61,361 bases of DNA from positions 1-61,361 of the IMG/VR virus record IMGVR_UViG_3300032285_001526; one strand, written 5' to 3'. The stretch's first letter is position 1. Each line of letters starts with the position of its first letter. The notes under the pieces were generated by a model. The model worked only from the letters and a program-made list of their open reading frames with translations, was not told the DNA's origin and ran no database searches. This document shows positions 1-61,361 of the stretch, piece after piece. The translations under genes and the position numbers were made by a program. This stretch comes from a virus.

Positions 1-123
1 ACCCGCATCCGATCCCGGGCTCGATAACAATCAAGTCCCCGTCTTGATTTGCAATGTCGCAAGCCGCTTTTGTGGCTCCCCAGAAGGCGAGGACTAGGTC
101 GCCTTTCTGTTTCCGGGCGCGAA
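1..123. repeat. Direct terminal repeat, left copy (123 bp)
   Basis: Bases 1-123 are identical to 61239-61361. The repeat lies inside a glycosyltransferase reading frame that stays open when the two ends are joined. That is what overlapping ends of a circular assembly look like. A true short terminal redundancy is possible, but the repeat sits inside a gene with no visible signal beside it, so an assembly overlap is the simpler reading. Confidence 0.97.
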
Positions 124-421
124 TAGCTTCTCCCGCATTTTTGTTGAACGTGTTGACGCAAATATCGTCATTCCCGTACTTAAATCCCTTTTCCCTAAAA
201 TCATAACGTCCATAAGCCTGCTCCTGCACCTCGGTGCTGATCACACTGACGTGTTCGTGCGCATCTGTCACTGAATCAGGGTGCCCGTAGTGAATTGTGC
301 GATACTTGAACGAGTCCCTGAACATTGTCAGAAACTTGCGTACTTTTTGCGTAAACGCGCACCCTACATGCTCGTTGTTGGAGACAGTATGTGGCACTGC
401 CAGACAATGTATTTGCTTCAT
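1..421 (-). CDS. GT4-type glycosyltransferase, N-terminal part (gene split by window ends)
   Basis: This is the 5' part of a gene that continues at 61361 going down to 60514. Joined, it encodes about 381 residues. I chose ATG 419-421: the frame opens after a TGA at 470-472, and the protein begins MKQIHCLAVPHTVSNNEHVG, where an N-terminal strand followed by a His-rich loop fits the first Rossmann half of a GT-B enzyme. Residues 2-129 lie here, and the donor-binding half with the E-x7-E motif lies at the other end of the window. The start is 41 bases after the stop of a 53-residue gene and has no Shine-Dalgarno. The joined reading frame supports circularity. Confidence 0.85.
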   Translation of the reverse strand, partial: MKQIHCLAVPHTVSNNEHVGCAFTQKVRKFLTMFRDSFKYRTIHYGHPDSVTDAHEHVSVISTEVQEQAYGRYDFREKGFKYGNDDICVNTFNKNAGEAIRARKQKGDLVLAFWGATKAACDIANQDGDLIVIEPGIGCG

Positions 422-462
422 TGCCGACAAACTATTCAGGCAGGTAGAGCCTGCAAGCAAAA

Positions 463-624
463 TTATGCGTCAGGCGGCAGCGGCGTGTTGCCTTCCGCAA
501 GCCAAGCTAGGTAGGCTTGGTAGTCTGTGTTGGCTGGGTCGCAAGGAATATGAGCACCATCAGATATTCTGATAATGCTATCAAATTGAGAAACAAAAGC
601 TGTAGTTTTTAATAATTTGTACAT
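463..624 (-). CDS. Small tail-fibre-associated protein (53 aa)
   Basis: This short gene starts at ATG 622-624, six bases after the stop of the fibre gene at 630, and ends with TAA at 463-465. The product begins [10 protein letters not shown] and carries an acidic/aromatic segment (residues 27-46: [20 protein letters not shown]). That segment resembles the short C-terminal or free-standing peptides often found next to phage tail fibre genes. I know of no assigned function; a role in fibre assembly is inferred from position and composition. The start codon is preceded by ATTTTT and has no SD. Confidence 0.7.
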
Positions 625-629
625 AAAAA

Positions 630-1805
630 TTAAAGTTCAGCGGAGTAAATCCCAGTATTTCCAGTTGCAACTAATGCCACAAAAGCGGCTCCACTAGTTC
701 CAATTGCGCTGCCAATTACTCCTGACACATAAATTGAATTTGGATTAATTCCGCTTATTGTAACATTTACAAACGCACTAGAATCTCCGCTATACAAAAC
801 ATGACTTCCAGTAGGAGCAGTGGGAGCAGCTCTCATTGGAACAGGAGTTGGAACAACTCCATAGTACCCTTGTGGTGTTGTTGGAGTTCTAAGCGTTCCT
901 CCAAAATAGAACGAATTTACTGAAAATGCTAAACAATACCTCTGGCACAATGCTAACTCTTCACTATACGGCCTCACCTCAAACGGAGTTGCAAGCAGTC
1001 CTTTTTCAAGCTGAACTCCAGTAATTGAAAGGCTTGCTCCACTACTTGAAGTTAAATCAGATGTTCCTATTGCGGAGTAATATGAAGCAGAAGCCCAAGC
1101 TCCTGCTGTTCCTTTATAAAACGATCCAACGGCAGCACCAAAAGTTAACTGCATTCCAGCGGAGTTATCTGTAGCCCACGTTCCAGAAGTATCTCCAGCA
1201 ACTGCGATTGTCTTATATTCAAAATTTGTTGAAGATGTTGTAAATGTGAATGGATAAGCTCTATTGCCTAAACCATTTTTAATGGCTCCTCCAAATGTTC
1301 CAGCATATGAACTTTTAACCCAAAAAGATATTATGATTGGTTGTGCCGAAGCTGTTCCCCATCCCAAATCAGCAACATTAAATCCCTCAATCCGTTGACT
1401 AATTATCATGTAGTCAGAAGTATTTGGACTATATACTTGCGTGGACGTGACAATAAGCGATTTTGTAAATCCAGTTGCAGTTGTTGAAGACTGTGCAACG
1501 GTAAATTTTCCTGTAGTGTTTTGATTCCACACCCATCTGTCAACGCTATACTGACCATCGACAGGAGTAATGCTTGCCCCAGCATTTCGCTGGTCAATTA
1601 CCATTGCGCCATTAATGATGCGGTTACGGAAACCCCTCAGCCGATCCCCCACGATATCACTGATCGTGCCGTCCTCTTTGCGCATGTAGGCAGTGCCAGT
1701 ATAGGCGTTTACTGCCATCTGACCTGCCGTAGTGAGCGCAGCGGTCGTAGGAGCCGTAGCAGAGCCTGCTGTGGCATTCTTTGTAGGAATAAATGGGATA
1801 GACAT
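630..1805 (-). CDS. Tail fibre / receptor-binding protein (391 aa)
   Basis: Probable distal fibre protein. The first 35 residues are Ala/Thr/Gly-rich, then comes [20 protein letters not shown], followed by [18 protein letters not shown] (about residues 58-75). This last motif recurs in phage tail proteins just before a beta-sandwich domain. The remainder is rich in Ser, Thr, Gly and aromatics, as expected of a beta-structured binding domain. The start (ATG at 1805) lies directly after the stop of the collagen-like protein, so the two are probably translated together. Because receptor domains are exchanged between phages, the C-terminal half is the part most likely to vary among relatives. The exact receptor cannot be read from the sequence. 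Confidence 0.75.
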
Positions 1806-1806
1806 A

Positions 1807-4800
1807 CTAGTAGGTTCCGAAAGAGTTAGCTGTTACGACTGCATCTCTGTTTGCCACAGTAAATGCAAGGGCTGTTCCAGTATTTGTTGGGTTAGCACTT
1901 ACCGTAAATGTTTGAAGCCCTGTAATACTAGCAACAGTCAATGTAGCCGCTCCTGTAATACCAGAGGCAATTGCTGCGCCGACAACAAGTCCAGATGTTG
2001 TTCCAGTAGTTAATGTCACCGTTGTGCTGCCTGTGCTCCAAGTGCCAGACAAGTTCACCAGTGATGTGAGGTACATCGAGGTGTTATCCCATTCTACGGA
2101 ATGCGCTACTGGAGTTGTTGCTATTGCGCCCGCCTGAAAAGCGATCGGAATGTTTCCCCCGGCAGTACCGGGCCAAAAAGTTTGTTTTCCAGAAAATGTG
2201 TTGCCACTGGTTGTCGCATTTGGAGCCCTTTGAGCAATCACCACAGTTGTCCAAGCTGTTCCTCCAGAAGCTGTTGCAGTTACAGATGGAAGCGATTCAG
2301 ACGGTGAGGTTGGATAAATTGAATAGACATTACCTTGTCCATTAGCTACAGTGCTGCATCGTATTATTTGGAAATAGTACGAGGAAGCTAACAACGTGCC
2401 TCTAAACCAAGCTGGGCGCGTATAAACTGGCGCAACTCCAGTTCCGCTTGCCATAGTTACATTGGTCTGTGCCTGTGTTATTGATCCAGATAAATTAACT
2501 GTTCCGCTAGTTCCATTGAATGTTCCAAATGATGCAATGGTGATTGTGTTTGTGAAATTTGGAATTACAATAGTTTGTCCAACTGCAACTGCTCCAGATG
2601 TCACAGAAACAATATTCAAAGACGAGCTGCTTGCTGCAGCTGTTCCAACGAATACAGCCTGATACCCAGTTGTTGTAACAACCCAAGGCCCAACATTCAT
2701 CGTATTAGTTGCACTGCTGCAATTAATATTGTCTCCAACATTTAAAATCGAATGCGAAACAAATGATGGAACCGCAGTGGTTGCTGTAAAGACGTAACTT
2801 GCAGTTGTGCCAGTTCCAAGATTTACGTTTGAAACCACTGGGCGAATTTGAGCAGGGAACCCAAGGTTATTTGCCGCATCGTCACCGCTAGTTCCTCCTG
2901 TTCCACCATTCGCAATAGATACTGGAAGCGAAATACTCGTTCCAGAAGGACCACTTGGACCAGATGCCCCAGATGCACCGCTAGGTCCAGCGACTCCGCT
3001 CGGGCCTGTTGCTCCCAATGCGCCACTAGGGCCTGTAGCTCCCGCCACTCCACTCGGCCCGGTCGCCCCTGTTAAGCCACTAGCTCCACTCGGGCCTGTA
3101 GCTCCCGCAACGCCACTAGGGCCTGTGGCTCCCGTTAACCCTTGCAGACCACTGGGGCCCGTAGCCCCAACAGAACCCTGCGCTCCACTCGGACCTGTAG
3201 GCCCTTGAATTCCTTGGGCTCCACTGGGGCCTGTAGCTCCTGCTGCTCCGCTAGGCCCAGTTGGACCCTGAACTCCTTGTGCCCCGCTAGGGCCAGTTGG
3301 TCCTTGAATTCCCTGCGCTCCGCTCGGTCCCGTAGGTCCAGTTAGCCCGCTAGAGCCTTGCGCCCCGCTTGCTCCCGTAGCCCCAACTGCTCCACTCGGG
3401 CCTGTAGCTCCTGCAACACCGCTCGCTCCTTGCAAGCCGCTCGGCCCTGTTGCTCCAGTTAGACCCTGAATGCCACTGGCCCCTGTAGGCCCCTGCACTC
3501 CGCTCGGACCCGTTGCGCCCGTCAAGCCACTAGCCCCGCTAGGTCCAGCTAGTCCGCTTGCCCCGGTTGCTCCCTGTGCTCCACTAGGCCCGGTCGCCCC
3601 CGTCAACCCGCTTGCGCCAATAGGGCCTGTAGCCCCTGTGCTGCCGGGAATGCCGCTTGCACCACTTGGCCCTGTTGAACCTTGCAATCCTTGTGCCCCG
3701 CTCGGGCCTGTCGCTCCTGCAACGCCACTGGCACCCGTAGGACCACTTGCCCCTTGTAAGCCGCTCGCCCCAGTTGCTCCAACTAAACCTTGGGATCCGC
3801 TCGGACCAGTTGGCCCGGTCAACCCTTGTGCCCCACTCGGACCTGTTGCTCCCTGCGTGCCCTGAGCACCGCTGGGGCCTGTGGCTCCCGTTAATCCGCT
3901 CGCACCTTGAACCCCACTTGCCCCGGTCGCTCCTTGTAGACCTTGCAGTCCACTTGGCCCCGTTGCTCCAGTAAGTCCGCTTGCTCCTTGTGCCCCGCTC
4001 GGGCCTGTAGCACCAATAGCCCCGCTCGGTCCCGTAGCCCCCGTCAAACCAATAACTCCGCTCGGTCCCGTAGGCCCTGCAACGCCGCTTGCTCCAGTTG
4101 CTCCCTGCACACCACTTGCACCCTGCGTCCCGCTCGGCCCAGTAGCACCTACAAGCCCGCTCGCTCCGCTAGGCCCTGTGGAACCTGTAGGGCCTGTAGC
4201 CCCCGTCACGCCGCTAGGCCCCGTAGGCCCTGTTGCCCCAGTGGCTCCCGTTGCCCCTACTAAACCTGAAGATACTACTGCCCAAATGACTTGATGATTA
4301 TTTGCAAAATTTGTAGTGCCAGTCCCTCCAGAGGTCACAAGAGTGACAGGCAAGATAATGTAGGAATTACTCCCAATTGTCGGAGTGCCGTTAATTTTCC
4401 ACGTCTGAAAATTATCTGAGTTGTTCTGATCCTGAATAACAAAACTGTCCCCGTTTTTATAAAGCGGGAAAAACACTTCGATATCATTGCCAGAAGTGTC
4501 AATGTGCGAAAAACAAACTTGAGTTGCTGTTATTTGGGAAACTTGATTCCAGCGCACGTCGCCGTTACTAAGCGGTCCCATTGTCTGGGAAGCAGTATCT
4601 GTCTTGTAATTGAAAAATGATGCAGACTGCCCTGCTGGACCTGTTGCTCCCGTTGCACCAACTAATCCGCTAGGCCCTGTTGCTCCCGTAAGTCCGCTCG
4701 CTCCGCTTGGACCCGTTGCGCCCACAAGACCACTAGGCCCCGTAGCTCCTGTCAACCCGCTTGCCCCGGTAGCTCCCACACTTCCGCTAGGCCCCGTTGC

Positions 4801-5607
4801 TCCAACTAAGCCACTAGCTCCAGTTGATCCCACTAAACCGCTTGCCCCGGTAGCCCCAACATTTCCAGTAGCCCCGGTTGCGCCAACCAACCCGCTAGGT
4901 CCAGTTGCACCTACGAGTCCACTAGCTCCCGTTGCCCCCGCGCCTCCACTCGGCCCGGTTGCACCTACAAGTCCGCTCGGCCCGGTTGCACCAATTAGCC
5001 CGCTCGCTCCGCTTGCTCCAGTCGCCCCTACATTCCCGCTTGCTCCAGTTGCTCCTACTAAACCGCTCGGGCCTGTGGCTCCAGTTGATCCGCTTGCACC
5101 GCTCGGGCCTGTAGCTCCAACCGTTCCGCTGGCACCTGTTGCTCCCACGCTGCCACTTGCACCTGTGGCTCCCGTAAGCCCGCTCGGCCCTGATGGCCCA
5201 ACGCTGCCGCTTGCCCCTGTTGCGCCTGCAATTCCGCTAGGACCGCTCGGCCCTGTGGCTCCACTCGGCCCCATCAAGCCACTCGGGCCTGTTGCGCCAG
5301 CAATGCCACTCGGCCCGGTCGGCCCAGTTGCCCCGGTTGCGCCCATAATGCTGCTATTCTGTAAGGCGCGGATGAAATAGCACATCAGCCCTTCCCCGGG
5401 AAGCCGAGGAATGCCAAAAATTGTTGCTGACTGATTAGGATCGCAAGGAATAGTCCAAACCACCTTACGGTTTACAACAGTCTTTGTAATTGTGCCATAA
5501 AGAGCCGTTGTTAGGTTATCTATAAGCGAAGGAACCGACTCTTGCGACACACTCGGGTAAGGAGTGTCTTTACGGCAAATGCTGTTGTACCCGTTGTCGC
5601 CATTCAT
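1807..5607 (-). CDS. Collagen-like tail fibre protein (1266 aa)
   Basis: Long trimeric fibre. Residues 1-87 form an N-terminal domain clearly related to the 227-residue protein encoded just upstream: both share a DTPYP - ESVPSLI - ALYG - IPCDPN - PGEGL-CYFIR pattern, probably a virion anchor. Two uninterrupted Gly-X-Y blocks follow, residues about 88-327 and 447-887, almost all GATGPSG or GASGLVG type. A non-collagen domain (about 328-446) separates them. Residues 888-1266 are a Ser/Thr/Gly-rich globular region ending in FGTY, the same last four residues as the 227-residue paralogue. Gly-X-Y blocks in phages form collagen-like triple helices and act as extended shafts. Exact repeat number may vary between isolates. 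Confidence 0.88.
2944..4266 (-). repeat. Collagen Gly-X-Y coding repeat, distal block
   Basis: About 440 codons of perfect Gly-X-Y triplets, mostly G-A-T-G-P-S-G with G-L-x and G-V-x variants, inside the collagen-like fibre gene. The underlying DNA is a degenerate 9-18 base repeat and is a likely site of slippage, recombination and assembly error. Boundaries are approximate to a few codons. Confidence 0.85.
4627..5346 (-). repeat. Collagen Gly-X-Y coding repeat, proximal block
   Basis: About 240 codons of Gly-X-Y triplets, separated from the longer block by a roughly 120-residue non-collagen domain. It has the same composition as the distal block. The antisense strand is open for long stretches only because of this repeat. 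Confidence 0.85.
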
Positions 5608-5654
5608 AGTTTAAAAGTAATAATTCGCAGTTTAATCGTCAACGCTGACTTCTG

Positions 5655-6338
5655 TTAATAAGTCCCAAAGTTGACATCTGCGGTTAAGTCCACTTCTTGA
5701 GCGGATGTAATCTGCCCCAATTGATTGATGGCAATTTTCGGAATCTTGCTTTGAGTCCCGTATGTCCCGGGAACCACTGCGGTTGCTAAATTCGTTTCTC
5801 CAGCCTGCACCAGTTGCCCCCGAGCGTTGACTTGAAAGGTTGGAAACTTTGAGCTTGAGCCATAAGTTCCAGCAACAACCGCAGTATTAGCCAACGTCAG
5901 CGTGAGATCTGCGCTTAATGCTCCTCCACCACTCAACCCGGACGAGGTAGAAATCTGCCTTGTAGTTGGAACAGCACCTAAATTTACAAGAGCTTGAGGA
6001 GCAGTGGTTGCACCTGTGCCTCCGTAAGCGATTTGCAGCACTCCACCAGAGTAAACAGTATTGAAGTACCGAATAAAATAGCAGAGCAGCCCCTCACCCG
6101 GATTGCGTGTAAAGCTCCCAATCTGTGCAGTGTTATTGGGGTCGCAAGGGATGATCCAGACAATTTTTCCCTGAGAAACGTCTTTTTGAATCTCCCCGTA
6201 AAGAGCCAGCGTGAGATTAGCAATGAGCGAAGGCACCGACTCTGCTGATGCAATGGGATACGGAGTGTCCGTATTACAAAGGTTATTGTAAGAATCGTTC
6301 CCTCCAAAAGGGGTCATGTCTCCGCATCCGCAGCTCAT
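5655..6338 (-). CDS. Fibre-base protein paralogous to the collagen-like fibre N-terminus (227 aa)
   Basis: Residues about 15-95 match the N-terminal domain of the 1266-residue fibre (DTPYP, ESVPSLIANLTLALYG, IPCDPN, NPGEGLLCYFIRY). The middle has the GGTGATTAPQALVNLGA segment typical of phage tail fibre repeats. The C-terminus holds two similar AVVxGTYGxxSKxP units and ends in FGTY, like its larger paralogue. It is probably a short fibre or an adaptor using the same virion socket. The N-terminus has Cys-Gly-Cys-Gly. ATG at 6338 is preceded by CACTAATT, with no SD. The shared ends and different middle suggest duplication followed by insertion of the collagen shaft. Confidence 0.75.
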   Translation of the reverse strand: MSCGCGDMTPFGGNDSYNNLCNTDTPYPIASAESVPSLIANLTLALYGEIQKDVSQGKIVWIIPCDPNNTAQIGSFTRNPGEGLLCYFIRYFNTVYSGGVLQIAYGGTGATTAPQALVNLGAVPTTRQISTSSGLSGGGALSADLTLTLANTAVVAGTYGSSSKFPTFQVNARGQLVQAGETNLATAVVPGTYGTQSKIPKIAINQLGQITSAQEVDLTADVNFGTY

Positions 6339-6340
6339 AA

Positions 6341-6577
6341 TTAGTGGTTCTCTCGTTGTTTAAGTGCCGCTACTGCGTTAATAGCATCCTGTTCGCAAGC
6401 TGCATACCTAGCAGCCGAGTGCCAAGTCTCATTGCCCACTGCTGTGTACGTTTGGCCCGGGGACAGCTTCAATATCCCGTTGGGTGGAAACACTGAGCCC
6501 AGAGGAACTGAGGAGACGCTGGTGCAAGATGTCTGCGCGAGCGTCATCGCCAGCAGCGCGAGCTTTGAGTATTTCAT
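6341..6577 (-). CDS. Putative o-spanin (Rz1-like lipoprotein, 78 aa)
   Basis: Overlaps the 3' half of the preceding i-spanin candidate in another frame, the usual Rz/Rz1 arrangement. From ATG 6575-6577 the product has two Lys, a hydrophobic stretch (KLALLAMTLAQTSC) and a Cys followed by a Ser/Pro-rich region (VPLGSVFPPNG), as in outer-membrane spanin lipoproteins. The lipobox is imperfect: Gln at -3 instead of Leu. Upstream in-frame ATGs at 6589 and 6616 are possible starts, but they would place charged residues before the signal. With the i-spanin it would fuse inner and outer membranes in the last step of lysis. Confidence 0.55.
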   Translation of the reverse strand: MKYSKLALLAMTLAQTSCTSVSSVPLGSVFPPNGILKLSPGQTYTAVGNETWHSAARYAACEQDAINAVAALKQRENH

Positions 6578-6695
6578 TTTGAACGTCATCACAGTAGTTT
6601 TCAATGTCTCGCTCAAGCTCCCATTTTGCTCGGATAGCCTTGATGCTCAAGTACGACTCAGCGAGCTTGAGGAGGGACAACAGCAGAGGCAGCAT
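6429..6695 (-). CDS. Putative i-spanin (Rz-like, 88 aa)
   Basis: The proposed start, ATG 6693-6695, gives a short N-terminal hydrophobic anchor (MLPLLLSLLKLAESYLSI) followed by a charged helical region (RAKWELERDIENYCDDVQNE) that looks coiled-coil, as in Rz. It overlaps the holin candidate upstream by 38 bases, and the o-spanin candidate begins inside it. A longer version starting at 6746 is open but would add Arg/Phe-rich residues. Function is inferred from topology and position after holin and endolysin; there is no sequence motif specific to the family. Confidence 0.55.
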   Translation of the reverse strand: MLPLLLSLLKLAESYLSIKAIRAKWELERDIENYCDDVQNEILKARAAGDDARADILHQRLLSSSGLSVSTQRDIEAVPGPNVHSSGQ

Positions 6696-6942
6696 TAGGG
6701 ATGGAGGATGGAACTTGAATCGCAGGAGAAATCTGAACAGGAGCAACGGTAGCTTCTGCTTTTGCGTGAGCAGCTTTTTGTTGCTTTATGAAAAAAGCAG
6801 CACAAGCCGCCAATGCTGCCAAAGTATGCGCCACAGTGGTCACCGCACCGTCTGGAGCATGCACTCCGACCATTACGAGTAGCCCGGACAGCCCGGCATA
6901 AGAGGAATCTTCCTGAAGTCGTTCGAGGATGTAGTCTAGCAT
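6658..6942 (-). CDS. Holin-like membrane protein (94 aa)
   Basis: Starts at ATG 6940-6942, overlapping the endolysin stop by a few bases. After an amphipathic N-terminus (MLDYILERLQEDSSYAG) it has two hydrophobic segments, about residues 17-27 and 37-50 (HTLAALAACAAFFI), then a Lys/Ala/Pro-rich soluble tail. Size, position directly after the endolysin and a charged C-terminus fit a class II-like holin that triggers lysis timing. The gene 7460-7699, upstream of the endolysin, is an alternative holin or a partner. Confidence 0.6.
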   Translation of the reverse strand: MLDYILERLQEDSSYAGLSGLLVMVGVHAPDGAVTTVAHTLAALAACAAFFIKQQKAAHAKAEATVAPVQISPAIQVPSSIPNAASAVVPPQAR

Positions 6943-7463
6943 ATTTTTGTTATTGTTTGTTTGAGATCTGAGACTCTGTTTAACCAACCGCTTTTAGCAT
7001 AGTTGAATTGAGGCTTTTGCTTGCAGAGGTCTTTGTAAAATTGCTCCTTCTTTTGGCAAAGTGCTAAAGCCACTTCATTGGCAGGCTTAACCTTACAAGC
7101 TTCGACAGCAGCCGCAATGGTAGCAGGCCCCACAAGCCCGTCATCTTTGACTCCTACAGTGCGCTGAAGCAATAATGCACCTTGATGCTCTCCAGAATTC
7201 ACGCACGCATCAAAATAAGCAAAGCACAAAGGCCAAGGAATCTTGTCTGCTTTGCACTGAAGCCATTCTTGCCAGTAAATTTGAGTTGCCTGTTCTTGCG
7301 TGAGGTTTTCTATGTCCACGCCGGGGTGAGATCTCTGATCTATGCCGTACTTTGTTGTTCCACCCGGGTCTCTGGGGTCATGCTCGCTCACCACTTTGCC
7401 GCGAGACATCACATTTTCGTGTTCAAAGATAAACTTCATCGAATCAAGGAATTCTTTGGTCAT
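6936..7463 (-). CDS. Endolysin, GH108-type N-acetylmuramidase (175 aa)
   Basis: Cleaves peptidoglycan glycan strands at lysis. The N-terminal half carries the GH108 signature: a Glu at 14-16 (FEHEN) as candidate catalytic residue, then DPRDPGGTTKYGI (residues 29-41), HPGVDIENLT, and aromatic IYWQEW. The C-terminal half has the peptidoglycan-binding pattern of this family (FDACVNSG, GVKDDGLVGPAT at about 104-115). No signal peptide is visible, so export should depend on the holin. The start at ATG 7461-7463 overlaps the upstream stop as ATGA; a longer frame to 7493 is less likely. Length is typical for the family. Confidence 0.88.
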   Translation of the reverse strand: MTKEFLDSMKFIFEHENVMSRGKVVSEHDPRDPGGTTKYGIDQRSHPGVDIENLTQEQATQIYWQEWLQCKADKIPWPLCFAYFDACVNSGEHQGALLLQRTVGVKDDGLVGPATIAAAVEACKVKPANEVALALCQKKEQFYKDLCKQKPQFNYAKSGWLNRVSDLKQTITKIC

Positions 7464-7699
7464 TGCGCATTCCTTTCTAAAATCCTTGCCCACAATTCTT
7501 TTCTATCTCGTTCGCAATCAAGTATCGCTTCTCTCAAGTCGTTGATTTGGTCCCCTAATGCCTTGAGATGTTCATTTCGTTCTTCGTTAAGCTTTGTGAT
7601 CAAACCTTTGTTCATGTTCTGCATCCAATACAGGGCAACGCAGAACATCACGAAGTACGGACCTTGTCCGCTTGCAGTTTTTAACAAAAGCTCTTCCAT
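7460..7699 (-). CDS. Single-TM lysis-cassette protein, possible holin/antiholin (79 aa)
   Basis: A hydrophobic segment at about residues 14-27 (PYFVMFCVALYWMQ) is followed by a long charged coiled-coil-like tail (EERNEHLKALGDQINDL). This shape is common in small phage membrane proteins placed before endolysins. It overlaps the endolysin start by ATGA and follows the capsid-gene terminator, so it would be the first gene of the lysis unit. It may be the primary holin, a pinholin-like regulator, or a partner of the 94-residue holin candidate. Confidence 0.55.
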   Translation of the reverse strand: MEELLLKTASGQGPYFVMFCVALYWMQNMNKGLITKLNEERNEHLKALGDQINDLREAILDCERDRKELWARILERNAQ

Positions 7700-7717
7700 T
7701 TTAGCCGTTTCTTAAAG

Positions 7718-7770
7718 TTGACCTGATCAGAGAGGGCTGAGTTTCCCCAACCCCCTCTTCATCAAGTCAA
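7718..7770 (-). terminator. Strong stem-loop after the major capsid gene
   Basis: TTGACCTGAT (7718-7727) pairs with ATCAAGTCAA (7761-7770), and AGAGGG (7731-7736) pairs with CCCTCT (7753-7758). Together they make a 16-bp stem with small internal asymmetry, starting four bases after the capsid stop codon. The U-tract on the minus strand is weak, so it may act as a partial terminator or as an RNA-stability element that keeps capsid mRNA abundant relative to lysis genes. Confidence 0.65.
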
Positions 7771-7774
7771 TCTC

Positions 7775-8989
7775 TTAGAGACCAGTCGCTGCCGTCGAGC
7801 AAGGCGTCGGCATGCCGTCAAACGGACAACGCTTGAACAGGACAGGCAACACATTCTGCGGACGAATTGGCTGAATTGCACGACTGATTTGGTAGATGTG
7901 CTGACCAAAGTCGCCGTACAAATTACAATCGTTGTCCCTGAAGTAAGTCCATTCCAGCTCGCCCATTGCGAGTTGCGGAGCAAACTTAAACGTGCCTTCT
8001 CCAACGTAGTTTTCAGGCACCAAACGCTTGAATGCGTCACCTGCAATTACGAACCCAACTTCGTAAGGAGCATTGACCCAGTCAGGGTTGCGACGTTGAG
8101 CAAACCCGTTCGTGACAGCAGTGCTGATGATCGGGTTGACCAAAACGAGGTTGCCGTTGCCATCGAAGCCAGTGGCCCGGAGAGGCTGCTGATCGATGCC
8201 GAAAGCAAACCCACGATAGCCTTGGAACTGGTAGCCAGAGATGGAGTCTTCACCCAGCTTGAACGAACCAGCAGTGAGGTACAACAGGTCTTCCTTTACG
8301 TCAGCGTCGTTGCGGATCTGTTCGATAGCATCAGCACCGAGCATGACTTGGAAAAACTCGCCTTCCTTAGCAGCAAAGGGCTCTGCAAGCATTTCTTCAC
8401 GCAGGAACGTGCCGAGACGGTAGAGAGTCTTGAAGTTAAGGTGCGAGTCGGGCAGGGTCTGCGCGAACTTCGTATTGATGTTCTGCATGTCCCCGGTGAG
8501 GTTGCCACCGAACGTGCCAGTGGAGTTCACAACGTACTTCACACCAGACTGAATCAGGTACTGATACCGAATGTCAGCGTTGATGATCTGAAGGATGGTC
8601 TTTTCGAGGGAAACCTGAGCCTGCAAGTAGCTGCCCTTGAAAGCAGTACGAGCCTGCTTAACGCAAACGCGAGGACCAGCCCCACGAAGCGTCTGAAGCT
8701 GGAACTGGTACTCGGTCGAACCAACCTGATCGGGGTTGGCACCAACGCCGCAAAGCGTAGTGTCATCAACGAAGGTTGGGCTCGCCAAAGAAGCAGCGGG
8801 AACTGCCATTTCTTCCACAACGCTGCGAACAACGTCGGAAACATTAGGAAGGGTGCCACCATCAATCGAGTTGATGTAAGGGCTCTTCCGGGCCAAGACC
8901 TTAGCGATCTGACCAATGATGCGGTTAACGTCCTTAGAAGCGAAGTTCTGGATCGTTGCCAACGGGATACAATTGTTTGTGTCTGCCAT
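7775..8989 (-). CDS. Major capsid protein (404 aa)
   Basis: Best candidate for the HK97-fold shell protein. It is about 400 residues with mixed alpha/beta composition and an extended N-terminal arm with little charge. The late region GFVIAGDAFKRLVPENYVG and the C-terminal domain are typical of podovirus coat proteins. It lies downstream of portal and scaffold and before lysis, and is followed by a strong hairpin, as expected for the most highly expressed gene. Several Cys residues (near residues 7, 84 and 112 and at the C-terminus) are unusual for a cytoplasmic shell protein. ATG at 8989 has TTATT directly upstream and no SD. Confidence 0.78.
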   Translation of the reverse strand: MADTNNCIPLATIQNFASKDVNRIIGQIAKVLARKSPYINSIDGGTLPNVSDVVRSVVEEMAVPAASLASPTFVDDTTLCGVGANPDQVGSTEYQFQLQTLRGAGPRVCVKQARTAFKGSYLQAQVSLEKTILQIINADIRYQYLIQSGVKYVVNSTGTFGGNLTGDMQNINTKFAQTLPDSHLNFKTLYRLGTFLREEMLAEPFAAKEGEFFQVMLGADAIEQIRNDADVKEDLLYLTAGSFKLGEDSISGYQFQGYRGFAFGIDQQPLRATGFDGNGNLVLVNPIISTAVTNGFAQRRNPDWVNAPYEVGFVIAGDAFKRLVPENYVGEGTFKFAPQLAMGELEWTYFRDNDCNLYGDFGQHIYQISRAIQPIRPQNVLPVLFKRCPFDGMPTPCSTAATGL

Positions 8990-9039
8990 AATAAGTTACA
9001 AGGTTTCTGAGTTTGAGTTTGGTTGTTTGGGGGGTTGTT

Positions 9040-10008
9040 TTAAGGGTTGGTTGAAATGCGGAATCCGAATCCAGCTTCAAGTTTGTCTGGATCACGAAAC
9101 CCACGATTCATTGTTCTGGACAGGCTTGCATCTGATGTCCAATTGCCTCCGCGAACCCTACGCCCATAAAGCGGGGCTGCGTCGTCAAATATCCACTCAG
9201 CTACGTTCCCACTCATGTCATAGAAACCCAGTTCATTAGCGGCTTTACCACCAACTGCCTGTGCTTTTGCTCCGGGGACGACATTGTCGCGTGTCCACGC
9301 AACTGCGCTCACATTGTTGCTTCCAGAATAGGTGTACGAACCGCTTGAGACACCGCCCCAAGCTGCCCATTCCCACTCTTTTTCAGTTGGCAGTCTGTAG
9401 CCAGCCGCAGATGCATCAACCAAAGGAACAACTGATCCACTGGAGTAGATGACTTTTGCTGTTGCAGATGTTGCCGACGCAGTTCCACTCACTACCGTCT
9501 GGTAGGTGAACTGCGTGCCGTTAGTGACAGTAACAGGACGCACCAGATTGTATCCAATGGGCGTTGCCCCGGTCACATTGACGTAGTTGCCAGTGGACAA
9601 CTTGTGCCCAGTGGGAACCGTTGCCGTTGCAGTGCCACCTGTGCTCGTCAAAGACGTGATAGCCAGTGTCCCGGTGTAGTACACAGGGGTAAGGCTGTTT
9701 GTCAGAGACGCAGCGTTGCACCATTTGACGGCAGTGTACCAAGTCACATTTTCAACCGGGGCAGTCGAGCTGTTCCCAGATCCAAGTGTGCTGATATCAA
9801 AGCCAGCGTAAGAGCGGATTGACTGGAATTCCGTCCAGTTTACCTCAGTTGTGCCCAGTTTTACGCTAGGCGCAGCCTGACCTTTAAAATTAGTGCCAGC
9901 CCCAAAAGTGCCTGCGGAAACAGTGATCAGCGTGTTGTACGCTGCGTTGCTTTCTGCGACACCAAAGGCCAACGCCAAAACTACCGATGCGATTTTTGCG
10001 AGTTTCAT
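9040..10008 (-). CDS. Secreted FGE-sulfatase-like (C-type-lectin fold) protein with inserted domain (322 aa)
   Basis: The start ATG 10006-10008 gives a clear signal peptide (MKLAKIASVVLALAFGVAES, cleavage near AESNA-AY). The mature part matches the formylglycine-generating-enzyme fold: WYTAVKWCNAAS (90-101), GYRLPTEKEWEWAA (203-216), GFYDMSGNVAEW (261-272), RVRGGNW and terminal GFGFR. About 70 residues (116-187) of Thr/Ser/Gly-rich beta sequence are inserted before GYRLPTE. The family's C-terminal catalytic cysteine pair is absent: C97 is the only Cys, so the protein probably binds ligands and is not an enzyme. It lies between glycosyltransferases and the capsid gene. It could be a surface or superinfection factor, or a virion decoration. 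Confidence 0.8.
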   Translation of the reverse strand: MKLAKIASVVLALAFGVAESNAAYNTLITVSAGTFGAGTNFKGQAAPSVKLGTTEVNWTEFQSIRSYAGFDISTLGSGNSSTAPVENVTWYTAVKWCNAASLTNSLTPVYYTGTLAITSLTSTGGTATATVPTGHKLSTGNYVNVTGATPIGYNLVRPVTVTNGTQFTYQTVVSGTASATSATAKVIYSSGSVVPLVDASAAGYRLPTEKEWEWAAWGGVSSGSYTYSGSNNVSAVAWTRDNVVPGAKAQAVGGKAANELGFYDMSGNVAEWIFDDAAPLYGRRVRGGNWTSDASLSRTMNRGFRDPDKLEAGFGFRISTNP

Positions 10009-10244
10009 GCGAGGTTCTGCGATTTCCCCTGAACCTTGCTGAAACCCACTCAGGCACAACAAGATCCAAGGATGAGTAATAAAGCAATGCTTTACAACTC
10101 AGAGGTTTGGTTCTTTGTTGCCCCTGTCGGCTGGGCTGATTTACGACCTATTTGCGGTTTACGTCCGCCAACGGATATCATACGGAGATATCACACCGAG
10201 TTGTTGCGTTTATACATCAACAGATGTGTTCAGCAACAGATTTT
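10009..10244 (-). other. 236-bp intergenic region upstream of the FGE-like gene
   Basis: No gene is visible on either strand. It contains a sigma-70-like promoter (separate entry), a short palindrome TAAAGCATTGCTTTA near 10085-10099, and two GATATC sites within 15 bases near 10176-10192. The long leader, over 200 nt from the promoter to the FGE-like start, could carry RNA structure, but I see no known riboswitch pattern. Confidence 0.5.
10209..10236 (-). promoter_or_regulatory. Sigma-70-like promoter for the FGE-like/capsid unit
   Basis: On the minus strand, TTGCTG (10236-10231) lies 16 bases upstream of TATAAA (10214-10209). Both are close to the -35/-10 consensus, and they sit just after the stop of the preceding glycosyltransferase-like gene. 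It would drive the FGE-like gene and the major capsid gene as a unit separate from portal and scaffold. Confidence 0.45.
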
Positions 10245-10823
10245 TTATTTATCTTCAAAAATCTCTTTCATTCTAGTTGATCTATTACGTTCTCCCCTAG
10301 TTTGAACATGCACAACACGCTCAAGTAGTGTTCCCAGTTCTGGTTCAACGCCTAGTATCTCGATCTCTGGACGAACTTTGCCTGATTCACTCAGATCATC
10401 CATCAGAAACTTTTTTAAAACATTTCCACAATGCTCTTTTGTTGCGTAAAACAAATAAGCTGGACCCTCATTTATCAATAGGGTCTTATCCATAAACTTC
10501 TTTGCTTCTTTTGGAGTTAAGTCGATGTTAAGAACATCATAATCACTCATCCACCCGCCCCCAGCAGCGTGTAATGCGCACCAGCGATTAAACCGGGCGT
10601 GATGCCAAGCAATCCGGGCTACTAATTCCTGCGATGACAACGCGAGCGCAGCTAATTTCTGCTGAAGCTTGCCATAAAAGCTGGACCCCTGCGCGTGGGA
10701 GCGGTTCAGCATTAACGGTTCCCAGCCATTAGCCGTCCACGATGTCTTCCACCAGTTGGCGCAGGCAAATTCCTCAGGCTGATCAGAGGCTGGAATGGAT
10801 TGATAGTAAGCGTGAATCTTCAT
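10245..10823 (-). CDS. Putative glycosyltransferase with DxD-like motif (192 aa)
   Basis: Resembles small GT-A type sugar transferases. Around residues 92-105 it has GGGWMSDYDVLNIDL, where SDYDV is a candidate DxD metal/nucleotide-sugar site preceded by the aromatic-rich helix RIAWHHARFNRWCALH seen in capsular-polysaccharide-type transferases. The rest (TPKEAKKFMDKTLLI, GPAYLFYATKEH) fits the fold but is not diagnostic. It abuts the next upstream gene, a GT2-like enzyme, with no gap, so the two probably act on the same glycan, on either the phage particle or the host surface. Family assignment is tentative. Confidence 0.5.
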   Translation of the reverse strand: MKIHAYYQSIPASDQPEEFACANWWKTSWTANGWEPLMLNRSHAQGSSFYGKLQQKLAALALSSQELVARIAWHHARFNRWCALHAAGGGWMSDYDVLNIDLTPKEAKKFMDKTLLINEGPAYLFYATKEHCGNVLKKFLMDDLSESGKVRPEIEILGVEPELGTLLERVVHVQTRGERNRSTRMKEIFEDK

Positions 10824-11828
10824 TTAGTATGTCTTATATCCAACGTGCTTCACCGGGATGCCCAGATCAATGTATGTCTGATGTCCCGCAGCTTTAGCTC
10901 GTTTGCAGAAGCTCACATCCTCGCCATTCCCATTCCCGAGTGGCAAGAAATAATCAAACGGCATCTCGGGATCAGATGATGCTAACTCAGGATACTTTTC
11001 CCGAATAGCCTCGAACACTTTTCGATGAACGAGCAAACACCCGGTTCCAATCCAATCAATCGGCACCACTTTGTCTGCGAAAGCCCGAGCATCAGCAGCG
11101 AGAGACTGGTCACTGCACGCCAATTTGCCTCCTTCCTGCCTTTGGAAGTACGCGGCCCCCACAAGCGTCTTGCCTGCGCCCACAAGCCTGTGCAATACGC
11201 CTCGGGACAAAGCCTGATCGCTCGCTCCCCGGGCATCTGGCACCCAGCTCTTGTACCAAGCCGCTCGTCCAATCGATGGGATCATGTCGTCATCAAGCAG
11301 AAATAGCCACTTTGCGTCAGTCTGAAGGAACTTGTGCGCAATCTTATTCCGGGAGTGGTAGACCATCGAGTCTCCCATCACCAAATCAAACCGTATTTTG
11401 TCCTTCCCAAAGTCCAACGCCAGTGCGGTTAGAACCATCGTTGTGACCGGGTTGCTGGTCTTGTACCAACTCAGTCCGACAAAGATATCCCTGCCAGCAA
11501 ACTCGCAACGATAGGACGGCATCCCGTCTGCGTTGTGCGTTTCAATGATTGGGTTAACGAACTCTTCAGGCTCAGGCACTGGAGCTTCTTCCAGTATTGC
11601 TTTTGCCTTCCTTGCTTTCTTCTTCTCAACCACAGGCTCTGACTCTGGCTGTGACTCTGGCTCTTTGACGGGAATTGGCACTGGAATTTCCGTCACTTCT
11701 GGCTCTTTTTTGGGAATAGGCCGACCGTCTAGCGTCTGCGGAGGACGCACCGGGGTTGCAAATGGGTTGGCTGAGTCTAACGCCGCGATGGTGCGACGTT
11801 CCATTGGAGAGATTTTGACTTCACTCAT
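10824..11828 (-). CDS. GT2-like glycosyltransferase with Pro/Glu-rich N-terminus (334 aa)
   Basis: Residues 1-100 are a low-complexity Pro/Glu/Lys region (PVPIPVKEPESQPESEPVVE) that may be disordered or a docking arm. The catalytic part starts near 110. It has the DDD metal site in WLFLLDDDMIP (about 188-198), a GTGCLLVHRKVF strand and GEDVSFCKRAKAAGH (about 303-317). That order matches GT2-family phage and bacterial enzymes that use nucleotide sugars. The ATG overlaps the scaffold stop as ATGA, so it is translationally coupled to a head gene. This makes modification of virion proteins a reasonable inference. Confidence 0.75.
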   Translation of the reverse strand: MSEVKISPMERRTIAALDSANPFATPVRPPQTLDGRPIPKKEPEVTEIPVPIPVKEPESQPESEPVVEKKKARKAKAILEEAPVPEPEEFVNPIIETHNADGMPSYRCEFAGRDIFVGLSWYKTSNPVTTMVLTALALDFGKDKIRFDLVMGDSMVYHSRNKIAHKFLQTDAKWLFLLDDDMIPSIGRAAWYKSWVPDARGASDQALSRGVLHRLVGAGKTLVGAAYFQRQEGGKLACSDQSLAADARAFADKVVPIDWIGTGCLLVHRKVFEAIREKYPELASSDPEMPFDYFLPLGNGNGEDVSFCKRAKAAGHQTYIDLGIPVKHVGYKTY

Positions 11829-13072
11829 GCGCCAGCTTCTTCAAGGCCAAGGTCAATAGCATCGCTCGCGTTCATTTTGATGCGGTCGTTGGTGCTGCTC
11901 TTTGGAGACGACTGCCCAGAGACTGTACTCTTTGGAATCTTGCCAGAAGATTTCAACGCACTGTTCTCTTTCATCAGCTTTTCAATCTGCGCTTGAAGCT
12001 GGGCTTTTGACTGCTGCTCTGCTCGAAGCTGCTGAGTTACAACGTGGCTCAAGGTTGCTGCGGCTGCTACCGCTGCGCGTTCCTGAGCTGTGTTGGGATA
12101 CAGAGCCGAGTTGAACTTTGCCTGCAAGTCAGCGACCCCGGCATTGTGCTTTTGAATCTTCTCAATCTGCGCCTGCGTTGCTCCCTCTGGAACTTCCTGA
12201 AAACGGAACTGAGGACGGTCTTTGGTGATGTTTTCAACGTACTCACCAATCGACTTTGACTGCTGTTGGTACTCTTGCTCCTTTTCAGCCCGACGTTCTT
12301 GCATCCATTGCTCCTGATTAGCAGTTGCCGATTCGAGATCTGCATTTCGAGCAGACTCAATGTCGTCAATTTGCACCAAGGCATTCTCAAGCCGACGAGC
12401 ATCCGTAAATCCGTCTTCCGTTGCGTACAAGCGGTCGATGGCATTCTGTTTCCACCAAGACTTGCTGACTTTGCCGGGTCCGCCTGCGTCCTGAATAGAC
12501 TTGATAACCTCGTCGCTGGCTTTGTGTTTCTTTAGCAGACCGTAGATGCTTTCAGCAGCCTGATTGAGCGGCTTGTCGTATTTCTCTTTGAACGCCGGGT
12601 CGTTCTTCATGTCGAACACCGACCGAAACCGACGCAGTTCATCGTAATCTTCAGGCAGCTTTTGTTCCTGCTGTTTGGATTCCAACTCTACCAGCCGTTG
12701 ACGCAGGATCTCAGCTTCCGCAGCCTGCTTTTTTGCAATCGAGGCAGACTCAGTGAGCTTCCTCCAATTGCTTTGCTGCTTCTCCGACATGTTTGCAGGC
12801 ATCTGAATTGCCGCAATCTCGGGATCGATCTCAACTTTTGGCTGATATACTTCTTCCTTTGGCTCCTCCTCTGTAGGGGCAACCTCGCGAGAGTATTTGC
12901 CTGAAGAGTCTTCTTGAGTGGAAGATTCAATGCCCTCGGCAGCATCGAGCGCAGAATCAATCTGCTCGCTCAAATCTTGAGAGATGGGATCGGCATCCAG
13001 CTTTGCCGCTCCTCCATCTGCGTTTGCTACTGTGCTTTCTGGAACTGCTTCGTTGTCTAGGTCTTGAAACAT
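11825..13072 (-). CDS. Capsid scaffolding-like protein (415 aa)
   Basis: Highly charged, Gln/Glu/Ala-rich and predicted almost wholly helical. It has an acidic disordered N-terminus (residues 1-80, many Asp/Glu/Ser), a coiled coil near 105-140 (AEAEILRQRLVELESKQQEQ), and another near 350-375 (AEQQSKAQLQAQIEKLMKEN). The tail is basic and Ser-rich (SSGKIPKSTVSGQSSPKSS), which could bind coat protein. It lies between portal and capsid genes, the standard scaffold position. No protease is encoded nearby; the giant protein's zincin is the only candidate, and the scaffold may leave intact. ATG 13072 follows GTAATT, with no SD. Confidence 0.7.
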   Translation of the reverse strand: MFQDLDNEAVPESTVANADGGAAKLDADPISQDLSEQIDSALDAAEGIESSTQEDSSGKYSREVAPTEEEPKEEVYQPKVEIDPEIAAIQMPANMSEKQQSNWRKLTESASIAKKQAAEAEILRQRLVELESKQQEQKLPEDYDELRRFRSVFDMKNDPAFKEKYDKPLNQAAESIYGLLKKHKASDEVIKSIQDAGGPGKVSKSWWKQNAIDRLYATEDGFTDARRLENALVQIDDIESARNADLESATANQEQWMQERRAEKEQEYQQQSKSIGEYVENITKDRPQFRFQEVPEGATQAQIEKIQKHNAGVADLQAKFNSALYPNTAQERAAVAAAATLSHVVTQQLRAEQQSKAQLQAQIEKLMKENSALKSSGKIPKSTVSGQSSPKSSTNDRIKMNASDAIDLGLEEAGA

Positions 13073-13074
13073 AA

Positions 13075-13314
13075 TTACATCGATGAATACGAACTTGTTG
13101 AACTATCGTCTGATTGGTTTTGGTCTGCGATAATAGCTTCGAGCGTCTTGATTATAGACTCGGCTCCTTCCTTGAATTTGGCTTCAAGGGCAACCGATTC
13201 AATTGTTTTCCCCAACAGGGGAGGAACATTATTTCTAAGGTGGGCGATTAGTTTTCCGCCTGTTTGCTGATGGTATTGCCTGAATCTTGCACTATCGGAT
13301 TGATTCCACGTCAT
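13075..13314 (-). CDS. Small helical protein between portal and scaffold (79 aa)
   Basis: Helical protein of unknown role with a Ser-rich acidic tail (DQNQSDDSSTSSYSSM). It lies three bases from the scaffold start and three bases after the portal stop, so it is part of the head operon. The start ATG 13314 is preceded by CATAAATT. A head-completion or assembly role is inferred from position only. Confidence 0.6.
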   Translation of the reverse strand: MTWNQSDSARFRQYHQQTGGKLIAHLRNNVPPLLGKTIESVALEAKFKEGAESIIKTLEAIIADQNQSDDSSTSSYSSM

Positions 13315-13317
13315 AAT

Positions 13318-15723
13318 TTATGCTGCTGTCGGCGGGCGAGGCGGATTTGCCACTCCCGAAATCAATTGGTTTTGCGATGGCCCCTGCTGCTGGCTGTATA
13401 TGCTGCCAGCTTCACGCATTGCCGCTCCTGTAGGTTTCTGCCCGCTACGAGGAGGAGCCGCTGCCGGGGTAACATCTGGCGGAGGCGGGGTTCCGTGGCC
13501 CGCCGTAAGATGCGCTGCTGCTTCTTTGTACGCTTTCTTGTACTGTCCAATCGCTTCAGCGGGAGCACCTTTAGCTTCTGCCGCTTGAATGTGAGCAGCA
13601 AAGTGCTGCATAGCCTGCACCAGTGGCTGAATGCCTTCTGGAGTTAATCCCCCGGGCGGGATGTTTGCGATGACAGGCATCAACTTCTGCACCATCGTAT
13701 CGAGGTGAACAGTGTCGTTGTCTCGGGGTGAAACAGGAATATTCTGACCTGCAATGATCGCCTGAAGCTCAAGGATCTGCTGGCGGGTAGCCTCGATAGC
13801 CATTGCCTCAACCTGATCCTTCGGCAGGATGACTTCGTTTGCTGTCGTCTCACCCAGCTTCCGAACCCAATCAAGCTTCAAGAGCGCATCCTGATTCACT
13901 GCCGGGTTGCCCATATACCGCTGCACCATCAGATCCAATACCTGATTATCCTGAGCGGTTGTGTCGGGAATAAGTTCTGAAGCAGGGCTGTATGCCATCA
14001 GCAGAATATCCGCCGGGGCGATGTTCTTTTCCAGCAACTCAAGGCAGCAAGCGACTGCATCTTCATCGAGGTGTTCGGACACTTCAAACGGCACAAGGAA
14101 CGGAGGCAACTCAAGGAATGAACGGTCAAACGCATCAACCACTTCCCTGCGTGCCCAAATCGCACCTTTCTCAACCTGCCTAGCCATATCGAGTTTCAAC
14201 TTCAAATCTGCCGCAGCCTTGAGGTGCTCGGGATGGCAGATGCCTCGCTGCATACGGTCAACACCTTTGCTGAACTGGCGAGAAAACCGCATCAGAATTC
14301 CCTGACGAAGCTGGTTCTCAATAGCTGCAACGCGATTGACTTCTGAGGCTGTTTTCTTGCCCTGAGTCTCCATTGGGCTCCCGGGAAGGAATGTCCCCAC
14401 CTGAATCTCAGCAAGCTGGCTGACAAATCGGTCAAGCTGCAAGAAATCACCAATGTCAGCAGGCATTGACTGAGGCACAACGTCGTAGCCTTCCGACACA
14501 AACGCAACCGGGTGATGCACCGTTAACGGGGCGATGTTAGGCTTTGCTGTCGGACCTTTCTTGAGTAACAGCAAACCCTTGATGTAGCTATTGTCTACCA
14601 CAAGGTTGCGAGCTTTATCGACAGCAACGTGCGTGTTATAGAGGTCGCGCCCGGCACCCCGGGAGGACATTAAGTTTCCCGATCCGATCTCGACAGCAAA
14701 CAGGCAGAGTGTTTCCGACATGCGGTTGTAGCGATCAACCTGCGTACAAATCTCATCTCCGCTTTTGTCGTCGAAAAGGTAGCGGGAGATCTTCCCGTGT
14801 GGCTCTTTGACAAGGATCTCACCCAACTCCACATACTTTGCGTCATTCTCGTAAGAAGCCCCGTAGGAGCCTTCTCTGATCCAGTCTTCATACCGTCTAG
14901 CGTCGTCATCTGCGTCGAGCGTGCGCCCCGCAGGAATAGCGTTATTTATCGCTTTGATGAGGTTCTTGATATTCCACCCAGCAAGGATGCTCATCTGCTC
15001 GTTTTCAAGGATCGGCATTAGCTCGGCAATTTGATACCGACGCTTGCGAGCCCAGATCGGAGTCGCATCCGAAACCATTGGAGTCTCAATGCTGAAAAAA
15101 GTGTAGTCCTGACGCAGGAAATCGGGTTTCCAATCGCGCAAATCATCCCAACACCAGCCGCAGAATCCGAAAGTCGTGTTTTCGTGAACAGTCTGCGCCA
15201 CAAGGTCATCAAACCCGGCCCAGCCCCGGATTGTCTTTGTGATCGCTTCTCTAAAAGTCTTCGTCTTGTACTCAGAGTCAACGGACTCAACTGGGTATTT
15301 GGAAAACGTCAGCGTAGCAGCCTGCTCAATTACTTCTTTGAAAGGCGGCTGAATACGCGAAACCATAGTACTGAGGAACCCAGTAGGACGGTTAGAGCGC
15401 CAATTTTGGCCCATCGACTCCAGTTTTTTAGGTTGGTAAGGAGGTTCATTGTTCAGCTTTTTCTGAATTAATTGATTCTTTCGGTTCCTCTCGACGTTCT
15501 GCTGCTTGAGCCTGCGGTAGGCCGAGTGCGCCTGCGCGGCATCTTTGAACGTCCGCCGCACTTGCAACGTATCCGGGTCAACGGTCTGGTCCTTACCGTA
15601 GTTTGGATCGGTTACTTCCAGATCCATTATCCGAGGCTTATCGTGATGGTCTCCCATTCGGGGTGCCTTATCGGCAAAGCGGTCGGTGATTTTTGGGTCC
15701 AGAGGTTTAGCTACGTTTGCCAT
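13318..15723 (-). CDS. Portal protein (801 aa)
   Basis: Large podovirus-type portal (head-tail connector), the DNA entry vertex of the procapsid. Size and layout fit: a charged N-terminal arm (about 1-110), an alpha/beta wing region including RTFKDAAQAHSAYRRLKQQN and NRPTGFLSTMVSRIQPPFKE, a long helical stem (about 470-600), and a Pro/Gly/Gln-rich tail from about 690 (TPPPPDVTPAAAPPRSGQKP) that could form the barrel or a disordered end. It lies directly upstream of scaffold and capsid, with the terminase further upstream. The assignment rests on size, composition, context and general similarity to T7/N4-type connectors, not one invariant motif. Confidence 0.75.
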   Translation of the reverse strand: MANVAKPLDPKITDRFADKAPRMGDHHDKPRIMDLEVTDPNYGKDQTVDPDTLQVRRTFKDAAQAHSAYRRLKQQNVERNRKNQLIQKKLNNEPPYQPKKLESMGQNWRSNRPTGFLSTMVSRIQPPFKEVIEQAATLTFSKYPVESVDSEYKTKTFREAITKTIRGWAGFDDLVAQTVHENTTFGFCGWCWDDLRDWKPDFLRQDYTFFSIETPMVSDATPIWARKRRYQIAELMPILENEQMSILAGWNIKNLIKAINNAIPAGRTLDADDDARRYEDWIREGSYGASYENDAKYVELGEILVKEPHGKISRYLFDDKSGDEICTQVDRYNRMSETLCLFAVEIGSGNLMSSRGAGRDLYNTHVAVDKARNLVVDNSYIKGLLLLKKGPTAKPNIAPLTVHHPVAFVSEGYDVVPQSMPADIGDFLQLDRFVSQLAEIQVGTFLPGSPMETQGKKTASEVNRVAAIENQLRQGILMRFSRQFSKGVDRMQRGICHPEHLKAAADLKLKLDMARQVEKGAIWARREVVDAFDRSFLELPPFLVPFEVSEHLDEDAVACCLELLEKNIAPADILLMAYSPASELIPDTTAQDNQVLDLMVQRYMGNPAVNQDALLKLDWVRKLGETTANEVILPKDQVEAMAIEATRQQILELQAIIAGQNIPVSPRDNDTVHLDTMVQKLMPVIANIPPGGLTPEGIQPLVQAMQHFAAHIQAAEAKGAPAEAIGQYKKAYKEAAAHLTAGHGTPPPPDVTPAAAPPRSGQKPTGAAMREAGSIYSQQQGPSQNQLISGVANPPRPPTAA

Positions 15724-15724
15724 A

Positions 15725-16330
15725 CTAAATATTCACCCAGCAGTTTTCAGGAAGATTGGTCGCTCGCTGGAGCACAGACCGATCCATAAAGATTGCAGCT
15801 CGGTTGTCATGCCGCATTAGCGAGCACCCACCGAGAACCGCAGACGATTGCGTGTCCCGGGCCTGCCGCACACTGGCAGTGATTCGCTCGGTCGCAGTTA
15901 TGCAACTTGAACACCCACCCCGCCAGTTCACATTGTTTGGGCAGGCTCGGCAGGTTTGCGCCCGGGCTTCTGCGAGATCATCAGGCACAAGCGGGTGAGG
16001 ATCTGGAGAATTCAGGATGTTTTTCGCCCAAGCCTGCACGTCATTCATCAACTCTGACGTAGCGGTAGGCCGATTGATGGACGTGACAACGACCATATCA
16101 ACCCCGTGGCAGAAATTAGGCCAATTCGCGCAGATGTACGAATTCACGTCCCCTTCAATATCCCCGCCATCGAGGTGATTCTCGGCTCGATATGACTCAA
16201 CAACCTTCAAAAGATTATCATAAGAATACCCAGTCAACTTAACGTCAGACTGGTAGTAATGCCATCCCCCGGGAGGGATCATTCCTATGATTGGTTTCGC
16301 CATTTGCTCGTATATTATCTCAAACGCCAT
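15725..16330 (-). CDS. Cys-rich protein, putative zinc-binding (201 aa)
   Basis: Unknown function. The C-terminal third holds CRACPNNVNWRGGCSSC (about 131-147), a four-Cys pattern resembling a zinc ribbon or Fe-S site, followed by GGCSLMRHDNRAAIF. The N-terminal part has IPPGGWHYYQ and a long helical region. It ends one base before the portal start, so it is in the head operon. Proteins with this Cys signature occur next to terminase and portal genes in several environmental phages, but I cannot name a function. Confidence 0.6.
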   Translation of the reverse strand: MAFEIIYEQMAKPIIGMIPPGGWHYYQSDVKLTGYSYDNLLKVVESYRAENHLDGGDIEGDVNSYICANWPNFCHGVDMVVVTSINRPTATSELMNDVQAWAKNILNSPDPHPLVPDDLAEARAQTCRACPNNVNWRGGCSSCITATERITASVRQARDTQSSAVLGGCSLMRHDNRAAIFMDRSVLQRATNLPENCWVNI

Positions 16331-16334
16331 TTAT

Positions 16335-16853
16335 TCACAGAACAAATTCGTGATGGCATTTTGGGCAAATAGTTGTGTCTTTCTCGGCTTTTTGCTCCTT
16401 TTCTTCCTCGATTTCGGGGATTTCGTCTGGAGAACCCAATAATTCAGTCAATTCTTCAGCGTTAAATCCGAGGGCAGAAATGTCAAATCCAGCCTCCTGC
16501 AACTCATCCAACTCTACAGCCAGCATGTCAAAGTTCCACGTCGCCATCTGAGGCAACTGGTTGTCGGCAATGGTGTACGCCCGCACCTGCGCTTCGCTCA
16601 AGCTGTCTAACACTATGCAAGGAGCTTCTAAGAGCCCCAACTCATACGCTGCTTTCACTCTCCCGTGGCCTGCAATGATCCGACCCGTAGCATTGATGAG
16701 AATAGGATTTGTGAATCCAAACTCTTTTATGCTGCGTTTTAGTGCATCAATTTGCGCTCCATCGTGAACCCTAGAATTGAACTGATAAGCTCTCAATTCA
16801 CTCAAAGGCTTCATCACAATCTCTGGAACATTATTCTTTGTAGAGTCGTTCAT
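16335..16853 (-). CDS. ParB-like (ParB/Srx fold) nuclease-domain protein with zinc-knuckle tail (172 aa)
   Basis: Residues about 10-110 are a ParB N-terminal domain. PLSELRAYQFNSRVHDG, IKEFGFTNPILIN and the hallmark GRIIAGHGRVKAAYELG (about 61-76) form the CTP/NTP-binding pocket in chromosomal ParB. The partner helix AYTIADNQLPQM follows. The C-terminus is acidic and ends with CPKCHHEF, a possible zinc knuckle. Phage ParB-like proteins may be nucleases, specificity factors for DNA modification, or regulators. Here it stands alone, with no ParA or methyltransferase beside it, next to the portal unit. A packaging-related or DNA-binding role is inference. Confidence 0.8.
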   Translation of the reverse strand: MNDSTKNNVPEIVMKPLSELRAYQFNSRVHDGAQIDALKRSIKEFGFTNPILINATGRIIAGHGRVKAAYELGLLEAPCIVLDSLSEAQVRAYTIADNQLPQMATWNFDMLAVELDELQEAGFDISALGFNAEELTELLGSPDEIPEIEEEKEQKAEKDTTICPKCHHEFVL

Positions 16854-17031
16854 GCGTTGGACAAATAAATACCTTCATTCCTGATGTAAGCGTTGTTTGT
16901 TGACTCGTCAAGACATCACACTTTTCGTAATGTTTTGTGCCGTTTCTCTCAGTAACGGTAATGTGCCCGCACTGGTGCAACTTCTTCGGCTTTGACTGCG
17001 TTTCTTTTTTGGGAAGTTTGTAGTTTTTCAT
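16831..17031 (-). CDS. Small Cys/His protein (66 aa)
   Basis: Basic N-terminus (KLPKKETQSKPKK), then HQCGH, EKCDV and ICPTHE, four candidate zinc ligands (C-H-C-C/H). It may be a small zinc-binding protein. It overlaps the ParB-like start by 23 bases and is the first gene after a 115-bp gap with a hairpin, so a promoter may lie just upstream. Confidence 0.55.
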   Translation of the reverse strand: MKNYKLPKKETQSKPKKLHQCGHITVTERNGTKHYEKCDVLTSQQTTLTSGMKVFICPTHERLYKE

Positions 17032-17120
17032 TGAAAATTGATCACGCTACGTCAGGATTTCATTCCTAACCACTAACCTATCCGGGCGGACGGGTTGTGG
17101 AGCGGTGATGCTATACAGAG

Positions 17121-17154
17121 AACCCTAGGCTCGTGAGTGCGATGTCCTAGGGTT
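17121..17154. terminator. Perfect 9-bp hairpin overlapping a stop codon
   Basis: AACCCTAGG (17121-17129) pairs with CCTAGGGTT (17146-17154) around a 16-base loop. The stop codon of the 141-residue gene (17147-17149) lies inside the stem. On the plus strand the stem runs into TTTTTCTC, the better U-tract. On the minus strand the tract is weak. It is likely a bidirectional or plus-facing terminator. The remaining 17032-17120 has no gene. Confidence 0.6.
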
Positions 17155-17572
17155 TTTCTCTTAAGACAACTGTGTTGCTCCCGTTTTTCCCCCGGCACAC
17201 TGGACAATCCTCTCTCTGTCCGAGATAGCCAATCGACCTGCTGTTCACCCCAGAGTCCCATCCGCAAGCCTCGCAGTGTTTTTGATACGTTGCTACAAAG
17301 TGGTCTTCCTGCGCCTTAATCAGCCGCTGCAACGCTTTTGGCTTCATCTCAGGCTGCTCTAGCGGTCCATACCAAACAATGTGCTCTGCGTTGTGCCCGC
17401 ACTGGGACTGCATTCCGAACGGCAGCTCGGAAGTCTTGATCCACAGTAGCTTGTAGTACAACCCCTTGCGCCTTCCGTACTCGTCCGGGTACTCCAGAAT
17501 CCCGACCCAGTAATATCCAGCCTTTGTTGGCTTAAAATCTGACAGCAATTCCCACTTTTGTCGTCTAATCAT
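17147..17572 (-). CDS. Hypothetical zinc-ribbon protein (141 aa)
   Basis: The N-terminal half is aromatic-rich beta sequence (AGYYWVGILEYPDEYGRRKG, YYKLLWI). The C-terminal half contains HCEACGW and DCPVCRG, spaced about 27 residues apart, a typical treble-clef or zinc-ribbon pair. Its start lies eight bases inside the stop region of the upstream membrane-protein gene, and its stop is inside a terminator-like hairpin, so it appears to end a transcription unit. Function unknown. Confidence 0.6.
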   Translation of the reverse strand: MIRRQKWELLSDFKPTKAGYYWVGILEYPDEYGRRKGLYYKLLWIKTSELPFGMQSQCGHNAEHIVWYGPLEQPEMKPKALQRLIKAQEDHFVATYQKHCEACGWDSGVNSRSIGYLGQREDCPVCRGKNGSNTVVLREKP

Positions 17573-17921
17573 CTGTCGGCTTACGTTTCCTTTTATATGC
17601 TCTTTTTGTCAACGGACGAGGTTTCGTAACAACTTTGTCCTCAGCTTGATGAACGGTCTGTATGAACACTGAAATCCACGCCCAGTTGCAGCTAACCCCG
17701 ACATTTAACAGCACTTCTGTCCAACTCGGGGTGCTTAAAGTCCAAATGTTTGCTACTGCTCCGCAAAAAGTCAAAGTGGCCGCAGCTTTACAGAACAGTG
17801 CAACGGTCGGACGAGCGTAGATCGGGCTGTTTGGGTGCCCAAAGATTTTGAGAATTAAATGCAGCGCAGATACCGACAGCACTACATTAGCGGTGACGTT
17901 TAGTAGTGTTAGCGGGTTCAT
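17565..17921 (-). CDS. Three-TM membrane protein (118 aa)
   Basis: From ATG 17919-17921 the protein has three hydrophobic segments (NVTANVVLSVSALHLIL, VALFCKAAATLTFCGAVANI, EVLLNVGVSCNWAWISVFI) and a strongly basic tail (TKRAYKRKRKPTDD). The upstream TTG extension to 17945 adds nothing obvious. It overlaps another membrane protein gene. Together they look like a holin-type or membrane-remodelling pair placed in the head region, away from the lysis cassette. A host-membrane or superinfection role is equally possible. Confidence 0.55.
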   Translation of the reverse strand: MNPLTLLNVTANVVLSVSALHLILKIFGHPNSPIYARPTVALFCKAAATLTFCGAVANIWTLSTPSWTEVLLNVGVSCNWAWISVFIQTVHQAEDKVVTKPRPLTKRAYKRKRKPTDD

Positions 17922-18204
17922 TTGTTGTAAATATCTTGCCGACAATTATTTCTACTCCTCTTAATCCACAGAATCCCAGCAAAAAAGCTGCTGCAAAAGC
18001 ATACTGCGGTTCCCCATCCAGATGGGCGACCTTGAGAACTAAAGGGGTGACGTAGTTTGCCGACGCTGCGCCCCCTAAAAGAGAAGCAAGAGTCTTTGGC
18101 AACGACGCAGCAGCCGTCTTGCTGCTCATCAGGACACTGCCTGCCAAGCCTGCAATGGCTAATCCAACGTCAATACCCTCTTGCTTCAAGTCCATATCAT
18201 TCAT
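17887..18204 (-). CDS. Small membrane protein with glycine-rich helices (105 aa)
   Basis: Two or three hydrophobic segments: VGLAIAGLAGSVLMS, LASLLGGAASANYVTPLVLK, FAAAFLLGFCGLRGVEIIVG. The tail is basic. Chosen start ATG 18202-18204, because AAGAGG lies six bases upstream, one of very few SD-like sites in this genome; ATG 18210 directly abuts that site. The product resembles phage holin-like proteins in size and topology. It pairs with the next gene by overlap. Confidence 0.5.
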   Translation of the reverse strand: MNDMDLKQEGIDVGLAIAGLAGSVLMSSKTAAASLPKTLASLLGGAASANYVTPLVLKVAHLDGEPQYAFAAAFLLGFCGLRGVEIIVGKIFTTNEPANTTKRHR

Positions 18205-18442
18205 CTTCATCCTCTTCTTCTTCGTTAAGTTCAACAACAAACTGAATTTCGTTAAACCGATCCACAAACATTTCAGCCTGCTTTACCCTAGCAAAGATGT
18301 TGCCGATCCCAGCAGAAAACGGAGCGGTGCTCTCATGCGTGTCAATCTGCGTAAATATCTGAACACAATCAAAATGTTCCCCCAGTGCTTCCGCGACTCG
18401 GTTCAGGAAGTCCTGATTACTTTCACCGTTTACTGGGTTCAT
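18197..18442 (-). CDS. Small acidic-tailed protein (81 aa)
   Basis: Unknown. An alpha/beta sequence (ALGEHFDCVQIFTQI, MFVDRFNEIQFVVEL) ends in a very acidic tail (NEEEEDEDE). The tail's purine-rich codons double as the SD-like site of the next gene. ATG 18442 follows CAAATT. It overlaps the HTH gene stop by ATGA. Confidence 0.55.
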   Translation of the reverse strand: MNPVNGESNQDFLNRVAEALGEHFDCVQIFTQIDTHESTAPFSAGIGNIFARVKQAEMFVDRFNEIQFVVELNEEEEDEDE

Positions 18443-18693
18443 AATTTGTAATGTGGGGTTCTAAACACTTTACCATTTTTGGCAACGCATCTAAATATTT
18501 TACTTTCTGCCTTTCTCTTTGAAAGAATACGACGAACCGTTTGATGATCTACATCTAATCTTTCGGCTATAGTGGCAATAGTATGCCACCCCTCTGGAGC
18601 AAACGGAACATTCACTTCCGCTGCTAATTCATCCAACCAGTTTTTTACACTGGAAGCTTGAACGTTTGATTTTTTGTCTCTTTTGCCAGCCAT
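18439..18693 (-). CDS. Helix-turn-helix DNA-binding protein (84 aa)
   Basis: A clear HTH at about residues 40-62: TIATIAERLDVDHQTVRRIL. Flanks are basic (AGKRDKKSN, SKRKAESKIFR). Similar small wHTH proteins serve as phage transcription regulators or terminase-associated DNA binders. It overlaps the metallophosphatase gene by 49 bases. Targets cannot be read from the sequence; the motif repeated in three intergenic regions of this genome is one possible site. Confidence 0.65.
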   Translation of the reverse strand: MAGKRDKKSNVQASSVKNWLDELAAEVNVPFAPEGWHTIATIAERLDVDHQTVRRILSKRKAESKIFRCVAKNGKVFRTPHYKL

Positions 18694-19391
18694 ACAATTG
18701 TCTCGTTATCAGTGTATTCCCCAAATGCAAAGCCTCGGCTCCAGCTCGACGTGGCCCGCCGCAAGGCTGCATATCCCATCTGCTCTGTCTCGCCCAGCCA
18801 TCCCACACAATACCCTGTCGGATGCGCCCTATTGCGTCCCTCTGCCTGCGTGACCCGGTGCAGGTGTGCGATGACCACTTTGTTGGCAGAACCCTGACAA
18901 ATAGCCTCTGCGTGATCGCGAACGGCAGCTTCATTAATCATGTACCCGTGGCCGAACAATGCATCTCCATATTGTCTCCACCCATTTTGGAAGGAATACG
19001 GCACAACCTCGCATTTAATCTCTTTTGCCCTGTCGGTGATCTGCGAATAGATCCGACAAGCCAGCGACGAAACAATAGCCCGGGGCGATTCCATCAGCGT
19101 GAACAGCCTGTGTTCGTGATTCCCCAACAAATAAACAGACGGCTCAAACCTCGAAATGAAGTTCAAGCCGTCGTTTAAATCTCCCTCCGGGTCCGCTGCC
19201 TCGTCAGCCGTTCCAATTGCCCCAGTTCTTAAGCATGCAAGGTCAATATGATCACCTAACGCTATGCAGGTGTGCGGCTTCCATCGCTCTTTAAAAGCGA
19301 AAACCTGTTTCAGCAGAGACTGGTCAACGAGATGCCCGTGAGTGCAACCCACTGCCATAAATCGTTTCCATCTGCGAGTAATATTTGGCAT
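18645..19391 (-). CDS. Calcineurin-like metallophosphoesterase (248 aa)
   Basis: All metal-binding blocks are present in order: CTHGHLVD (16-23, D-x-H variant with Cys-Thr-His), GDHID (46-50), GNHEH (about 95-99), GHGYMI (about 138-143) and AHLHR (about 170-174). The first block has T-H in place of the usual D-x-H, seen in some phage members. It may act on DNA ends, nucleotides or phosphoproteins. A second in-frame ATG at 19358 would remove the basic leader. The upstream 62-bp gap is AT-rich and contains ATTTGCACG, related to a repeated intergenic motif. Confidence 0.8.
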   Translation of the reverse strand: MPNITRRWKRFMAVGCTHGHLVDQSLLKQVFAFKERWKPHTCIALGDHIDLACLRTGAIGTADEAADPEGDLNDGLNFISRFEPSVYLLGNHEHRLFTLMESPRAIVSSLACRIYSQITDRAKEIKCEVVPYSFQNGWRQYGDALFGHGYMINEAAVRDHAEAICQGSANKVVIAHLHRVTQAEGRNRAHPTGYCVGWLGETEQMGYAALRRATSSWSRGFAFGEYTDNETIVWLAKETKNQTFKLPV

Positions 19392-19453
19392 GCAACCACT
19401 TGTTTCTCACAGATAAATTCTTTTTCAAATGGAAAACGTGCAAATCTGGCATG

Positions 19454-19645
19454 TCACTTTGATTTAACAGCCTTGTCGCCTTGTATCTCAGCCATCTTCA
19501 CTTTGGTTTCTTGCTCCAGCCTAGAGTTCAAATAACAAGTCACTGCTCCTGTTAGCCAGCAGAAGCAGATCACAAGCATAAAGCGATCAAATTGATGGTC
19601 TTCCATATCACTCAAGAGCTTCAAGACGTTGAATTTCTCTGTCAA
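19454..19645 (-). CDS. Single-TM small protein (63 aa)
   Basis: One membrane segment (FMLVICFCWLTGAVTCYL, about residues 22-39), then a charged helix. Cytoplasm-in or -out is unclear. It overlaps the DUF3310-like gene by 38 bases. Function unknown. Confidence 0.5.
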   Translation of the reverse strand: MTEKFNVLKLLSDMEDHQFDRFMLVICFCWLTGAVTCYLNSRLEQETKVKMAEIQGDKAVKSK

Positions 19646-19853
19646 TATACCACCGAGCTTTCTTTAAGTCTTCAAGAGCTTCTCCCTTTAGCCCTTGTCG
19701 CCACAAATACTTCATCGCATTCCCGCAATTGAAGTTCATATGCTCGCAAATCGTGATTGCTTCAACCCCGGACGGGTGCTCGGTGTAATGGCTCGGATGC
19801 TCAACAGGGTCGTGTCTAGGGTGGTGAAATGTGTCGTCAACCTCTCGATTCAT
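19608..19853 (-). CDS. DUF3310-like protein (81 aa)
   Basis: Matches the small phage family with the pattern HPSHYTEHPSGVEAITICEH (about 18-37), then NCGNAMKYLWRQGLKG and DLKKARWYIDREI. The family is sometimes annotated as nucleotide-kinase-related but has no proven role. The start ATG 19851-19853 overlaps the upstream stop as ATGA. Nearby MazG-like and other small genes suggest an early nucleotide-metabolism group. Confidence 0.8.
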   Translation of the reverse strand: MNREVDDTFHHPRHDPVEHPSHYTEHPSGVEAITICEHMNFNCGNAMKYLWRQGLKGEALEDLKKARWYIDREIQRLEALE

Positions 19854-20161
19854 GCATCCTCCCATTTGCTGATTGTCCTCACGAAAGCTTCCGCACGCTG
19901 CCGAGCTGTTGCTCTCCATCCGGGAACAAACTGCTTCTCTCGCTCCAGAACATGCACAAGGTAAACGTGCATCGTTCGCTGGTCCTCTCTGCTCATCTGG
20001 TTCTCAGCTTCATGCATAGCATTTAAGTCGTGAGTGTACTGTGGCAGGAACTCGTTTCCTAACCATTCCCGGTCTGGTGCTCGCCCAGAACGATGCTGAG
20101 GGTCGATATTAGTCCACCCGCAGAACGCAGCAATGCAGGCATTGATTTTCTCGTCAGTCAT
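19850..20161 (-). CDS. MTDE-family small phage protein, intact copy (103 aa)
   Basis: Begins MTDEKINACIAAFCGW, has a central DLNAMHEAE (about 44-52) and ends TARQRAEAFVRTISKWEDA. This is a recurrent phage family of unknown function. A second copy in this genome (21267-21461 plus 21162-21254) carries the same N-terminal, central and C-terminal motifs but is split into two reading frames. Overlaps both neighbours by ATGA. Confidence 0.7.
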   Translation of the reverse strand: MTDEKINACIAAFCGWTNIDPQHRSGRAPDREWLGNEFLPQYTHDLNAMHEAENQMSREDQRTMHVYLVHVLEREKQFVPGWRATARQRAEAFVRTISKWEDA

Positions 20162-20349
20162 TGCGCCTCCTTCTCATCTGCCGAGGATTCCTCGGTAGTT
20201 GGAACCAATATTTCCATCAATCTCTGTTCTCCCTTGTCTCCAACAATGGAGCCAGCACTGCGAATTGCTGATCCTTTGGGTAATGCTGCTGTTAAAAGAG
20301 CTAAATCAGAGACGTTAATGCCTCCAATGATTGTAAACATCACTCTCAT
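20158..20349 (-). CDS. Small hypothetical protein (63 aa)
   Basis: Starts MRVMFTIIGGINVSDLALL; two short beta strands then an acidic tail (TTEESSADEKEAQ). No family recognised. Overlaps both neighbouring genes by four bases, so it is coupled to the MazG-like gene. Confidence 0.5.
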   Translation of the reverse strand: MRVMFTIIGGINVSDLALLTAALPKGSAIRSAGSIVGDKGEQRLMEILVPTTEESSADEKEAQ

Positions 20350-20657
20350 TTCTCCTCCTTCACAAACACCCCATTGGGCAGCAAGGTTCCCTTGCGGTCC
20401 TTAATCTCATGCCAAGCATGCCCAAGGCACTCAGTCACGTCGGTATCTTCCAAGGCACACAAATTGATCAGGCAGACAATCACGTCGCCCACTGCGTCAA
20501 TCATGTCCTCTCGGTTGCCCTTGTTGATAGCATCAGCAAGCTCTCCCATCTCTGACACCGCCTTGAGGCACTGAGAAACAGCAGTTGAGTTAGGGATGAT
20601 CTTGCGAGCCTCTGCCCAGTCGATCACGCAGGCTTCGTAGTCGTGAAATGATATCAT
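20346..20657 (-). CDS. MazG-like nucleotide pyrophosphohydrolase (103 aa)
   Basis: All-alpha NTP pyrophosphatase pattern: AVSEMGELADAI (about 33-44, the ExxE of helix 2) followed by NREDMIDAVGDVIVCLINL (about 48-66, the ExxD of helix 4), which bind Mg2+. Such enzymes hydrolyse non-canonical or alarmone nucleotides and are common in phages. ATG 20657 is preceded by AATTAAAC. The first gene of a run of overlapping small genes. Confidence 0.8.
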   Translation of the reverse strand: MISFHDYEACVIDWAEARKIIPNSTAVSQCLKAVSEMGELADAINKGNREDMIDAVGDVIVCLINLCALEDTDVTECLGHAWHEIKDRKGTLLPNGVFVKEEK

Positions 20658-20659
20658 GT

Positions 20660-20917
20660 TTAATTTGTGTTTTTAGTGTTCAATTCTTGTTCAATTCCCT
20701 GATACGCCTCATTGGACTTCAATTGGTAGTAGTCAGCTAGTAAGTACAACACGCACAACAACGTGCTGTCTTCGTCTGACTTTGCAAAGCCCTCAACGTA
20801 AGACGCAATCTGACTAAGCATCAGCTCTGCATTTTGTTTATTACGGCTTTCCTGAATGCGCTTGCACTCAAGGAGAGAGTGCTCGTTTAAGTCTCCACCG
20901 CATTTATTGCAGGTCAT
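20660..20917 (-). CDS. Small zinc-finger-like protein (85 aa)
   Basis: Start ATG 20915-20917 overlaps the upstream stop. The N-terminus MTCNKCGGDLNEHSLLEC has Cys-x2-Cys and a later Cys, a small zinc-binding motif, followed by a helical region (LMLSQIASYVEGFAKSDE). Function unknown. Confidence 0.55.
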   Translation of the reverse strand: MTCNKCGGDLNEHSLLECKRIQESRNKQNAELMLSQIASYVEGFAKSDEDSTLLCVLYLLADYYQLKSNEAYQGIEQELNTKNTN

Positions 20918-21165
20918 TCTTCCTCCTCCTCTGTTGGCATGTCTGCCCAGTTTAAGTCCATCCATTCCCATTTCAGTTCGTTCAGTCGATTGGTAATAGC
21001 AGTGGCCTCTTTCTTTTGAATTGCAAGCCGCTCCTTAGCTTCCTTGGCCTTGTTGATGATCTCTGCGTCCTCGGCCATAGAAGACGAAATGGTCTTGAGC
21101 AACACAGTGAACTCTGCAATCTGTGTCTGAATAAATTCCATACTTCGCTCTCTCAGCGTGCTCAT
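20914..21165 (-). CDS. Coiled-coil protein (83 aa)
   Basis: Start ATG 21163-21165 overlaps the stop of the 30-residue gene fragment as ATGA. It is nearly all helix (TQIAEFTVLLKTISSSMAED, AKEAKERLAIQKKEA) with a Trp-rich acidic end. No family recognised. Confidence 0.55.
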   Translation of the reverse strand: MSTLRERSMEFIQTQIAEFTVLLKTISSSMAEDAEIINKAKEAKERLAIQKKEATAITNRLNELKWEWMDLNWADMPTEEEEE

Positions 21166-21254
21166 TCTGCCTCCTCCCATTTGCCCAGCGTTCGCAAAAA
21201 CGCTTCTGCGCGTTGGCGGGCGGTGCTGTGACAAAGAGTGATAATGGTAGCCAT
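21162..21254 (-). CDS. Detached C-terminus of a split MTDE-family gene (30 aa)
   Basis: Reads MATIITLCHSTARQRAEAFL and RTLGKWEEAE. The last 20 residues match the C-terminus of the intact copy at 19850-20161 (TARQRAEAFVRTISKWEDA). It starts at ATG 21252-21254, eight bases after AGGAGG, a good SD that is rare in this genome. With the upstream ORF 21267-21461 it rebuilds the full family, so the gene has been split by a stop between the two parts yet both parts keep open frames. Confidence 0.7.
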   Translation of the reverse strand: MATIITLCHSTARQRAEAFLRTLGKWEEAE

Positions 21255-21266
21255 ATAATCATCCTC

Positions 21267-21461
21267 CTAACCAAGCCATCCAAGATAAGATCGTTGTTTT
21301 CTAACCTCATTTAGTATCACCTTCTCCGCCTCATGCATCGCGTTGAGGTCGTTGCAGTAGTCTGAAACAGTATGCGCTAGCACTTTTACTGGTAGCGCAT
21401 AACTCCACTTCAAGGTGCCACACGCCTCGGCAATCGCCGCGTTGATTTGTTCGTCGGTCAT
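21267..21461 (-). CDS. N-terminal part of a split MTDE-family gene (64 aa)
   Basis: Begins MTDEQINAAIAEACG and contains DLNAMHEAEKVI, matching the N-terminal and central motifs of the intact 103-residue copy. It stops at TAG (21267-21269) before the conserved C-terminus, which follows as a separate 30-codon ORF. Either a decaying duplicate or a two-piece protein. It follows the 200-residue coiled-coil gene with no gap. Confidence 0.65.
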   Translation of the reverse strand: MTDEQINAAIAEACGTLKWSYALPVKVLAHTVSDYCNDLNAMHEAEKVILNEVRKQRSYLGWLG

Positions 21462-22064
21462 TTAACCTCCTTTGGCTGCTGCTGCGATGAGTGCGTCTGC
21501 CTTTTTAAGCGCCACACTTTCCGCCTCTGCCCATATGTATGTTGACCCACACATAGCGGCCAAAATCATCGCCGCAATCTCCAGTCGCGAGGGTTCTGGG
21601 CGAACTGTAGTGCGCGAGACCACAGGCGTGATCTTTTCCAGCCTGCTTATTTCGGCCAATGCATTGTGCAGGGCCTTTTTGACGCGCTCCACCTCGGCGC
21701 GGGATTCGTCGAGCAACGCCGCCTGCCCGCTGTTTTCCAACCGCGCATCGTGCAATTCTTGTCTTAATTGTTCTCTTCTAACGGCGTCTAGATTTGCCTG
21801 CGCCTGCCAGTCATCTCGGTTAAGTTTTAAAACCTCGACGTTTGCAAGGGCTTCATCGCGCTCTTTTTCTGCTGCGTGCAGTTTCTCGCGCCCTACCTTG
21901 ATCCAGAGGTGGCGATCTACCTGCATAGAGTCGTTGAGCCGTTGCAACTCCTCCAGCCTGTCGGCGGCCATTATCAACTCGTCAGTCGGGATGCCATCTA
22001 TTGTTCGATGTCCTGCAATAATGTCGCGGAGGTTTTTTACTAACTCTTCTGTATTTGGGATCAT
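21462..22064 (-). CDS. Coiled-coil protein (200 aa)
   Basis: Residues about 15-145 are strongly helical with heptad-like Leu spacing (AADRLEELQRLNDSMQ, AALLDESRAEVERVKKAL). The C-terminal 40 residues (RLEIAAMILAAMCGSTYIWA) resemble the C-terminal module of the 100-residue protein upstream (DYVAVRVFQMY ... YVWADALLA), suggesting a shared small domain. ATG 22064 is preceded by AAATTCAT. Function unknown. Confidence 0.6.
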   Translation of the reverse strand: MIPNTEELVKNLRDIIAGHRTIDGIPTDELIMAADRLEELQRLNDSMQVDRHLWIKVGREKLHAAEKERDEALANVEVLKLNRDDWQAQANLDAVRREQLRQELHDARLENSGQAALLDESRAEVERVKKALHNALAEISRLEKITPVVSRTTVRPEPSRLEIAAMILAAMCGSTYIWAEAESVALKKADALIAAAAKGG

Positions 22065-22085
22065 ATGAATTTATGTTACTGCGTA

Positions 22086-22250
22086 TTACTGTTCTTCCAT
22101 CAGCTTCTGTTTGTCCCGGCACTTTCCGCACTTCCTGTCCCACAGGCAATTACAGTCTGCCTCGTACTCATCTAGCAGAATGAAAGCTTGATTCAACCTG
22201 TTCTTGAGCCTGCGCAGCTCGTCGTCAGTCATCGTGTCCAGTGCGCTCAC
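22086..22250 (-). CDS. Small zinc-finger-like protein (54 aa)
   Basis: Short gene with GTG start at 22248-22250 overlapping the previous stop as GTGA; an ATG at 22230-22232 is the alternative. The product has TMTDDELRRLKNRLNQAF and then a Cys cluster, CNCLWDRKCGKC, a probable zinc-binding knuckle. No function assigned. Confidence 0.55.
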   Translation of the reverse strand: MSALDTMTDDELRRLKNRLNQAFILLDEYEADCNCLWDRKCGKCRDKQKLMEEQ

Positions 22251-22549
22251 TTAGTCCCCCTTTCTGCCAGCAAAGCATCAGCCCACACATACGCACTAGC
22301 AGCGCAGTCCTTCTCACTCCAGCCAGCAGCCGAAGCCTGCACTACATACATCTGGAACACCCGGACAGCAACGTAGTCTCGGAACGTCATCTCACTCATC
22401 CCGCCGCCGCCTCGGACCTCGCGCTTCTTCCGACGCTTCTTGCCAGTCAATGCCGCACTGATCTTTGCAGCCCTCGTTGCCTTCTGTTCCGGGGTCATCC
22501 GACTCCACATTCCCTTTGCGTGTTCTCTTCTCTGTTCAATGGTTCTCAT
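22247..22549 (-). CDS. Basic N-terminus fused to a small helical module (100 aa)
   Basis: Residues 1-45 are very basic (SAALTGKKRRKKREVRGGGG) after a helical start (MRTIEQRREHAKGMWSRMT), suggesting nucleic-acid binding. Residues 52-100 resemble the C-terminal module of the coiled-coil protein next to it. A poly-Gly linker joins the two halves. ATG 22549 is preceded by AATTT. Confidence 0.55.
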   Translation of the reverse strand: MRTIEQRREHAKGMWSRMTPEQKATRAAKISAALTGKKRRKKREVRGGGGMSEMTFRDYVAVRVFQMYVVQASAAGWSEKDCAASAYVWADALLAERGTK

Positions 22550-22552
22550 AAA

Positions 22553-23011
22553 TTATTTGCCCAGCAATTGCTTCAGTTCATCCAGCTCTGCCTGAATAGC
22601 CTTCATCCTAGCCACCATCTCAGCCCGGGGAGTGTCGAACGGATTGCCTCGAATCCAGCAAGGCTCGTCAATTTCACCGCTGAATCCCTCAAACTCAGTC
22701 ACAGGGTTCGCATGAACCCCTCCCTCGTCATCATGCAGCAGCACCCGACCATCAAGATATCCGACCACAACAGCTCGCTTGAGATCCCCCTCCTCTGACC
22801 TGTACCACCACATACTGCCCATCTCAATAGGCACCTCGTTTAAGTTGCTGTTGTAGGGGCGGAACGCTTCAAGGAATTCTTTTTTGGACTTATGATGGTT
22901 AATGCCATCAAACTCTCCTTCCCAACGGGAAATCACGTACTCATTTGTGGCTTCAACCACACGGGCAATACAGCCCCCTTTACTGATCCATCTGCTTCCG
23001 AATTCAATCAT
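22553..23011 (-). CDS. Hypothetical beta-rich protein (152 aa)
   Basis: Two copies of a small beta module with the pattern GS-W: IEFGSRWISKGGCIARVV at residues 2-19 and IEMGSMWWYRSEEGDLKRAV at about 62-81. The C-terminal 25 residues are helical (MVARMKAIQAELDELKQLLG). Leader TACATACA precedes the ATG with no SD. Ten bases after the terminase gene ends. Function unknown. Confidence 0.6.
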   Translation of the reverse strand: MIEFGSRWISKGGCIARVVEATNEYVISRWEGEFDGINHHKSKKEFLEAFRPYNSNLNEVPIEMGSMWWYRSEEGDLKRAVVVGYLDGRVLLHDDEGGVHANPVTEFEGFSGEIDEPCWIRGNPFDTPRAEMVARMKAIQAELDELKQLLGK

Positions 23012-23021
23012 TGTATGTATC

Positions 23022-25916
23022 CTATTCAGCGAAGTCTACATAGCCACCCACAGAGTCCACCATAGACTCCAAGGGCTTCACATAGGTCTCAGGCTTGCGC
23101 TCGGTCATCGTAGCAACATTCCCACCCCGCTGACGCAACAAATGCACTAACATTGACAAGCTGTCAAGTGCATCAGGTGAGCCTAGTCTAGTCCGCTTGA
23201 TGTAGTCCTTCTTTGACTCCACTCGCACCATCCCCTTGCCCTTCTGCATGTACCGTCTCGATGTAGCCTGCTTCGTCAGGTCGTCATTCCGAAAGCCCGG
23301 GCTGATCTTCAACCACTCAAACTCCAGATACTTGCTCAACGCAAACAGCAGCTCTGTCACCAGTCCGTTGTACAGCTCGTTTGCTTTCTGTGAGTCGTCT
23401 CCCATCACCGGGGTATCAGTCGCTGCCCAGCTATAGTTCAGACCCATCACCTCCGACCCGAACGTCGAGCACAGTACGTCGTGAATGCCTGCACCGTTCC
23501 CAGTACGGTCCACGCACAGCCAGTTGGGCGAGATCTTCATCTGCTTACAGAACCGCACGATAGCCGCTGCTTGCTCCATCGTAGCCGCCTTTGGAAACGG
23601 CATCTGACTGTCTAGTTGGAGCATTGTCCGGGGTGACTTGAATTCGTGGAACTTGCCAGCCCGGTCGGTCCAGCCGTCCGATAGCCCAAACCTGCCATAG
23701 CTACAGAGCACCTGATCGACGCCTTCCAGTGCTAAGTCGAACGCTGCCAGCGGCACCACAGGTCCAACGAACCGCACCATCCCCATTGCGTTGTCCATCA
23801 TAGCAGGCGAGATGATGCCCATCGAGATGCCCTCGTCAGGGAACCATCCCCGGGCCATCGTGCTAGCCTCTGCCGTCCGTCCCCGGCTCACATAGGCCAT
23901 ATAGCCCTCGTAGGTCTGTAAGCCTGCAAACACTACCTTCTGCTCCTTAACATTCTCGCAGTCGGCAGCGTCGAGCCTGATCACCTGCCAGCCGTCGCGG
24001 GAGGTCCAGTCTTTGTCGGCCTCCATCTCTACAGAGCCCCAGCCAAACTTAGGCTCGCACCGCTGCCCGAACTGACTGGTCCTGTCGCGAGGGTTGCTGG
24101 CTGCGAAGATCTTGATGCGCCCGGGCACCGAGCTGTCAGCAGCAGACAGGATGTTTTGCACGCCTGCCCAGACCCCATCCGGCACTTCCTCGGCTTCGTC
24201 TAGAATGACGTGCGTGCGGCTCACCTTACCCCAGCGTTCGTGCGTCGGGCCGAACCGGGGCGACGGGTGAAAGCCTCGCAGTGTCCCGTGGCCGCTCTCG
24301 CCTTTAGGGATGGCGACTAGGTGGATGCCTTGCTTGCTGTCTGTAGTGCTTTGAATGCTGGTCGCTAGATCCTCATCAAGTCCCCGGGGGCGCACCAGTG
24401 CAGTACGGTGGAACGTCTTGATGCTGGCGAAGATGTTCCGGGTAGCGTGAGCAGCCGTCAAGCTGACTACCTTGATACACGTCCAGTCCGGGTCGCGGAA
24501 CCAGTCGAGATAGAACCAAGCCGCCGCACCGTAGCTGTTGTGTGTCACAGTGAAGTCTCCCAGTAGGAACCTGTGATCCCCATCTAACGTGAAGCCATAG
24601 TACGCCTGCTCGCCTGCTGGCTCTATTGTCAGCTTCTGACCCAGACACGCACGCCTGCCTCGCTTTGTAGCTGGCTTAATGCGAGAAGGTATCACTGAAC
24701 AGTCACCGCTAATGTGTGCCCGATAGTAGTCTCCCCACACCCCATTGTTCACACACTGCTTGCGACACTTGGCCACAGTCACCGTAAGCCCAAGGCTTCT
24801 GGCAATGAATGCAATGCCGTCCGTTACATCCTTGTTCTTCTGAATAAACCCATACCCACTACCTGCCACATAGCCGTCCGTATCAATGAACCCGGCAAGC
24901 ACCTGTAACCTTACTTCCCTACTGTTCACCCTGTAACACTCAGGCACCTGCTTGCTCTTGCCCTGCAATGCAAACCCCATAATCGTTTGAAGCGTATGCT
25001 TCCGCACAATGTAGGTTGATGCCTTGTTGCCTGCTTTTGTTGCCACTCGCACTATGTAGCCATTAGCTGCCCAGTATGCTGTCCAAGCCTGTGCTATCGG
25101 TGCATCTTTTGTCGTAAGGTTCAAGGCATCTCCAGTGGCCGAGCCATCACCTAGCCACAAACCAAACACATATGGGTCAACCGGGCACTCTTGCGTCTCA
25201 AACTCAACGCCAGTGAACAACCCCTTGTAGTACTCTTTAAACTGCTCAGAAGATGCCAGATAGTCCTGTACAGACATGTCAATCACTCGTCCCCTAGTGT
25301 AGCCGCTCGACACCGTCTTACCGTCTCCGTTCAGCTTGTCGGCACAGCACACTAGCGTTAGGATGTGATCGTCTGTCACTGTGTACGCCTCTCCCCTGTC
25401 CTGCGTCACTCTATACATAGGTGACACGCCAGAGTGAGTCTGTAGCACTAGCCTAGGCTTGCTGTCTGGCCCCATCACACTATCGCCCATTTGCACCGCT
25501 TCAATGGCTCGCATAGATCCGTCAGCCATTATCACAGGTGTGCCCAGAGCTAGACACTTGCCCATCGAGCCAGCTCCTTGCACTAGCAGCTTGTCGGTAG
25601 CCATCAGCCCCTGCCAGACCCGGCGGCAGCTCTCTGGTCGCCAGTCAAACGCTCCCGGCCCCCATAGCAGGATCGCAGCAGCCTCGAACAGGTCTGCCTC
25701 TAACAGATGCGTGACGTACTCTCGGATGATGCGCTCTGCCAGTGCGTCGGACAGGGATAGCTGCCCAGCATGCTTAAGTGCTGCCCGGGCAATGAAGCCT
25801 GCTGCCCGGATCATGCCTCGCTCCTCGCAGGAGTCTGCCAGCTCCCGGGCTGCTAGGCACACCTTGATGGCCCGAGCCAGAGGCGGCGGGAGGGTTGCGA
25901 ATAGTTCGTCGCTCAT
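23022..25916 (-). CDS. terL: Terminase large subunit with in-frame intein (964 aa precursor, 624 aa after splicing)
   Basis: DNA-packaging motor and nuclease. The ATPase Walker A, GAGSMGK-S (residues 114-120 plus S461), is interrupted by a 340-residue intein after Lys120. Walker B with catalytic Glu is VILDEAEE (570-577). The RNase-H-fold nuclease follows: AAFDLALEG (Asp727), CVDRTGNGAG (Asp803) and LGSPDALDSL (Asp915/918), a full acidic set. The spliced length, 624, is normal to long for TerL. The N-terminal 90 residues are helical. ATG 25916 overlaps the upstream stop as ATGA. Because the intein splits the P-loop, packaging depends on protein splicing. Confidence 0.93.
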   Translation of the reverse strand: MSDELFATLPPPLARAIKVCLAARELADSCEERGMIRAAGFIARAALKHAGQLSLSDALAERIIREYVTHLLEADLFEAAAILLWGPGAFDWRPESCRRVWQGLMATDKLLVQGAGSMGKCLALGTPVIMADGSMRAIEAVQMGDSVMGPDSKPRLVLQTHSGVSPMYRVTQDRGEAYTVTDDHILTLVCCADKLNGDGKTVSSGYTRGRVIDMSVQDYLASSEQFKEYYKGLFTGVEFETQECPVDPYVFGLWLGDGSATGDALNLTTKDAPIAQAWTAYWAANGYIVRVATKAGNKASTYIVRKHTLQTIMGFALQGKSKQVPECYRVNSREVRLQVLAGFIDTDGYVAGSGYGFIQKNKDVTDGIAFIARSLGLTVTVAKCRKQCVNNGVWGDYYRAHISGDCSVIPSRIKPATKRGRRACLGQKLTIEPAGEQAYYGFTLDGDHRFLLGDFTVTHNSYGAAAWFYLDWFRDPDWTCIKVVSLTAAHATRNIFASIKTFHRTALVRPRGLDEDLATSIQSTTDSKQGIHLVAIPKGESGHGTLRGFHPSPRFGPTHERWGKVSRTHVILDEAEEVPDGVWAGVQNILSAADSSVPGRIKIFAASNPRDRTSQFGQRCEPKFGWGSVEMEADKDWTSRDGWQVIRLDAADCENVKEQKVVFAGLQTYEGYMAYVSRGRTAEASTMARGWFPDEGISMGIISPAMMDNAMGMVRFVGPVVPLAAFDLALEGVDQVLCSYGRFGLSDGWTDRAGKFHEFKSPRTMLQLDSQMPFPKAATMEQAAAIVRFCKQMKISPNWLCVDRTGNGAGIHDVLCSTFGSEVMGLNYSWAATDTPVMGDDSQKANELYNGLVTELLFALSKYLEFEWLKISPGFRNDDLTKQATSRRYMQKGKGMVRVESKKDYIKRTRLGSPDALDSLSMLVHLLRQRGGNVATMTERKPETYVKPLESMVDSVGGYVDFAE
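24537..25556 (-). mobile_element. LAGLIDADG intein in the terminase Walker A motif (340 aa)
   Basis: Occupies precursor residues 121-460. Splicing block A is CLALGTPVIMADGS (Cys121 first residue), block B is TVTDDHILTL (His184), and blocks F/G are YYGFTLDGDHRF ... FTVTHN, ending His459-Asn460 with Ser461 as the +1 nucleophile. Homing endonuclease motifs are FGLWLGDGSA (about 251-260, Asp257) and LAGFIDTDGYV (about 340-350, Asp346); both catalytic acids are present, so the endonuclease may be active. All splicing residues are intact, implying a functional element inserted at a highly conserved site. Confidence 0.93.
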
Positions 25917-26110
25917 ACTCGCTCCATCTCCGCGTACACATTGGGCGCAGCAATGTACCGGGCAATGTACCGAGATTCAAAGCGCACGTTCACCGTCAAG
26001 CTGTCTGCCTTGTCGAGCCGCGTGATCATAAAATAGTTTCCAGTTCCCTTGTCCCGCCACCAACTCCCGAGCGGATACTCATCCCAGCAGTATTCCCAGT
26101 ATGTCTTCAT
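25913..26110 (-). CDS. Small Trp-rich protein before terminase (65 aa)
   Basis: Begins MKTYWEYCWDEYPLGSWWRD, five Trp in 65 residues, followed by a short beta region (YFMITRLDKAD, VNVRFESRYIARY). It overlaps both TerL and the nuclease gene by ATGA and may be made in step with them. No family recognised. Confidence 0.55.
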   Translation of the reverse strand: MKTYWEYCWDEYPLGSWWRDKGTGNYFMITRLDKADSLTVNVRFESRYIARYIAAPNVYAEMERV

Positions 26111-26514
26111 AGGTTGATGAATTGCCCGACCGGGATATGCATCCAGAGGTCAGCGTCCTGATCGTCTCCTCGGTCGCAGCGTTCTCCGTAGAGAATCTCT
26201 CCATTGAACGTGCCAGTGTAGCCAATCTTGTCGGTCCACTTGTACACAAGGTAGAAGGGCACTCCCGCCCGGTCTGCGAGCATCAGCCCAGCGTTAACCT
26301 TGCGGAACCCAACAACTGCCGTAGGGTAGGCTCCTTGCGCATTAGACCGGGTCTTGATCTCTACAAAGCACCGCAGCTTGCCGTCCCTAAGTAGTGCATA
26401 GTCAAGGTCGTAGTACCGAGCAGGGAGCTTGAAGTAGTTGCACTTCCACCGCTTGCAGAGTACGTCGAGCACCGACTTCTCTCTGGCTAGATCCTTTGTA
26501 GTTTCATAGTGCAT
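26107..26514 (-). CDS. PD-(D/E)XK-like nuclease (135 aa)
   Basis: Contains the pattern YYDLDYALLRDGKLRCFVEIKT (about residues 33-54). Asp at 36 or 38 and E-x-K at 51-53 make the core of a VRR-NUC / Holliday-junction-resolvase-type nuclease. The N-terminal helix (ETTKDLAREKSVLDVLCKRW) and the later LMLADRAGVPFYLVYKW fit the alpha-beta-alpha fold. It is fused to the packaging genes by overlapping starts, so it could trim or resolve replicative DNA before packaging, or help the intein home. A motif copy (26525-26536) lies 10 bases upstream of the start. Confidence 0.65.
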   Translation of the reverse strand: MHYETTKDLAREKSVLDVLCKRWKCNYFKLPARYYDLDYALLRDGKLRCFVEIKTRSNAQGAYPTAVVGFRKVNAGLMLADRAGVPFYLVYKWTDKIGYTGTFNGEILYGERCDRGDDQDADLWMHIPVGQFINL

Positions 26515-26524
26515 ATAAGTGTAA

Positions 26525-26536
26525 GTGCTTGCAAAT
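26525..26536 (-). promoter_or_regulatory. Repeated intergenic 12-mer (ATTTRCAWGCAC), copy 1
   Basis: Minus strand ATTTGCAAGCAC, ten bases before the nuclease start codon. Related 12-mers occur in two other short intergenic regions (29369-29380, 34982-34993). It could be a regulator site or part of a promoter. No consistent -10 box follows the three copies. Confidence 0.3.
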
Positions 26537-26605
26537 CAGTGAATCCAATTCCATATGACGTGTGTTGTATTAAGTTATTGCGTTAGTCCCTTGAACATCA
26601 ACAGG

Positions 26606-27178
26606 TTAGCTATCAAGGTACTGTTTCTTCAGTGTATCGAGGTCGGGCTGATCCAAAGGTGCGTTACTATACTGATCAAGTGTAAGCTGCGGTGCGAGTG
26701 AAGGATCGGCAGGGACAGGCTCCGGGGCGATGACCTCAGCTTCTAGGTATTCTTTAGGAGGCTTGCTGTTGCGATGGTACACCTCGAACGTCAGCTTGAT
26801 GCCATCGTCAGCAATCGGCTTGCGATCCTCGGCAAACTCCCCGGCGAGCTTGGCATCAACAGTCAGGGCAGCGAGACGGTCGAATACGGCTTCTACCTTG
26901 CCGTCGGCCTTCCTGATTACCTTAGTGGGCACTGAGCCTTCGATCATCTGCCGCAGTAGGTCACGCTTGAGGTCAATGCAGGCAATGGCCCGGGACTGCA
27001 CTTCGTTCTGTATCTCGGCAATGCGAGCCTTCACATCGAGTCTATCGATCAGGTGTTTGCCCTGCGCTCCGGGCTGGCTGACTCCCGGGTTCAGCTTCAG
27101 GTAAGCCTCTTTGTGGCCCATCCCATCTGCAATCAACCAGCAAAAGCGTTCGTGTAGACGGTTAACTAGGCGTGGCAT
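26606..27178 (-). CDS. terS: Terminase small subunit (190 aa)
   Basis: Recognises phage DNA to start packaging. The N-terminal helix-turn-helix region fits the family: RLHERFCWLIADGMGHKEAYLKL is split here as residues about 7-29, followed by PGVSQPGAQGKHLIDRLDVK, a typical phage TerS DNA-binding module. A central oligomerisation helix (ELLRQ-like stretch near 75-95) and a disordered Pro-rich tail follow. Start ATG 27176-27178 is preferred over the extended frame to 27196. It is the first gene of the packaging unit, after a 275-bp gap. A 91-bp gap without a gene separates it from the nuclease gene. Confidence 0.8.
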   Translation of the reverse strand: MPRLVNRLHERFCWLIADGMGHKEAYLKLNPGVSQPGAQGKHLIDRLDVKARIAEIQNEVQSRAIACIDLKRDLLRQMIEGSVPTKVIRKADGKVEAVFDRLAALTVDAKLAGEFAEDRKPIADDGIKLTFEVYHRNSKPPKEYLEAEVIAPEPVPADPSLAPQLTLDQYSNAPLDQPDLDTLKKQYLDS

Positions 27179-27380
27179 AATGCAAGTGAGTTGCAATAGA
27201 GAATGTGTAGTGCGAATCCCTCTGTCTTCATTTCATTGAATTGTTAATCCCGACTATTCCGATAAGGATTACGGTATATAAGGTGAAATACTAATCTGAC
27301 TCTTTTTACCAGAATAATGTTTTTTGCGTCAGAAAACGCTTTTATGCTCGACAGCTTGTGTGTACCCTTATTTATAGCAA
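27179..27380 (-). promoter_or_regulatory. AT-rich intergenic region upstream of terS
   Basis: No gene on either strand. It is AT-rich with several TA-rich boxes (TTATATAC near 27275-27282, TAGTAT near 27290) but no convincing -35/-10 pair at proper spacing. As the only long gap before the packaging genes and just after a hairpin, it probably contains a late promoter read by a sigma factor or activator with a different consensus. Packaging-site (cos/pac) sequences are also plausible here. Confidence 0.4.
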
Positions 27381-27429
27381 AGCAAGGGAGCCAGTAGCTG
27401 CTGTTGTGGCAGTCTTACTGGCTCTTGCT
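27381..27429 (-). terminator. Large stem-loop at the end of the small-gene operon
   Basis: GAGCCAGTA (27388-27396) pairs perfectly with TACTGGCTC (27416-27424). AGCAA (27381-27385) pairs with TTGCT (27425-27429) after a two-base bulge, and the loop itself has a CTGC/GCAG inner stem. It lies 24 bases after the stop of the 95-residue gene. The U-tract is weak, so a factor-dependent terminator or structural element is possible. Confidence 0.6.
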
Positions 27430-27453
27430 GTTTACGGCTGACCTAGCGGTCGC

Positions 27454-27741
27454 CTATAGCATCTCAAACAGTGCGATGGGTCTGTGATGGCAGATTGCTC
27501 TGGTTGAGTTGACGTAGCCGACTTTGCGCCAGCCGTCTTTGGTGAAGACTGCGCCCATTACCCGGGGGTCGATGCCGTCTGGGATAGGACAGTGTCTGTG
27601 GATATCGTCTGCTGTGACGTGCGGAGGTTCGCCTTGAGAGGCTTTCCAGTTTCCAACTGTAAGAGCAGTGAGCCGGGCTTCGTGAAGCCACTGGGCTCGG
27701 GTTTTTTGGAATAACGGAAGGATGGTTTGATGGAAGTTCAT
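27454..27741 (-). CDS. Hypothetical phage protein (95 aa)
   Basis: Contains WLHEARLTALTVGNWKASQG and IHRHCPIPDGIDPRVMGAVF, then DGWRKVGYVNSTRAICHHRP. This pattern recurs in environmental phage proteins where it is annotated as hypothetical; the His/Cys-rich last 40 residues may bind metal. It is the last gene before a large hairpin and overlaps the previous gene by ATGA. Confidence 0.6.
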   Translation of the reverse strand: MNFHQTILPLFQKTRAQWLHEARLTALTVGNWKASQGEPPHVTADDIHRHCPIPDGIDPRVMGAVFTKDGWRKVGYVNSTRAICHHRPIALFEML

Positions 27742-28016
27742 GCTTCAGGGAAACGGTTGATGAAGATGGGAGTGCCCGGGCCGACATAAGCCCCGGAGAT
27801 GTTGAACTCGTAATATTCTAAGGCATCTTCGTAGGTCATGCCTTCGCGGACTAAGATTGAAAGTATCTTGTCGGCATCGTAAACAGCCCGGACAGTGTCT
27901 GTGCCGTCTACCTGCAAGCCAATGAAAGCCTCAAGGAGGTTCTCGGCCATCAGGATCTCTACGTCCTCGGTGACGGTGTTTTCCAGCCAGAGCTGGATGC
28001 GTTCTTGTAAATTCAT
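27738..28016 (-). CDS. Hypothetical phage protein (92 aa)
   Basis: Acidic helical N-terminus (MNLQERIQLWLENTVTEDVE), then GMTYEDALEYYEFNISGAYV and GPGTPIFINRF. The central YEDALEYYEFNI pattern is common in uncharacterised phage early proteins. Overlaps both neighbours by ATGA. Confidence 0.6.
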   Translation of the reverse strand: MNLQERIQLWLENTVTEDVEILMAENLLEAFIGLQVDGTDTVRAVYDADKILSILVREGMTYEDALEYYEFNISGAYVGPGTPIFINRFPEA

Positions 28017-28258
28017 TCGCGTTCTTGAAGTCCTTCTAAGTTCTCGGGGCCGTCAGCGATGAGCCCGCAGAGTTCGCCAATGGCAGCTTCTCTGATGGCT
28101 TGGAGCTGTAGGTGGAGTCGGTCGGCGTGGAAGGCGACCTTCAGGTGGATTTTGCGTTCGTGCTCTAGCGTGACTGTTAGCTCATCCACCTTTGCCTGAA
28201 GTTGCTGCACCTTGCTTTCAAGGGAAACAATTTTAACGTAGTTTGCGTCGTCCATCAT
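28013..28258 (-). CDS. Coiled-coil protein (81 aa)
   Basis: Residues 5-60 form a coiled coil (SLESKVQQLQAKVDELTVTL). Unknown function; ATGA overlaps on both sides. Confidence 0.55.
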   Translation of the reverse strand: MMDDANYVKIVSLESKVQQLQAKVDELTVTLEHERKIHLKVAFHADRLHLQLQAIREAAIGELCGLIADGPENLEGLQERE

Positions 28259-28509
28259 AGTGTCTTAATCAGTTCATCGTAATCTGCCTTTGCCGCGCTC
28301 AGAACGGTCGCTGCAAGGGCTGGCTGGTTTGCCTGCATGCTGATGCCCCGGAGCAGGGTTGAGCACAAGCCAATGGCTGCGCTGCGTTGTTTCTTGAGAC
28401 TTCGGATCTCTTCCTCTGCTTGCTCTAGGGAATCGTCTTCAATGTCCGGGCTTTCGCCCCTGCACATTCTTGAACCTTCGATGTATTTTACTTGCGAGTA
28501 GCTTGCCAT
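28255..28509 (-). CDS. Small acidic helical protein (84 aa)
   Basis: Acidic centre (ESPDIEDDSLEQAEEEIRSL) followed by a hydrophobic helix (AAIGLCSTLLRGISMQ). No family recognised. Overlaps the upstream gene by 22 bases. Confidence 0.5.
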   Translation of the reverse strand: MASYSQVKYIEGSRMCRGESPDIEDDSLEQAEEEIRSLKKQRSAAIGLCSTLLRGISMQANQPALAATVLSAAKADYDELIKTL

Positions 28510-28649
28510 AATGTTGCTGAGAGTTTGTTGAATGGAATGTTGTATTTCTTCGATGCTAGTGCAAGCGCATCGTAGTGCGACTCAGCCTGAATGATCTGAA
28601 ACCACATTGCCTTGTGGTCGGCACTGACTTTGTAGGTGAGCAAGCTCAT
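28488..28649 (-). CDS. Small hypothetical protein (53 aa)
   Basis: Start ATG 28647-28649 overlaps the upstream stop as ATGA. Sequence MSLLTYKVSADHKAMWFQII with a helix containing YDALALASKKYNI, a pattern seen in small phage proteins. Function unknown. Confidence 0.5.
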   Translation of the reverse strand: MSLLTYKVSADHKAMWFQIIQAESHYDALALASKKYNIPFNKLSATLWQATRK

Positions 28650-28852
28650 AGCAGGATAACAGCCCCAGATGCGAGGCAAGTGATGCGGTCGTCCTGACGT
28701 TCGTCCATATCGTCGCGCCAGTATAGTGCGCTGCCGACCCGGATGTAACGGTTGGGACCGTCGTAGTGTGCTGCGACTTCTACGTTAGTTTGGGTGACAA
28801 ACCCTTCCCGGGAAAGAAGGGTGCCTTTTGTTGTAAGGATGCGCTCGTTCAT
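28646..28852 (-). CDS. Small beta-rich protein (68 aa)
   Basis: Beta-strand pattern (TNVEVAAHYDGPNRYIRVGS, ALYWRDD). No family recognised. Overlaps neighbours by ATGA on both sides. Confidence 0.5.
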   Translation of the reverse strand: MNERILTTKGTLLSREGFVTQTNVEVAAHYDGPNRYIRVGSALYWRDDMDERQDDRITCLASGAVILL

Positions 28853-29082
28853 TTGATGAAATGCTGTTCAATGAAAGGGATGTAGCCTGCTGTGACCTGA
28901 TCGATGAGTCGCTTGTGCGCCAGCTTTGCGCTCGGCTTGTTTGCCGTCTGCTCAACCTCTCCCACCTGATTGAGGTTGCTGTCCTTGAGTTGAGTGATCC
29001 AGACCCGGGAGCTGTTGTCCCACCACGTTTCGACAAAGAAAGCTTCGTCTTTGTCCCAGTTAGGTTTGATGTATGTGAGCAT
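28849..29082 (-). CDS. Small hypothetical protein (77 aa)
   Basis: Beta N-terminus (EAFFVETWWDNSSRVWITQL) and helical C-terminus ending FIEQHFIK. Leader is TACATACATACATCAATTT, with no SD, and a hairpin lies 20 bases upstream of the start. Confidence 0.5.
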   Translation of the reverse strand: MLTYIKPNWDKDEAFFVETWWDNSSRVWITQLKDSNLNQVGEVEQTANKPSAKLAHKRLIDQVTAGYIPFIEQHFIK

Positions 29083-29101
29083 AAATTGATGTATGTATGT
29101 A

Positions 29102-29122
29102 GCAGGGGGATGGAACCCCTGC
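29102..29122 (-). terminator. 7-bp GC stem-loop between small genes
   Basis: GCAGGGG (29102-29108) pairs with CCCCTGC (29116-29122) with a seven-base loop, ten bases after the stop of the 61-residue gene. Followed by TACATACATACA and no U-run, so attenuation or mRNA stabilisation is as likely as termination. Confidence 0.4.
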
Positions 29123-29131
29123 CAAGGTAAT

Positions 29132-29317
29132 TTAGATGCGAACCCAACCGTTCTGAGTCATTTCCTTCCAAAGCTCGCGGGCTTCGTTAACCGAGAGCCA
29201 GCCAACGCTAGGGATGTGCTTGAAGTTTGTGTTGCTACGAACTTCAACCTTTTCGCCAAAGCGAGTGAAGGTTTCGGTGATGCCAGTGATTGTGTGCTTA
29301 AGGGTGAATGAGTTCAT
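29132..29317 (-). CDS. Small protein (61 aa)
   Basis: Start ATG 29315-29317 (MNSFTLKHTITGITETFTRF), preferred because upstream extensions to 29392 run through the putative regulatory region. Ends with WLSVNEARELWKEMTQNGWV, a pattern of small phage proteins annotated hypothetical. The upstream 114 bp contains a copy of the repeated 12-mer. Confidence 0.5.
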   Translation of the reverse strand: MNSFTLKHTITGITETFTRFGEKVEVRSNTNFKHIPSVGWLSVNEARELWKEMTQNGWVRI

Positions 29318-29368
29318 TTGATTCAGTGGATAAAGTTGGCTGACAGGGATCACTCTAGTGCATCCAAA

Positions 29369-29380
29369 GTGCATGTAAAT
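29369..29380 (-). promoter_or_regulatory. Repeated intergenic 12-mer (ATTTRCAWGCAC), copy 2
   Basis: Minus strand ATTTACATGCAC, followed four bases later by a second half GATGCAC (29359-29366 region). It lies in the 114-bp gap upstream of the 61-residue gene. The AT-rich block just upstream (TTGTAAAAATGTGGAAAAAA) may include a -35 element. Confidence 0.3.
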
Positions 29381-29431
29381 ACTTTTTTCCACATTTTTAC
29401 AATTCCCTGCCGCAGCACAACTTACAGGCCA

Positions 29432-29695
29432 CTATCGTGCATGCAAACCAGCTTCTTTCGCTAATTCTTTCAGCACATTCATGCCGCTTCCCACTCTCGG
29501 AGTCTCCCCCGGCTTTGTGACCTTGTACGCAAGTCCCTGAGTTGTCGCTAGTTTCTGTGCCTGCGTATGTAGTCCTCGAACCTGCACAACAGACATTCCC
29601 AGATGGCGTGCTATCTCAGCGTATTCCATCTCTAAAGCTCTGAGCCAGAAGACCAAAGCTTGCTGTTTATTCGGTAAAGTCTTCGTCATTTTCAA
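29432..29695 (-). CDS. Sigma-region-4-like HTH protein (87 aa)
   Basis: Residues about 10-47 read like a sigma-70 region 4 / LuxR-type HTH: NKQQALVFWLRALEMEYAEI followed by ARHLGMSVVQVRGLHTQAQK. The C-terminal half is Lys/Gly/Thr-rich and likely flexible. In T4-like and other phages such proteins act as transcription regulators, so it might redirect host RNA polymerase in this polymerase-less phage. Its start overlaps the zinc-ribbon gene by 29 bases. Confidence 0.6.
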   Translation of the reverse strand: MKMTKTLPNKQQALVFWLRALEMEYAEIARHLGMSVVQVRGLHTQAQKLATTQGLAYKVTKPGETPRVGSGMNVLKELAKEAGLHAR

Positions 29696-29825
29696 AGATC
29701 ATTTTGCAATCCAGACACTCAGCCGTTTCCGGGCCAATGTTCACCACAACGCCGCCGCAGCGAACGCATTCCCACTCAGGCTCTTCATCTCGGGGATCAG
29801 AGTCCCCCGGGTATCCTACTGGCAT
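29667..29825 (-). CDS. Zinc-ribbon protein (52 aa)
   Basis: From ATG 29823-29825 the product has an acidic Pro-rich start (YPGDSDPRDEEPEWE) then CVRCGG and CLDC separated by 14 residues, a classic zinc ribbon, with an acidic tail (MIFENDEDFTE). Small zinc ribbons near replication genes may be transcription or replication cofactors. Starts one base after the helicase-loader stop. Confidence 0.6.
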   Translation of the reverse strand: MPVGYPGDSDPRDEEPEWECVRCGGVVVNIGPETAECLDCKMIFENDEDFTE

Positions 29826-29826
29826 A

Positions 29827-30516
29827 TTAATTTGTCCTTTCTTTGGTTCTAAATGATTCCCAGTCACATACTGCTATCCCCCCGGTCTGGAGGATGCGGG
29901 AGACGACTGACTCTCCCATCGCTTCTTCAAACTGCTTACTGCTCTGGTTAGAAAGCAAAAGCGTGTCCTTCTTTGCTGAGTACCTTCGGTCAATAAGGTG
30001 GGTTAGCAACCTGTCTTCCCACTGGCTCTGACCCCGCTCCTGCATCTCGTCGAGCACCAGCAGATGAGGCTTAACGTAAAAGTCTATCACCGCTTTTTCC
30101 GACTTCACCCCATCGAACGACTCTTTAATGTCCAAAAAGAAGCCCATTGCCGAGCCGTAAAGGCACTTTCTACCCCTCTCTGCCGACGTTTGGCATAGAC
30201 TACAGCCAAGCTGGGTCTTTCCAGTGCCTCTCGGGCCAAGGAGCGCAATGATGAAACCGTCCCCGAGCCGGGCCTTAAGCCGGGTGTCGATGCGGTCCCA
30301 TTTCGGGTGCTTCGACTCAAACTTTTCCAAATTGCGCACCGGGAGCTTTGCCTCGGCAAGGATTGCTTGGGCTCTAATTCTGGCTTCTTTAGCAGACTGC
30401 TTTGCCTCGCGCTCCGCTAACTCTTCCTCTGATAACCCTTTATAGGTCGTTCCAGATGATGAGGTCATGCTTTGGCTCAGGAAACTCTCCACTACGTTTT
30501 TCAGCTCTGTGGTCAT
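29827..30516 (-). CDS. DnaC/IstB-like AAA+ helicase loader (229 aa)
   Basis: AAA+ ATPase with Walker A GPRGTGKT (about 94-101), Walker B LLVLDEMQE (about 152-160), sensor 1 TLLLSNQS and a C-terminal RILQTGGIAVCDW containing the arginine-finger region. This order matches DnaC-type loaders, which place the replicative helicase on DNA. No phage helicase or polymerase is present, so it would recruit host DnaB to the phage origin. Start ATG 30516 overlaps the DUF1376-type gene by 77 bases; ATG 30468 is a shorter alternative. Confidence 0.85.
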   Translation of the reverse strand: MTTELKNVVESFLSQSMTSSSGTTYKGLSEEELAEREAKQSAKEARIRAQAILAEAKLPVRNLEKFESKHPKWDRIDTRLKARLGDGFIIALLGPRGTGKTQLGCSLCQTSAERGRKCLYGSAMGFFLDIKESFDGVKSEKAVIDFYVKPHLLVLDEMQERGQSQWEDRLLTHLIDRRYSAKKDTLLLSNQSSKQFEEAMGESVVSRILQTGGIAVCDWESFRTKERTN

Positions 30517-31198
30517 GCTTTTGTGGTGTATTCTTGCTGGAATTGAACTGGTTACGAAGCCAAGTGTTGAACGCAAGATTCCAGTTTTTCATTACGTTTC
30601 CCCGAGCGCAGTGGTAATCGCGAAAATTCTCAGCTTCGCGTTCGAGGTCTTTGCGTTCAATCGCTGCTATCTCTCGGTGATGATCGGTGGGAACCCAATC
30701 AGCAGGTAGTTGCTGCGCACGAGTTGCACGCACAGGAGCGGCAGCGACCTCTGTGTGTGTTAACACACTATTGGTTTCTGGTTTATGGTTTATGGTTTCT
30801 GGTTTGGTAGGTTCTGCCGTATACGGTAAATCTACCGTCGGAACACTTTCTTCTACCGTCGGTAACTTTGCCGTACTTTTCCCGTAGCGTTTCTGTATAC
30901 GGGCTCTTTGCTGGTCACCAAAGGTTCTGTACTTTGCAAGCGTCTCTTCGCACCGCTTATTGACCCACGCCCCGGTCTCCGAAAGCGTAAAAAACTCGCT
31001 CAAGATTGCTCGAACAGCTTCCTTTTCTTCCACAGTCCTTGCGCTCAACTTGCGGCTCAACGTCTCAATGTCCATTTGAATTGGACCGTCCCCGGCGTAA
31101 TAAATATCGAGCAGTCGAGAGTACACCCCGTGTTCTAATAGCGTTAGGTGCCCAGTGTCGCGGAGGTAATCTCCAATATGCCGAGGGTAATGTTTCAT
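30440..31198 (-). CDS. DUF1376-type replication/primosomal protein (252 aa)
   Basis: Starts at ATG 31196-31198 (ATGA overlap). The N-terminal domain has the DUF1376 pattern: MKHYPRHIGDYLRDTGHLTL, EHGVYSRLLDIYYAGDGPI and WVNKRCEETLAKY. This winged-helix-like module is found in phage replication initiators beside DnaC genes. A Thr/Glu/Pro linker with a short repeat (KPETINHKPETN) joins a C-terminal region with EAENFRDYHCARGNVMKNWN, typical of the C-terminal primosome interaction part. Likely origin binding, with the loader next door; an origin may lie in or near this gene. Confidence 0.8.
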   Translation of the reverse strand: MKHYPRHIGDYLRDTGHLTLLEHGVYSRLLDIYYAGDGPIQMDIETLSRKLSARTVEEKEAVRAILSEFFTLSETGAWVNKRCEETLAKYRTFGDQQRARIQKRYGKSTAKLPTVEESVPTVDLPYTAEPTKPETINHKPETNSVLTHTEVAAAPVRATRAQQLPADWVPTDHHREIAAIERKDLEREAENFRDYHCARGNVMKNWNLAFNTWLRNQFNSSKNTPQKHDHRAEKRSGEFPEPKHDLIIWNDL

Positions 31199-31392
31199 TG
31201 GCCTTTTTGTTGACGGTGCTTTTCCCATCGAGCAGCAGCAGCCTTGCGACATTGTTCTGGAGTCCTTGCCTTGCTAACACCAGTGCCAGCAGCTCCACCG
31301 AGTCGCCCGAGTGCAACCGCATGCGGGTTCTTTGGCATATTAGCGGAATCGCTAGCGCAGTCAACGGCAGCGGTCTGAGATTGTTTTTTCAT
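31195..31392 (-). CDS. Small basic protein (65 aa)
   Basis: Ala/Gly/Lys-rich: PKNPHAVALGRLGGAAGTGV then RKAAAARWEKHRQQK. The GRLGG ... AAARW pattern recurs in small phage proteins of unknown function, likely nucleic-acid binding. ATG 31392 has TTTAAATT directly upstream. Confidence 0.6.
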   Translation of the reverse strand: MKKQSQTAAVDCASDSANMPKNPHAVALGRLGGAAGTGVSKARTPEQCRKAAAARWEKHRQQKGQ

Positions 31393-31395
31393 AAT

Positions 31396-31812
31396 TTAAA
31401 TAGGCTGAATGCGAACCCGGATCGAAGGCTCTTCGTCTTTAGCTGCGTACCATTTTGTGAGGTGCAGGTCGGCTATCTGACTGTCATCCTGCCAGAATGC
31501 CTTGAGAGCGTCCTGTAGCCCTTTCTGAAGGTTGTCTACGTCCGGGCGTTTAGTGTGCGGGACACGCCCCGGGGAATGCTTCTTTCCCATCAATGCCTGC
31601 GGTCGCTTAATCACGAACGTCACTTCCATATAGATAGGCCCGGTGAACGGCTGCTCAGGCAAATAAGGAGCAGAAAGGCGGGCAATCTGAGCATCCCAGT
31701 CAGATGCCCGCTTCTGTTTAAAAAACACTGGTCGTCCGCCCCTCACCATTACCCGCTTGCCAGCGAATTGGATGCTCATTGGGTCAACGGGTAAGGTGAA
31801 GGCTATTTCCAT
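31396..31812 (-). CDS. rusA: RusA-like Holliday junction resolvase (138 aa)
   Basis: Cuts Holliday junctions made by recombination-dependent replication. Conserved acidic cluster in KRPDVDNLQKGLQDALKAFW (about 86-105) followed by QDDSQIADL, the RusA active-site arrangement (Asp pair in the dimer interface). The N-terminus (MEIAFTLPVDPMSI) and the C-terminal strand IRVRI fit the family. Length typical (about 120-140). Shares its start base with the SSB-like stop, so the two are coupled. Confidence 0.88.
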   Translation of the reverse strand: MEIAFTLPVDPMSIQFAGKRVMVRGGRPVFFKQKRASDWDAQIARLSAPYLPEQPFTGPIYMEVTFVIKRPQALMGKKHSPGRVPHTKRPDVDNLQKGLQDALKAFWQDDSQIADLHLTKWYAAKDEEPSIRVRIQPI

Positions 31813-32372
31813 TAAAACGGAATGTCGTCGGACTCTAGGTCTTCGTTGAATGTCTTAGCATTAACCGTTTTGTGCGGCTTAAGCTCGGCTTGCGTAGGCT
31901 GCTCTGTCAGGAAGTTCTGGCTCACTGACTTCAACTCCCGAGCGAGTGCCTCAAACGACCTAGCGTCCACTGGCTTGCCTTCAAACGAATCGCCGCCAGT
32001 AGAAGCCCGGTCGGGATCATTAAGCCACTTTGCGTTGATGAAGGGCTTGCCGTTCTTCCCGACCTTAACCTCACCATTGCCATCCTTGTCGTAATCGCAG
32101 ACAACTGCCACTCGCTTGCCGCTGATAATGTCAGCGTTCTGCATCAGCAATGCAGCCCAGTTTGCTGGGGCCTTTAAAGCTTCAATCATCGCTTTAGCTG
32201 CCCGAGTCTTGCCTCCGTCGGTGGACAAGTATGCCGACCAGACGATCCGCTTGCCGTCCTCGGTGGACAGAGGGATGCGCAAAACTACTCTGCCTTTATC
32301 ATCCTGATGTAGGTAAGTTGCGTTCTCTTCGACGTAAGCAATGTACGTCCCGGGTTCTGTAATGTAGCTCAT
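31812..32372 (-). CDS. Single-stranded DNA-binding-like protein (DUF669 type, 186 aa)
   Basis: OB-fold candidate: beta-rich N-terminus (GTYIAYVEENATYLHQDDKG, VVLRIPLSTEDGKRIVWSAY), a centre GKNGKPFINAKWLNDP, and an acidic C-terminal tail ending ESDDIPF. Acidic tails with a terminal Phe recruit replication partners in SSBs, as in the bacterial DDIPF consensus, matched here exactly. Lies between RecT-like and RusA genes, the usual recombination operon order. Confidence 0.82.
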   Translation of the reverse strand: MSYITEPGTYIAYVEENATYLHQDDKGRVVLRIPLSTEDGKRIVWSAYLSTDGGKTRAAKAMIEALKAPANWAALLMQNADIISGKRVAVVCDYDKDGNGEVKVGKNGKPFINAKWLNDPDRASTGGDSFEGKPVDARSFEALARELKSVSQNFLTEQPTQAELKPHKTVNAKTFNEDLESDDIPF

Positions 32373-32373
32373 G

Positions 32374-33066
32374 TTATTTGGATTCTAACTGTGATTTGCG
32401 TGCGTCCTTCAGTGCTGTCAATTCAGCCTTTTCTTCTTCACTCTGCGCCGACCGCATTGCGGCAGTGTAAACTTTGCGTAGCACCTCAATACTATCAGCG
32501 GCTGCGATAGCATCAGTAGCCGTCAATTCCTGCTCGGGAACGTATTTTAATTCCATCACTGGGGCAGGGGCTGAAATAGCCCGAGCGGGAGCGGGAGTAA
32601 TGTCAATGCTCTCAACTTCCTCGGGAGTGTAAACGCCGCAGACAACGCCGGGGTAAACAGTGCGAACCCCTTCCGAGATGCACCGGGACCGCAGCATAGC
32701 CCGGGAATACTTTTGCCAAGTCCCGTTGCCGAGGAGTTGCGCTTTCTTTGCCATTTCCATCGTCCAACTGATCTCCACCTCGCCCCCGGCGGAATGCGAG
32801 AACACTGCTGTCGCCTCCTGATCGGTCAACTTCACCCAACGGACCTTGCCTCCAGCCTGCTGGAAACGAGCAAGGATTGCGTCCGCTTTGAGAGTTGGGC
32901 GACCACTGATGACGTGATAGTCGCGGAGAGCTAATGCTGGGCTGATGCCCTCTGCCTGAGCGATGAGCATGAGTGCCGCAGCTTGCTCGGGTGATTTGAT
33001 TCCAAATAGCCCGCTCTTGCTTCCAAGCGTAGCCATCCGTTCAATTGTTTCGATGCTTAGTTCCAT
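32374..33066 (-). CDS. RecT-like single-strand annealing protein (230 aa)
   Basis: Fits the phage RecT/Red-beta-like family: MATLGSKSGLFGIKSPEQAA, then MLIAQAEGISPALALRDYHV and ISGRPTLKADAILARFQQAG (about 48-67), and the later TMEMAKKAQLLGNGTWQKYS with RAMLRSRCISEGVRTVYPGV. That order is diagnostic. It promotes annealing and strand invasion with the exonuclease encoded just upstream. Leader TACATACAT instead of SD. Confidence 0.85.
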   Translation of the reverse strand: MELSIETIERMATLGSKSGLFGIKSPEQAAALMLIAQAEGISPALALRDYHVISGRPTLKADAILARFQQAGGKVRWVKLTDQEATAVFSHSAGGEVEISWTMEMAKKAQLLGNGTWQKYSRAMLRSRCISEGVRTVYPGVVCGVYTPEEVESIDITPAPARAISAPAPVMELKYVPEQELTATDAIAAADSIEVLRKVYTAAMRSAQSEEEKAELTALKDARKSQLESK

Positions 33067-33079
33067 ATGTATGTATTTG

Positions 33080-34036
33080 CTAGATTTGTACCAACGATTT
33101 GCTTGCAGTTTTTGACTCTACCGCTTGTTCAGGGAAAGGCAATTCTTTCGGCCAGATCTCGCGGAATTTCTTTTCACTCATCGCACCCTGAGCCTCAAGC
33201 AGCTTCTCAATTGTAATGGGGCCAATAGCTCCGAGCTGGTTCTGAACGCTAATGTATTTGCTGGTGCGTCCTTTCTGTAGCTTCCACCCCGGAACCTCGC
33301 CGCCAGATTCGAGCACTTCTCGGGCTTTGTCCTTTGCGGAATCCCAGAACTTCTCGAACACTTTGCATTTTGCGAGGAAGTCCCCAAGGCGCACCGGGTC
33401 TGCTAGCACCGCAGCAAACGAGTCCTCAGTCGTTGCTAGACTGGAGTCGAGCGCAGCCATCCGGGGGGCGCAGGTCTCCACTTTTGAGCACCAGTTGCAG
33501 TACTCACACACTGACGGTTTCTTTTCCGGGTTAGAAACCGTAGCTACAATGCCGTCAACCAATGCCTGCGCTTCGGCGTAGGTAAACTCAAACGAGACGA
33601 CTTTTTGAGCGTCACAGAACAGCAGGTGAGCTGTCCAGTTATCAACAAAGTATTGCTCCATCAGCCCGAGCGCATACGCAGCCATCTGTTCCCGGTAATT
33701 ACGGACGAGACCGGACTTGAGGTCAGCGTGAAACCACTTGCCGGGGACGACAGCATCGCAAGTCCCGGTCATGCCGTTGGGCAGTGTGACTTTGCACAGT
33801 TCGTCTGTCGTGATGCAGTGCGACCCATCAGCAAGTTGTTTGAGCGTGTCGGTTGCCCAGATTACGGCTGATGCGTCCTCAGTTTCGAGGGCAGGCAGTT
33901 CGTTACCCTGCATAACGCTACGAAACACCTCGTCAAGGCGGGTGCCTCGCTGCGCTGCTGGGGATGATTCGCCGGGAGCGGACTCGTAGCAGGGACAGGC
34001 TGCGAGCTTAGGTAGTGATGATGGTCTGATATTCAT
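33080..34036 (-). CDS. RecB-like (DUF2800) exonuclease with Fe-S-type cysteines (318 aa)
   Basis: PD-(D/E)XK exonuclease pairing with the RecT-like protein. Core: GTCDAVVPG, WFHADLKSGL (Asp-x-Lys at about 128-130) and YREQMAAYA (Gln motif), as in AddB/Cas4/DUF2800 nucleases. Cysteines at 14 and 16 (LAACPC) and a C-terminal cluster CEYCNWC - TCAP (about 176-191) match the 4Fe-4S staple of that group. Makes 3' tails for recombination-dependent replication. Confidence 0.88.
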   Translation of the reverse strand: MNIRPSSLPKLAACPCYESAPGESSPAAQRGTRLDEVFRSVMQGNELPALETEDASAVIWATDTLKQLADGSHCITTDELCKVTLPNGMTGTCDAVVPGKWFHADLKSGLVRNYREQMAAYALGLMEQYFVDNWTAHLLFCDAQKVVSFEFTYAEAQALVDGIVATVSNPEKKPSVCEYCNWCSKVETCAPRMAALDSSLATTEDSFAAVLADPVRLGDFLAKCKVFEKFWDSAKDKAREVLESGGEVPGWKLQKGRTSKYISVQNQLGAIGPITIEKLLEAQGAMSEKKFREIWPKELPFPEQAVESKTASKSLVQI

Positions 34037-34641
34037 ACGGTTTCTAGTTCTTCAGTTTCTTCAATGTCTTCACCGAGCACTCGACGCTCGGCTACAAGTT
34101 TAGGATAGCCACAGGCAACAAGGTTTTTGCGTAGGGCTTCGTTGGAAATAAAGTTGGTCGGCTTAAAGCCATCAAGCCACTGGTCAAAAGGAGTGAATCG
34201 ATTGGTGCATTCCCGTTCTGCAAAAATATCCCACCAGATGACGCAAGCGGTGTGAGCCCGCTCTGACTCTGGGAGGAAGCCGAGCTGCCAAACCCATTCT
34301 AGCGGTTTTCTTTCCCGTTTGAGGGCTTGAAACGCACGACAGGCGTAATGCATCTCCTCCTCCTGTTTGGTGTAAGCTCTCCAGCTTTGGTCGTAGATTC
34401 CTTTGCAGAATGTGTAGAGCCTCTGGAAGGCTTCCTCTGTAAGCTTTAGTTGGGTGATTCGAGCATCACGCCGCTCGGTTGGCAAATTGTGGATTGTGAT
34501 GATTTTGCGAACCATTGAGGTGGTCCGATACACGCCTCGAAGCAACTCAAGAACTTTCTTTTGAGTGCGGTCTTTGCCAGTGCAGTTTGCCAGCATTTCG
34601 CGGGCAAGAGCTGCGTCCCATTTCTTGAGGTTTTTTCTCAT
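34033..34641 (-). CDS. Hypothetical helical protein (202 aa)
   Basis: Charged and all-helical; basic N-terminus (MRKNLKKWDAALAREMLANC) and an aromatic C-terminal half (FTPFDQWLDGFKPTNFISNE). Unknown role; overlaps the exonuclease start by ATGA, so it belongs to the recombination operon. Confidence 0.55.
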   Translation of the reverse strand: MRKNLKKWDAALAREMLANCTGKDRTQKKVLELLRGVYRTTSMVRKIITIHNLPTERRDARITQLKLTEEAFQRLYTFCKGIYDQSWRAYTKQEEEMHYACRAFQALKRERKPLEWVWQLGFLPESERAHTACVIWWDIFAERECTNRFTPFDQWLDGFKPTNFISNEALRKNLVACGYPKLVAERRVLGEDIEETEELETV

Positions 34642-34901
34642 TACTTACGAGCCTCCAACGCGCAAAGGATTACGAAAATGGAAGAAGGCACAGTGAGCAC
34701 TCCGAGGATGAGTGCTTCGACGTAATTGTCGGCAAAATGCGCCAGAGCAAGGCCGTCGCAAATGAGTATTATCACTCCGATAGTTAGCCAGATTGCAGCA
34801 GTTAAGCGAGTGCGCTTGAGCGTGTTTTCTGGAAGGTACGGGTTGTCTAACCACGCTGGTTGGATGATGCGCGTGTCGCGTTTATAGGTTTTTTCTGGCA
34901 T
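34641..34901 (-). CDS. Two-TM membrane protein (86 aa)
   Basis: From ATG 34899-34901 (MPEKTYKRDTRII), two hydrophobic segments: AAIWLTIGVIILICDGLALA and EALILGVLTVPSSIFVILCA. First gene after a 106-bp gap with a repeated 12-mer, so it may head the recombination operon. Function unknown. Confidence 0.55.
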   Translation of the reverse strand: MPEKTYKRDTRIIQPAWLDNPYLPENTLKRTRLTAAIWLTIGVIILICDGLALAHFADNYVEALILGVLTVPSSIFVILCALEARK

Positions 34902-34981
34902 ATTTATGTATATTTGATGGTTGCTGCTGACGTTGAGAACACTAAGGTCAACCGCTTGTGCTGTACACACAAAAATGCACT

Positions 34982-34993
34982 GTGCATGCAAAT
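34982..34993 (-). promoter_or_regulatory. Repeated intergenic 12-mer with palindrome, copy 3
   Basis: Minus strand ATTTGCATGCAC, immediately followed by a perfect palindrome ATGCAC-A-GTGCAT (34975-34987). It lies between the 57-residue gene and the membrane-protein gene. The 34902-35007 gap otherwise holds no gene. Palindromic layout suggests an operator. Confidence 0.35.
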
Positions 34994-35007
34994 AGTTTGC
35001 AACCTGC

Positions 35008-35181
35008 TCAGTAGACGTACTTTGTGCGACCGTCTTTTTGCTTAAACGGCTTACCTTTTAGGGCTCCAGACCACCGAATTTCGTCAAATCTAGACCGATA
35101 CTTTGCTCTGTCCACCGGGCGAGGCTCGTCTCCCTTGCCTGCCCCGTGGCTAAACTGGTTTGACTTAATGGGTTGCGACAT
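35008..35181 (-). CDS. Small phage protein of SHGAGKGD type (57 aa)
   Basis: Contains NQFSHGAGKGDEPRPVDRAK and a YRSRFDEIRW region, a pattern repeatedly seen in phage small proteins. Start ATG 35179-35181. Basic end (KGKPFKQKDGRTKYVY). Function unknown. Confidence 0.65.
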   Translation of the reverse strand: MSQPIKSNQFSHGAGKGDEPRPVDRAKYRSRFDEIRWSGALKGKPFKQKDGRTKYVY

Positions 35182-35368
35182 ATGGATCAATGTTGAACGT
35201 GCTGTTCTTTTCTATCTTGAGCTGGTCGGATCTGAAGTGCCGAATGTTGCCATCGTTCAGCACAACAGCCCAAACATCATTGGCAAAAGTGCCTGAGTTC
35301 GTGACATATATAGCCATCCCGTCACCCAGCTCTGTCTTGACAGGAATTGGATTCCTGAACTCAAGCAT
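35165..35368 (-). CDS. Small beta-rich phage protein (67 aa)
   Basis: Begins MLEFRNPIPVKTELGDGMAI, then NDVWAVVLNDGNIRHFRSDQ, a family common in phages (FRNP - IYV - NDVW - IRHFRSDQ) with no assigned role. Start ATG 35366-35368, part of a TGATG overlap. Confidence 0.7.
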   Translation of the reverse strand: MLEFRNPIPVKTELGDGMAIYVTNSGTFANDVWAVVLNDGNIRHFRSDQLKIEKNSTFNIDPYVATH

Positions 35369-35526
35369 CACTTCAACGTGTTTTTTGTCGGAAGCCCTTT
35401 CTTGAGCCCGCCAATCTTGCTGTTGAGACTCTTCTTCTTCTCGGGACTCAAACGGCTACTGCGCAGTTCCTGTTGAGTCTCAGTGATTTCGATATGACGC
35501 TGGAGGTGAGGATTCTTGTTTTTCAT
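35368..35526 (-). CDS. Small basic protein (52 aa)
   Basis: Short gene from ATG 35524-35526 to TGA 35368-35370: MKNKNPHLQRHIEITETQQE, then SPEKKKSLNSKIGGLKKGLP. Overlaps both neighbours by ATGA/TGATG, which supports it. Very basic, probably nucleic-acid binding. Confidence 0.6.
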   Translation of the reverse strand: MKNKNPHLQRHIEITETQQELRSSRLSPEKKKSLNSKIGGLKKGLPTKNTLK

Positions 35527-35708
35527 ACGTTGGGATCTTTCCTTCCTGTGAGCAAGTGCCTGCGAATGATATCAGTACGCTTCGGTCGAGCCTCTTTGCT
35601 GCCACCAGTCTCAGACGCAGCAGGAGCCGCATGTGACCGGGGGGCAGCAGCTTCCGCAGCACCGGGAGTCTTACTGTGCGTTCTGCTGTAGCTGTTCTTT
35701 GCTTTCAT
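35523..35708 (-). CDS. Ala/Arg/Pro-rich small protein (61 aa)
   Basis: Low-complexity basic sequence (TPGAAEAAAPRSHAAPAASE), probably disordered. Overlaps the upstream gene by 38 bases and the downstream one by ATGA. Weaker support than its neighbours, but it fills an otherwise empty region in the operon and couples to the next gene. Confidence 0.45.
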   Translation of the reverse strand: MKAKNSYSRTHSKTPGAAEAAAPRSHAAPAASETGGSKEARPKRTDIIRRHLLTGRKDPNV

Positions 35709-35880
35709 TGGCGAAGTCTTTTACCTCTCCAGAAATCTTTTCAAGCAGTGCGCTTGCGACCATCAGTCTGAACGCAAACTGGTTAGCCTGCTCAATAAGG
35801 TCTTTGGCAATCTCCTGAGCTGTCGCGCCTTGGAGATTGAGGTTGTCGATGGTTTGTTGAATAGAATCAGGGAGTTGCAT
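35671..35880 (-). CDS. Small helical protein (69 aa)
   Basis: Helical (IAKDLIEQANQFAFRLMVAS, ALLEKISGEVKDFANESKEQ). Starts one base from the stop of the basic protein gene at 35880. Unknown. Confidence 0.55.
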   Translation of the reverse strand: MQLPDSIQQTIDNLNLQGATAQEIAKDLIEQANQFAFRLMVASALLEKISGEVKDFANESKEQLQQNAQ

Positions 35881-36089
35881 TACATTTTATTCCGTTTGGG
35901 CATGCGCTTCCGTTTGGACTGAGCAACGATGACCTTTGCATCTTTGGGCATCTTTGGAGTCTTGCCCCCGGTCGGCATTTTGGGCTCTTTGGCAGGCTTA
36001 GGCATCTCGCCTTTAGCTGCGTCAAGACCTACGTTAATCTCTGGTGATGCGAACTTTAGTGTCGCAGAGGAGGAGGATTGCGCTTTCAT
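35880..36089 (-). CDS. Small Lys/Pro-rich protein (69 aa)
   Basis: Basic and Pro-rich: PKPAKEPKMPTGGKTPKMPK and SKRKRMPKRNKM. Low complexity, likely binds DNA or other virion components. It lies close to an ATP-grasp gene, whose substrate might be a peptide such as this one (speculative). Confidence 0.5.
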   Translation of the reverse strand: MKAQSSSSATLKFASPEINVGLDAAKGEMPKPAKEPKMPTGGKTPKMPKDAKVIVAQSKRKRMPKRNKM

Positions 36090-36310
36090 TTGAAGAGTTC
36101 GTTGTGGAATTTCTCAGCCAGCAGGAAAGCATCAAGTACTGCTTCCTCTGGTGCCCCATAATAGTTTGGGTTCGTGAGTAATGCATGCAAAATCACAAGC
36201 GCAGAGTATTCACGCACGCCTATGCCAGTGTTGCCTCTGTAGGACGGGTTAACCTCGTCACCTGCATAAGGGGCAACGGGAAACACCGGGAAGTTTTTGG
36301 GATATGTCAT
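36086..36310 (-). CDS. Small phage protein (74 aa)
   Basis: From ATG 36308-36310: MTYPKNFPVFPVAPYAGDEV, then REYSALVILHALLTNPNYYG. The helix EYSALVILHALL and the YxGxP turn recur in phage proteins of unknown function. Starts two bases after the upstream stop. Confidence 0.6.
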   Translation of the reverse strand: MTYPKNFPVFPVAPYAGDEVNPSYRGNTGIGVREYSALVILHALLTNPNYYGAPEEAVLDAFLLAEKFHNELFK

Positions 36311-36311
36311 T

Positions 36312-37013
36312 TTAAAAGGATCTAGTCTGCCAAAGCTTCCGGGCTGCATTTAACTCAATCTGCGGCTTGCCGATACGCTCGTTGACTGCGTTGTGGAACC
36401 TGACGCTCCAGTCAAATAGGTTGAAGTAGTCAGGGGGATTCTGGTTGATCCACTGGTCGGCGTGATCCTTGCAGGGACAGGCATCGAACGGGAGGTCTCC
36501 GTACCAGTCTAGAAACCAATTGTGGACGGCTCTGCGCTTGCTGTCGTTGCGTAGGGCAAACAAGTGCAACTCTGCCCAGTGCCGGGCACCTTCGAGGAGG
36601 ATGCGGCTATTCCGTAACTCACCCCGCTTCTCAATGCGCTCTACCTCGTTTCCAACATCAAACACCCACTTGTCGTGAGCTTTCCAGTCAGTCCGGGTTG
36701 CCGTCGCGCACTCTTTCTCAATAGCCATCGCGATGACGTGTTGCTTGTGGTATGGGGCATTCTGGTCGTCCCCGGGCTCCTCAAGCAGCGGATTATCTGT
36801 ATCCCACTTGGTGACCATTTCATCAGTGATGCCGTCCCGCTTGCACAGGTACGCCTCAATCATCTCGTGAATGGCCACCAGCAGGACGGAAACATCGTTC
36901 CCGCCATACTCAGGCACAGTCAGCATTAGAGCCCCATCAGCAAGCCATTCCCAGTCGCCTGCGGTGGGATACCGCATTGCGCTGGGATCTACAGTCTTGA
37001 TCTCAATCCTCAT
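36312..37013 (-). CDS. Zincin-like domain fused to ERV/ALR-like domain (233 aa)
   Basis: N-terminal part (about 1-105): LLVAIHEMIEAYLCKRDG, with H49-E50 and E53, and PYHKQHVIAMAIE (H89, H92), a putative metal-binding helix pair seen in phage proteins of unknown function. C-terminal part (about 140-230) matches the sulfhydryl-oxidase (Erv1/Alr) fold: RHWAELHLFAL, LPFDACPCKDHADQWI, then FDWSVRFHNAVNERIGKPQ. In place of the usual CxxC this has C179-P-C181, so redox activity is uncertain. A stand-alone thiol oxidase could form virion disulfides (the capsid has several Cys). It overlaps the ATP-grasp gene by 11 bases. Confidence 0.65.
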   Translation of the reverse strand: MRIEIKTVDPSAMRYPTAGDWEWLADGALMLTVPEYGGNDVSVLLVAIHEMIEAYLCKRDGITDEMVTKWDTDNPLLEEPGDDQNAPYHKQHVIAMAIEKECATATRTDWKAHDKWVFDVGNEVERIEKRGELRNSRILLEGARHWAELHLFALRNDSKRRAVHNWFLDWYGDLPFDACPCKDHADQWINQNPPDYFNLFDWSVRFHNAVNERIGKPQIELNAARKLWQTRSF

Positions 37014-38274
37014 CGAAAACGCTCAAGTTTAGTTTATCCATTTTATCAATCTGTTCGCGCACCTGCTCAATTGCGCCAGTCTTACCTTCGAGGTAGTACC
37101 CCTCAACAAGCTCTGCGTTTTCTAGCGCATGATCGAAGGCTTCCTCAAGCGTATTCCCAAGCCCGACAACTGCGCCGATCTCTGGCAGACCGCAGCTCTG
37201 AGGGACTACGAAGTATCCCCGGTCGTCCTTGTAGATGTTGCGGAGTTTAACGTAATCGCGGATCTCCTCGGGGAAGCGCACTGGTTGCCAGTTCTTGTCG
37301 GCAAAGGACGAGTGCAGCATAATCTCAGCCCCGTACTTGGCAACAGGCTCAGGATCGATCACAATGCCGTTTGCCCCGGCCCAGATGCAGTCAGCAAGGT
37401 TCTTATACTGCTCCTGATAAAGCTCGTTAGGAGGCGAAGGAGCCCGGGCGCAGAAGTCAATCATGTAAGGCTCGTGATCGGCCCCGATACGGATCTCGGT
37501 GGAGAAAAAGCCCCGGTAGCCGTAAGCCTCGAACACAGGCTTCATCCGCTCGTTAAACCGGGTCAGCGGCTCAGGAAGGTCTTTGTAGTTCTTGAACACA
37601 CTAGCAAACCCGCAGTCCTTGATTTCGAGCCCAGAGATGAGCTTCGAGGGGAACTTGCCGTCGATGGTCCACGCATCCGTACCGAACTCAACTTTGTCTT
37701 CGAGAGCATCCTCCACCGTAAATTCGATGATATCCTTGAACCTGCCGAGCGACCACTCGACCTCGTCCAGTTTAGGCTCCACAAGGTCGTAGTTGATGGA
37801 ATGAAAAGTCTCAAACGTGCCCCTGTATTTGTCGGTTTTGACGTAGACATTGTCGTGCTCCCGTAGGTAATCGCGGAGAGCAGCCATCCCTTTGACGTGA
37901 GCGAACTTGCCCACTGGGAGCCCCAGTTCCTGAATAATGGCTTTCATGCCTTCGCGTTGAAGTTCAAGGCACTCCCCGGTGCGGGAGCCCCAGACCACCT
38001 TGCCTTGCTTGAGTAGGTGCTCTTGCTCGTATCCAAAATAGATGTCGGGGAAGCAGAATAGGTCCACCTCGTCGTAGTGAGGGCCATAAATTGAGTCTAC
38101 AAGCTCCAGCTCATCGATACCCATCCCGATCTTAGCAAGATTAAGCCGGGGGAATGCCGACTCCCAAGGGACGTAGTAATACACCTTCTTGTAAGTCTTT
38201 GCGAGCTTGATTGCCAGCTCGCAGAACAGCCCGTTGTCAACAACAAGGCACACTACGTCTTTAGGGTCTTTCAT
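37003..38274 (-). CDS. ATP-grasp ligase-like enzyme (423 aa)
   Basis: Resembles ATP-grasp ligases such as PurD: EGMKAIIQELGLPVGKFAHV (about 108-127), the grasp strand NVYVKTDKYRGTFETFHSIN, IIEFTVEDALEDKVEFGTDA, and the Mg/ATP site GFFSTEIRI - PYMIDFCARAPSPPNELYQE (about 264-293). These enzymes ligate a carboxylate to an amine via an acyl phosphate. The substrate here is unknown; a PurD role is unlikely without pathway partners. Neighbours are small Lys-rich proteins and a zincin/ERV fusion, so peptide or cell-wall modification is possible. Confidence 0.75.
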   Translation of the reverse strand: MKDPKDVVCLVVDNGLFCELAIKLAKTYKKVYYYVPWESAFPRLNLAKIGMGIDELELVDSIYGPHYDEVDLFCFPDIYFGYEQEHLLKQGKVVWGSRTGECLELQREGMKAIIQELGLPVGKFAHVKGMAALRDYLREHDNVYVKTDKYRGTFETFHSINYDLVEPKLDEVEWSLGRFKDIIEFTVEDALEDKVEFGTDAWTIDGKFPSKLISGLEIKDCGFASVFKNYKDLPEPLTRFNERMKPVFEAYGYRGFFSTEIRIGADHEPYMIDFCARAPSPPNELYQEQYKNLADCIWAGANGIVIDPEPVAKYGAEIMLHSSFADKNWQPVRFPEEIRDYVKLRNIYKDDRGYFVVPQSCGLPEIGAVVGLGNTLEEAFDHALENAELVEGYYLEGKTGAIEQVREQIDKMDKLNLSVFDED

Positions 38275-38546
38275 TTGCAGTTCCAGCGTTTGAGTGATGC
38301 AGCCTTCCTAGTGGGGCGACCTTTCTCGTCTTTCATTGGCCCGGGCATACCACTCATACGGGCGCAGAATGACCGTTTGCGGCCTGCGTCAGCTTTAGTC
38401 TTAGGATGAGGCGCGGGAGCCTTGAGGTTGCTGCCTGTAGCCTTGTTGATTTTGGCGCGGCCTTTTGCGGTGAGGCCAGCTCCCCGGGATACAGGGAGCT
38501 TGTCGCCTTTGGCTACGGAAAGCTTTGGAGTTTTGGATGATTTCAT
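38271..38546 (-). CDS. Small basic phage protein, DUF6321-like (91 aa)
   Basis: Contains PVSRGAGLTAKGRAKINKAT, GSNLKAPAP, then SFCARMSGMPGPMKDEKGRP and a Lys-rich tail. This pattern is a widespread phage family of unknown function (annotated as DUF6321), usually near virion genes. Four bases after the giant gene ends. Very basic, maybe binds DNA in the head. Confidence 0.75.
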   Translation of the reverse strand: MKSSKTPKLSVAKGDKLPVSRGAGLTAKGRAKINKATGSNLKAPAPHPKTKADAGRKRSFCARMSGMPGPMKDEKGRPTRKAASLKRWNCK

Positions 38547-38549
38547 TCG

Positions 38550-41500
38550 TTAATATTTTGAGCCAAAGGTAACTGCATCTAAGATTTGCTTTGCTAACTC
38601 TGGAGTGATGCCGAGAGTTCTGAGTTGGTCTGGCGTGGCTGTTCCCAACTCTTTGACAAAGGTATCAATTCCTCGGGCCAATAGTTTTCCACCTCCCATA
38701 GAATCCCCTGAAGCTGCTCCACTGTCGGAGACTTGTCCCCCAGCTTCGCCACCTCCTGCCCCACGAATTTGGCTAGAAGCTCGGCTTGCTGCTCTCCGAG
38801 AGCTTGCAACCTTTCCTCTGAGTATGCTTGATCCAGTCGGGTTGCTAACAGGTTTTGTTCTGACTCCTTCATGTTTCATGTAAACCAGATCAGGCATCTT
38901 TTGTCCATCCCAACCTTGAGCCGTCCATTGTGCTTTCAGCGCAGCTTCTTTTTTGTCCCGAGCTGCTTCCACTTGAGCTTTTTGCTCTGGAGTAGCGTTT
39001 TCTGGCATAGCAACAAGGAACTGCTTATCGTATGGAGAACGGTCGTATTCCACCCACCCGTGGCGAGCATACAACGAAGGCAACAACTCAGCGTTCCTTC
39101 CAGCAATATTCACCCCGTAACAGTCGAGGTTTGTAGCTCCCTCTTGAAGAGCCTTTGCCATCATAAGGTTTAACATCCCACCGAGCCCAGAGTTGTTCAT
39201 TACGCCAACCAGTTCTTTCCCACCATCTTTCCGAGCTTTTAACCCAAACCAAACATCGTTCTCTGGAAGCGTGTATAATGACATTTTTCCAGATTTGATA
39301 TCCTCTTTCAAAATGGACGGGTCGTATTGAGTCAGCGTCTCAGCAGCCTCATTCCGCTTGATTGCGTGCAAAAACTCAGTCATCCCTGCTGTCTTTTGCC
39401 CTGCAATTGCAGTCCAATTATCTGTGATGGCAGCAGCCATTGCGCGAGCAACAGCAGGATGCGTTTGCAGGTTTTGAGCCTCATTTATTGACCCCATCAC
39501 CTGCGGGTTAAGCTTTTGAGCAGTGATGCCCGTTGGGATTCGGCCTTGATAGGCGTAATCCGGGCGAATGTCATACCGTTCAGCGGTGCCTACTGCCTTT
39601 TCTGCAACTCTCCTTGCCTCCAACGCATCATCCATCTGCTTCTCTATGTCTGGAGATTTCTTTAGGATTTTGGAGATGGCCGAATTCAAAGATTTAATAG
39701 AAGCCTTGTATTCAGCAACTTTGGTTTTATCTGGAGTGTTTTTTGCAGACTCTCTCTTTAGTAGTTTTTCCGCTGCCGCAAGCCCTTCGCGAGCGGAAGT
39801 AAGCTCTTGATACTTGTCTCCAATCTTCAGTTGCAAATTGGAAAGAATACCTTCTTTAGCCGCTAAATCTCCCTGCGCTTCTTGAATCTTTGCTGGCTTG
39901 TTTTCAGCAACGTATTCTTTGATCTGCCTAATTGGATCAGGCATTCCAACATCAAACGGCACTGGAGTCTGAAAGTGAGCAATCATCTTGCCCGGAAGCA
40001 CTGTGTTGTAAGTAAGGTGCTCTGGAACTCCAAGATCAGCAGCCGACAAGTCATCTCGCAGTTTCCACTTTGTCTCTCCAGTATCGACTTCTTTTGCGTC
40101 TTTCCCCCGGCCTTGCTTTTCCATCACAGGCACCTGTTTAGCCATCCGATCAATGTCGATTAAAAGCATCGAAAGAAGGTTTCCTGAGTCAATTCCGTGG
40201 TAAGAAGCGTCTCTTGTTTCTCTGAGAGTGCGCTCAGAAATTGGAACCCCCATTTCTTGAGACTCTTTCTTTGTGAGAGCTTTTACAATTGCAGCCCGAG
40301 ATTCAAAGGATAGCCCAGAAAAATACTCGTCCATCTGAGGGCTATTCAAATCAGGGAATTCAGACAGGCTTACCTTTTCACCCTTGATGTTGCGAATTTC
40401 ATTTGCCAATGCATTTGCTGCCGCAGGACTAACTTGTCCAGAATTAACAGCATTAGCAACTTCCTTCATAAAAACCCGGCCAAAGTTTTTATTTGCCTGA
40501 TGGGCAGTTTGAGACATTGAGAACGGAGAAACAATTGCCCAATGTTTGCCGTTTTTGTCTTTCCAAATTGACCCCGTCTTAACAAGGTCACCAAGGATTG
40601 ATTCAACCCCTTCCCGAGTTGATGACCAAGCCGCAGTCATATTGTTGCCGTCGTAATTCATCACTGGATACGCTGGACCACCCTGCATCTCGACTCCTTT
40701 GTATTGCCCGCCTCCTCCGAGAAGGTCTGCCATAATTGGCAAAAACGGCTTGTCTGCGTATTCGTCTGGAATCTTGCTAGGAATACCCTTTGCCTTAGCC
40801 ATTGTGTTGGCTGGCACAATACTCTGAACAAACTGCCGTTGAGCTTGTTTTTGTTCTTCAGTTACAGGCTCTTTTGTAAGGTCGTTTTCTTTGCCAGCAA
40901 CAGTTTTTGATGGCATGAACCGAGCCTGCCCACCAGAAACAGATTCAGACATTTCTGGAGTGATGTTGACCTTCCAGATTTGCTCCTGTCCTTTGCTTAA
41001 AGCATTTCGAGCGTCGTCAGCTTCAATGTAAGACTTAAATGGGCCAACCCCGGGAACCCTTTTGCCAAACGATCCTTCGTTGAGCCAGTAGTCAGTTCCA
41101 TCAAACCCTACCGCAAGCCCTTTCATCCCCTTGTCAGGGTTTGGAATTCCGCCTTTCTCGACTTTTGCACCCCACTGCTTCACATACTTTCCAATCTCTT
41201 TTGGCAGGATTGTGTCGTAGAAGCCAATCATGCCTTCGCCGCCGAGCTTTAAGTCAACGCCCTTTAATGCATGAACCTGTTTGCGAGACCCGATTGTGTA
41301 CGGCTCTGTGGCAAGTAGCTTTTCAGCAACTTCTTTGCCTACATAGTCAGCAATTTTCTCCCTTGGAACAGCTTGGTTAAAAACTTCATCTCCACTGAGA
41401 TCGAACGCTAACAATGTCTGAGTTAATGGCAAGTATTCAACTGCACTGACTTTATTACTCAAATCATACCGTTCAGCCTGCGCCTCGCCCCCAGTCCAAC

Positions 41501-44500
41501 CAACCCACTGTTTGCCGTCAGCGACAGCTTTCTGGAGTGCGTGCTTAAATAACTGGAGAGGCCAATCTTTTCGGAACGGAGCGTCTGCAATACCTTCCTT
41601 GGATAGGCTCGCTGCTTTTTGAATCACTTCCTCTTCAGTCCTCCCGCCGTATGTTCCAAGATCTCTTCCGTTTGAAGAAAGCACAATCCAGCCAGATGCG
41701 TCTGGGTTTTCTGAATCGTACTTAAAGTTGTACGCTTTCCATCCTGTTGTGTCTGGAAGTCTTTCGTAACCTTTTTCTCGCGCCTCCTTATGCAGGTCAG
41801 ACTGCAACTCTTCAATCAGCCTGCCGTTACCAAAGTCTGCCGTCCGCATATGGGCGACATAGTTTGAAACGTCAGGGAAGTGGCTTGAGGTGTAGTCTAC
41901 TCCGGGCATGCGGAGTACGATTTCTTCGTAGTTTGTGCCTCCGGGAAGCGTGTATTGGGAGTATTGAGCGTCCTCTACGTCACCCTCGCTAATTGTAGTT
42001 TCATCTTCAGCAAGGCTGCGAAAGTAATCATTTAAATCTTTGCGAGCTGCTTCTTCTGTTTTGTAATACTCTTCAGGCCTAAAAATTGTTAATCCATAAC
42101 TGTTTTTTTGTTCTCGGGTTACATGATCATAGTTTTGATCAATAATAAACCATCCTTTAGGCGTATAATCTTCATCGTTTGATTCATCTAAAATAACATC
42201 ATAACCAGCGTAATCATTTAGCATTTCAATGTGATTTTCGATGCCGTTTTCTCTGGCTTTTTCAGCTTCTTCTTTTGAAGAAAAATGTTCAGTATTTCCG
42301 TCAGAGTATGTGACAAAATACTCTTTGCCGTCTTTCATCGTCTGCGTCTCAAATTTCGCAGCGTAGCTGTCCTTCAAGAACCGCTTAACGTCGTCCTTTG
42401 TCACAAACCCCTTCTCTGCCTGCATCGAGTCAATAAACTGATTGATGCCACTCCATTTCATTTCGTCGGGCTTCACGCCGCTGCCCTTCTGTGGGTCTAG
42501 AATGCCCTTAAGCTGCTCTGCGCTGGCTCGATTAGGCATCTTGTCCAACAGAACCCTACCTGCTTTGCTGTAGAACCCGGGGGCGACCATTGTTGGGTCT
42601 TCCTCACGCTCAGGCATGAATCGAATGCCAGCCTGCTCTTGTTGTGGAATGCCGCCTTTTAGCTTGTCTATCTCAGACCCGATATAAGCAGAGTCATCAG
42701 CCTTCTCAGCGGGAATAATGCGAGTTTCAATGCCGTTTCTTTCCAGTGTGGAAAGCACTTCCGGGTCAACATTGTCCGGCACAATGGCTCCCTTAAACTC
42801 ATTAAGCTGCACGATGCGTTGTGGCTTTGCTTCAAAGTATTTCACTGGAGAGGCAGACATTGCATCCGCAGCGGAAACAGCTTGTTTCACGACCTCGCTA
42901 GGCACATTAGTGAACCCCATTTTACTCAGGGTCTGCTTCATCCTAGATTCCCCGCCTGCTCCGCTTCTGTAGTAGGCACCCAGAGCTGCCATTGATTCGT
43001 CCAATGCATCCCACGTTGCGCCTTTGTAATAAGGCACCATTGCGTCCCTGTAATCTCGCAGCACCTCAGAGACCTTATTGCGAGCTTCGTTGACTTCTGC
43101 CTCAGAACGAATACCCCAAGGTGCCTCGGCAGTATTGCGCATTTCCTGCAAAGAGCCGAAACGCTTTGCCATTTGAGCAGCAGTGAGTCCTGTGGATTGG
43201 GTCATCGATTTTTCGACGCCAGCAATCTTTCCGCTCGTCATTACCCGGGCAATATTTTCAAGCGTGTACGGTTCCCACTTTCCAGCAACACGAATGCGCG
43301 GAGCTTCGTACATGCCTTCGATAGTGTTCTCGACCCACTTGTAAAAATCAGACTCTTTGCCAGCCAACTTTTGATCCAAAGCTTTCTGCGTTTCAGCCGC
43401 ATCAATTTCTGTTTTTCCGTAGTTGCGAACATCAGCTTCAAGCCTTGATATTGCGCCAACAGTCGCCTGCCCGTCTTCGCTTACAAACCTGTTTCCAATC
43501 CGGGTCGCTTTACCCTTCATTTCCTCTGGATAAACCTCATCAAACCCGGCTCTAATTGCATCACCGAGTGCCTTGCGCCCCTCAATGTCATTGTAGTTGA
43601 CGTCCTGAATAGAGTTTTTTGACATCCACTCTTTCATTGGAGCAGTGTCCAATATCCCAAGGTCTTGAGACACAGTGCGCATCACTGGCTCAGGCGCAGC
43701 ATCCCCGAGGTACGTTGCTTTGGCTACGTTTGACTTTTTCAGCTTGTTAACAGCTTCCTCTGGGTTGGGTCTGTTGACCGCATTGTCCCAAATGATGTCA
43801 GTAACATTGTCCCCGTATGAACTGCTGAACTTGCCTTGGGCAGGCTTGAACAAATCAATGGTCTGCTGTGCTTTCTTTGTTTTGACCCTTGGATACTCAG
43901 GCTTTGGAAACCGCTGCGTGTAAGCGTCTCCGCTGTATACGGGATTGGTTTTAGGATCTACTAGATCGCGTCCGCCAACCAAAGTGATGTTTCCAAACCC
44001 TTGAATTCCAGTGCCTGCCTTAACCACTGCAACGGAAGGCACAGCAAGCCCTCCCATCTTGTCAGCGAACAACAATGCATCGTCTGAAATCTTGTGAATT
44101 GCAGACATCTTGTACGGCTGAGATGTCTCCGTTTTTGGAAAACTGCCTTCAGCGTGATGGTACTCCTCATCAGCAGGGGCAGGCATGAACCGCACTTGCG
44201 CTGCCTCTGGCTGAACAGTTGCCTTAATCTCTCCAGTGCCATTCGGGTCGTACTCAGCAGACACAGCCTGCAAGCCTTTTAGGATGCCTGCGCCAAATCC
44301 CACTGGCTCCTTAAGCCGAGGCTCACGCTCGCGCATAGCCTCTTCTTTGGCGGGCATCAGGTTGTACAGAGCCTTGCCGTAGTTCACCCGGAATGGGGCA
44401 TCGCTGCTCCTTTCGAGGTCGTGAAAACGATCAACCCGGTACGAACGAATCAACGTGTTAGGGTCAGAGCTTTCCTCATCCAGTTTCTCAGCTTTAGTCA

Positions 44501-47500
44501 GCCTACGAGGCGGACGCTTCATCGTGCTCCGGGCAGGGTTTGCCAGCAATGATTCAGGCTCTGTCTTCCTAAAGATGTTCAGGAAGTCGTTAACGCGATT
44601 CTTCTTTGCGATGGCAATGTTTGAATCGGAATCCAGCCCAGTCTCCCCGGGGAGCCCAGCAGGAGCACCTTCACGAGGCTTCCAGTTGTCCAGCACTTTA
44701 CGGACATCTGTCATAAATGCATCCCCATCGCCTTGCCACAGGTTCAGCAGTTCTGGAGTGTCACGCTGCCAACGACGCAGCTTTTCACGCATGCCCGTTT
44801 TCGAGAACATGTTGAAAAGGATGTTTCCGTCTTTCGACATTTTCATGCCGAGCGGAACAAAGTCTACAATCTTTGGCGCAAACGATTTGTAGCGTCCGTA
44901 GCGGTCCATTGCTTGACCGTATAGGCCAATCATCCCTTCGCCTTCATCTCGCACCAGTAGGTCGTTAAATTCGAGGATTCGACGCTTCAGCCCATACGGG
45001 ATAATCGTCTCTGGTAACCGCTTGATTGCTTTGACCTGCTCTGGAGACAAAATGCCACCAAATGATAAGCCGTCAGCAGAAGTGGCGGACATACGGCCCG
45101 GGTACTCCTTGTCTGGAGCTGATTCTAATGCCTCGCGGATGATCCGAGCCCGCTCGCGCCCCAGTGCCTTTGCCTGATCTGGAGTCAACGCTGCCAGTCC
45201 CCCGGAAGCATCACGCTTGATTCGGGAGGTGATCTTTAACTTTCCACCTTTTGGCAACTGAACATCATGCAACTCGGGCGGGACAGTGCCGTACCCGGAA
45301 GTTTGCCTCAACTCAGAGTCGCCAGTGTCTGTCGTGGAATGCTCAAACGTACCCTCCATTGCGCCCGGGTCAGTAATGACGTGAGACGATACGACATTCC
45401 CGTTTTCATCAACAACAGTCGCAACCTTTTCAGTGGCAAAGAACCCATCTCCAAACTGCTTTGCTACAGCCTCATTTGCCTTGAGTTGCGTCTCGGTGAT
45501 CGGAGCGTGCGGGATAATCTCAGCCGCATTAATATCTCCGTTCAGTTCAGCAACCGCTTTGAGTGCCTTGCGAGTTGCATCAACCTGATCTTTAGAGAAG
45601 GTAACGCCGACAACAGACGAGTCCCAAGGTTTTGTTTCAGTAAGCCCAAAAGCGTCTCGAATTGACCTGACCGTTTTTTGGTTCTTGTTCTTAACCGTTG
45701 CCCAATCAACAAGCGGAGCCAACCAAGGCTTTGGCGATTCCCCGAGCTTAATCCCGCCTTGCGCCCCTCCCTGAATCAATTCGGCCATTACCTCGGCTTT
45801 CATATAAGAAGCCGTTTTAGCGGGGTCTATGTCGTTTGTTTTAACGTCCCAAAGCCCGGTAAGCTTTGCAAGGTGCTCCCAGCCTCCCTGAACCCCTTTT
45901 GCGTAAACATTCTTGAATTTGTTTACAAGGTCTTCGGTAGATAGGATGCCAGCGTCTCCACTGATAAGGTTGCCTCTTTCATCAAACCGTTGATCACCAA
46001 ACAAGTCTTTGATGGTCTGTGCGTTTGCCTCTCTGAATTCTTTGGAGTTCCAAAAAGAGTGCCCGGCTTCGTGCCCTACAGCATTGAGCACAGATTCCCC
46101 AGTGCCCATCCTGCGTTTAACAGCATCAATATTGACGTTCAGACGCTCTTTGTAGGGAGTGTATAAGTCGATGGTCTTGCCACTTGAAAGACGATGCTTG
46201 CCACCGTTCTCTGCCTCAAAAGCAATCTGTCCAGAGTTGGCCAACAGGTGATTAACCACCTCAACTTTTTCAAGGTCTGTGAGCCCCTTATCCTTGTTGT
46301 TTTCAAGCACCTCATTGACTAGTTGAGGCGTAGTGGTCATCCGCAGCTCAACATTCCTATTGGTAGTAGAGCCGTTGAGAGCAGTCATCAAATCAGCGAG
46401 CCCAATCCGAATCTGATCTGCATACATCTGCCGGGTCTCTGCATTTGCCTTCTCGGCATTCTGAAGCATTGCCCTGCGTGTTTTAGCAATCCGCAGTGTG
46501 TAGTCAGCATCCTCTTTTGCTGCTGCAATTTTGTTTTCAGGCTCACCAGTGTTAACTGCGTTGACGAGTTCTTGCTGCGCTAAAGCATGTTCTCCCACTG
46601 CATTTTCAGTCAGAGCTTTAAGAGACTGGACGTAATTGTCCCAGTTTGCAAATTCAGTGACATGCTGCTTTGTTGCTCCATCAAGGCCATCAAACCATTT
46701 TGCCGCACCAGCCCGTTGACGCTTTTGATTGGCTTCGTATCGAGCGTGAGAGACCCCAGACATATTGCCGAGCACCTCGCCGCCAACGTGAAAAAACACG
46801 CCTTGCCCCATCAGGTCAGCAATCTCTTCCGGGTTCTTGTTTTCGAGGATACCAACAGCCGCTGCCAGCGTAGCTCCGTGGACTCCGCCCCGGGCCATCT
46901 CAACAGTATTCTGAGCCATCCAGTCTAGAACTTTTGCAGCAGGAATAGATTTATCCGCCAGCCACTTTTGAGCAGCCGGGGTCATCCCAAGCTCACCAGC
47001 TTTTTCAGTCGCAGCTTTGGCCCCAGCTAGAAATCTGCCTTCAGCACCAGCAGCAAGCCTCCCACCAGCTAGAGCTGACTCCATCAGTCTCGGGGTCTGT
47101 AACGCTGCACTGCCTAACTTTAGTGTGGTTGCTCCGAGCAATCCTTCACCAAGCTTAGAAGCTGGCACACCAATGAATTCAGGAATCTTTTCAAGTGCGC
47201 CTTTAGTCTTTTCTGTGCCGACTTCAATAGCGTTTGCCAACCCTCCAAATCCTCGTTCAAACACCCCGGGCTTCTGAGAGTCCTTGATCTTTTGTAGGTC
47301 TTGCTCGAAAGCTTTTGCGACCGCTGCTCTGTCAATTTCAGCAAGCTGCGCCTCGGTCTTTCCAATTCTACTAGCAGCTTTTGCTCCTTGGCCTAATGCT
47401 TGAAATGCTTTGCCGTAAACATCAAATGGATTCAACCCAGCCCTGCCGTAGCTAAGAGCTTCGGTGATATCTGCCTCGGGAACCATCTGCGAAGCTTCCT

Positions 47501-48662
47501 TCCGAAAGTTGCTGATGAGTTGCTGAGAGTCGCGCAGATCGTCTATCTGTTTCTCTTTTAGAGCAGCCTCACGATCTCCACCGAATCGCTCAAGACGATC
47601 ATCGACAGAAGGCGACCAAACAGAGGTCAGGCCGTATGCCATCTTTTCTGCCAGCTCCCGAGTGTTGGGATCTTCAAGAATCAGGCGAGTAAATACGTTA
47701 GGATCAGTCTTTTTCCAGCCTTCGTAGTATTCATCCGCACGTTGCCTGCGCAAGTATCGGTCAAAAGCTTCGTCGTGAGAGATTCCTCCCAGTTCTTTTG
47801 GAATCTGCTGTTGAATCCAGTCGGTAACAGACAACCCGTTGGCTGCTGCATTCGCCGCAGTTTTTGCAACGGATTCAAACGTCTCCGCCGCACTGGTAGC
47901 AGGAGCTAAAAAGTTCTTGCCCCATTGAGCCCACTGCTCCCGATTTGTAAGGTCTTCTGGACCCTGTAAAAACGCAGGAATAGTCTTTGCCACCCCAGAA
48001 GCAAAACGCACCCCGGACTCAGCAAGCCCTTTTCCAATTCCAACACCAACATTCCACGCTTCCTTGCCGTAATTAGTGTCTTCGTGTTTTTGATCGAAAA
48101 CAGCCCTGTGCTGCTCGTCCGTTTTTGGAAACCAACTAGGAAACTGCTTAATCTCTTCCGGGTCTGTAACCTTTGCCGCTTCAGTTTTGATCTCGGGCGT
48201 GATTTGACTAGGAGACAGGTTGTGAAGCTGACTTGCAATGTACGACTGCACAGGCTCTGTGTGATCAATGTAGAGCCCTTTGGCAGTGTCCTCAATTGAA
48301 CTCAAAGCGGACTGTTTAGCAGCCTCGATTGTCGGAAAATCAGTCTGCGCTGCCTGCTTTGGTTGCTCTTCTTTTGGCAGAAATTCTTTGCCAATTTTTG
48401 AGGCTTTTTCCTGCCTTTTAACAAACTGCTCAAAGTCTTTTGGAAGCTCTCCAGTTTCTTCCTGTGGTTTAGCTTCTGGAAATGGCTCTGCTTTTTGTCC
48501 TTGCCCAATGGAAGGAGCCATAAAGCTAGAACCCATAGGCCCCATCCCGGCAAACATTCCCGCTTCCTCTGTTTTTACAGATTCAGGAATGTACTTTGCA
48601 GCCTCTTTAGCTGCTTTTGATTGTCTCGCCGCCAGTGCTTCTATTTCGTCGAGGTCACTCAT
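38550..48662 (-). CDS. Giant polyvalent virion-type protein (3370 aa)
   Basis: Likely carried in the virion and ejected. N-terminal third: amphipathic helices (GVGIGKGLAESGVRFASGVA, near 206-225). Metallopeptidase motif AVGHEAGHSFW (H864, E865, H868), with Glu at about 957-961 (KAEVMAELI) as possible third ligand. Three RFMP motifs (1491, 2014, 2581) cut it into about 1494, 523, 567 and 786 residues. Recognisable polyvalent-protein modules follow each: LLFADKMGGLAVPSVAVV (1530-1547); GFYSKAGRVLLDKMP (2029-2043), IEELQSDLHKEAREKGY, GWTGGEAQAERYDLS; and a GNAT-like end (NLDCYGVNIAGRNAELLPSL at 3178). The C-terminus is Ser/Gly-rich. No RNA polymerase motif seen. Confidence 0.85.
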   Translation of the reverse strand: MSDLDEIEALAARQSKAAKEAAKYIPESVKTEEAGMFAGMGPMGSSFMAPSIGQGQKAEPFPEAKPQEETGELPKDFEQFVKRQEKASKIGKEFLPKEEQPKQAAQTDFPTIEAAKQSALSSIEDTAKGLYIDHTEPVQSYIASQLHNLSPSQITPEIKTEAAKVTDPEEIKQFPSWFPKTDEQHRAVFDQKHEDTNYGKEAWNVGVGIGKGLAESGVRFASGVAKTIPAFLQGPEDLTNREQWAQWGKNFLAPATSAAETFESVAKTAANAAANGLSVTDWIQQQIPKELGGISHDEAFDRYLRRQRADEYYEGWKKTDPNVFTRLILEDPNTRELAEKMAYGLTSVWSPSVDDRLERFGGDREAALKEKQIDDLRDSQQLISNFRKEASQMVPEADITEALSYGRAGLNPFDVYGKAFQALGQGAKAASRIGKTEAQLAEIDRAAVAKAFEQDLQKIKDSQKPGVFERGFGGLANAIEVGTEKTKGALEKIPEFIGVPASKLGEGLLGATTLKLGSAALQTPRLMESALAGGRLAAGAEGRFLAGAKAATEKAGELGMTPAAQKWLADKSIPAAKVLDWMAQNTVEMARGGVHGATLAAAVGILENKNPEEIADLMGQGVFFHVGGEVLGNMSGVSHARYEANQKRQRAGAAKWFDGLDGATKQHVTEFANWDNYVQSLKALTENAVGEHALAQQELVNAVNTGEPENKIAAAKEDADYTLRIAKTRRAMLQNAEKANAETRQMYADQIRIGLADLMTALNGSTTNRNVELRMTTTPQLVNEVLENNKDKGLTDLEKVEVVNHLLANSGQIAFEAENGGKHRLSSGKTIDLYTPYKERLNVNIDAVKRRMGTGESVLNAVGHEAGHSFWNSKEFREANAQTIKDLFGDQRFDERGNLISGDAGILSTEDLVNKFKNVYAKGVQGGWEHLAKLTGLWDVKTNDIDPAKTASYMKAEVMAELIQGGAQGGIKLGESPKPWLAPLVDWATVKNKNQKTVRSIRDAFGLTETKPWDSSVVGVTFSKDQVDATRKALKAVAELNGDINAAEIIPHAPITETQLKANEAVAKQFGDGFFATEKVATVVDENGNVVSSHVITDPGAMEGTFEHSTTDTGDSELRQTSGYGTVPPELHDVQLPKGGKLKITSRIKRDASGGLAALTPDQAKALGRERARIIREALESAPDKEYPGRMSATSADGLSFGGILSPEQVKAIKRLPETIIPYGLKRRILEFNDLLVRDEGEGMIGLYGQAMDRYGRYKSFAPKIVDFVPLGMKMSKDGNILFNMFSKTGMREKLRRWQRDTPELLNLWQGDGDAFMTDVRKVLDNWKPREGAPAGLPGETGLDSDSNIAIAKKNRVNDFLNIFRKTEPESLLANPARSTMKRPPRRLTKAEKLDEESSDPNTLIRSYRVDRFHDLERSSDAPFRVNYGKALYNLMPAKEEAMREREPRLKEPVGFGAGILKGLQAVSAEYDPNGTGEIKATVQPEAAQVRFMPAPADEEYHHAEGSFPKTETSQPYKMSAIHKISDDALLFADKMGGLAVPSVAVVKAGTGIQGFGNITLVGGRDLVDPKTNPVYSGDAYTQRFPKPEYPRVKTKKAQQTIDLFKPAQGKFSSSYGDNVTDIIWDNAVNRPNPEEAVNKLKKSNVAKATYLGDAAPEPVMRTVSQDLGILDTAPMKEWMSKNSIQDVNYNDIEGRKALGDAIRAGFDEVYPEEMKGKATRIGNRFVSEDGQATVGAISRLEADVRNYGKTEIDAAETQKALDQKLAGKESDFYKWVENTIEGMYEAPRIRVAGKWEPYTLENIARVMTSGKIAGVEKSMTQSTGLTAAQMAKRFGSLQEMRNTAEAPWGIRSEAEVNEARNKVSEVLRDYRDAMVPYYKGATWDALDESMAALGAYYRSGAGGESRMKQTLSKMGFTNVPSEVVKQAVSAADAMSASPVKYFEAKPQRIVQLNEFKGAIVPDNVDPEVLSTLERNGIETRIIPAEKADDSAYIGSEIDKLKGGIPQQEQAGIRFMPEREEDPTMVAPGFYSKAGRVLLDKMPNRASAEQLKGILDPQKGSGVKPDEMKWSGINQFIDSMQAEKGFVTKDDVKRFLKDSYAAKFETQTMKDGKEYFVTYSDGNTEHFSSKEEAEKARENGIENHIEMLNDYAGYDVILDESNDEDYTPKGWFIIDQNYDHVTREQKNSYGLTIFRPEEYYKTEEAARKDLNDYFRSLAEDETTISEGDVEDAQYSQYTLPGGTNYEEIVLRMPGVDYTSSHFPDVSNYVAHMRTADFGNGRLIEELQSDLHKEAREKGYERLPDTTGWKAYNFKYDSENPDASGWIVLSSNGRDLGTYGGRTEEEVIQKAASLSKEGIADAPFRKDWPLQLFKHALQKAVADGKQWVGWTGGEAQAERYDLSNKVSAVEYLPLTQTLLAFDLSGDEVFNQAVPREKIADYVGKEVAEKLLATEPYTIGSRKQVHALKGVDLKLGGEGMIGFYDTILPKEIGKYVKQWGAKVEKGGIPNPDKGMKGLAVGFDGTDYWLNEGSFGKRVPGVGPFKSYIEADDARNALSKGQEQIWKVNITPEMSESVSGGQARFMPSKTVAGKENDLTKEPVTEEQKQAQRQFVQSIVPANTMAKAKGIPSKIPDEYADKPFLPIMADLLGGGGQYKGVEMQGGPAYPVMNYDGNNMTAAWSSTREGVESILGDLVKTGSIWKDKNGKHWAIVSPFSMSQTAHQANKNFGRVFMKEVANAVNSGQVSPAAANALANEIRNIKGEKVSLSEFPDLNSPQMDEYFSGLSFESRAAIVKALTKKESQEMGVPISERTLRETRDASYHGIDSGNLLSMLLIDIDRMAKQVPVMEKQGRGKDAKEVDTGETKWKLRDDLSAADLGVPEHLTYNTVLPGKMIAHFQTPVPFDVGMPDPIRQIKEYVAENKPAKIQEAQGDLAAKEGILSNLQLKIGDKYQELTSAREGLAAAEKLLKRESAKNTPDKTKVAEYKASIKSLNSAISKILKKSPDIEKQMDDALEARRVAEKAVGTAERYDIRPDYAYQGRIPTGITAQKLNPQVMGSINEAQNLQTHPAVARAMAAAITDNWTAIAGQKTAGMTEFLHAIKRNEAAETLTQYDPSILKEDIKSGKMSLYTLPENDVWFGLKARKDGGKELVGVMNNSGLGGMLNLMMAKALQEGATNLDCYGVNIAGRNAELLPSLYARHGWVEYDRSPYDKQFLVAMPENATPEQKAQVEAARDKKEAALKAQWTAQGWDGQKMPDLVYMKHEGVRTKPVSNPTGSSILRGKVASSRRAASRASSQIRGAGGGEAGGQVSDSGAASGDSMGGGKLLARGIDTFVKELGTATPDQLRTLGITPELAKQILDAVTFGSKY

Positions 48663-50566
48663 TGTGCAGGTGCGGTATTAGCTTCTTGACCAGTGGGGAA
48701 CCCAACTCCGCCACCAACAAATCCTTGTCTTTTTGTGGAGAAATCTTTTTTGCCTAAAATCAATGAACCTGTGTATCTTTCTCTTTTTAAACGAGTTGAT
48801 AAAGATTCTGATTCTTGAGAAATTTCATTCAACTGTTCTTTAATAAGAGCCAAAGATTCTGTGTCGTTTTCTGCCAATGCTTTTTTAGCCTCTTGAAGAA
48901 GTTTCTTTGTTGCCGCATCATTTTCTGAAATTTTTTTAGCGGCATCAGTTACTAGAATAATGTTATCAACATACGGATGGGGCAAATGAACTTCATTTTT
49001 CTGCCCTGAATCCATCATTTTTTCCCTCCCTTGAAGCAGAACATCATTTGCAGCAGCAGCTTGTTCGTTGTGCATTTCAGCCATTGTGCGCATCATTTGG
49101 TCACGCTGCCTGTCGCTCAAAAGTGCTCCAGATAATGGCTTGTCCTTTATGAGATTTAATTTATCTACAAAGTTTTTAGCTTCAATCATCAGCTTAACTT
49201 CGCCTTCAGTAATTCTACCTCCAGAAGTTGCCCGAGCAAAAGTATTAATCAAATCTACGTCTGCTGCTCCAGCTGCGCTTGGATTACGTTTAACATTATC
49301 GTAAGCAGCCATAAATGAACGCATCATTGCTCTAGTTCCATTTTGGCCTTCATAATTTTTGAAAGCTGGATGAGTTACAATTGCTTGTCCTTCTGAACGA
49401 GTTGCCTGCTGAACCTTTTGTTTTTCATTGTCTGAAAGCTTGCGCTCATCCAATGCAGCTTTGTCTGCTTCTTCTTTAATGTTAACGTAATTTATCTTAT
49501 ACCCCTCTTTTGTTGAATCAGCTCCAACAGCCCTCCACTCAGGATTTGTTTCATTGAATTTCTTCATAAACTCTTCAATGACATTTGAATCGTAAACTCC
49601 GCCTTCTCCTGATTTATCAACGTAAAACACGCGATCCATTCGTGCAGGCGTTGGCTGTTTTGTTTCAGGTTGTATCTCAGGTTGCTTTACTAAAGCACCA
49701 ATTCTTTGACCTTCAGTGCGTTTAGGCTCAATAGGCGCAGCAAAATCAGGAGCACCGTACTGTGGTAAAGAAGCAAGTACTGCGGTTTGTTGTTGAGGAG
49801 TGATGGCTCTGGAAACATCAGAACCAAGTGGCACTTCTGGCATTTGAGCCGTTGGATAAACAGGCAACGCCAAAGAGAGAGCGGCAGGTTTATTAAAATC
49901 AAATGCAACTTTTTTTGGGGCAATCGAGGAGATTGAGATAGGACTTTCGCGATCTACAGCAAGAGCTGGGGCTGCGGAGTTAAACAATCCCATATCAGCA
50001 GGGCCAGAAGGCTCAGAAGGCAATTGATCGCCTTGTTGAGCAACTCGCTCTTGCGCCATCCTGCGTGCCGTTTTAAGCCCGGGAGTCTCTGCTCCAGTTG
50101 CTTCCTGTTCAGCTACAGGTTGAGTTCCCTGAAGTGTACCTCTAACAACTTGCGAAAGTTGGCTTATGTCTTTTGATCCTTTTCCAGAAGATTTAGCCTG
50201 TAGCGTTGCCATCACTTCACTGTGACGCAAATCATCTTTTCTCTGCTGCTCTTTTAACTTTGCTTCATCAGCCAAAAGCTTCTTGTTTGCAAGCTCTTCT
50301 CTTGCAGCTTCTCTTTCAGCCAGAAACGCATCTTTTTTATCCTGACGTTTTTGCTGATAAGAAGCCGTAATCCCGGCACCAATCGCACTTAAAGCTCTGT
50401 CAATTCCCTGAGCAATATACGGCTTAGTCTCGGCAACCTGAAACGCAGGCATAGCTTGAAACTGCATAGGCGCACCAAACGTCAACGGACGCAATCCTGC
50501 GAGTGCGTCGGTCGGGATCTGCGGTGCTACAGTTGCAAATGGAATGCCTGATTCAAGTCCTGCCAT
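48659..50566 (-). CDS. Probable ejection/internal virion protein (635 aa)
   Basis: Low-complexity N-terminus rich in Pro/Ala/Gln (PQIPTDALAGLRPLTFGAPM), a coiled coil at about 75-120 (QQKRQDKKDAFLAEREAARE), a Pro-rich middle and helical C-terminus (VDKLNLIKDK, LLQEAKKALAENDTESLALI). This composition resembles podovirus internal proteins, and the gene directly precedes the giant protein (ATGA overlap). Function as an internal core or ejection protein is inferred from context. Confidence 0.6.
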   Translation of the reverse strand: MAGLESGIPFATVAPQIPTDALAGLRPLTFGAPMQFQAMPAFQVAETKPYIAQGIDRALSAIGAGITASYQQKRQDKKDAFLAEREAAREELANKKLLADEAKLKEQQRKDDLRHSEVMATLQAKSSGKGSKDISQLSQVVRGTLQGTQPVAEQEATGAETPGLKTARRMAQERVAQQGDQLPSEPSGPADMGLFNSAAPALAVDRESPISISSIAPKKVAFDFNKPAALSLALPVYPTAQMPEVPLGSDVSRAITPQQQTAVLASLPQYGAPDFAAPIEPKRTEGQRIGALVKQPEIQPETKQPTPARMDRVFYVDKSGEGGVYDSNVIEEFMKKFNETNPEWRAVGADSTKEGYKINYVNIKEEADKAALDERKLSDNEKQKVQQATRSEGQAIVTHPAFKNYEGQNGTRAMMRSFMAAYDNVKRNPSAAGAADVDLINTFARATSGGRITEGEVKLMIEAKNFVDKLNLIKDKPLSGALLSDRQRDQMMRTMAEMHNEQAAAANDVLLQGREKMMDSGQKNEVHLPHPYVDNIILVTDAAKKISENDAATKKLLQEAKKALAENDTESLALIKEQLNEISQESESLSTRLKRERYTGSLILGKKDFSTKRQGFVGGGVGFPTGQEANTAPAQ

Positions 50567-50567
50567 A

Positions 50568-50837
50568 TTACGTTCCTCCGAAAGTTGCTTGAGCCGCTCC
50601 GGGGTTCTTTGCTTGATTAGGCGCAGCGGCAGAGCTTAGAGCACCACCACCCATAACCGCACCAGATGGAGGCTGTGCCCCGGTCTGAGTCGGCTGCATA
50701 GTAGGCGCAGGGGCTGCGTTAATCGTCGCCCCAGTCGTTGCAGGAGTAGGCTGACCGTTAGGGCGCACGATCTGCCCTAATTGTCCTCCGATAGGTTGTC
50801 CTAGTTGTCCTGAGCCTCCCATTTTAGTACCCTCCAA
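50568..50837 (-). CDS. Gly/Pro/Ala-rich small protein (89 aa)
   Basis: Low complexity: GGSGQLGQPIGGQLGQIVRP, then TTGATINAAPAPTMQPTQTG. Probably disordered. Overlaps the next upstream gene's end by 14 bases. Virion or assembly role by context only. Confidence 0.5.
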   Translation of the reverse strand: MEGTKMGGSGQLGQPIGGQLGQIVRPNGQPTPATTGATINAAPAPTMQPTQTGAQPPSGAVMGGGALSSAAAPNQAKNPGAAQATFGGT

Positions 50838-51285
50838 ACGTCACTCCAGAAGTGCTAGGAAGGGTAAACTGGTTTGCCGCAGCCACTTTTGCGGGAGAGC
50901 CAGCCAGATTTGCAGCAGTAACAGGCAACTGACCTGCCGATGTGCCGAGGTTTGCCAGCTTTGCGGCAGCAGTCCCAGCAACGTCAATTGGACCACCAGT
51001 CTGAGCTGCTCCAGCCTGCCTTGCAGCCGCTTTAGCAGCCGCTTGAGAGGCAGAGTCCAATGCCTGCTGATAAGCCTGCTGGCGACCGAGCCCTTGCTGC
51101 GCAGCAAAATTAGCCTGATTCATGCCCTGCTGTGCCGCAGTGTCCTGAGACTGAATAAGTGCTTTCCTGTTTGCTTCATCCGCAGCTTTTTGAGCATCAG
51201 CCATCTGCTGGCGTTGCAGATCAATTTCTTGAAGCATTGGGGTGTAGTCAGGAGGAGGAGGTGCTGAGTAAGATGATCCGCCCAT
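50824..51285 (-). CDS. Ala/Gln-rich virion-type protein (153 aa)
   Basis: Helical Gln/Ala-rich (LQRQQMADAQKAADEANRKA, ASQAAAKAAARQAGAAQTGG), starting with a Pro-rich segment (SYSAPPPPDYTPML). Resembles internal virion proteins. ATG 51285 follows CACTATT. Confidence 0.55.
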   Translation of the reverse strand: MGGSSYSAPPPPDYTPMLQEIDLQRQQMADAQKAADEANRKALIQSQDTAAQQGMNQANFAAQQGLGRQQAYQQALDSASQAAAKAAARQAGAAQTGGPIDVAGTAAAKLANLGTSAGQLPVTAANLAGSPAKVAAANQFTLPSTSGVTFGGY

Positions 51286-51297
51286 AATAGTGTGTAG

Positions 51298-52227
51298 TTA
51301 GTCTTCTGGTGATGCGTTATAGCCGTACATTTTTTGAAATGCGTCTGGGGAGTCCATCTGATTCATTGGAACAGCTTTTTTAGCTAATCCTCCCAATATT
51401 GCAGCACCCATTGGCCCTCCTAACGCTCCTCCAGCAACAGTGCCCAATGCGCCAATACCTGCTCCTAAAAGAGCATTTTTGCTGTTAGCCTTAGAAACAG
51501 CACCCTGATACATCGCGTTTTGATAATTCTGCCAATCTTTGCGCCCGGATTCAACAGCTTGGTTAGTGCTGCCCATCATATTGTTGATCCAGTCTTGAGC
51601 AGACTGTTGCTGTCCCCCAGCAGCATTCAACATCGCATTCCTGAAGCCAGCTCGTTGCTGCATAGCGTTAGCCGTTGCAGTGTTCTGCATGTTCAAAATA
51701 GACTGCGGATCAAGCCCTGCAACAGGTTGCTGGTTTGCACCCAACAATTGAGCAGCCTGCTGTTCTTGAGCCCGTTTAAGAGCCAGTCCCTGCATCGTAG
51801 AGGCATCAAACAAAGCAGACTTGCCAACCGTAGAATCCTGCATGCCAGATCCCAGTGCCTGAACAAGGCCAGCATGCTTTGCCCAGTCGTCCATCTGCTT
51901 CTGCCAGCTTCCCGGGGTAACATCTTCCGCAATCATCTTTGGGAGCTGCTCTCGCACTCTTGCCACATCCGGGTTTACTTGCTGCTCTAGCTGCTTGTTC
52001 TTGAAAGCGTTGATAGCCGCTGCTTGAGCGACTTGAGTCTGCATTCCCTGATTGCCCCAGATATCAGGAGTCCAGCTTTCGAGGGGCTGAGTTGCAGCAT
52101 AACCCAAAAGCTTCCCCCGGGACTCTAACGCACGCCGACCAATATCAGACTGCATCGCCAGTTCCGCTGCTGGAACTGTGAAGTCTGGTCTCGACATGAA
52201 ATCTGCGGGGTTTGGTCCTCCTCCCAT
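51298..52227 (-). CDS. Gly-zipper internal virion-like protein (309 aa)
   Basis: Mostly helical, Gln-rich. A strongly Gly/Ala hydrophobic segment at about 255-285 (LLGAGIGALGTVAGGALGGP) looks like a membrane-inserting glycine zipper. Such segments are found in phage ejection proteins that form a channel for DNA passage. Starts MGGGPNPADF like the 153-residue neighbour (MGGSSYS), suggesting related N-termini. ATG preceded by GCTTAATT. Confidence 0.6.
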   Translation of the reverse strand: MGGGPNPADFMSRPDFTVPAAELAMQSDIGRRALESRGKLLGYAATQPLESWTPDIWGNQGMQTQVAQAAAINAFKNKQLEQQVNPDVARVREQLPKMIAEDVTPGSWQKQMDDWAKHAGLVQALGSGMQDSTVGKSALFDASTMQGLALKRAQEQQAAQLLGANQQPVAGLDPQSILNMQNTATANAMQQRAGFRNAMLNAAGGQQQSAQDWINNMMGSTNQAVESGRKDWQNYQNAMYQGAVSKANSKNALLGAGIGALGTVAGGALGGPMGAAILGGLAKKAVPMNQMDSPDAFQKMYGYNASPED

Positions 52228-52229
52228 AA

Positions 52230-52616
52230 TTAAGCGGGGCTGTAAAGTTCTCTGTTGAGTCGGATTAAACCGAGCTTTTGCATAATAGCTTCAGAGAAAT
52301 TACCATTTCCATTTTTATTGTCAAAGGGAACTCCAATATGACTGATGTTTCCAGATAATTGACAATGCGTTCGCCAGTCAGACATTACCTGAATAACGTC
52401 TTTTGGTTTGGTAAATTCAGGGTGAAATGCTGGGTAAACTGTGGGTATGAAAACGTGATCAGAGTATCCAATCAGTTGATTCCCTCGATAATGCGCAAAA
52501 TGACTGACTTTTGGATGAGGAACAATGGAATGGTCAAAAGAAGCTGCAAATCTTTGCAAATCTTCAAATTCAGCAGTGTTTGAGCCGACAAAACGATATT
52601 CAATTGATTCTTTCAT
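52230..52616 (-). CDS. GNAT-like acyltransferase-type protein (128 aa)
   Basis: Fold pattern of small GNAT-like phage proteins: beta strand SHFAHYRGNQLIGYSDHVFI, then VIQVMSDWRTHCQLSGNISH with an end LGLIRLNRELYSP. The usual acetyl-CoA P-loop is weak (PFDNKNGNGNFSEAIMQKLG), so activity is uncertain. It sits among virion genes between the nozzle and ejection genes. The giant protein's C-terminus has a second GNAT-like region. Confidence 0.55.
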   Translation of the reverse strand: MKESIEYRFVGSNTAEFEDLQRFAASFDHSIVPHPKVSHFAHYRGNQLIGYSDHVFIPTVYPAFHPEFTKPKDVIQVMSDWRTHCQLSGNISHIGVPFDNKNGNGNFSEAIMQKLGLIRLNRELYSPA

Positions 52617-52861
52617 TAGTTAGTGATGGTCATCTGCACCCCGCTCGGCTGCACAGGTTGTAGTTTATAAGATTCAGACAGAAGCAGCGTTTCCCTTAAA
52701 TTTGAGTTGCCGCACATTACGCAGGGCAAGCATTTTGGGGAGTTGTTTGCAGAAAACGGAATAGATGAATAGAGCTGAATCACCCCGTCATTCCCGTAAG
52801 GACTGATGTACAGGTTCGGAAACGAAGTGACCGCTTGTGAGGCTGTTTCGATGCTAGGCAT
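52616..52861 (-). CDS. Small virion-region protein (81 aa)
   Basis: From ATG 52859-52861, starting right after the nozzle stop. Contains LYISPYGNDGVIQLYSSIPF and KCLPCVMCGN, a Cys trio. Short beta-rich protein; may be a tail accessory. Confidence 0.55.
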   Translation of the reverse strand: MPSIETASQAVTSFPNLYISPYGNDGVIQLYSSIPFSANNSPKCLPCVMCGNSNLRETLLLSESYKLQPVQPSGVQMTITN

Positions 52862-52862
52862 A

Positions 52863-55001
52863 TCAACAGGGGTGAATCGTTCTGTAATTCTTCGCTGCGA
52901 TTGTCGCTGCGTTGAAAGCGGCTGTGTCAGCCTGCGTGTCGGCATCCTCCTGAGAAATCCGAGAAATGACCGTCTCTGTAGCTGTTGCGCTGACTGCTAG
53001 CCCGGTAGAAGGTGCTGTGCAGCGCAGCGTGACCGTCCGGGTCTTTGTAGAGGTCCACGATGTAATCTCTGAAGTATGCCTCTCTTGAGGAGGAGGAGCC
53101 AGTGCTGCCGTCTGCGTAGAACCGTCCTCAGCCACAATGCAATACAACGTCTCGTTGGGAGTGACCTTGCCGTAGGATTGCGTCGGAAACGGGTCTTGGA
53201 AAATCCGAATTGACTCAACGCCCATTGCTCCGCACCACTCGACTAAAAACGAGAATGCTTTGTCTACATTAGTCGCAAATGGGCTTTCGCAGCTTACCAA
53301 AGTAGAGTCAGGAACAACGGTTTCTGTCGTCAGCCTGCGATGCTGAGTCTGAAGGAATCCCAGAGTGCTAATTTCCTCAGAAACAACCTGATTTGTGTTG
53401 TACTGATAAGCATCCGTTGCCGCTAGAATTCGAGTGCTCAGAATGTCTACATAAGCACCCTTAGAACCCCTATACGAAGTCCTTACGTCAACAGTTCCAG
53501 AAATCTGACTGCATTCAAGCTCTCCGTAGACCAACTGCTTTAGGTCCATCCCGTCGCCCATCAACGGAGTCTCCATTTGGCAGTAAATTCGCTGAATTAG
53601 GCTGGTTGTAGACCCGTCCGGGTTAATGTTGAGGTAAGTGTCGTAACGGTTCTGGGTAAACCCTTCCCATAGCGAGTTGAATGACCCGTCGTTTGTAGCG
53701 GCATAGTCTACCGAGAATGCAAACACTCTAGGCTGCGAATCAATCACCGCTGCCGACCATTCAACAGGACGAATCCCGGTCCAGACTCCAGCCCACGCAG
53801 GCACCCGGGACTGATTCCATTCCGCAGCAGATGCGTAATCGAGCACCATTGTTGCCGAATTGCAGACTTCAAGGTACGGGATGCTATAGAGGAGGTAGTT
53901 TTCAAACGAAACTGCGCAAATTCCGTTTAAGTTGGCAGACATTAGTCGTTTAGCCTTTGCCATCTCGACGTCTTTGTACAGCACCTGCGAGGACAGGTAC
54001 GAGGCACTAGCAACGTCAGCAGATACAAGCCCACCTGCCGAATACCACCACATCATGCCCGCCTGAAAGGACACACTCTTTCCAGCAACGCATCCGATTG
54101 CCGGGTACAACACGTTTTGAAAATTGGCAGTCGTCGGCCACTGAGAGCGGTCCAGAATTCCAGACGCAAACGAATGTGTCGTGCGGTCGGTGAAAACGTA
54201 AAGTCGGGAGTCGTTATTCTGCCCGATATAGTCCTGCATTGCCGTCACCGGGCGAGGGACAGTGAAATCGCCTCTGCCAGTTCCAGAAACACGCTCTTGC
54301 CAGCTCAACGGGTTTCCGAGGTCTGAGGCAGAGATCACGTTGGAGTTAGCAACCCAAAGCCGATTGCCAGAGAATGCCATCCAGTAGCCAAGGGGAATAT
54401 CGTCAGACTGTGCCCCGGTTTTGTTTGATCCATCCCAATATCCAGCAGGAGAGACCCCATCCTGCACAATGATCATGCGGTGCGAAGGGGTGATTGTGAC
54501 GCTACCCGAGGATACCTGCGCGGATTGTGTGGCGATCACAAAATTGACTCGGTCAACCTTCGCATCGAGCGCAATATTGTTGAGCCTATAGTCGTCCCAG
54601 TTTTTAGGTTGCACCAACGGAAACGGAGCGTAGTAAACCTTCCCATCAACTGCAAAAACCGCATAGGAAAGCTCAGATGCTTGAATCTGACCACCTTCTG
54701 GAGTCCAAATGGTAGCAGGCTGAAAAACCTGCACTCCAGCCGGGTTTTTAAAGCTACTAGCAGCCTGATACTGCTTATTTGCGTTGAAGATCAAGCCTCC
54801 TTGGAAGTTCCCAGCAGGAAGCGAAAGCCTCATCGAGAATCCGGGGCGAGTTTGTGCAATCCCGCCTCGAATGTTGATATTCTGAGCCCACTTGATCTGG
54901 TCGTCAGGGAGTGCCCAAGGGTTGCGAACGGAGTTTACCCCGTGGACCCAATTAGCGGAGACCTTTTGCAGCCTCCCAGAACTGATGTTTGGGCTCTTCA
55001 T
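52863..55001 (-). CDS. Tail nozzle / stabilisation protein (712 aa)
   Basis: Beta-rich podovirus nozzle candidate. Residues about 1-60 include WVHGVNSVRNPWALPDDQIK and NINIRGGIAQTRPGFS, typical of the tubular-protein-B/nozzle beta-propeller start. Repeated WAFSGNRLWVANSN-like and MWWYSAGGLVSADV strands follow. The C-terminus (about 650-712) has ISQEDADTQADTAAFNAATI, a DUF5977-like helical tail used in tail assemblies. Directly downstream of the adaptor, with two bases between. Seals the portal channel and binds fibres. Confidence 0.75.
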   Translation of the reverse strand: MKSPNISSGRLQKVSANWVHGVNSVRNPWALPDDQIKWAQNINIRGGIAQTRPGFSMRLSLPAGNFQGGLIFNANKQYQAASSFKNPAGVQVFQPATIWTPEGGQIQASELSYAVFAVDGKVYYAPFPLVQPKNWDDYRLNNIALDAKVDRVNFVIATQSAQVSSGSVTITPSHRMIIVQDGVSPAGYWDGSNKTGAQSDDIPLGYWMAFSGNRLWVANSNVISASDLGNPLSWQERVSGTGRGDFTVPRPVTAMQDYIGQNNDSRLYVFTDRTTHSFASGILDRSQWPTTANFQNVLYPAIGCVAGKSVSFQAGMMWWYSAGGLVSADVASASYLSSQVLYKDVEMAKAKRLMSANLNGICAVSFENYLLYSIPYLEVCNSATMVLDYASAAEWNQSRVPAWAGVWTGIRPVEWSAAVIDSQPRVFAFSVDYAATNDGSFNSLWEGFTQNRYDTYLNINPDGSTTSLIQRIYCQMETPLMGDGMDLKQLVYGELECSQISGTVDVRTSYRGSKGAYVDILSTRILAATDAYQYNTNQVVSEEISTLGFLQTQHRRLTTETVVPDSTLVSCESPFATNVDKAFSFLVEWCGAMGVESIRIFQDPFPTQSYGKVTPNETLYCIVAEDGSTQTAALAPPPQERHTSEITSWTSTKTRTVTLRCTAPSTGLAVSATATETVISRISQEDADTQADTAAFNAATIAAKNYRTIHPC

Positions 55002-55002
55002 G

Positions 55003-58000
55003 CTAGAACATTACGCAATCAGTCCCATCCCCATACGTTTCATTATTGATCTGCGGAGGCATCATTGCGTGCCCGTCCATTGAGTCGTTTTCGTTGCGCA
55101 GATACATCAAAGCTGCCTGCCAGTATTTCTGGCTCTGCTCCATAAAATCCTTGTCTTCAAGATCTACTGCGTGAACGGCAGCGACTACTGCCCGAGTGTT
55201 CTCGATAGGCACATAGTCGTAAACTGAAGTGATTTCAGGAGCTTTTACTCGATAAATAATGCGAGCCCAAGCGCAAGGCTTGCCAATGCGAATACGACGA
55301 TACTTAGGGTTGGTTTCGCTAGGATGGTATTGTCCGATAAGAGCCATATCGTTAGAACGACCATAATCAAACGCATACAACGAGACATATCCAACGGTAG
55401 TAGGTTTCTCAACGTGACGCACTGTTTTTACCAGCGTTTGAGAAGTGACCAAATCAGTGAAAAAGACCGACGTAATTGCATCCCCGCTCGTCAAATACTC
55501 AACCCGGCCCGTTACAGATGCTGTGTTCAAGGCATTGCCGAGAGTGTCGTAAAGCTCAAACGCACTACCGCTAATAGACCTAGCATAATAGATGACGGGA
55601 GTATTGTAGCTGCTCGCAACCAGCGGAACTGGAAGCGTGTCGTTTGTATTTGCCCGCACAGTAACCTGATTCCCTGTTTCAATCAGAGAACTAGGGCAAA
55701 CAATCGAGGTTGAAGCCAATGCAGTGAAAACTCTGACTACATTCAACACTAGCTGTCCAATACCTAAAGTGGTGAACACAACTGGAGTCCCACTTGCTAT
55801 TAACGTCACCCCATTGCCAGTGATGCTCTCAATCAAGTAAATGACAGAGGTGCTTAGTGGCGACGGCAGCGTCCCGCTTGTGGTGAATGAAACCCTCTGC
55901 CCCACAGACAAGTAAGCAGATGAATCCAGCGTGACAGTGTTCAGATACACAATCGGATTTGCAGCCAGAATGACTGATAAATACGACTGTCCAATCCCAA
56001 TCTGAAGCACCTCAATGGGAGTCACCAAAGACGAACTCGGATACAAGTAAGCCTCTGTGTCTGAAATCTTCCCTATGAAAACTACCGAATCCGGGGACGT
56101 TGATGGGTTCGTCACAGGGAGCTGGTAATCCGTTTGCAGGGTCACCGAGCTTCCACTTGCGATGCCAGCAAAGTCTCCCACCCATTTATTAGTAAATCCG
56201 ACCCCAAACGTGCGCGAGATGACGAGGTAGAAGTTGCCAGACCCAGTGGAAGTGATATTCACCTCAGAGTGATCCGAATTCCGCACAGTAAACGTGTTTG
56301 CGGAGCTGGGAGCCTCAGCGAGGTAGCTATTCCCCTGTTCGAGCGGCTGAGGCATCGTGCCAGAGCTTGAGAATTGCACAAAAACGCCAGTAGAAGGCGT
56401 TGCAGTAGCGACCGGGGCAGATGTGTACCCAGTGCCTTGTGCTACCATTATAACACTGGTCACAACGCCAGAGTTGATGACTGCCGTTGCAACAGCACCT
56501 TCGCCTTGTCCCCCGGTGAAAAATATCGCAGGCGCAGTGGTGTACCCGCTGCCTCCATCCACAACTTTGCACGCTTTAACAAAAGCTGTCGTGATGACGC
56601 AAGAAGCGGTCGCTCCAGAGCCGTCACCTCCAATTGTAATCCGAGGAGGGTACAGGTAATTAGCCCCGGGTGAAGTGAGAAAGATGCCATTAACGACATT
56701 CGACACTGTGTTCACCGACACGTTTGCCGACGCCCCGCTGCCAATAGAATTTAGAGTAATGCTCGTGACCTGCCCGCCAGAGATCTGCGCAGTGGCAACG
56801 GCTTCAAACCCGTTTGACGCTAACCCTCCACTAAACACGATTTTAGGGGGAGACAAGGGATCGTAACCACTCCCTACCGAGTCCATCACAACGGAAGAAA
56901 CGTACTGAATTCCCGTTGCTGTATCAGTGCTCAAGACTGCGTGAGCCGTTGCCTGACTGGTATGCGTGCCCCCGGAAACAATCACTGAAGGCACTGAGTT
57001 GTAATTGTACCCCCCAAAGTCTGCAAATGTGGCAGATGCACTCGTATAGCCAGTGCCAGCAGAATTGACATTTGCACTGGTAACCGGGCCAACTACCTGA
57101 GCCTGCAATATTGCTCCAGAGCCAGAAGCTGTGCCTAAGTTGAACCCAACTGCTGAAATGTTGTTTGTGGTTCCAGCAATTGCTGTTGCTGGAATCAGCT
57201 TTGCAATTGAAAAGTTCCCTGATCCAGCCGTCACAAAGTTGATGGAATTGGTCTTTGCAATCGCGTCAGTGTAGGAAGGATGCAATGTCAGCCCAAGCGG
57301 ATCTCCATCAACGGTTCCAACGTAATACGACTGTCCAACAACCAGAGGTTGAGGCAATACGCCTCCGTTAGTGTAGACTTCAACAGTATCTCCTGCCGAA
57401 AACCCGGGAACCGTTGGGAATGTCAGTTTTGTCTGAGCAGTTATTGCTTTCCGAATGCCAACACGCATTCCTGCCGTATTCCCGCTCAGATTGATGGGAT
57501 TGTTCTTATTTTGAGCATCAACGCGAGTTGCAAAGATCTGCAAATGCGTCAAATCGAGCTGATTGACAAAGTAGGTGACCCCGAGCTTGAGTGGCGAAGG
57601 AAGCGGCGTCGAAATATTGACCTGATAGAAATTCACCTCGTTTGGCGAATCAATAACAATGGAAGGAGCCGTCCCTAAGTCCAATGCCGTCAGCAGTTGT
57701 GCCTGCCTTGCATCTGTGAGCGTAATGGCATCTGCGTTGCACCCGACAATGCTTTGAAGCTGAATTGGGTTCTGCCCGTAGATTGCATCAAGCTCAGACT
57801 GATGTAGTTGAATAGTTACATCATCAATCACCCCAAGGTAATACTCAGCACCGACAGTTAAGTCCACTGGAGTGCTCCCAGAGGTCACAGATAAGGTTGC
57901 TGATGGCCCCGACGTTAACTGATGCGCTGTAGCCGACTCAAACTGAGTCAGCGGCTCAATTGACGAGGTCCGGGTTGAGATTGTGACCCCATCAGGCTGA

Positions 58001-58515
58001 ATTGTGCCGTAGGGGAAGTCTGACTGCGCGTGAATAGGCACCAGAAGCCCGTCCACCCCGGTGCCGTCATCCATTTGTGAGCGCAGATCCCGGTTATTAC
58101 TGTCAGTTCCAATTACTCGGATGATTTTGCCAGCGTCAGCCTCATGCTCGGCCACTGCAACAAGCTGAGATGGCTGACGAATATCCATTTGAGTTGCCAC
58201 CATCCCCCGGTCGTCCCACGCCCATCCGACCGGGTTGTACATGCCACCTTTGTTGACGTGGTATTGGAACAACCGACCCCGAAAATAGGTAGGAGACCCG
58301 TCCACATTGACCCCGAGCGGAACTTCAATGTTCCGGGGTAGCGTAATGGTCTGAGCGTCCCACCCAGTGCAAACATCGACCTCGGCATTGGTATGAAACC
58401 AGTGCCCGGACTGCATAAGTATCTGAACAGCCTGAGTTAACTTCCGATACGCCTTTGGCTTATCAGTCGTGCCAAGGATGTCCAGAACCTCGTCGATGAT
58501 TTGCGAGACGAACAT
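55003..58515 (-). CDS. Head-tail adaptor with large inserted beta-repeat region (1170 aa)
   Basis: N-terminus (1-170: FVSQIIDEVLDILGTTDKPK, QAVQILMQSGHWFHTNAEVD) and C-terminus (1042-1170: YGRSNDMALIGQYHPSETNP, ARIIYRVKAP, QKYWQAALMYL) together match a T7-gp11-type adaptor. About 850 residues lie between. They comprise one module type with LPxPL - YYVG (for instance GVLPQPLVVGQSYYVGTVDG, GTMPQPLEQGNSYLAEA), seen about six times, and another with GSGYT - P - GG (GTGYTSASATF, GSGYTTAPAIFFTGGQGEGA), seen about five times. A normal adaptor is 150-250 residues. The inserted modules probably decorate the neck or help receptor binding. Confidence 0.78.
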   Translation of the reverse strand: MFVSQIIDEVLDILGTTDKPKAYRKLTQAVQILMQSGHWFHTNAEVDVCTGWDAQTITLPRNIEVPLGVNVDGSPTYFRGRLFQYHVNKGGMYNPVGWAWDDRGMVATQMDIRQPSQLVAVAEHEADAGKIIRVIGTDSNNRDLRSQMDDGTGVDGLLVPIHAQSDFPYGTIQPDGVTISTRTSSIEPLTQFESATAHQLTSGPSATLSVTSGSTPVDLTVGAEYYLGVIDDVTIQLHQSELDAIYGQNPIQLQSIVGCNADAITLTDARQAQLLTALDLGTAPSIVIDSPNEVNFYQVNISTPLPSPLKLGVTYFVNQLDLTHLQIFATRVDAQNKNNPINLSGNTAGMRVGIRKAITAQTKLTFPTVPGFSAGDTVEVYTNGGVLPQPLVVGQSYYVGTVDGDPLGLTLHPSYTDAIAKTNSINFVTAGSGNFSIAKLIPATAIAGTTNNISAVGFNLGTASGSGAILQAQVVGPVTSANVNSAGTGYTSASATFADFGGYNYNSVPSVIVSGGTHTSQATAHAVLSTDTATGIQYVSSVVMDSVGSGYDPLSPPKIVFSGGLASNGFEAVATAQISGGQVTSITLNSIGSGASANVSVNTVSNVVNGIFLTSPGANYLYPPRITIGGDGSGATASCVITTAFVKACKVVDGGSGYTTAPAIFFTGGQGEGAVATAVINSGVVTSVIMVAQGTGYTSAPVATATPSTGVFVQFSSSGTMPQPLEQGNSYLAEAPSSANTFTVRNSDHSEVNITSTGSGNFYLVISRTFGVGFTNKWVGDFAGIASGSSVTLQTDYQLPVTNPSTSPDSVVFIGKISDTEAYLYPSSSLVTPIEVLQIGIGQSYLSVILAANPIVYLNTVTLDSSAYLSVGQRVSFTTSGTLPSPLSTSVIYLIESITGNGVTLIASGTPVVFTTLGIGQLVLNVVRVFTALASTSIVCPSSLIETGNQVTVRANTNDTLPVPLVASSYNTPVIYYARSISGSAFELYDTLGNALNTASVTGRVEYLTSGDAITSVFFTDLVTSQTLVKTVRHVEKPTTVGYVSLYAFDYGRSNDMALIGQYHPSETNPKYRRIRIGKPCAWARIIYRVKAPEITSVYDYVPIENTRAVVAAVHAVDLEDKDFMEQSQKYWQAALMYLRNENDSMDGHAMMPPQINNETYGDGTDCVMF

Positions 58516-58518
58516 CGT

Positions 58519-58866
58519 TTATCGGGTCTTTGCGTTGCCTTCCTCCATCATTCCTTTGAGAAACTCTTCGTCTTCAGCAGCAGGGGCACCACCGGGCATC
58601 CCAGCTTCCTTTTCAGCCTCCATAGCACCTGCGGGAGCTTCTTTCCCAGCCTGAGCATTGACAGTTTTTGCCAGCTCATCAAGCCCCTGAGAAAGCTGCA
58701 TAACAATCTGATGCATAGCATCAAAAGCCCCTTTTGGCATCGAGATCATTACGTCTCCACCTTGGGGAGGAGCCATATCTCCCATAGGAGCGGTTGCGCC
58801 CATTTCGCCGGGCATTGCAGAAGCACCCTCCATAGGGTCGTTAGGAGGCATAGTTTTGTCGGCCAT
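58519..58866 (-). CDS. Met/Ala/Pro-rich small protein (115 aa)
   Basis: N-terminal low complexity (MPGEMGATAPMGDMAPPQGG), a central helix (AFDAMHQIVMQLSQGLDELA), then an acidic end. Three bases before the adaptor gene. Unknown, possibly a head-completion or assembly factor. Upstream 56 bp holds no gene. Confidence 0.5.
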   Translation of the reverse strand: MADKTMPPNDPMEGASAMPGEMGATAPMGDMAPPQGGDVMISMPKGAFDAMHQIVMQLSQGLDELAKTVNAQAGKEAPAGAMEAEKEAGMPGGAPAAEDEEFLKGMMEEGNAKTR

Positions 58867-58922
58867 AGTATTTTAAGATGGTTGTTCTGCGGCAGAATAC
58901 TCTTACACAAATGAAAGGTCGA

Positions 58923-59621
58923 TTAATTTTTTGGCACCATATGAAGCCAATTCATTCTGGTGCACCTGCGTTCGTATTTAATAAAATCCAAAACATCTCC
59001 AGAAAGCTGAATATTGTCAGGGAGTGACGGTAGTATCTTTTTCCAATCATCAACAATATTCACAATCTTGTGCGTGTCCTGAAACCGAGCGATCAGCTCA
59101 TTTGTCACGCTCATCCTAAAGCAATCATGCATCTCAACGGTGATTGTTGCATTGGTTAATGCCGGGGCATTTTGAGGGTCAAGCACATCAACCTCTGCGC
59201 CTTCAATGTCTACAAACACCCAAGGATTAGCATACGCACCAAGGATTCTGTGCAGATTCTCGCAAGATAGATGAAGAAAAAAGCCATATTCCGTAATGCC
59301 ATTTGCAGCACAAGTTCTCTGGACTTCACTTTCGCAAGTTTGATCAATATCAATAAAAATTACACAAGCATCAGGATTGCGGACTTTAAACCCAGCTCCA
59401 TAGTAACCATCCCCGCATCCAAAGCTTACAAATGCATCGTGTTTTTGATGTAGTTCATAGTTTAAATAGCGATGAAGCACCTGCTCATAAGTCCCGAGCC
59501 ATTTCAAAATGACGTGCGCAGGACCGTATCTCTCTATCGGGTCAAGGTGCATTCCTTTAAACGGACCTTGAATAATTTTGCTGTTGCAAAATGCCTGAAT
59601 TTTCTGCTCTAATTCTTTCAT
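58923..59621 (-). CDS. FkbM-type methyltransferase-like protein (232 aa)
   Basis: Rossmann methyltransferase: AFVSFGCGDGYYGAGF (glycine-rich SAM loop), VIFIDIDQ (acidic end of strand 2), VFVDIEGAEVDVLDP (hallmark FkbM motif) and TITVEMHDCFR. FkbM enzymes methylate sugars or other small acceptors. Its ATG overlaps the GT4 stop by ATGA, so it probably methylates the glycan built by the two GT4 enzymes. Start 59619-59621 chosen for this overlap. Confidence 0.82.
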   Translation of the reverse strand: MKELEQKIQAFCNSKIIQGPFKGMHLDPIERYGPAHVILKWLGTYEQVLHRYLNYELHQKHDAFVSFGCGDGYYGAGFKVRNPDACVIFIDIDQTCESEVQRTCAANGITEYGFFLHLSCENLHRILGAYANPWVFVDIEGAEVDVLDPQNAPALTNATITVEMHDCFRMSVTNELIARFQDTHKIVNIVDDWKKILPSLPDNIQLSGDVLDFIKYERRCTRMNWLHMVPKN

Positions 59622-60517
59622 ATTAATACATTTAGCCATCCATCAATCACAACTGACCAATCAAAGTTGTCTCTGACGTACTGCTGCGAGTATTCGCAGA
59701 CGTATTTGTACAAACCAGAGTTCTCTCGGTGCTTATTTATGTGTGCAACTGCGTCCGAGACAAAGTCTTGCTCGTCCATTTGCGCCAACTCACCAAAGCT
59801 GCCATCAAAGTAGCCAACATTGGTTGATATTACGAGCCTGCCTGCCGCAGCAGCCTCTAATGCCGGGAGCCCAGCAGTTTCGTAAGTTGATGGCACAATA
59901 AGACAGTCAATTGAGCGGTAGAACTCAGGCATTGCCAGAAAGTGCAGACGCTCATCTTGTCTCGCTGACGCATCAATTGGTACTCCAGTTCTTTCCGAAA
60001 CCAACTGAGCGAGATGCATTCTTTTGCACTCCTTGCCAGTGACCTCGGTTTGAAAGAACGCTCCAGCGTATCCTAGCCGTTGAATGCGCTCACTGACGGG
60101 AGTGTAGTAGAAGTCAAACTCAATTCCAACTTTGACTAGTGCCGGGACTCTGGAGATTCCGTATTCCTTAGAAGCAGGGATCAATTCAGCGTGATTAACA
60201 GCATATCCGGCCAACTCATCAAAAAAGGCTGTTCCAACGCCATTAATACCCCAGTAAATATCCTTCAGGTGATGAGCTATTGCCACTATTTTACTCGGAG
60301 AAACCCCGTAATGGTTTACGAGAAGATTGATGCGACAAGGAGTCGTCACAAACAGGTCAAATTTAGACGTGATATTCCGAAACTCTCTAAAGTTGTACTC
60401 CTTGCTCCAGTCTAGCAAGTGCGAGTAGATGCCATAGGACCACAGCCGCTTTATAAGAGCGTGATGGATCTGTCCGAAAGCCCACTCGTTCTCAATAAAG
60501 AAGACAATAGACCTCAT
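59618..60517 (-). CDS. GT4-type glycosyltransferase (299 aa)
   Basis: GT-B fold. N-terminal RSIVFFIENEWAFGQIHHAL and the linker strand IVAIAHHLKDIYWGINGVGT. In the C-terminal half the E-x7-E motif is STYETAGLPALEAAAAGRLV (about 211-230). A short family member. Overlaps the following GT4 gene by ATGA. Adds sugar to an acceptor shared with its neighbours. Confidence 0.85.
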   Translation of the reverse strand: MRSIVFFIENEWAFGQIHHALIKRLWSYGIYSHLLDWSKEYNFREFRNITSKFDLFVTTPCRINLLVNHYGVSPSKIVAIAHHLKDIYWGINGVGTAFFDELAGYAVNHAELIPASKEYGISRVPALVKVGIEFDFYYTPVSERIQRLGYAGAFFQTEVTGKECKRMHLAQLVSERTGVPIDASARQDERLHFLAMPEFYRSIDCLIVPSTYETAGLPALEAAAAGRLVISTNVGYFDGSFGELAQMDEQDFVSDAVAHINKHRENSGLYKYVCEYSQQYVRDNFDWSVVIDGWLNVLI

Positions 60518-61361
60518 ATGTACAGAGAGCGGAAGTTTAGACCATTAGGCGACAAGTGCCTATTGTGGTCTTCGTACCAGCCCTTTCCAGTCCAGATATC
60601 GTCAAAATCATCGAATGCACGCTCGAATTTTGGCCTCACAGCAGAAAGCGAAAAGTTCTCTTCAGCAAACCGAACCATTCGGTCTCTCCGAATAGTTGGC
60701 ACCAGACGAATAGCCCGGAGAATGTCTCCCATTGTGTTGCAGCGAAATCCGTTTGTGCCATCAACGATATACTCGGTCATCGCCCCCGAATCGGCGCAAA
60801 TAGGGACGCACCCGGAGAGCATCATCTCCACTGCGGTTCCTCCAAACGGCTCCCAGTACGTTGACAGCAGAAACCCAAAAGAAGCCTCAGAAAACAGCTT
60901 TTTGCGCAGCTCCGGGCCAGCGTAGCCGAGGTATTCAACGTGATCAGGCCATTTATCGAGGCCGATATCTTTGCAGGTGCCTTGACCAGCAATCACCAGC
61001 CTAATTCCAGCCCGGGCGCAGGCATCAATTGCAATGTGAACCCCTTTGTTGGTTCCAATACGGCCAATGTAAACTGCGTAATCCTTCCGCTCCTGCTTTG
61101 AGTCAAAATCTGCAAGGTTGAAGTAGTTTGGAACCACTCTCCAGTACCACTTTGGATCGCAATAGGTCACCCCATTGGTTCCCATAAACGCAGATTTGAG
61201 CGGATAAGACTCGTACAGTCTAAATTGCGCAAAAGCGTACCCGCATCCGATCCCGGGCTCGATAACAATCAAGTCCCCGTCTTGATTTGCAATGTCGCAA
61301 GCCGCTTTTGTGGCTCCCCAGAAGGCGAGGACTAGGTCGCCTTTCTGTTTCCGGGCGCGAA
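60514..61361 (-). CDS. GT4-type glycosyltransferase, C-terminal part (split by window ends)
   Basis: Continues the gene whose first 129 codons are at 1-421 (joined length 381). The donor half has VYIGRIGTNKGVHIAIDACA and LVIAGQGTCKDIGLDKWPDH. The E-x7-E motif is STYWEPFGGTAVEMMLSGCV, followed by PICADSGAMTEYIVDGTNGF, all classic GT4. Bases 61239-61361 repeat 1-123. Reading from 61361 upward the frame remains open into the circular joint. Confidence 0.9.
   Translation of the reverse strand, partial: RARKQKGDLVLAFWGATKAACDIANQDGDLIVIEPGIGCGYAFAQFRLYESYPLKSAFMGTNGVTYCDPKWYWRVVPNYFNLADFDSKQERKDYAVYIGRIGTNKGVHIAIDACARAGIRLVIAGQGTCKDIGLDKWPDHVEYLGYAGPELRKKLFSEASFGFLLSTYWEPFGGTAVEMMLSGCVPICADSGAMTEYIVDGTNGFRCNTMGDILRAIRLVPTIRRDRMVRFAEENFSLSAVRPKFERAFDDFDDIWTGKGWYEDHNRHLSPNGLNFRSLYI
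61239..61361. repeat. Direct terminal repeat, right copy (123 bp)
   Basis: Exact copy of bases 1-123. Joining the ends gives a circle of about 61,238 bp and restores one continuous 381-codon glycosyltransferase gene. Confidence 0.97.

Follow-up and report, generated by a model that had tools for sequence, protein, structure and literature searches.

Phage-specific peptide tags that change in concert mark module borders in giant polyvalent phage proteins

What does it mean when one short peptide word recurs along a protein several thousand residues in length? The question is raised by an IMG/VR virus record of 61,361 bases (the window, by which we mean the whole stretch of DNA analysed), in which a first-pass annotation had pointed to three copies of the tetrapeptide RFMP in a single giant protein, placed them at module borders and proposed that they act as processing sites or recognition signals. 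The reading frame is indeed free of stops over its 3370 residues, the three copies lie at exactly the residues and nucleotides that had been assigned to them (Table 1), and the segments that they delimit measure 1494, 523, 567 and 786 aa, as had been stated. Polyvalent proteins with MPTase, PBECR, ART-PolyVal and LPD domains were described by Iyer et al. 2017, who proposed that embedded peptidases self-process them and drew a comparison with RNA-virus polyproteins (PMC5512222); a term search of that text returned no junction motif or cleavage site. Our literature searches found no paper that names RFMP in connection with phage and no report of cleavage motifs in polyvalent proteins.

Table 1. 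Features of the giant protein and its flanking genes (window coordinates, with protein residues where given)
Feature	Coordinates	Strand	Basis
Giant polyvalent protein, 3370 aa	38550..48662	-	Open frame without internal stop; giant homologues L002, L003
Zincin-like metallopeptidase domain (predicted), about residues 760-970	45753..46385	-	HExxH invariant in alignment; model
HEAGH catalytic motif (predicted), residues 864-868	46059..46073	-	HEAVGH/HEVVGH in L002/L003
Backbone domain N3, about residues 1100-1430	44373..45365	-	BLAST; in 43 giant proteins; good-confidence model
Degenerate tag YNLMPA, residues 1433-1438, end of N3	44349..44366	-	Homologues' tags at same place
RFMP copy 1, residues 1491-1494 (RFMPAP)	44181..44192	-	
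PBECR5 predicted RNase domain, residues 1520-1661	43680..44105	-	Pfam PF18814, E 6.4e-22
RFMP copy 2, residues 2014-2017 (RFMPER)	42612..42623	-	Same site in L002, L003
Swappable ITPEM module, residues 2018-2580	40923..42611	-	Viral relatives, alignment, fold ending just before copy 3
RFMP copy 3, residues 2581-2584 (RFMPSK)	40911..40922	-	Predicted disordered
C-terminal modules, residues 2585-3370	38553..40910	-	Partial homologues L111, L018
635-aa gene directly upstream	48659..50566	-	Syntenic; 28-38% identity to L003/L002 neighbours
423-aa gene downstream	37003..38274	-	Syntenic; identity 90% (L002), 75% (L003)

A scan of viral contigs yielded two giant homologues, L002 (3008 aa) and L003 (3469 aa), and alignment with the window protein revealed that about 1440 N-terminal residues are conserved and that the modules after them vary from phage to phage. 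One zincin motif lies in this conserved part, and gene order is shared, the giant gene standing between a gene of 635-721 aa and one of 423-431 aa. The 423-aa protein of the window, which matched no Pfam or PHROG family, is much better conserved in L002 and L003 than the giant protein that it adjoins. RFMP marks the joints of the homologues as well, with four copies in L002 and four plus one RFIP in L003. That the copies sit at module borders also held: PBECR5, the sole Pfam domain in the window protein (79 bits against a cut-off of 25), lies between copies 1 and 2, and in homologues a conserved module, which we call ITPEM and for which a single scan gave more than 500 viral relatives, comes after copy 2 and closes with copy 3. 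A weak PHROG match covers residues 3125-3210 in the C-terminal modules, and the C-terminal end is without a tag.

Some tetrapeptide or other usually occurs three times in shuffled sequences, a point in favour of chance repetition. RFMP, however, is made of rarer residues, with an expected count from composition of 0.0063 (P(>=3)=4.2e-8, or about 0.007 after correction for all 160,000 tetrapeptides), and it is absent from the other ORFs of the window, the tag being found nowhere else in the phage proteome. Chance is refuted by its recurrence at junctions in dozens of homologues, and we give it practically no weight.

These homologues define a family of tags. The DNA patterns GQxRFMP[DE] and G[VIM]RFMPE retrieved many giant proteins of other viruses; the pattern search required one tag per locus only and these first scans selected for RFMP, the ITPEM and ART scans left the tails out of the search patterns, and each scan contributed no more than its 80 best loci to the collections. 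Among giant phage proteins, dozens bear RFMP(E)-like tags where modules meet, and 31 non-redundant giant ORFs together hold 86 R[FY][MIL]P sites, two to five per protein in most, with E directly after the tag in 80 of them. Replacements within the tag are conservative (F/Y, M/L/I). Across the tag's five residues, copies within one protein are 71-100% identical; outside them identity does not exceed 15%, apart from 35% directly after the tag. A left module ending in KISQTGQM is joined to at least nine different right flanks straight after RFMPE, and the right flank KLDSDY comes after several left ends. With module borders defined by BLAST ends and folds, BLAST breakpoints fall within 5 aa of a tag at 3.9 (ends) and 3.3 (starts) times the random frequency. 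Comparison of the flanks by alignment and pattern scans, which had been suggested at the outset, thus finds the tag again at junctions, and homologues lack RFMP only where another tag takes its place. The distribution along the chain is uneven: in 38 FMP proteins, 4 tags lie in the 27,566 aa upstream of the zincin versus 124 in the 61,835 aa downstream, and none of 47 complete C-termini has a tag in its last 58 aa.

The tags that take the place of RFMP are themselves repeated. Modules homologous to ITPEM end elsewhere in SFSIG, LFAKAR, LFSPAD, FMAGP, QFMPAE, FMPER, RFAGEP or LFSR, and the alternative tags listed across proteins (FAKAR, FSPAD, FSIG, FMAGP, FSP, FAGEP, QFMPAE, FMPER and LFSR) recur at further junctions of their own protein, SFSIG five times (P 3e-16), LFAK likewise five times, and FMPAE, FMPER, FSPAD and LFSR also in repeats. 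Within a protein, non-homologous modules end alike, whereas between proteins homologous modules end differently. The end of N3 takes part in this, reading NFMPE, NYMPA, NLSPQ or NLAGEP in homologues and each time matching the module tags of its own protein, and the switch is complete in L184 (NLSPQ/RFSPQ/RFSPK/LFSPK/RFSPA) and L088 (NLAGEP/KFAGER/RFAGEP/RFAGEP). Permutation tests, which remove relatedness among proteins in part only, reject independence of the module tails within a protein: ITPEM and ART tails of 15 proteins agree at 44 of 60 residues (permuted mean 22.1, maximum 38 in 50,000), and N3 and ITPEM tails of 23 proteins at 55 of 69 (mean 40.4, maximum 53). Collapsing the first comparison to one protein per tag type, which lessens relatedness, leaves 29 identities in 40 over 10 types (mean 12.3, maximum 27 in 100,000).

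Is the tag then a property of the module that it ends? In a tree of ITPEM modules, FMAGP, FAKAR, FSIG and FAGEP tails are nested within the FMP group, and therefore the tag does not follow the module. The modules of L014 and L106 are closely related, yet they end in RFMPE and QFMPAE, each matching its own protein. The tree and the tail comparison together rule this explanation out. Two proteins have features of their own: the odd tag of L123 (ORF residues 393-2683), [F]MA[AGS]P, occurs as MAAP five times, FMASP once and FMAGP twice, some copies lacking the usual aromatic residue, and in L105 (3695 aa) an LPD3 domain fits neatly between two of the five SFSIG copies (ORF residues 1224-2184). No cultured phage was found in the FMP group. 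Among cultured phages, gp68 of the Bacteroides fragilis phage BF1-TP2 (3633 aa) carries RFRE three times, at 1548, 1754 and 2480 (IRFRE, IRFRE, VRFRE), together with HEVVGH, and no convincing repeated words were seen in the giant proteins of Ab9, Carin1 and Pag-Yong1. A weaker case is gp60 of Pseudomonas phage F116, with FSR at 520, 560 and 682.

A different possibility is that the tag is a by-product of recombination, modules being exchanged at joints of short identical DNA and new junctions receiving a copy of the resident version. The coincidence of homology breakpoints with tags would fit, as would the RecT-like annealing protein and exonuclease encoded in the window. At the DNA level, however, identical peptides are mostly encoded differently: among 59 pairs of identical tags within a protein, the 15-nt DNA is the same in 9 and differs in 50, the LFAK copies of L117 use five different Leu codons, and L138 mixes TCN and AGC serines. 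For R, the two copies of a pair share their codon in 24% of cases, where 20% is expected. Since the DNA of identical peptides mostly differs, R codons are near expectation and peptide replacements are conservative, selection acts mainly on the peptide. Over all tag codons, agreement is slightly above expectation (54% versus 40%), a point in favour of recombination, so that junctions may to some extent share descent. The codon differences speak against a main cause at the DNA level, whether a repeat or a recombination site, and we regard this explanation as improbable.

Structure models bear on a further alternative, namely that the tag is merely the strand with which each domain closes, a structural need shared by chance. 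Its hydrophobic-aromatic pattern would suit a strand, and distant ITPEM homologues end in [LF]-[FY]-[SA] even near the protein C-terminus (L154, L157). The AlphaFold models of the window protein, although modest (21-25 sequences), place the tags outside the fold. In residues 641-1492 (25 sequences, mean pLDDT 74.5) N3 is folded and the HEAGH helix follows strands, while most residues between N3 and RFMP copy 1 are below pLDDT 50; in residues 1995-2700 (mean pLDDT 63) the ITPEM module is folded, and the RFMP copies on either side of it fall in linkers of low confidence. All three RFMP sites thus lie in stretches with pLDDT below 50, and a repeated consensus is found at domain borders in linkers predicted to be accessible. 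Given also that the tag is common to unrelated domains and that the residues after the aromatic switch in concert, a last-strand origin is very improbable. A Foldseek search of the zincin and N3 model against the PDB gave no significant match (best E 0.05).

These patterns suggest that the tags are very probably recognised by a cognate phage factor. The explanation that we favour, at slightly better than even chances, is a modular polyvalent protein whose tags are read by a phage-specific factor, most likely a protease that frees the modules. A conserved backbone of the zincin-like domain and N3 would be followed by exchangeable effector modules, and RFMP and its counterparts would serve as short linear motifs for recognition, placed in the disordered linkers that follow N3 and join the modules, with one phage-specific factor reading every copy in a protein. 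A single reader for all copies would make them evolve in concert and would require a newly acquired module to end in the resident tag. The likeliest reader would be a protease; by cutting at the tag or beside it, it would set the modules free ahead of delivery, in the course of it or afterwards. A protease fits best because the tag separates modules, is absent from the 47 C-termini and, in the FMP group, lies almost entirely downstream of the zincin. That the giant proteins are cut at the tags at all is somewhat probable. The first-pass interpretation as a whole is partly supported: recurrence at junctions, a tag that follows the resident protein and concerted change in homologues speak strongly for border placement and for a processing or recognition signal, and recognition stands on firmer ground than cleavage or sorting.

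The tags may instead be docking or sorting signals, by which the module linkers bind the same virion or ejection component without cleavage. The partner envisaged would be the capsid interior, the portal, a core or an ejection protein, and the purpose multivalent packaging or ordered threading. Docking would give most of the same patterns, concerted and phage-specific tags in predicted disordered linkers among them, and the giant proteins of the cultured podoviruses Ab9 and Carin1, which share a PBECR-region module with the window protein, end a tail or internal virion gene run. That module alone is shared: residues 1-1490 of the window protein have no BLAST match in the Carin1 and Ab9 giant proteins, and homology of the N-terminal backbone was not found. 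The absence of tags from complete C-termini and their near absence upstream of the zincin fit separators better than docking tails, and we consider docking, together with the partner envisaged for it, rather unlikely. The giant protein probably travels in the virion and passes into the host; in the run of genes upstream on the same strand, a 1170-aa ORF matches virion structural families. No relatives of the window's 635-, 712- and 801-aa proteins were found in cultured phages.

Turning back to the favoured protease, which protein might it be? In the FMP group, the embedded HExxH zincin would be the leading candidate. Its H, E and H are invariant in all 25 aligned proteins with zincin and N3, and the HEAGH of the window conforms to the HExxH/HExxxH of zincin-like MPTases, which are common but not universal in polyvalent proteins. 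An embedded protease is not present in every tagged protein: in L105 (SFSIG) and L138 (LFSR) the giant protein shows no HExxH plausible for a zincin, and Pfam gave no peptidase for it or for those neighbouring ORFs that were tested, so a zincin acting in cis cannot be the universal reader. No zincin was seen in L123, the frame of which is cut by the contig end. We therefore name the embedded zincin only tentatively as the cutting enzyme of the FMP group. A fuller version of the favoured reading, plausible but short of an even chance, is a private processing code in which one protease (in the FMP group, the embedded zincin) cuts a phage-specific tag at every junction. The cargo would travel as one chain and come apart into separate effectors, and modules gained by horizontal transfer would be domesticated through conversion of their final five residues into the resident tag.

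In the polyproteins of eukaryotic RNA viruses, one short site is repeated at the domain junctions and changes together between lineages, a joint change of the kind that a cognate protease would demand. The likeness is one of analogy, since those proteins and proteases are unrelated to the window's and cleavage here is predicted. In common with the polyvalent proteins of PMC5512222, the window protein and its relatives are giant and multidomain, with a zincin-like domain, PBECR5 and, in tag-bearing relatives, ART-PolyVal and LPD3 domains, so that several distinct effector domains occur in shuffled modules; concerted, phage-specific junction tags are the new element here. Prohead-protease maturation, exemplified by SPN3US gp245 with its A-X-E consensus (PMC10052503) and by the processing of P1 DarA (PMC12810830), is alike in that internal head proteins are cleaved, in some cases repeatedly, at a short consensus that is specific to the phage. 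It differs in that known sites mostly remove N-terminal propeptides, whereas the window tags separate downstream modules and have another consensus; none of the window proteins that were scanned could be recognised as a prohead protease. The virion RNA polymerase of N4, a virion protein of about 3500 residues with an HExxH domain that is ejected into the host (PMC12633501), resembles the window protein in size and HExxH, its HExxH domain lying C-terminal of the polymerase. This zincin-bearing protein is packaged unprocessed (PMC5512222), which counts against processing.

The tags are candidate processing sites for the self-processing proposed by Iyer et al. 2017. They provide named sites, in many proteins, that bear on whether and where phage polyvalent proteins are cut. 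They also allow borders between modules to be located in giant proteins that otherwise lack annotation, and the evolutionary signature that they carry could, through co-variation, point to the reader. Should the tags prove to be cut, effector delivery by these phages would parallel viral polyproteins.

Elsewhere in the window, on the same strand, the RecT-like annealing gene lies beside the exonuclease gene (32374-34036), a recombination pair that could drive module exchange. A terminase-like ORF of 964 aa (23022-25916, minus strand) contains Hint and LAGLIDADG homing endonuclease domains and is likely to harbour an intein. A 1266-aa protein with collagen triple-helix repeats, encoded by DNA rich in tandem repeats (1807-5607, minus strand), is perhaps a virion fibre, and a 57-nt direct repeat, 72% identical (19853-19909 and 21168-21224), lies among overlapping 103-aa ORFs, in what are perhaps duplicated small genes.
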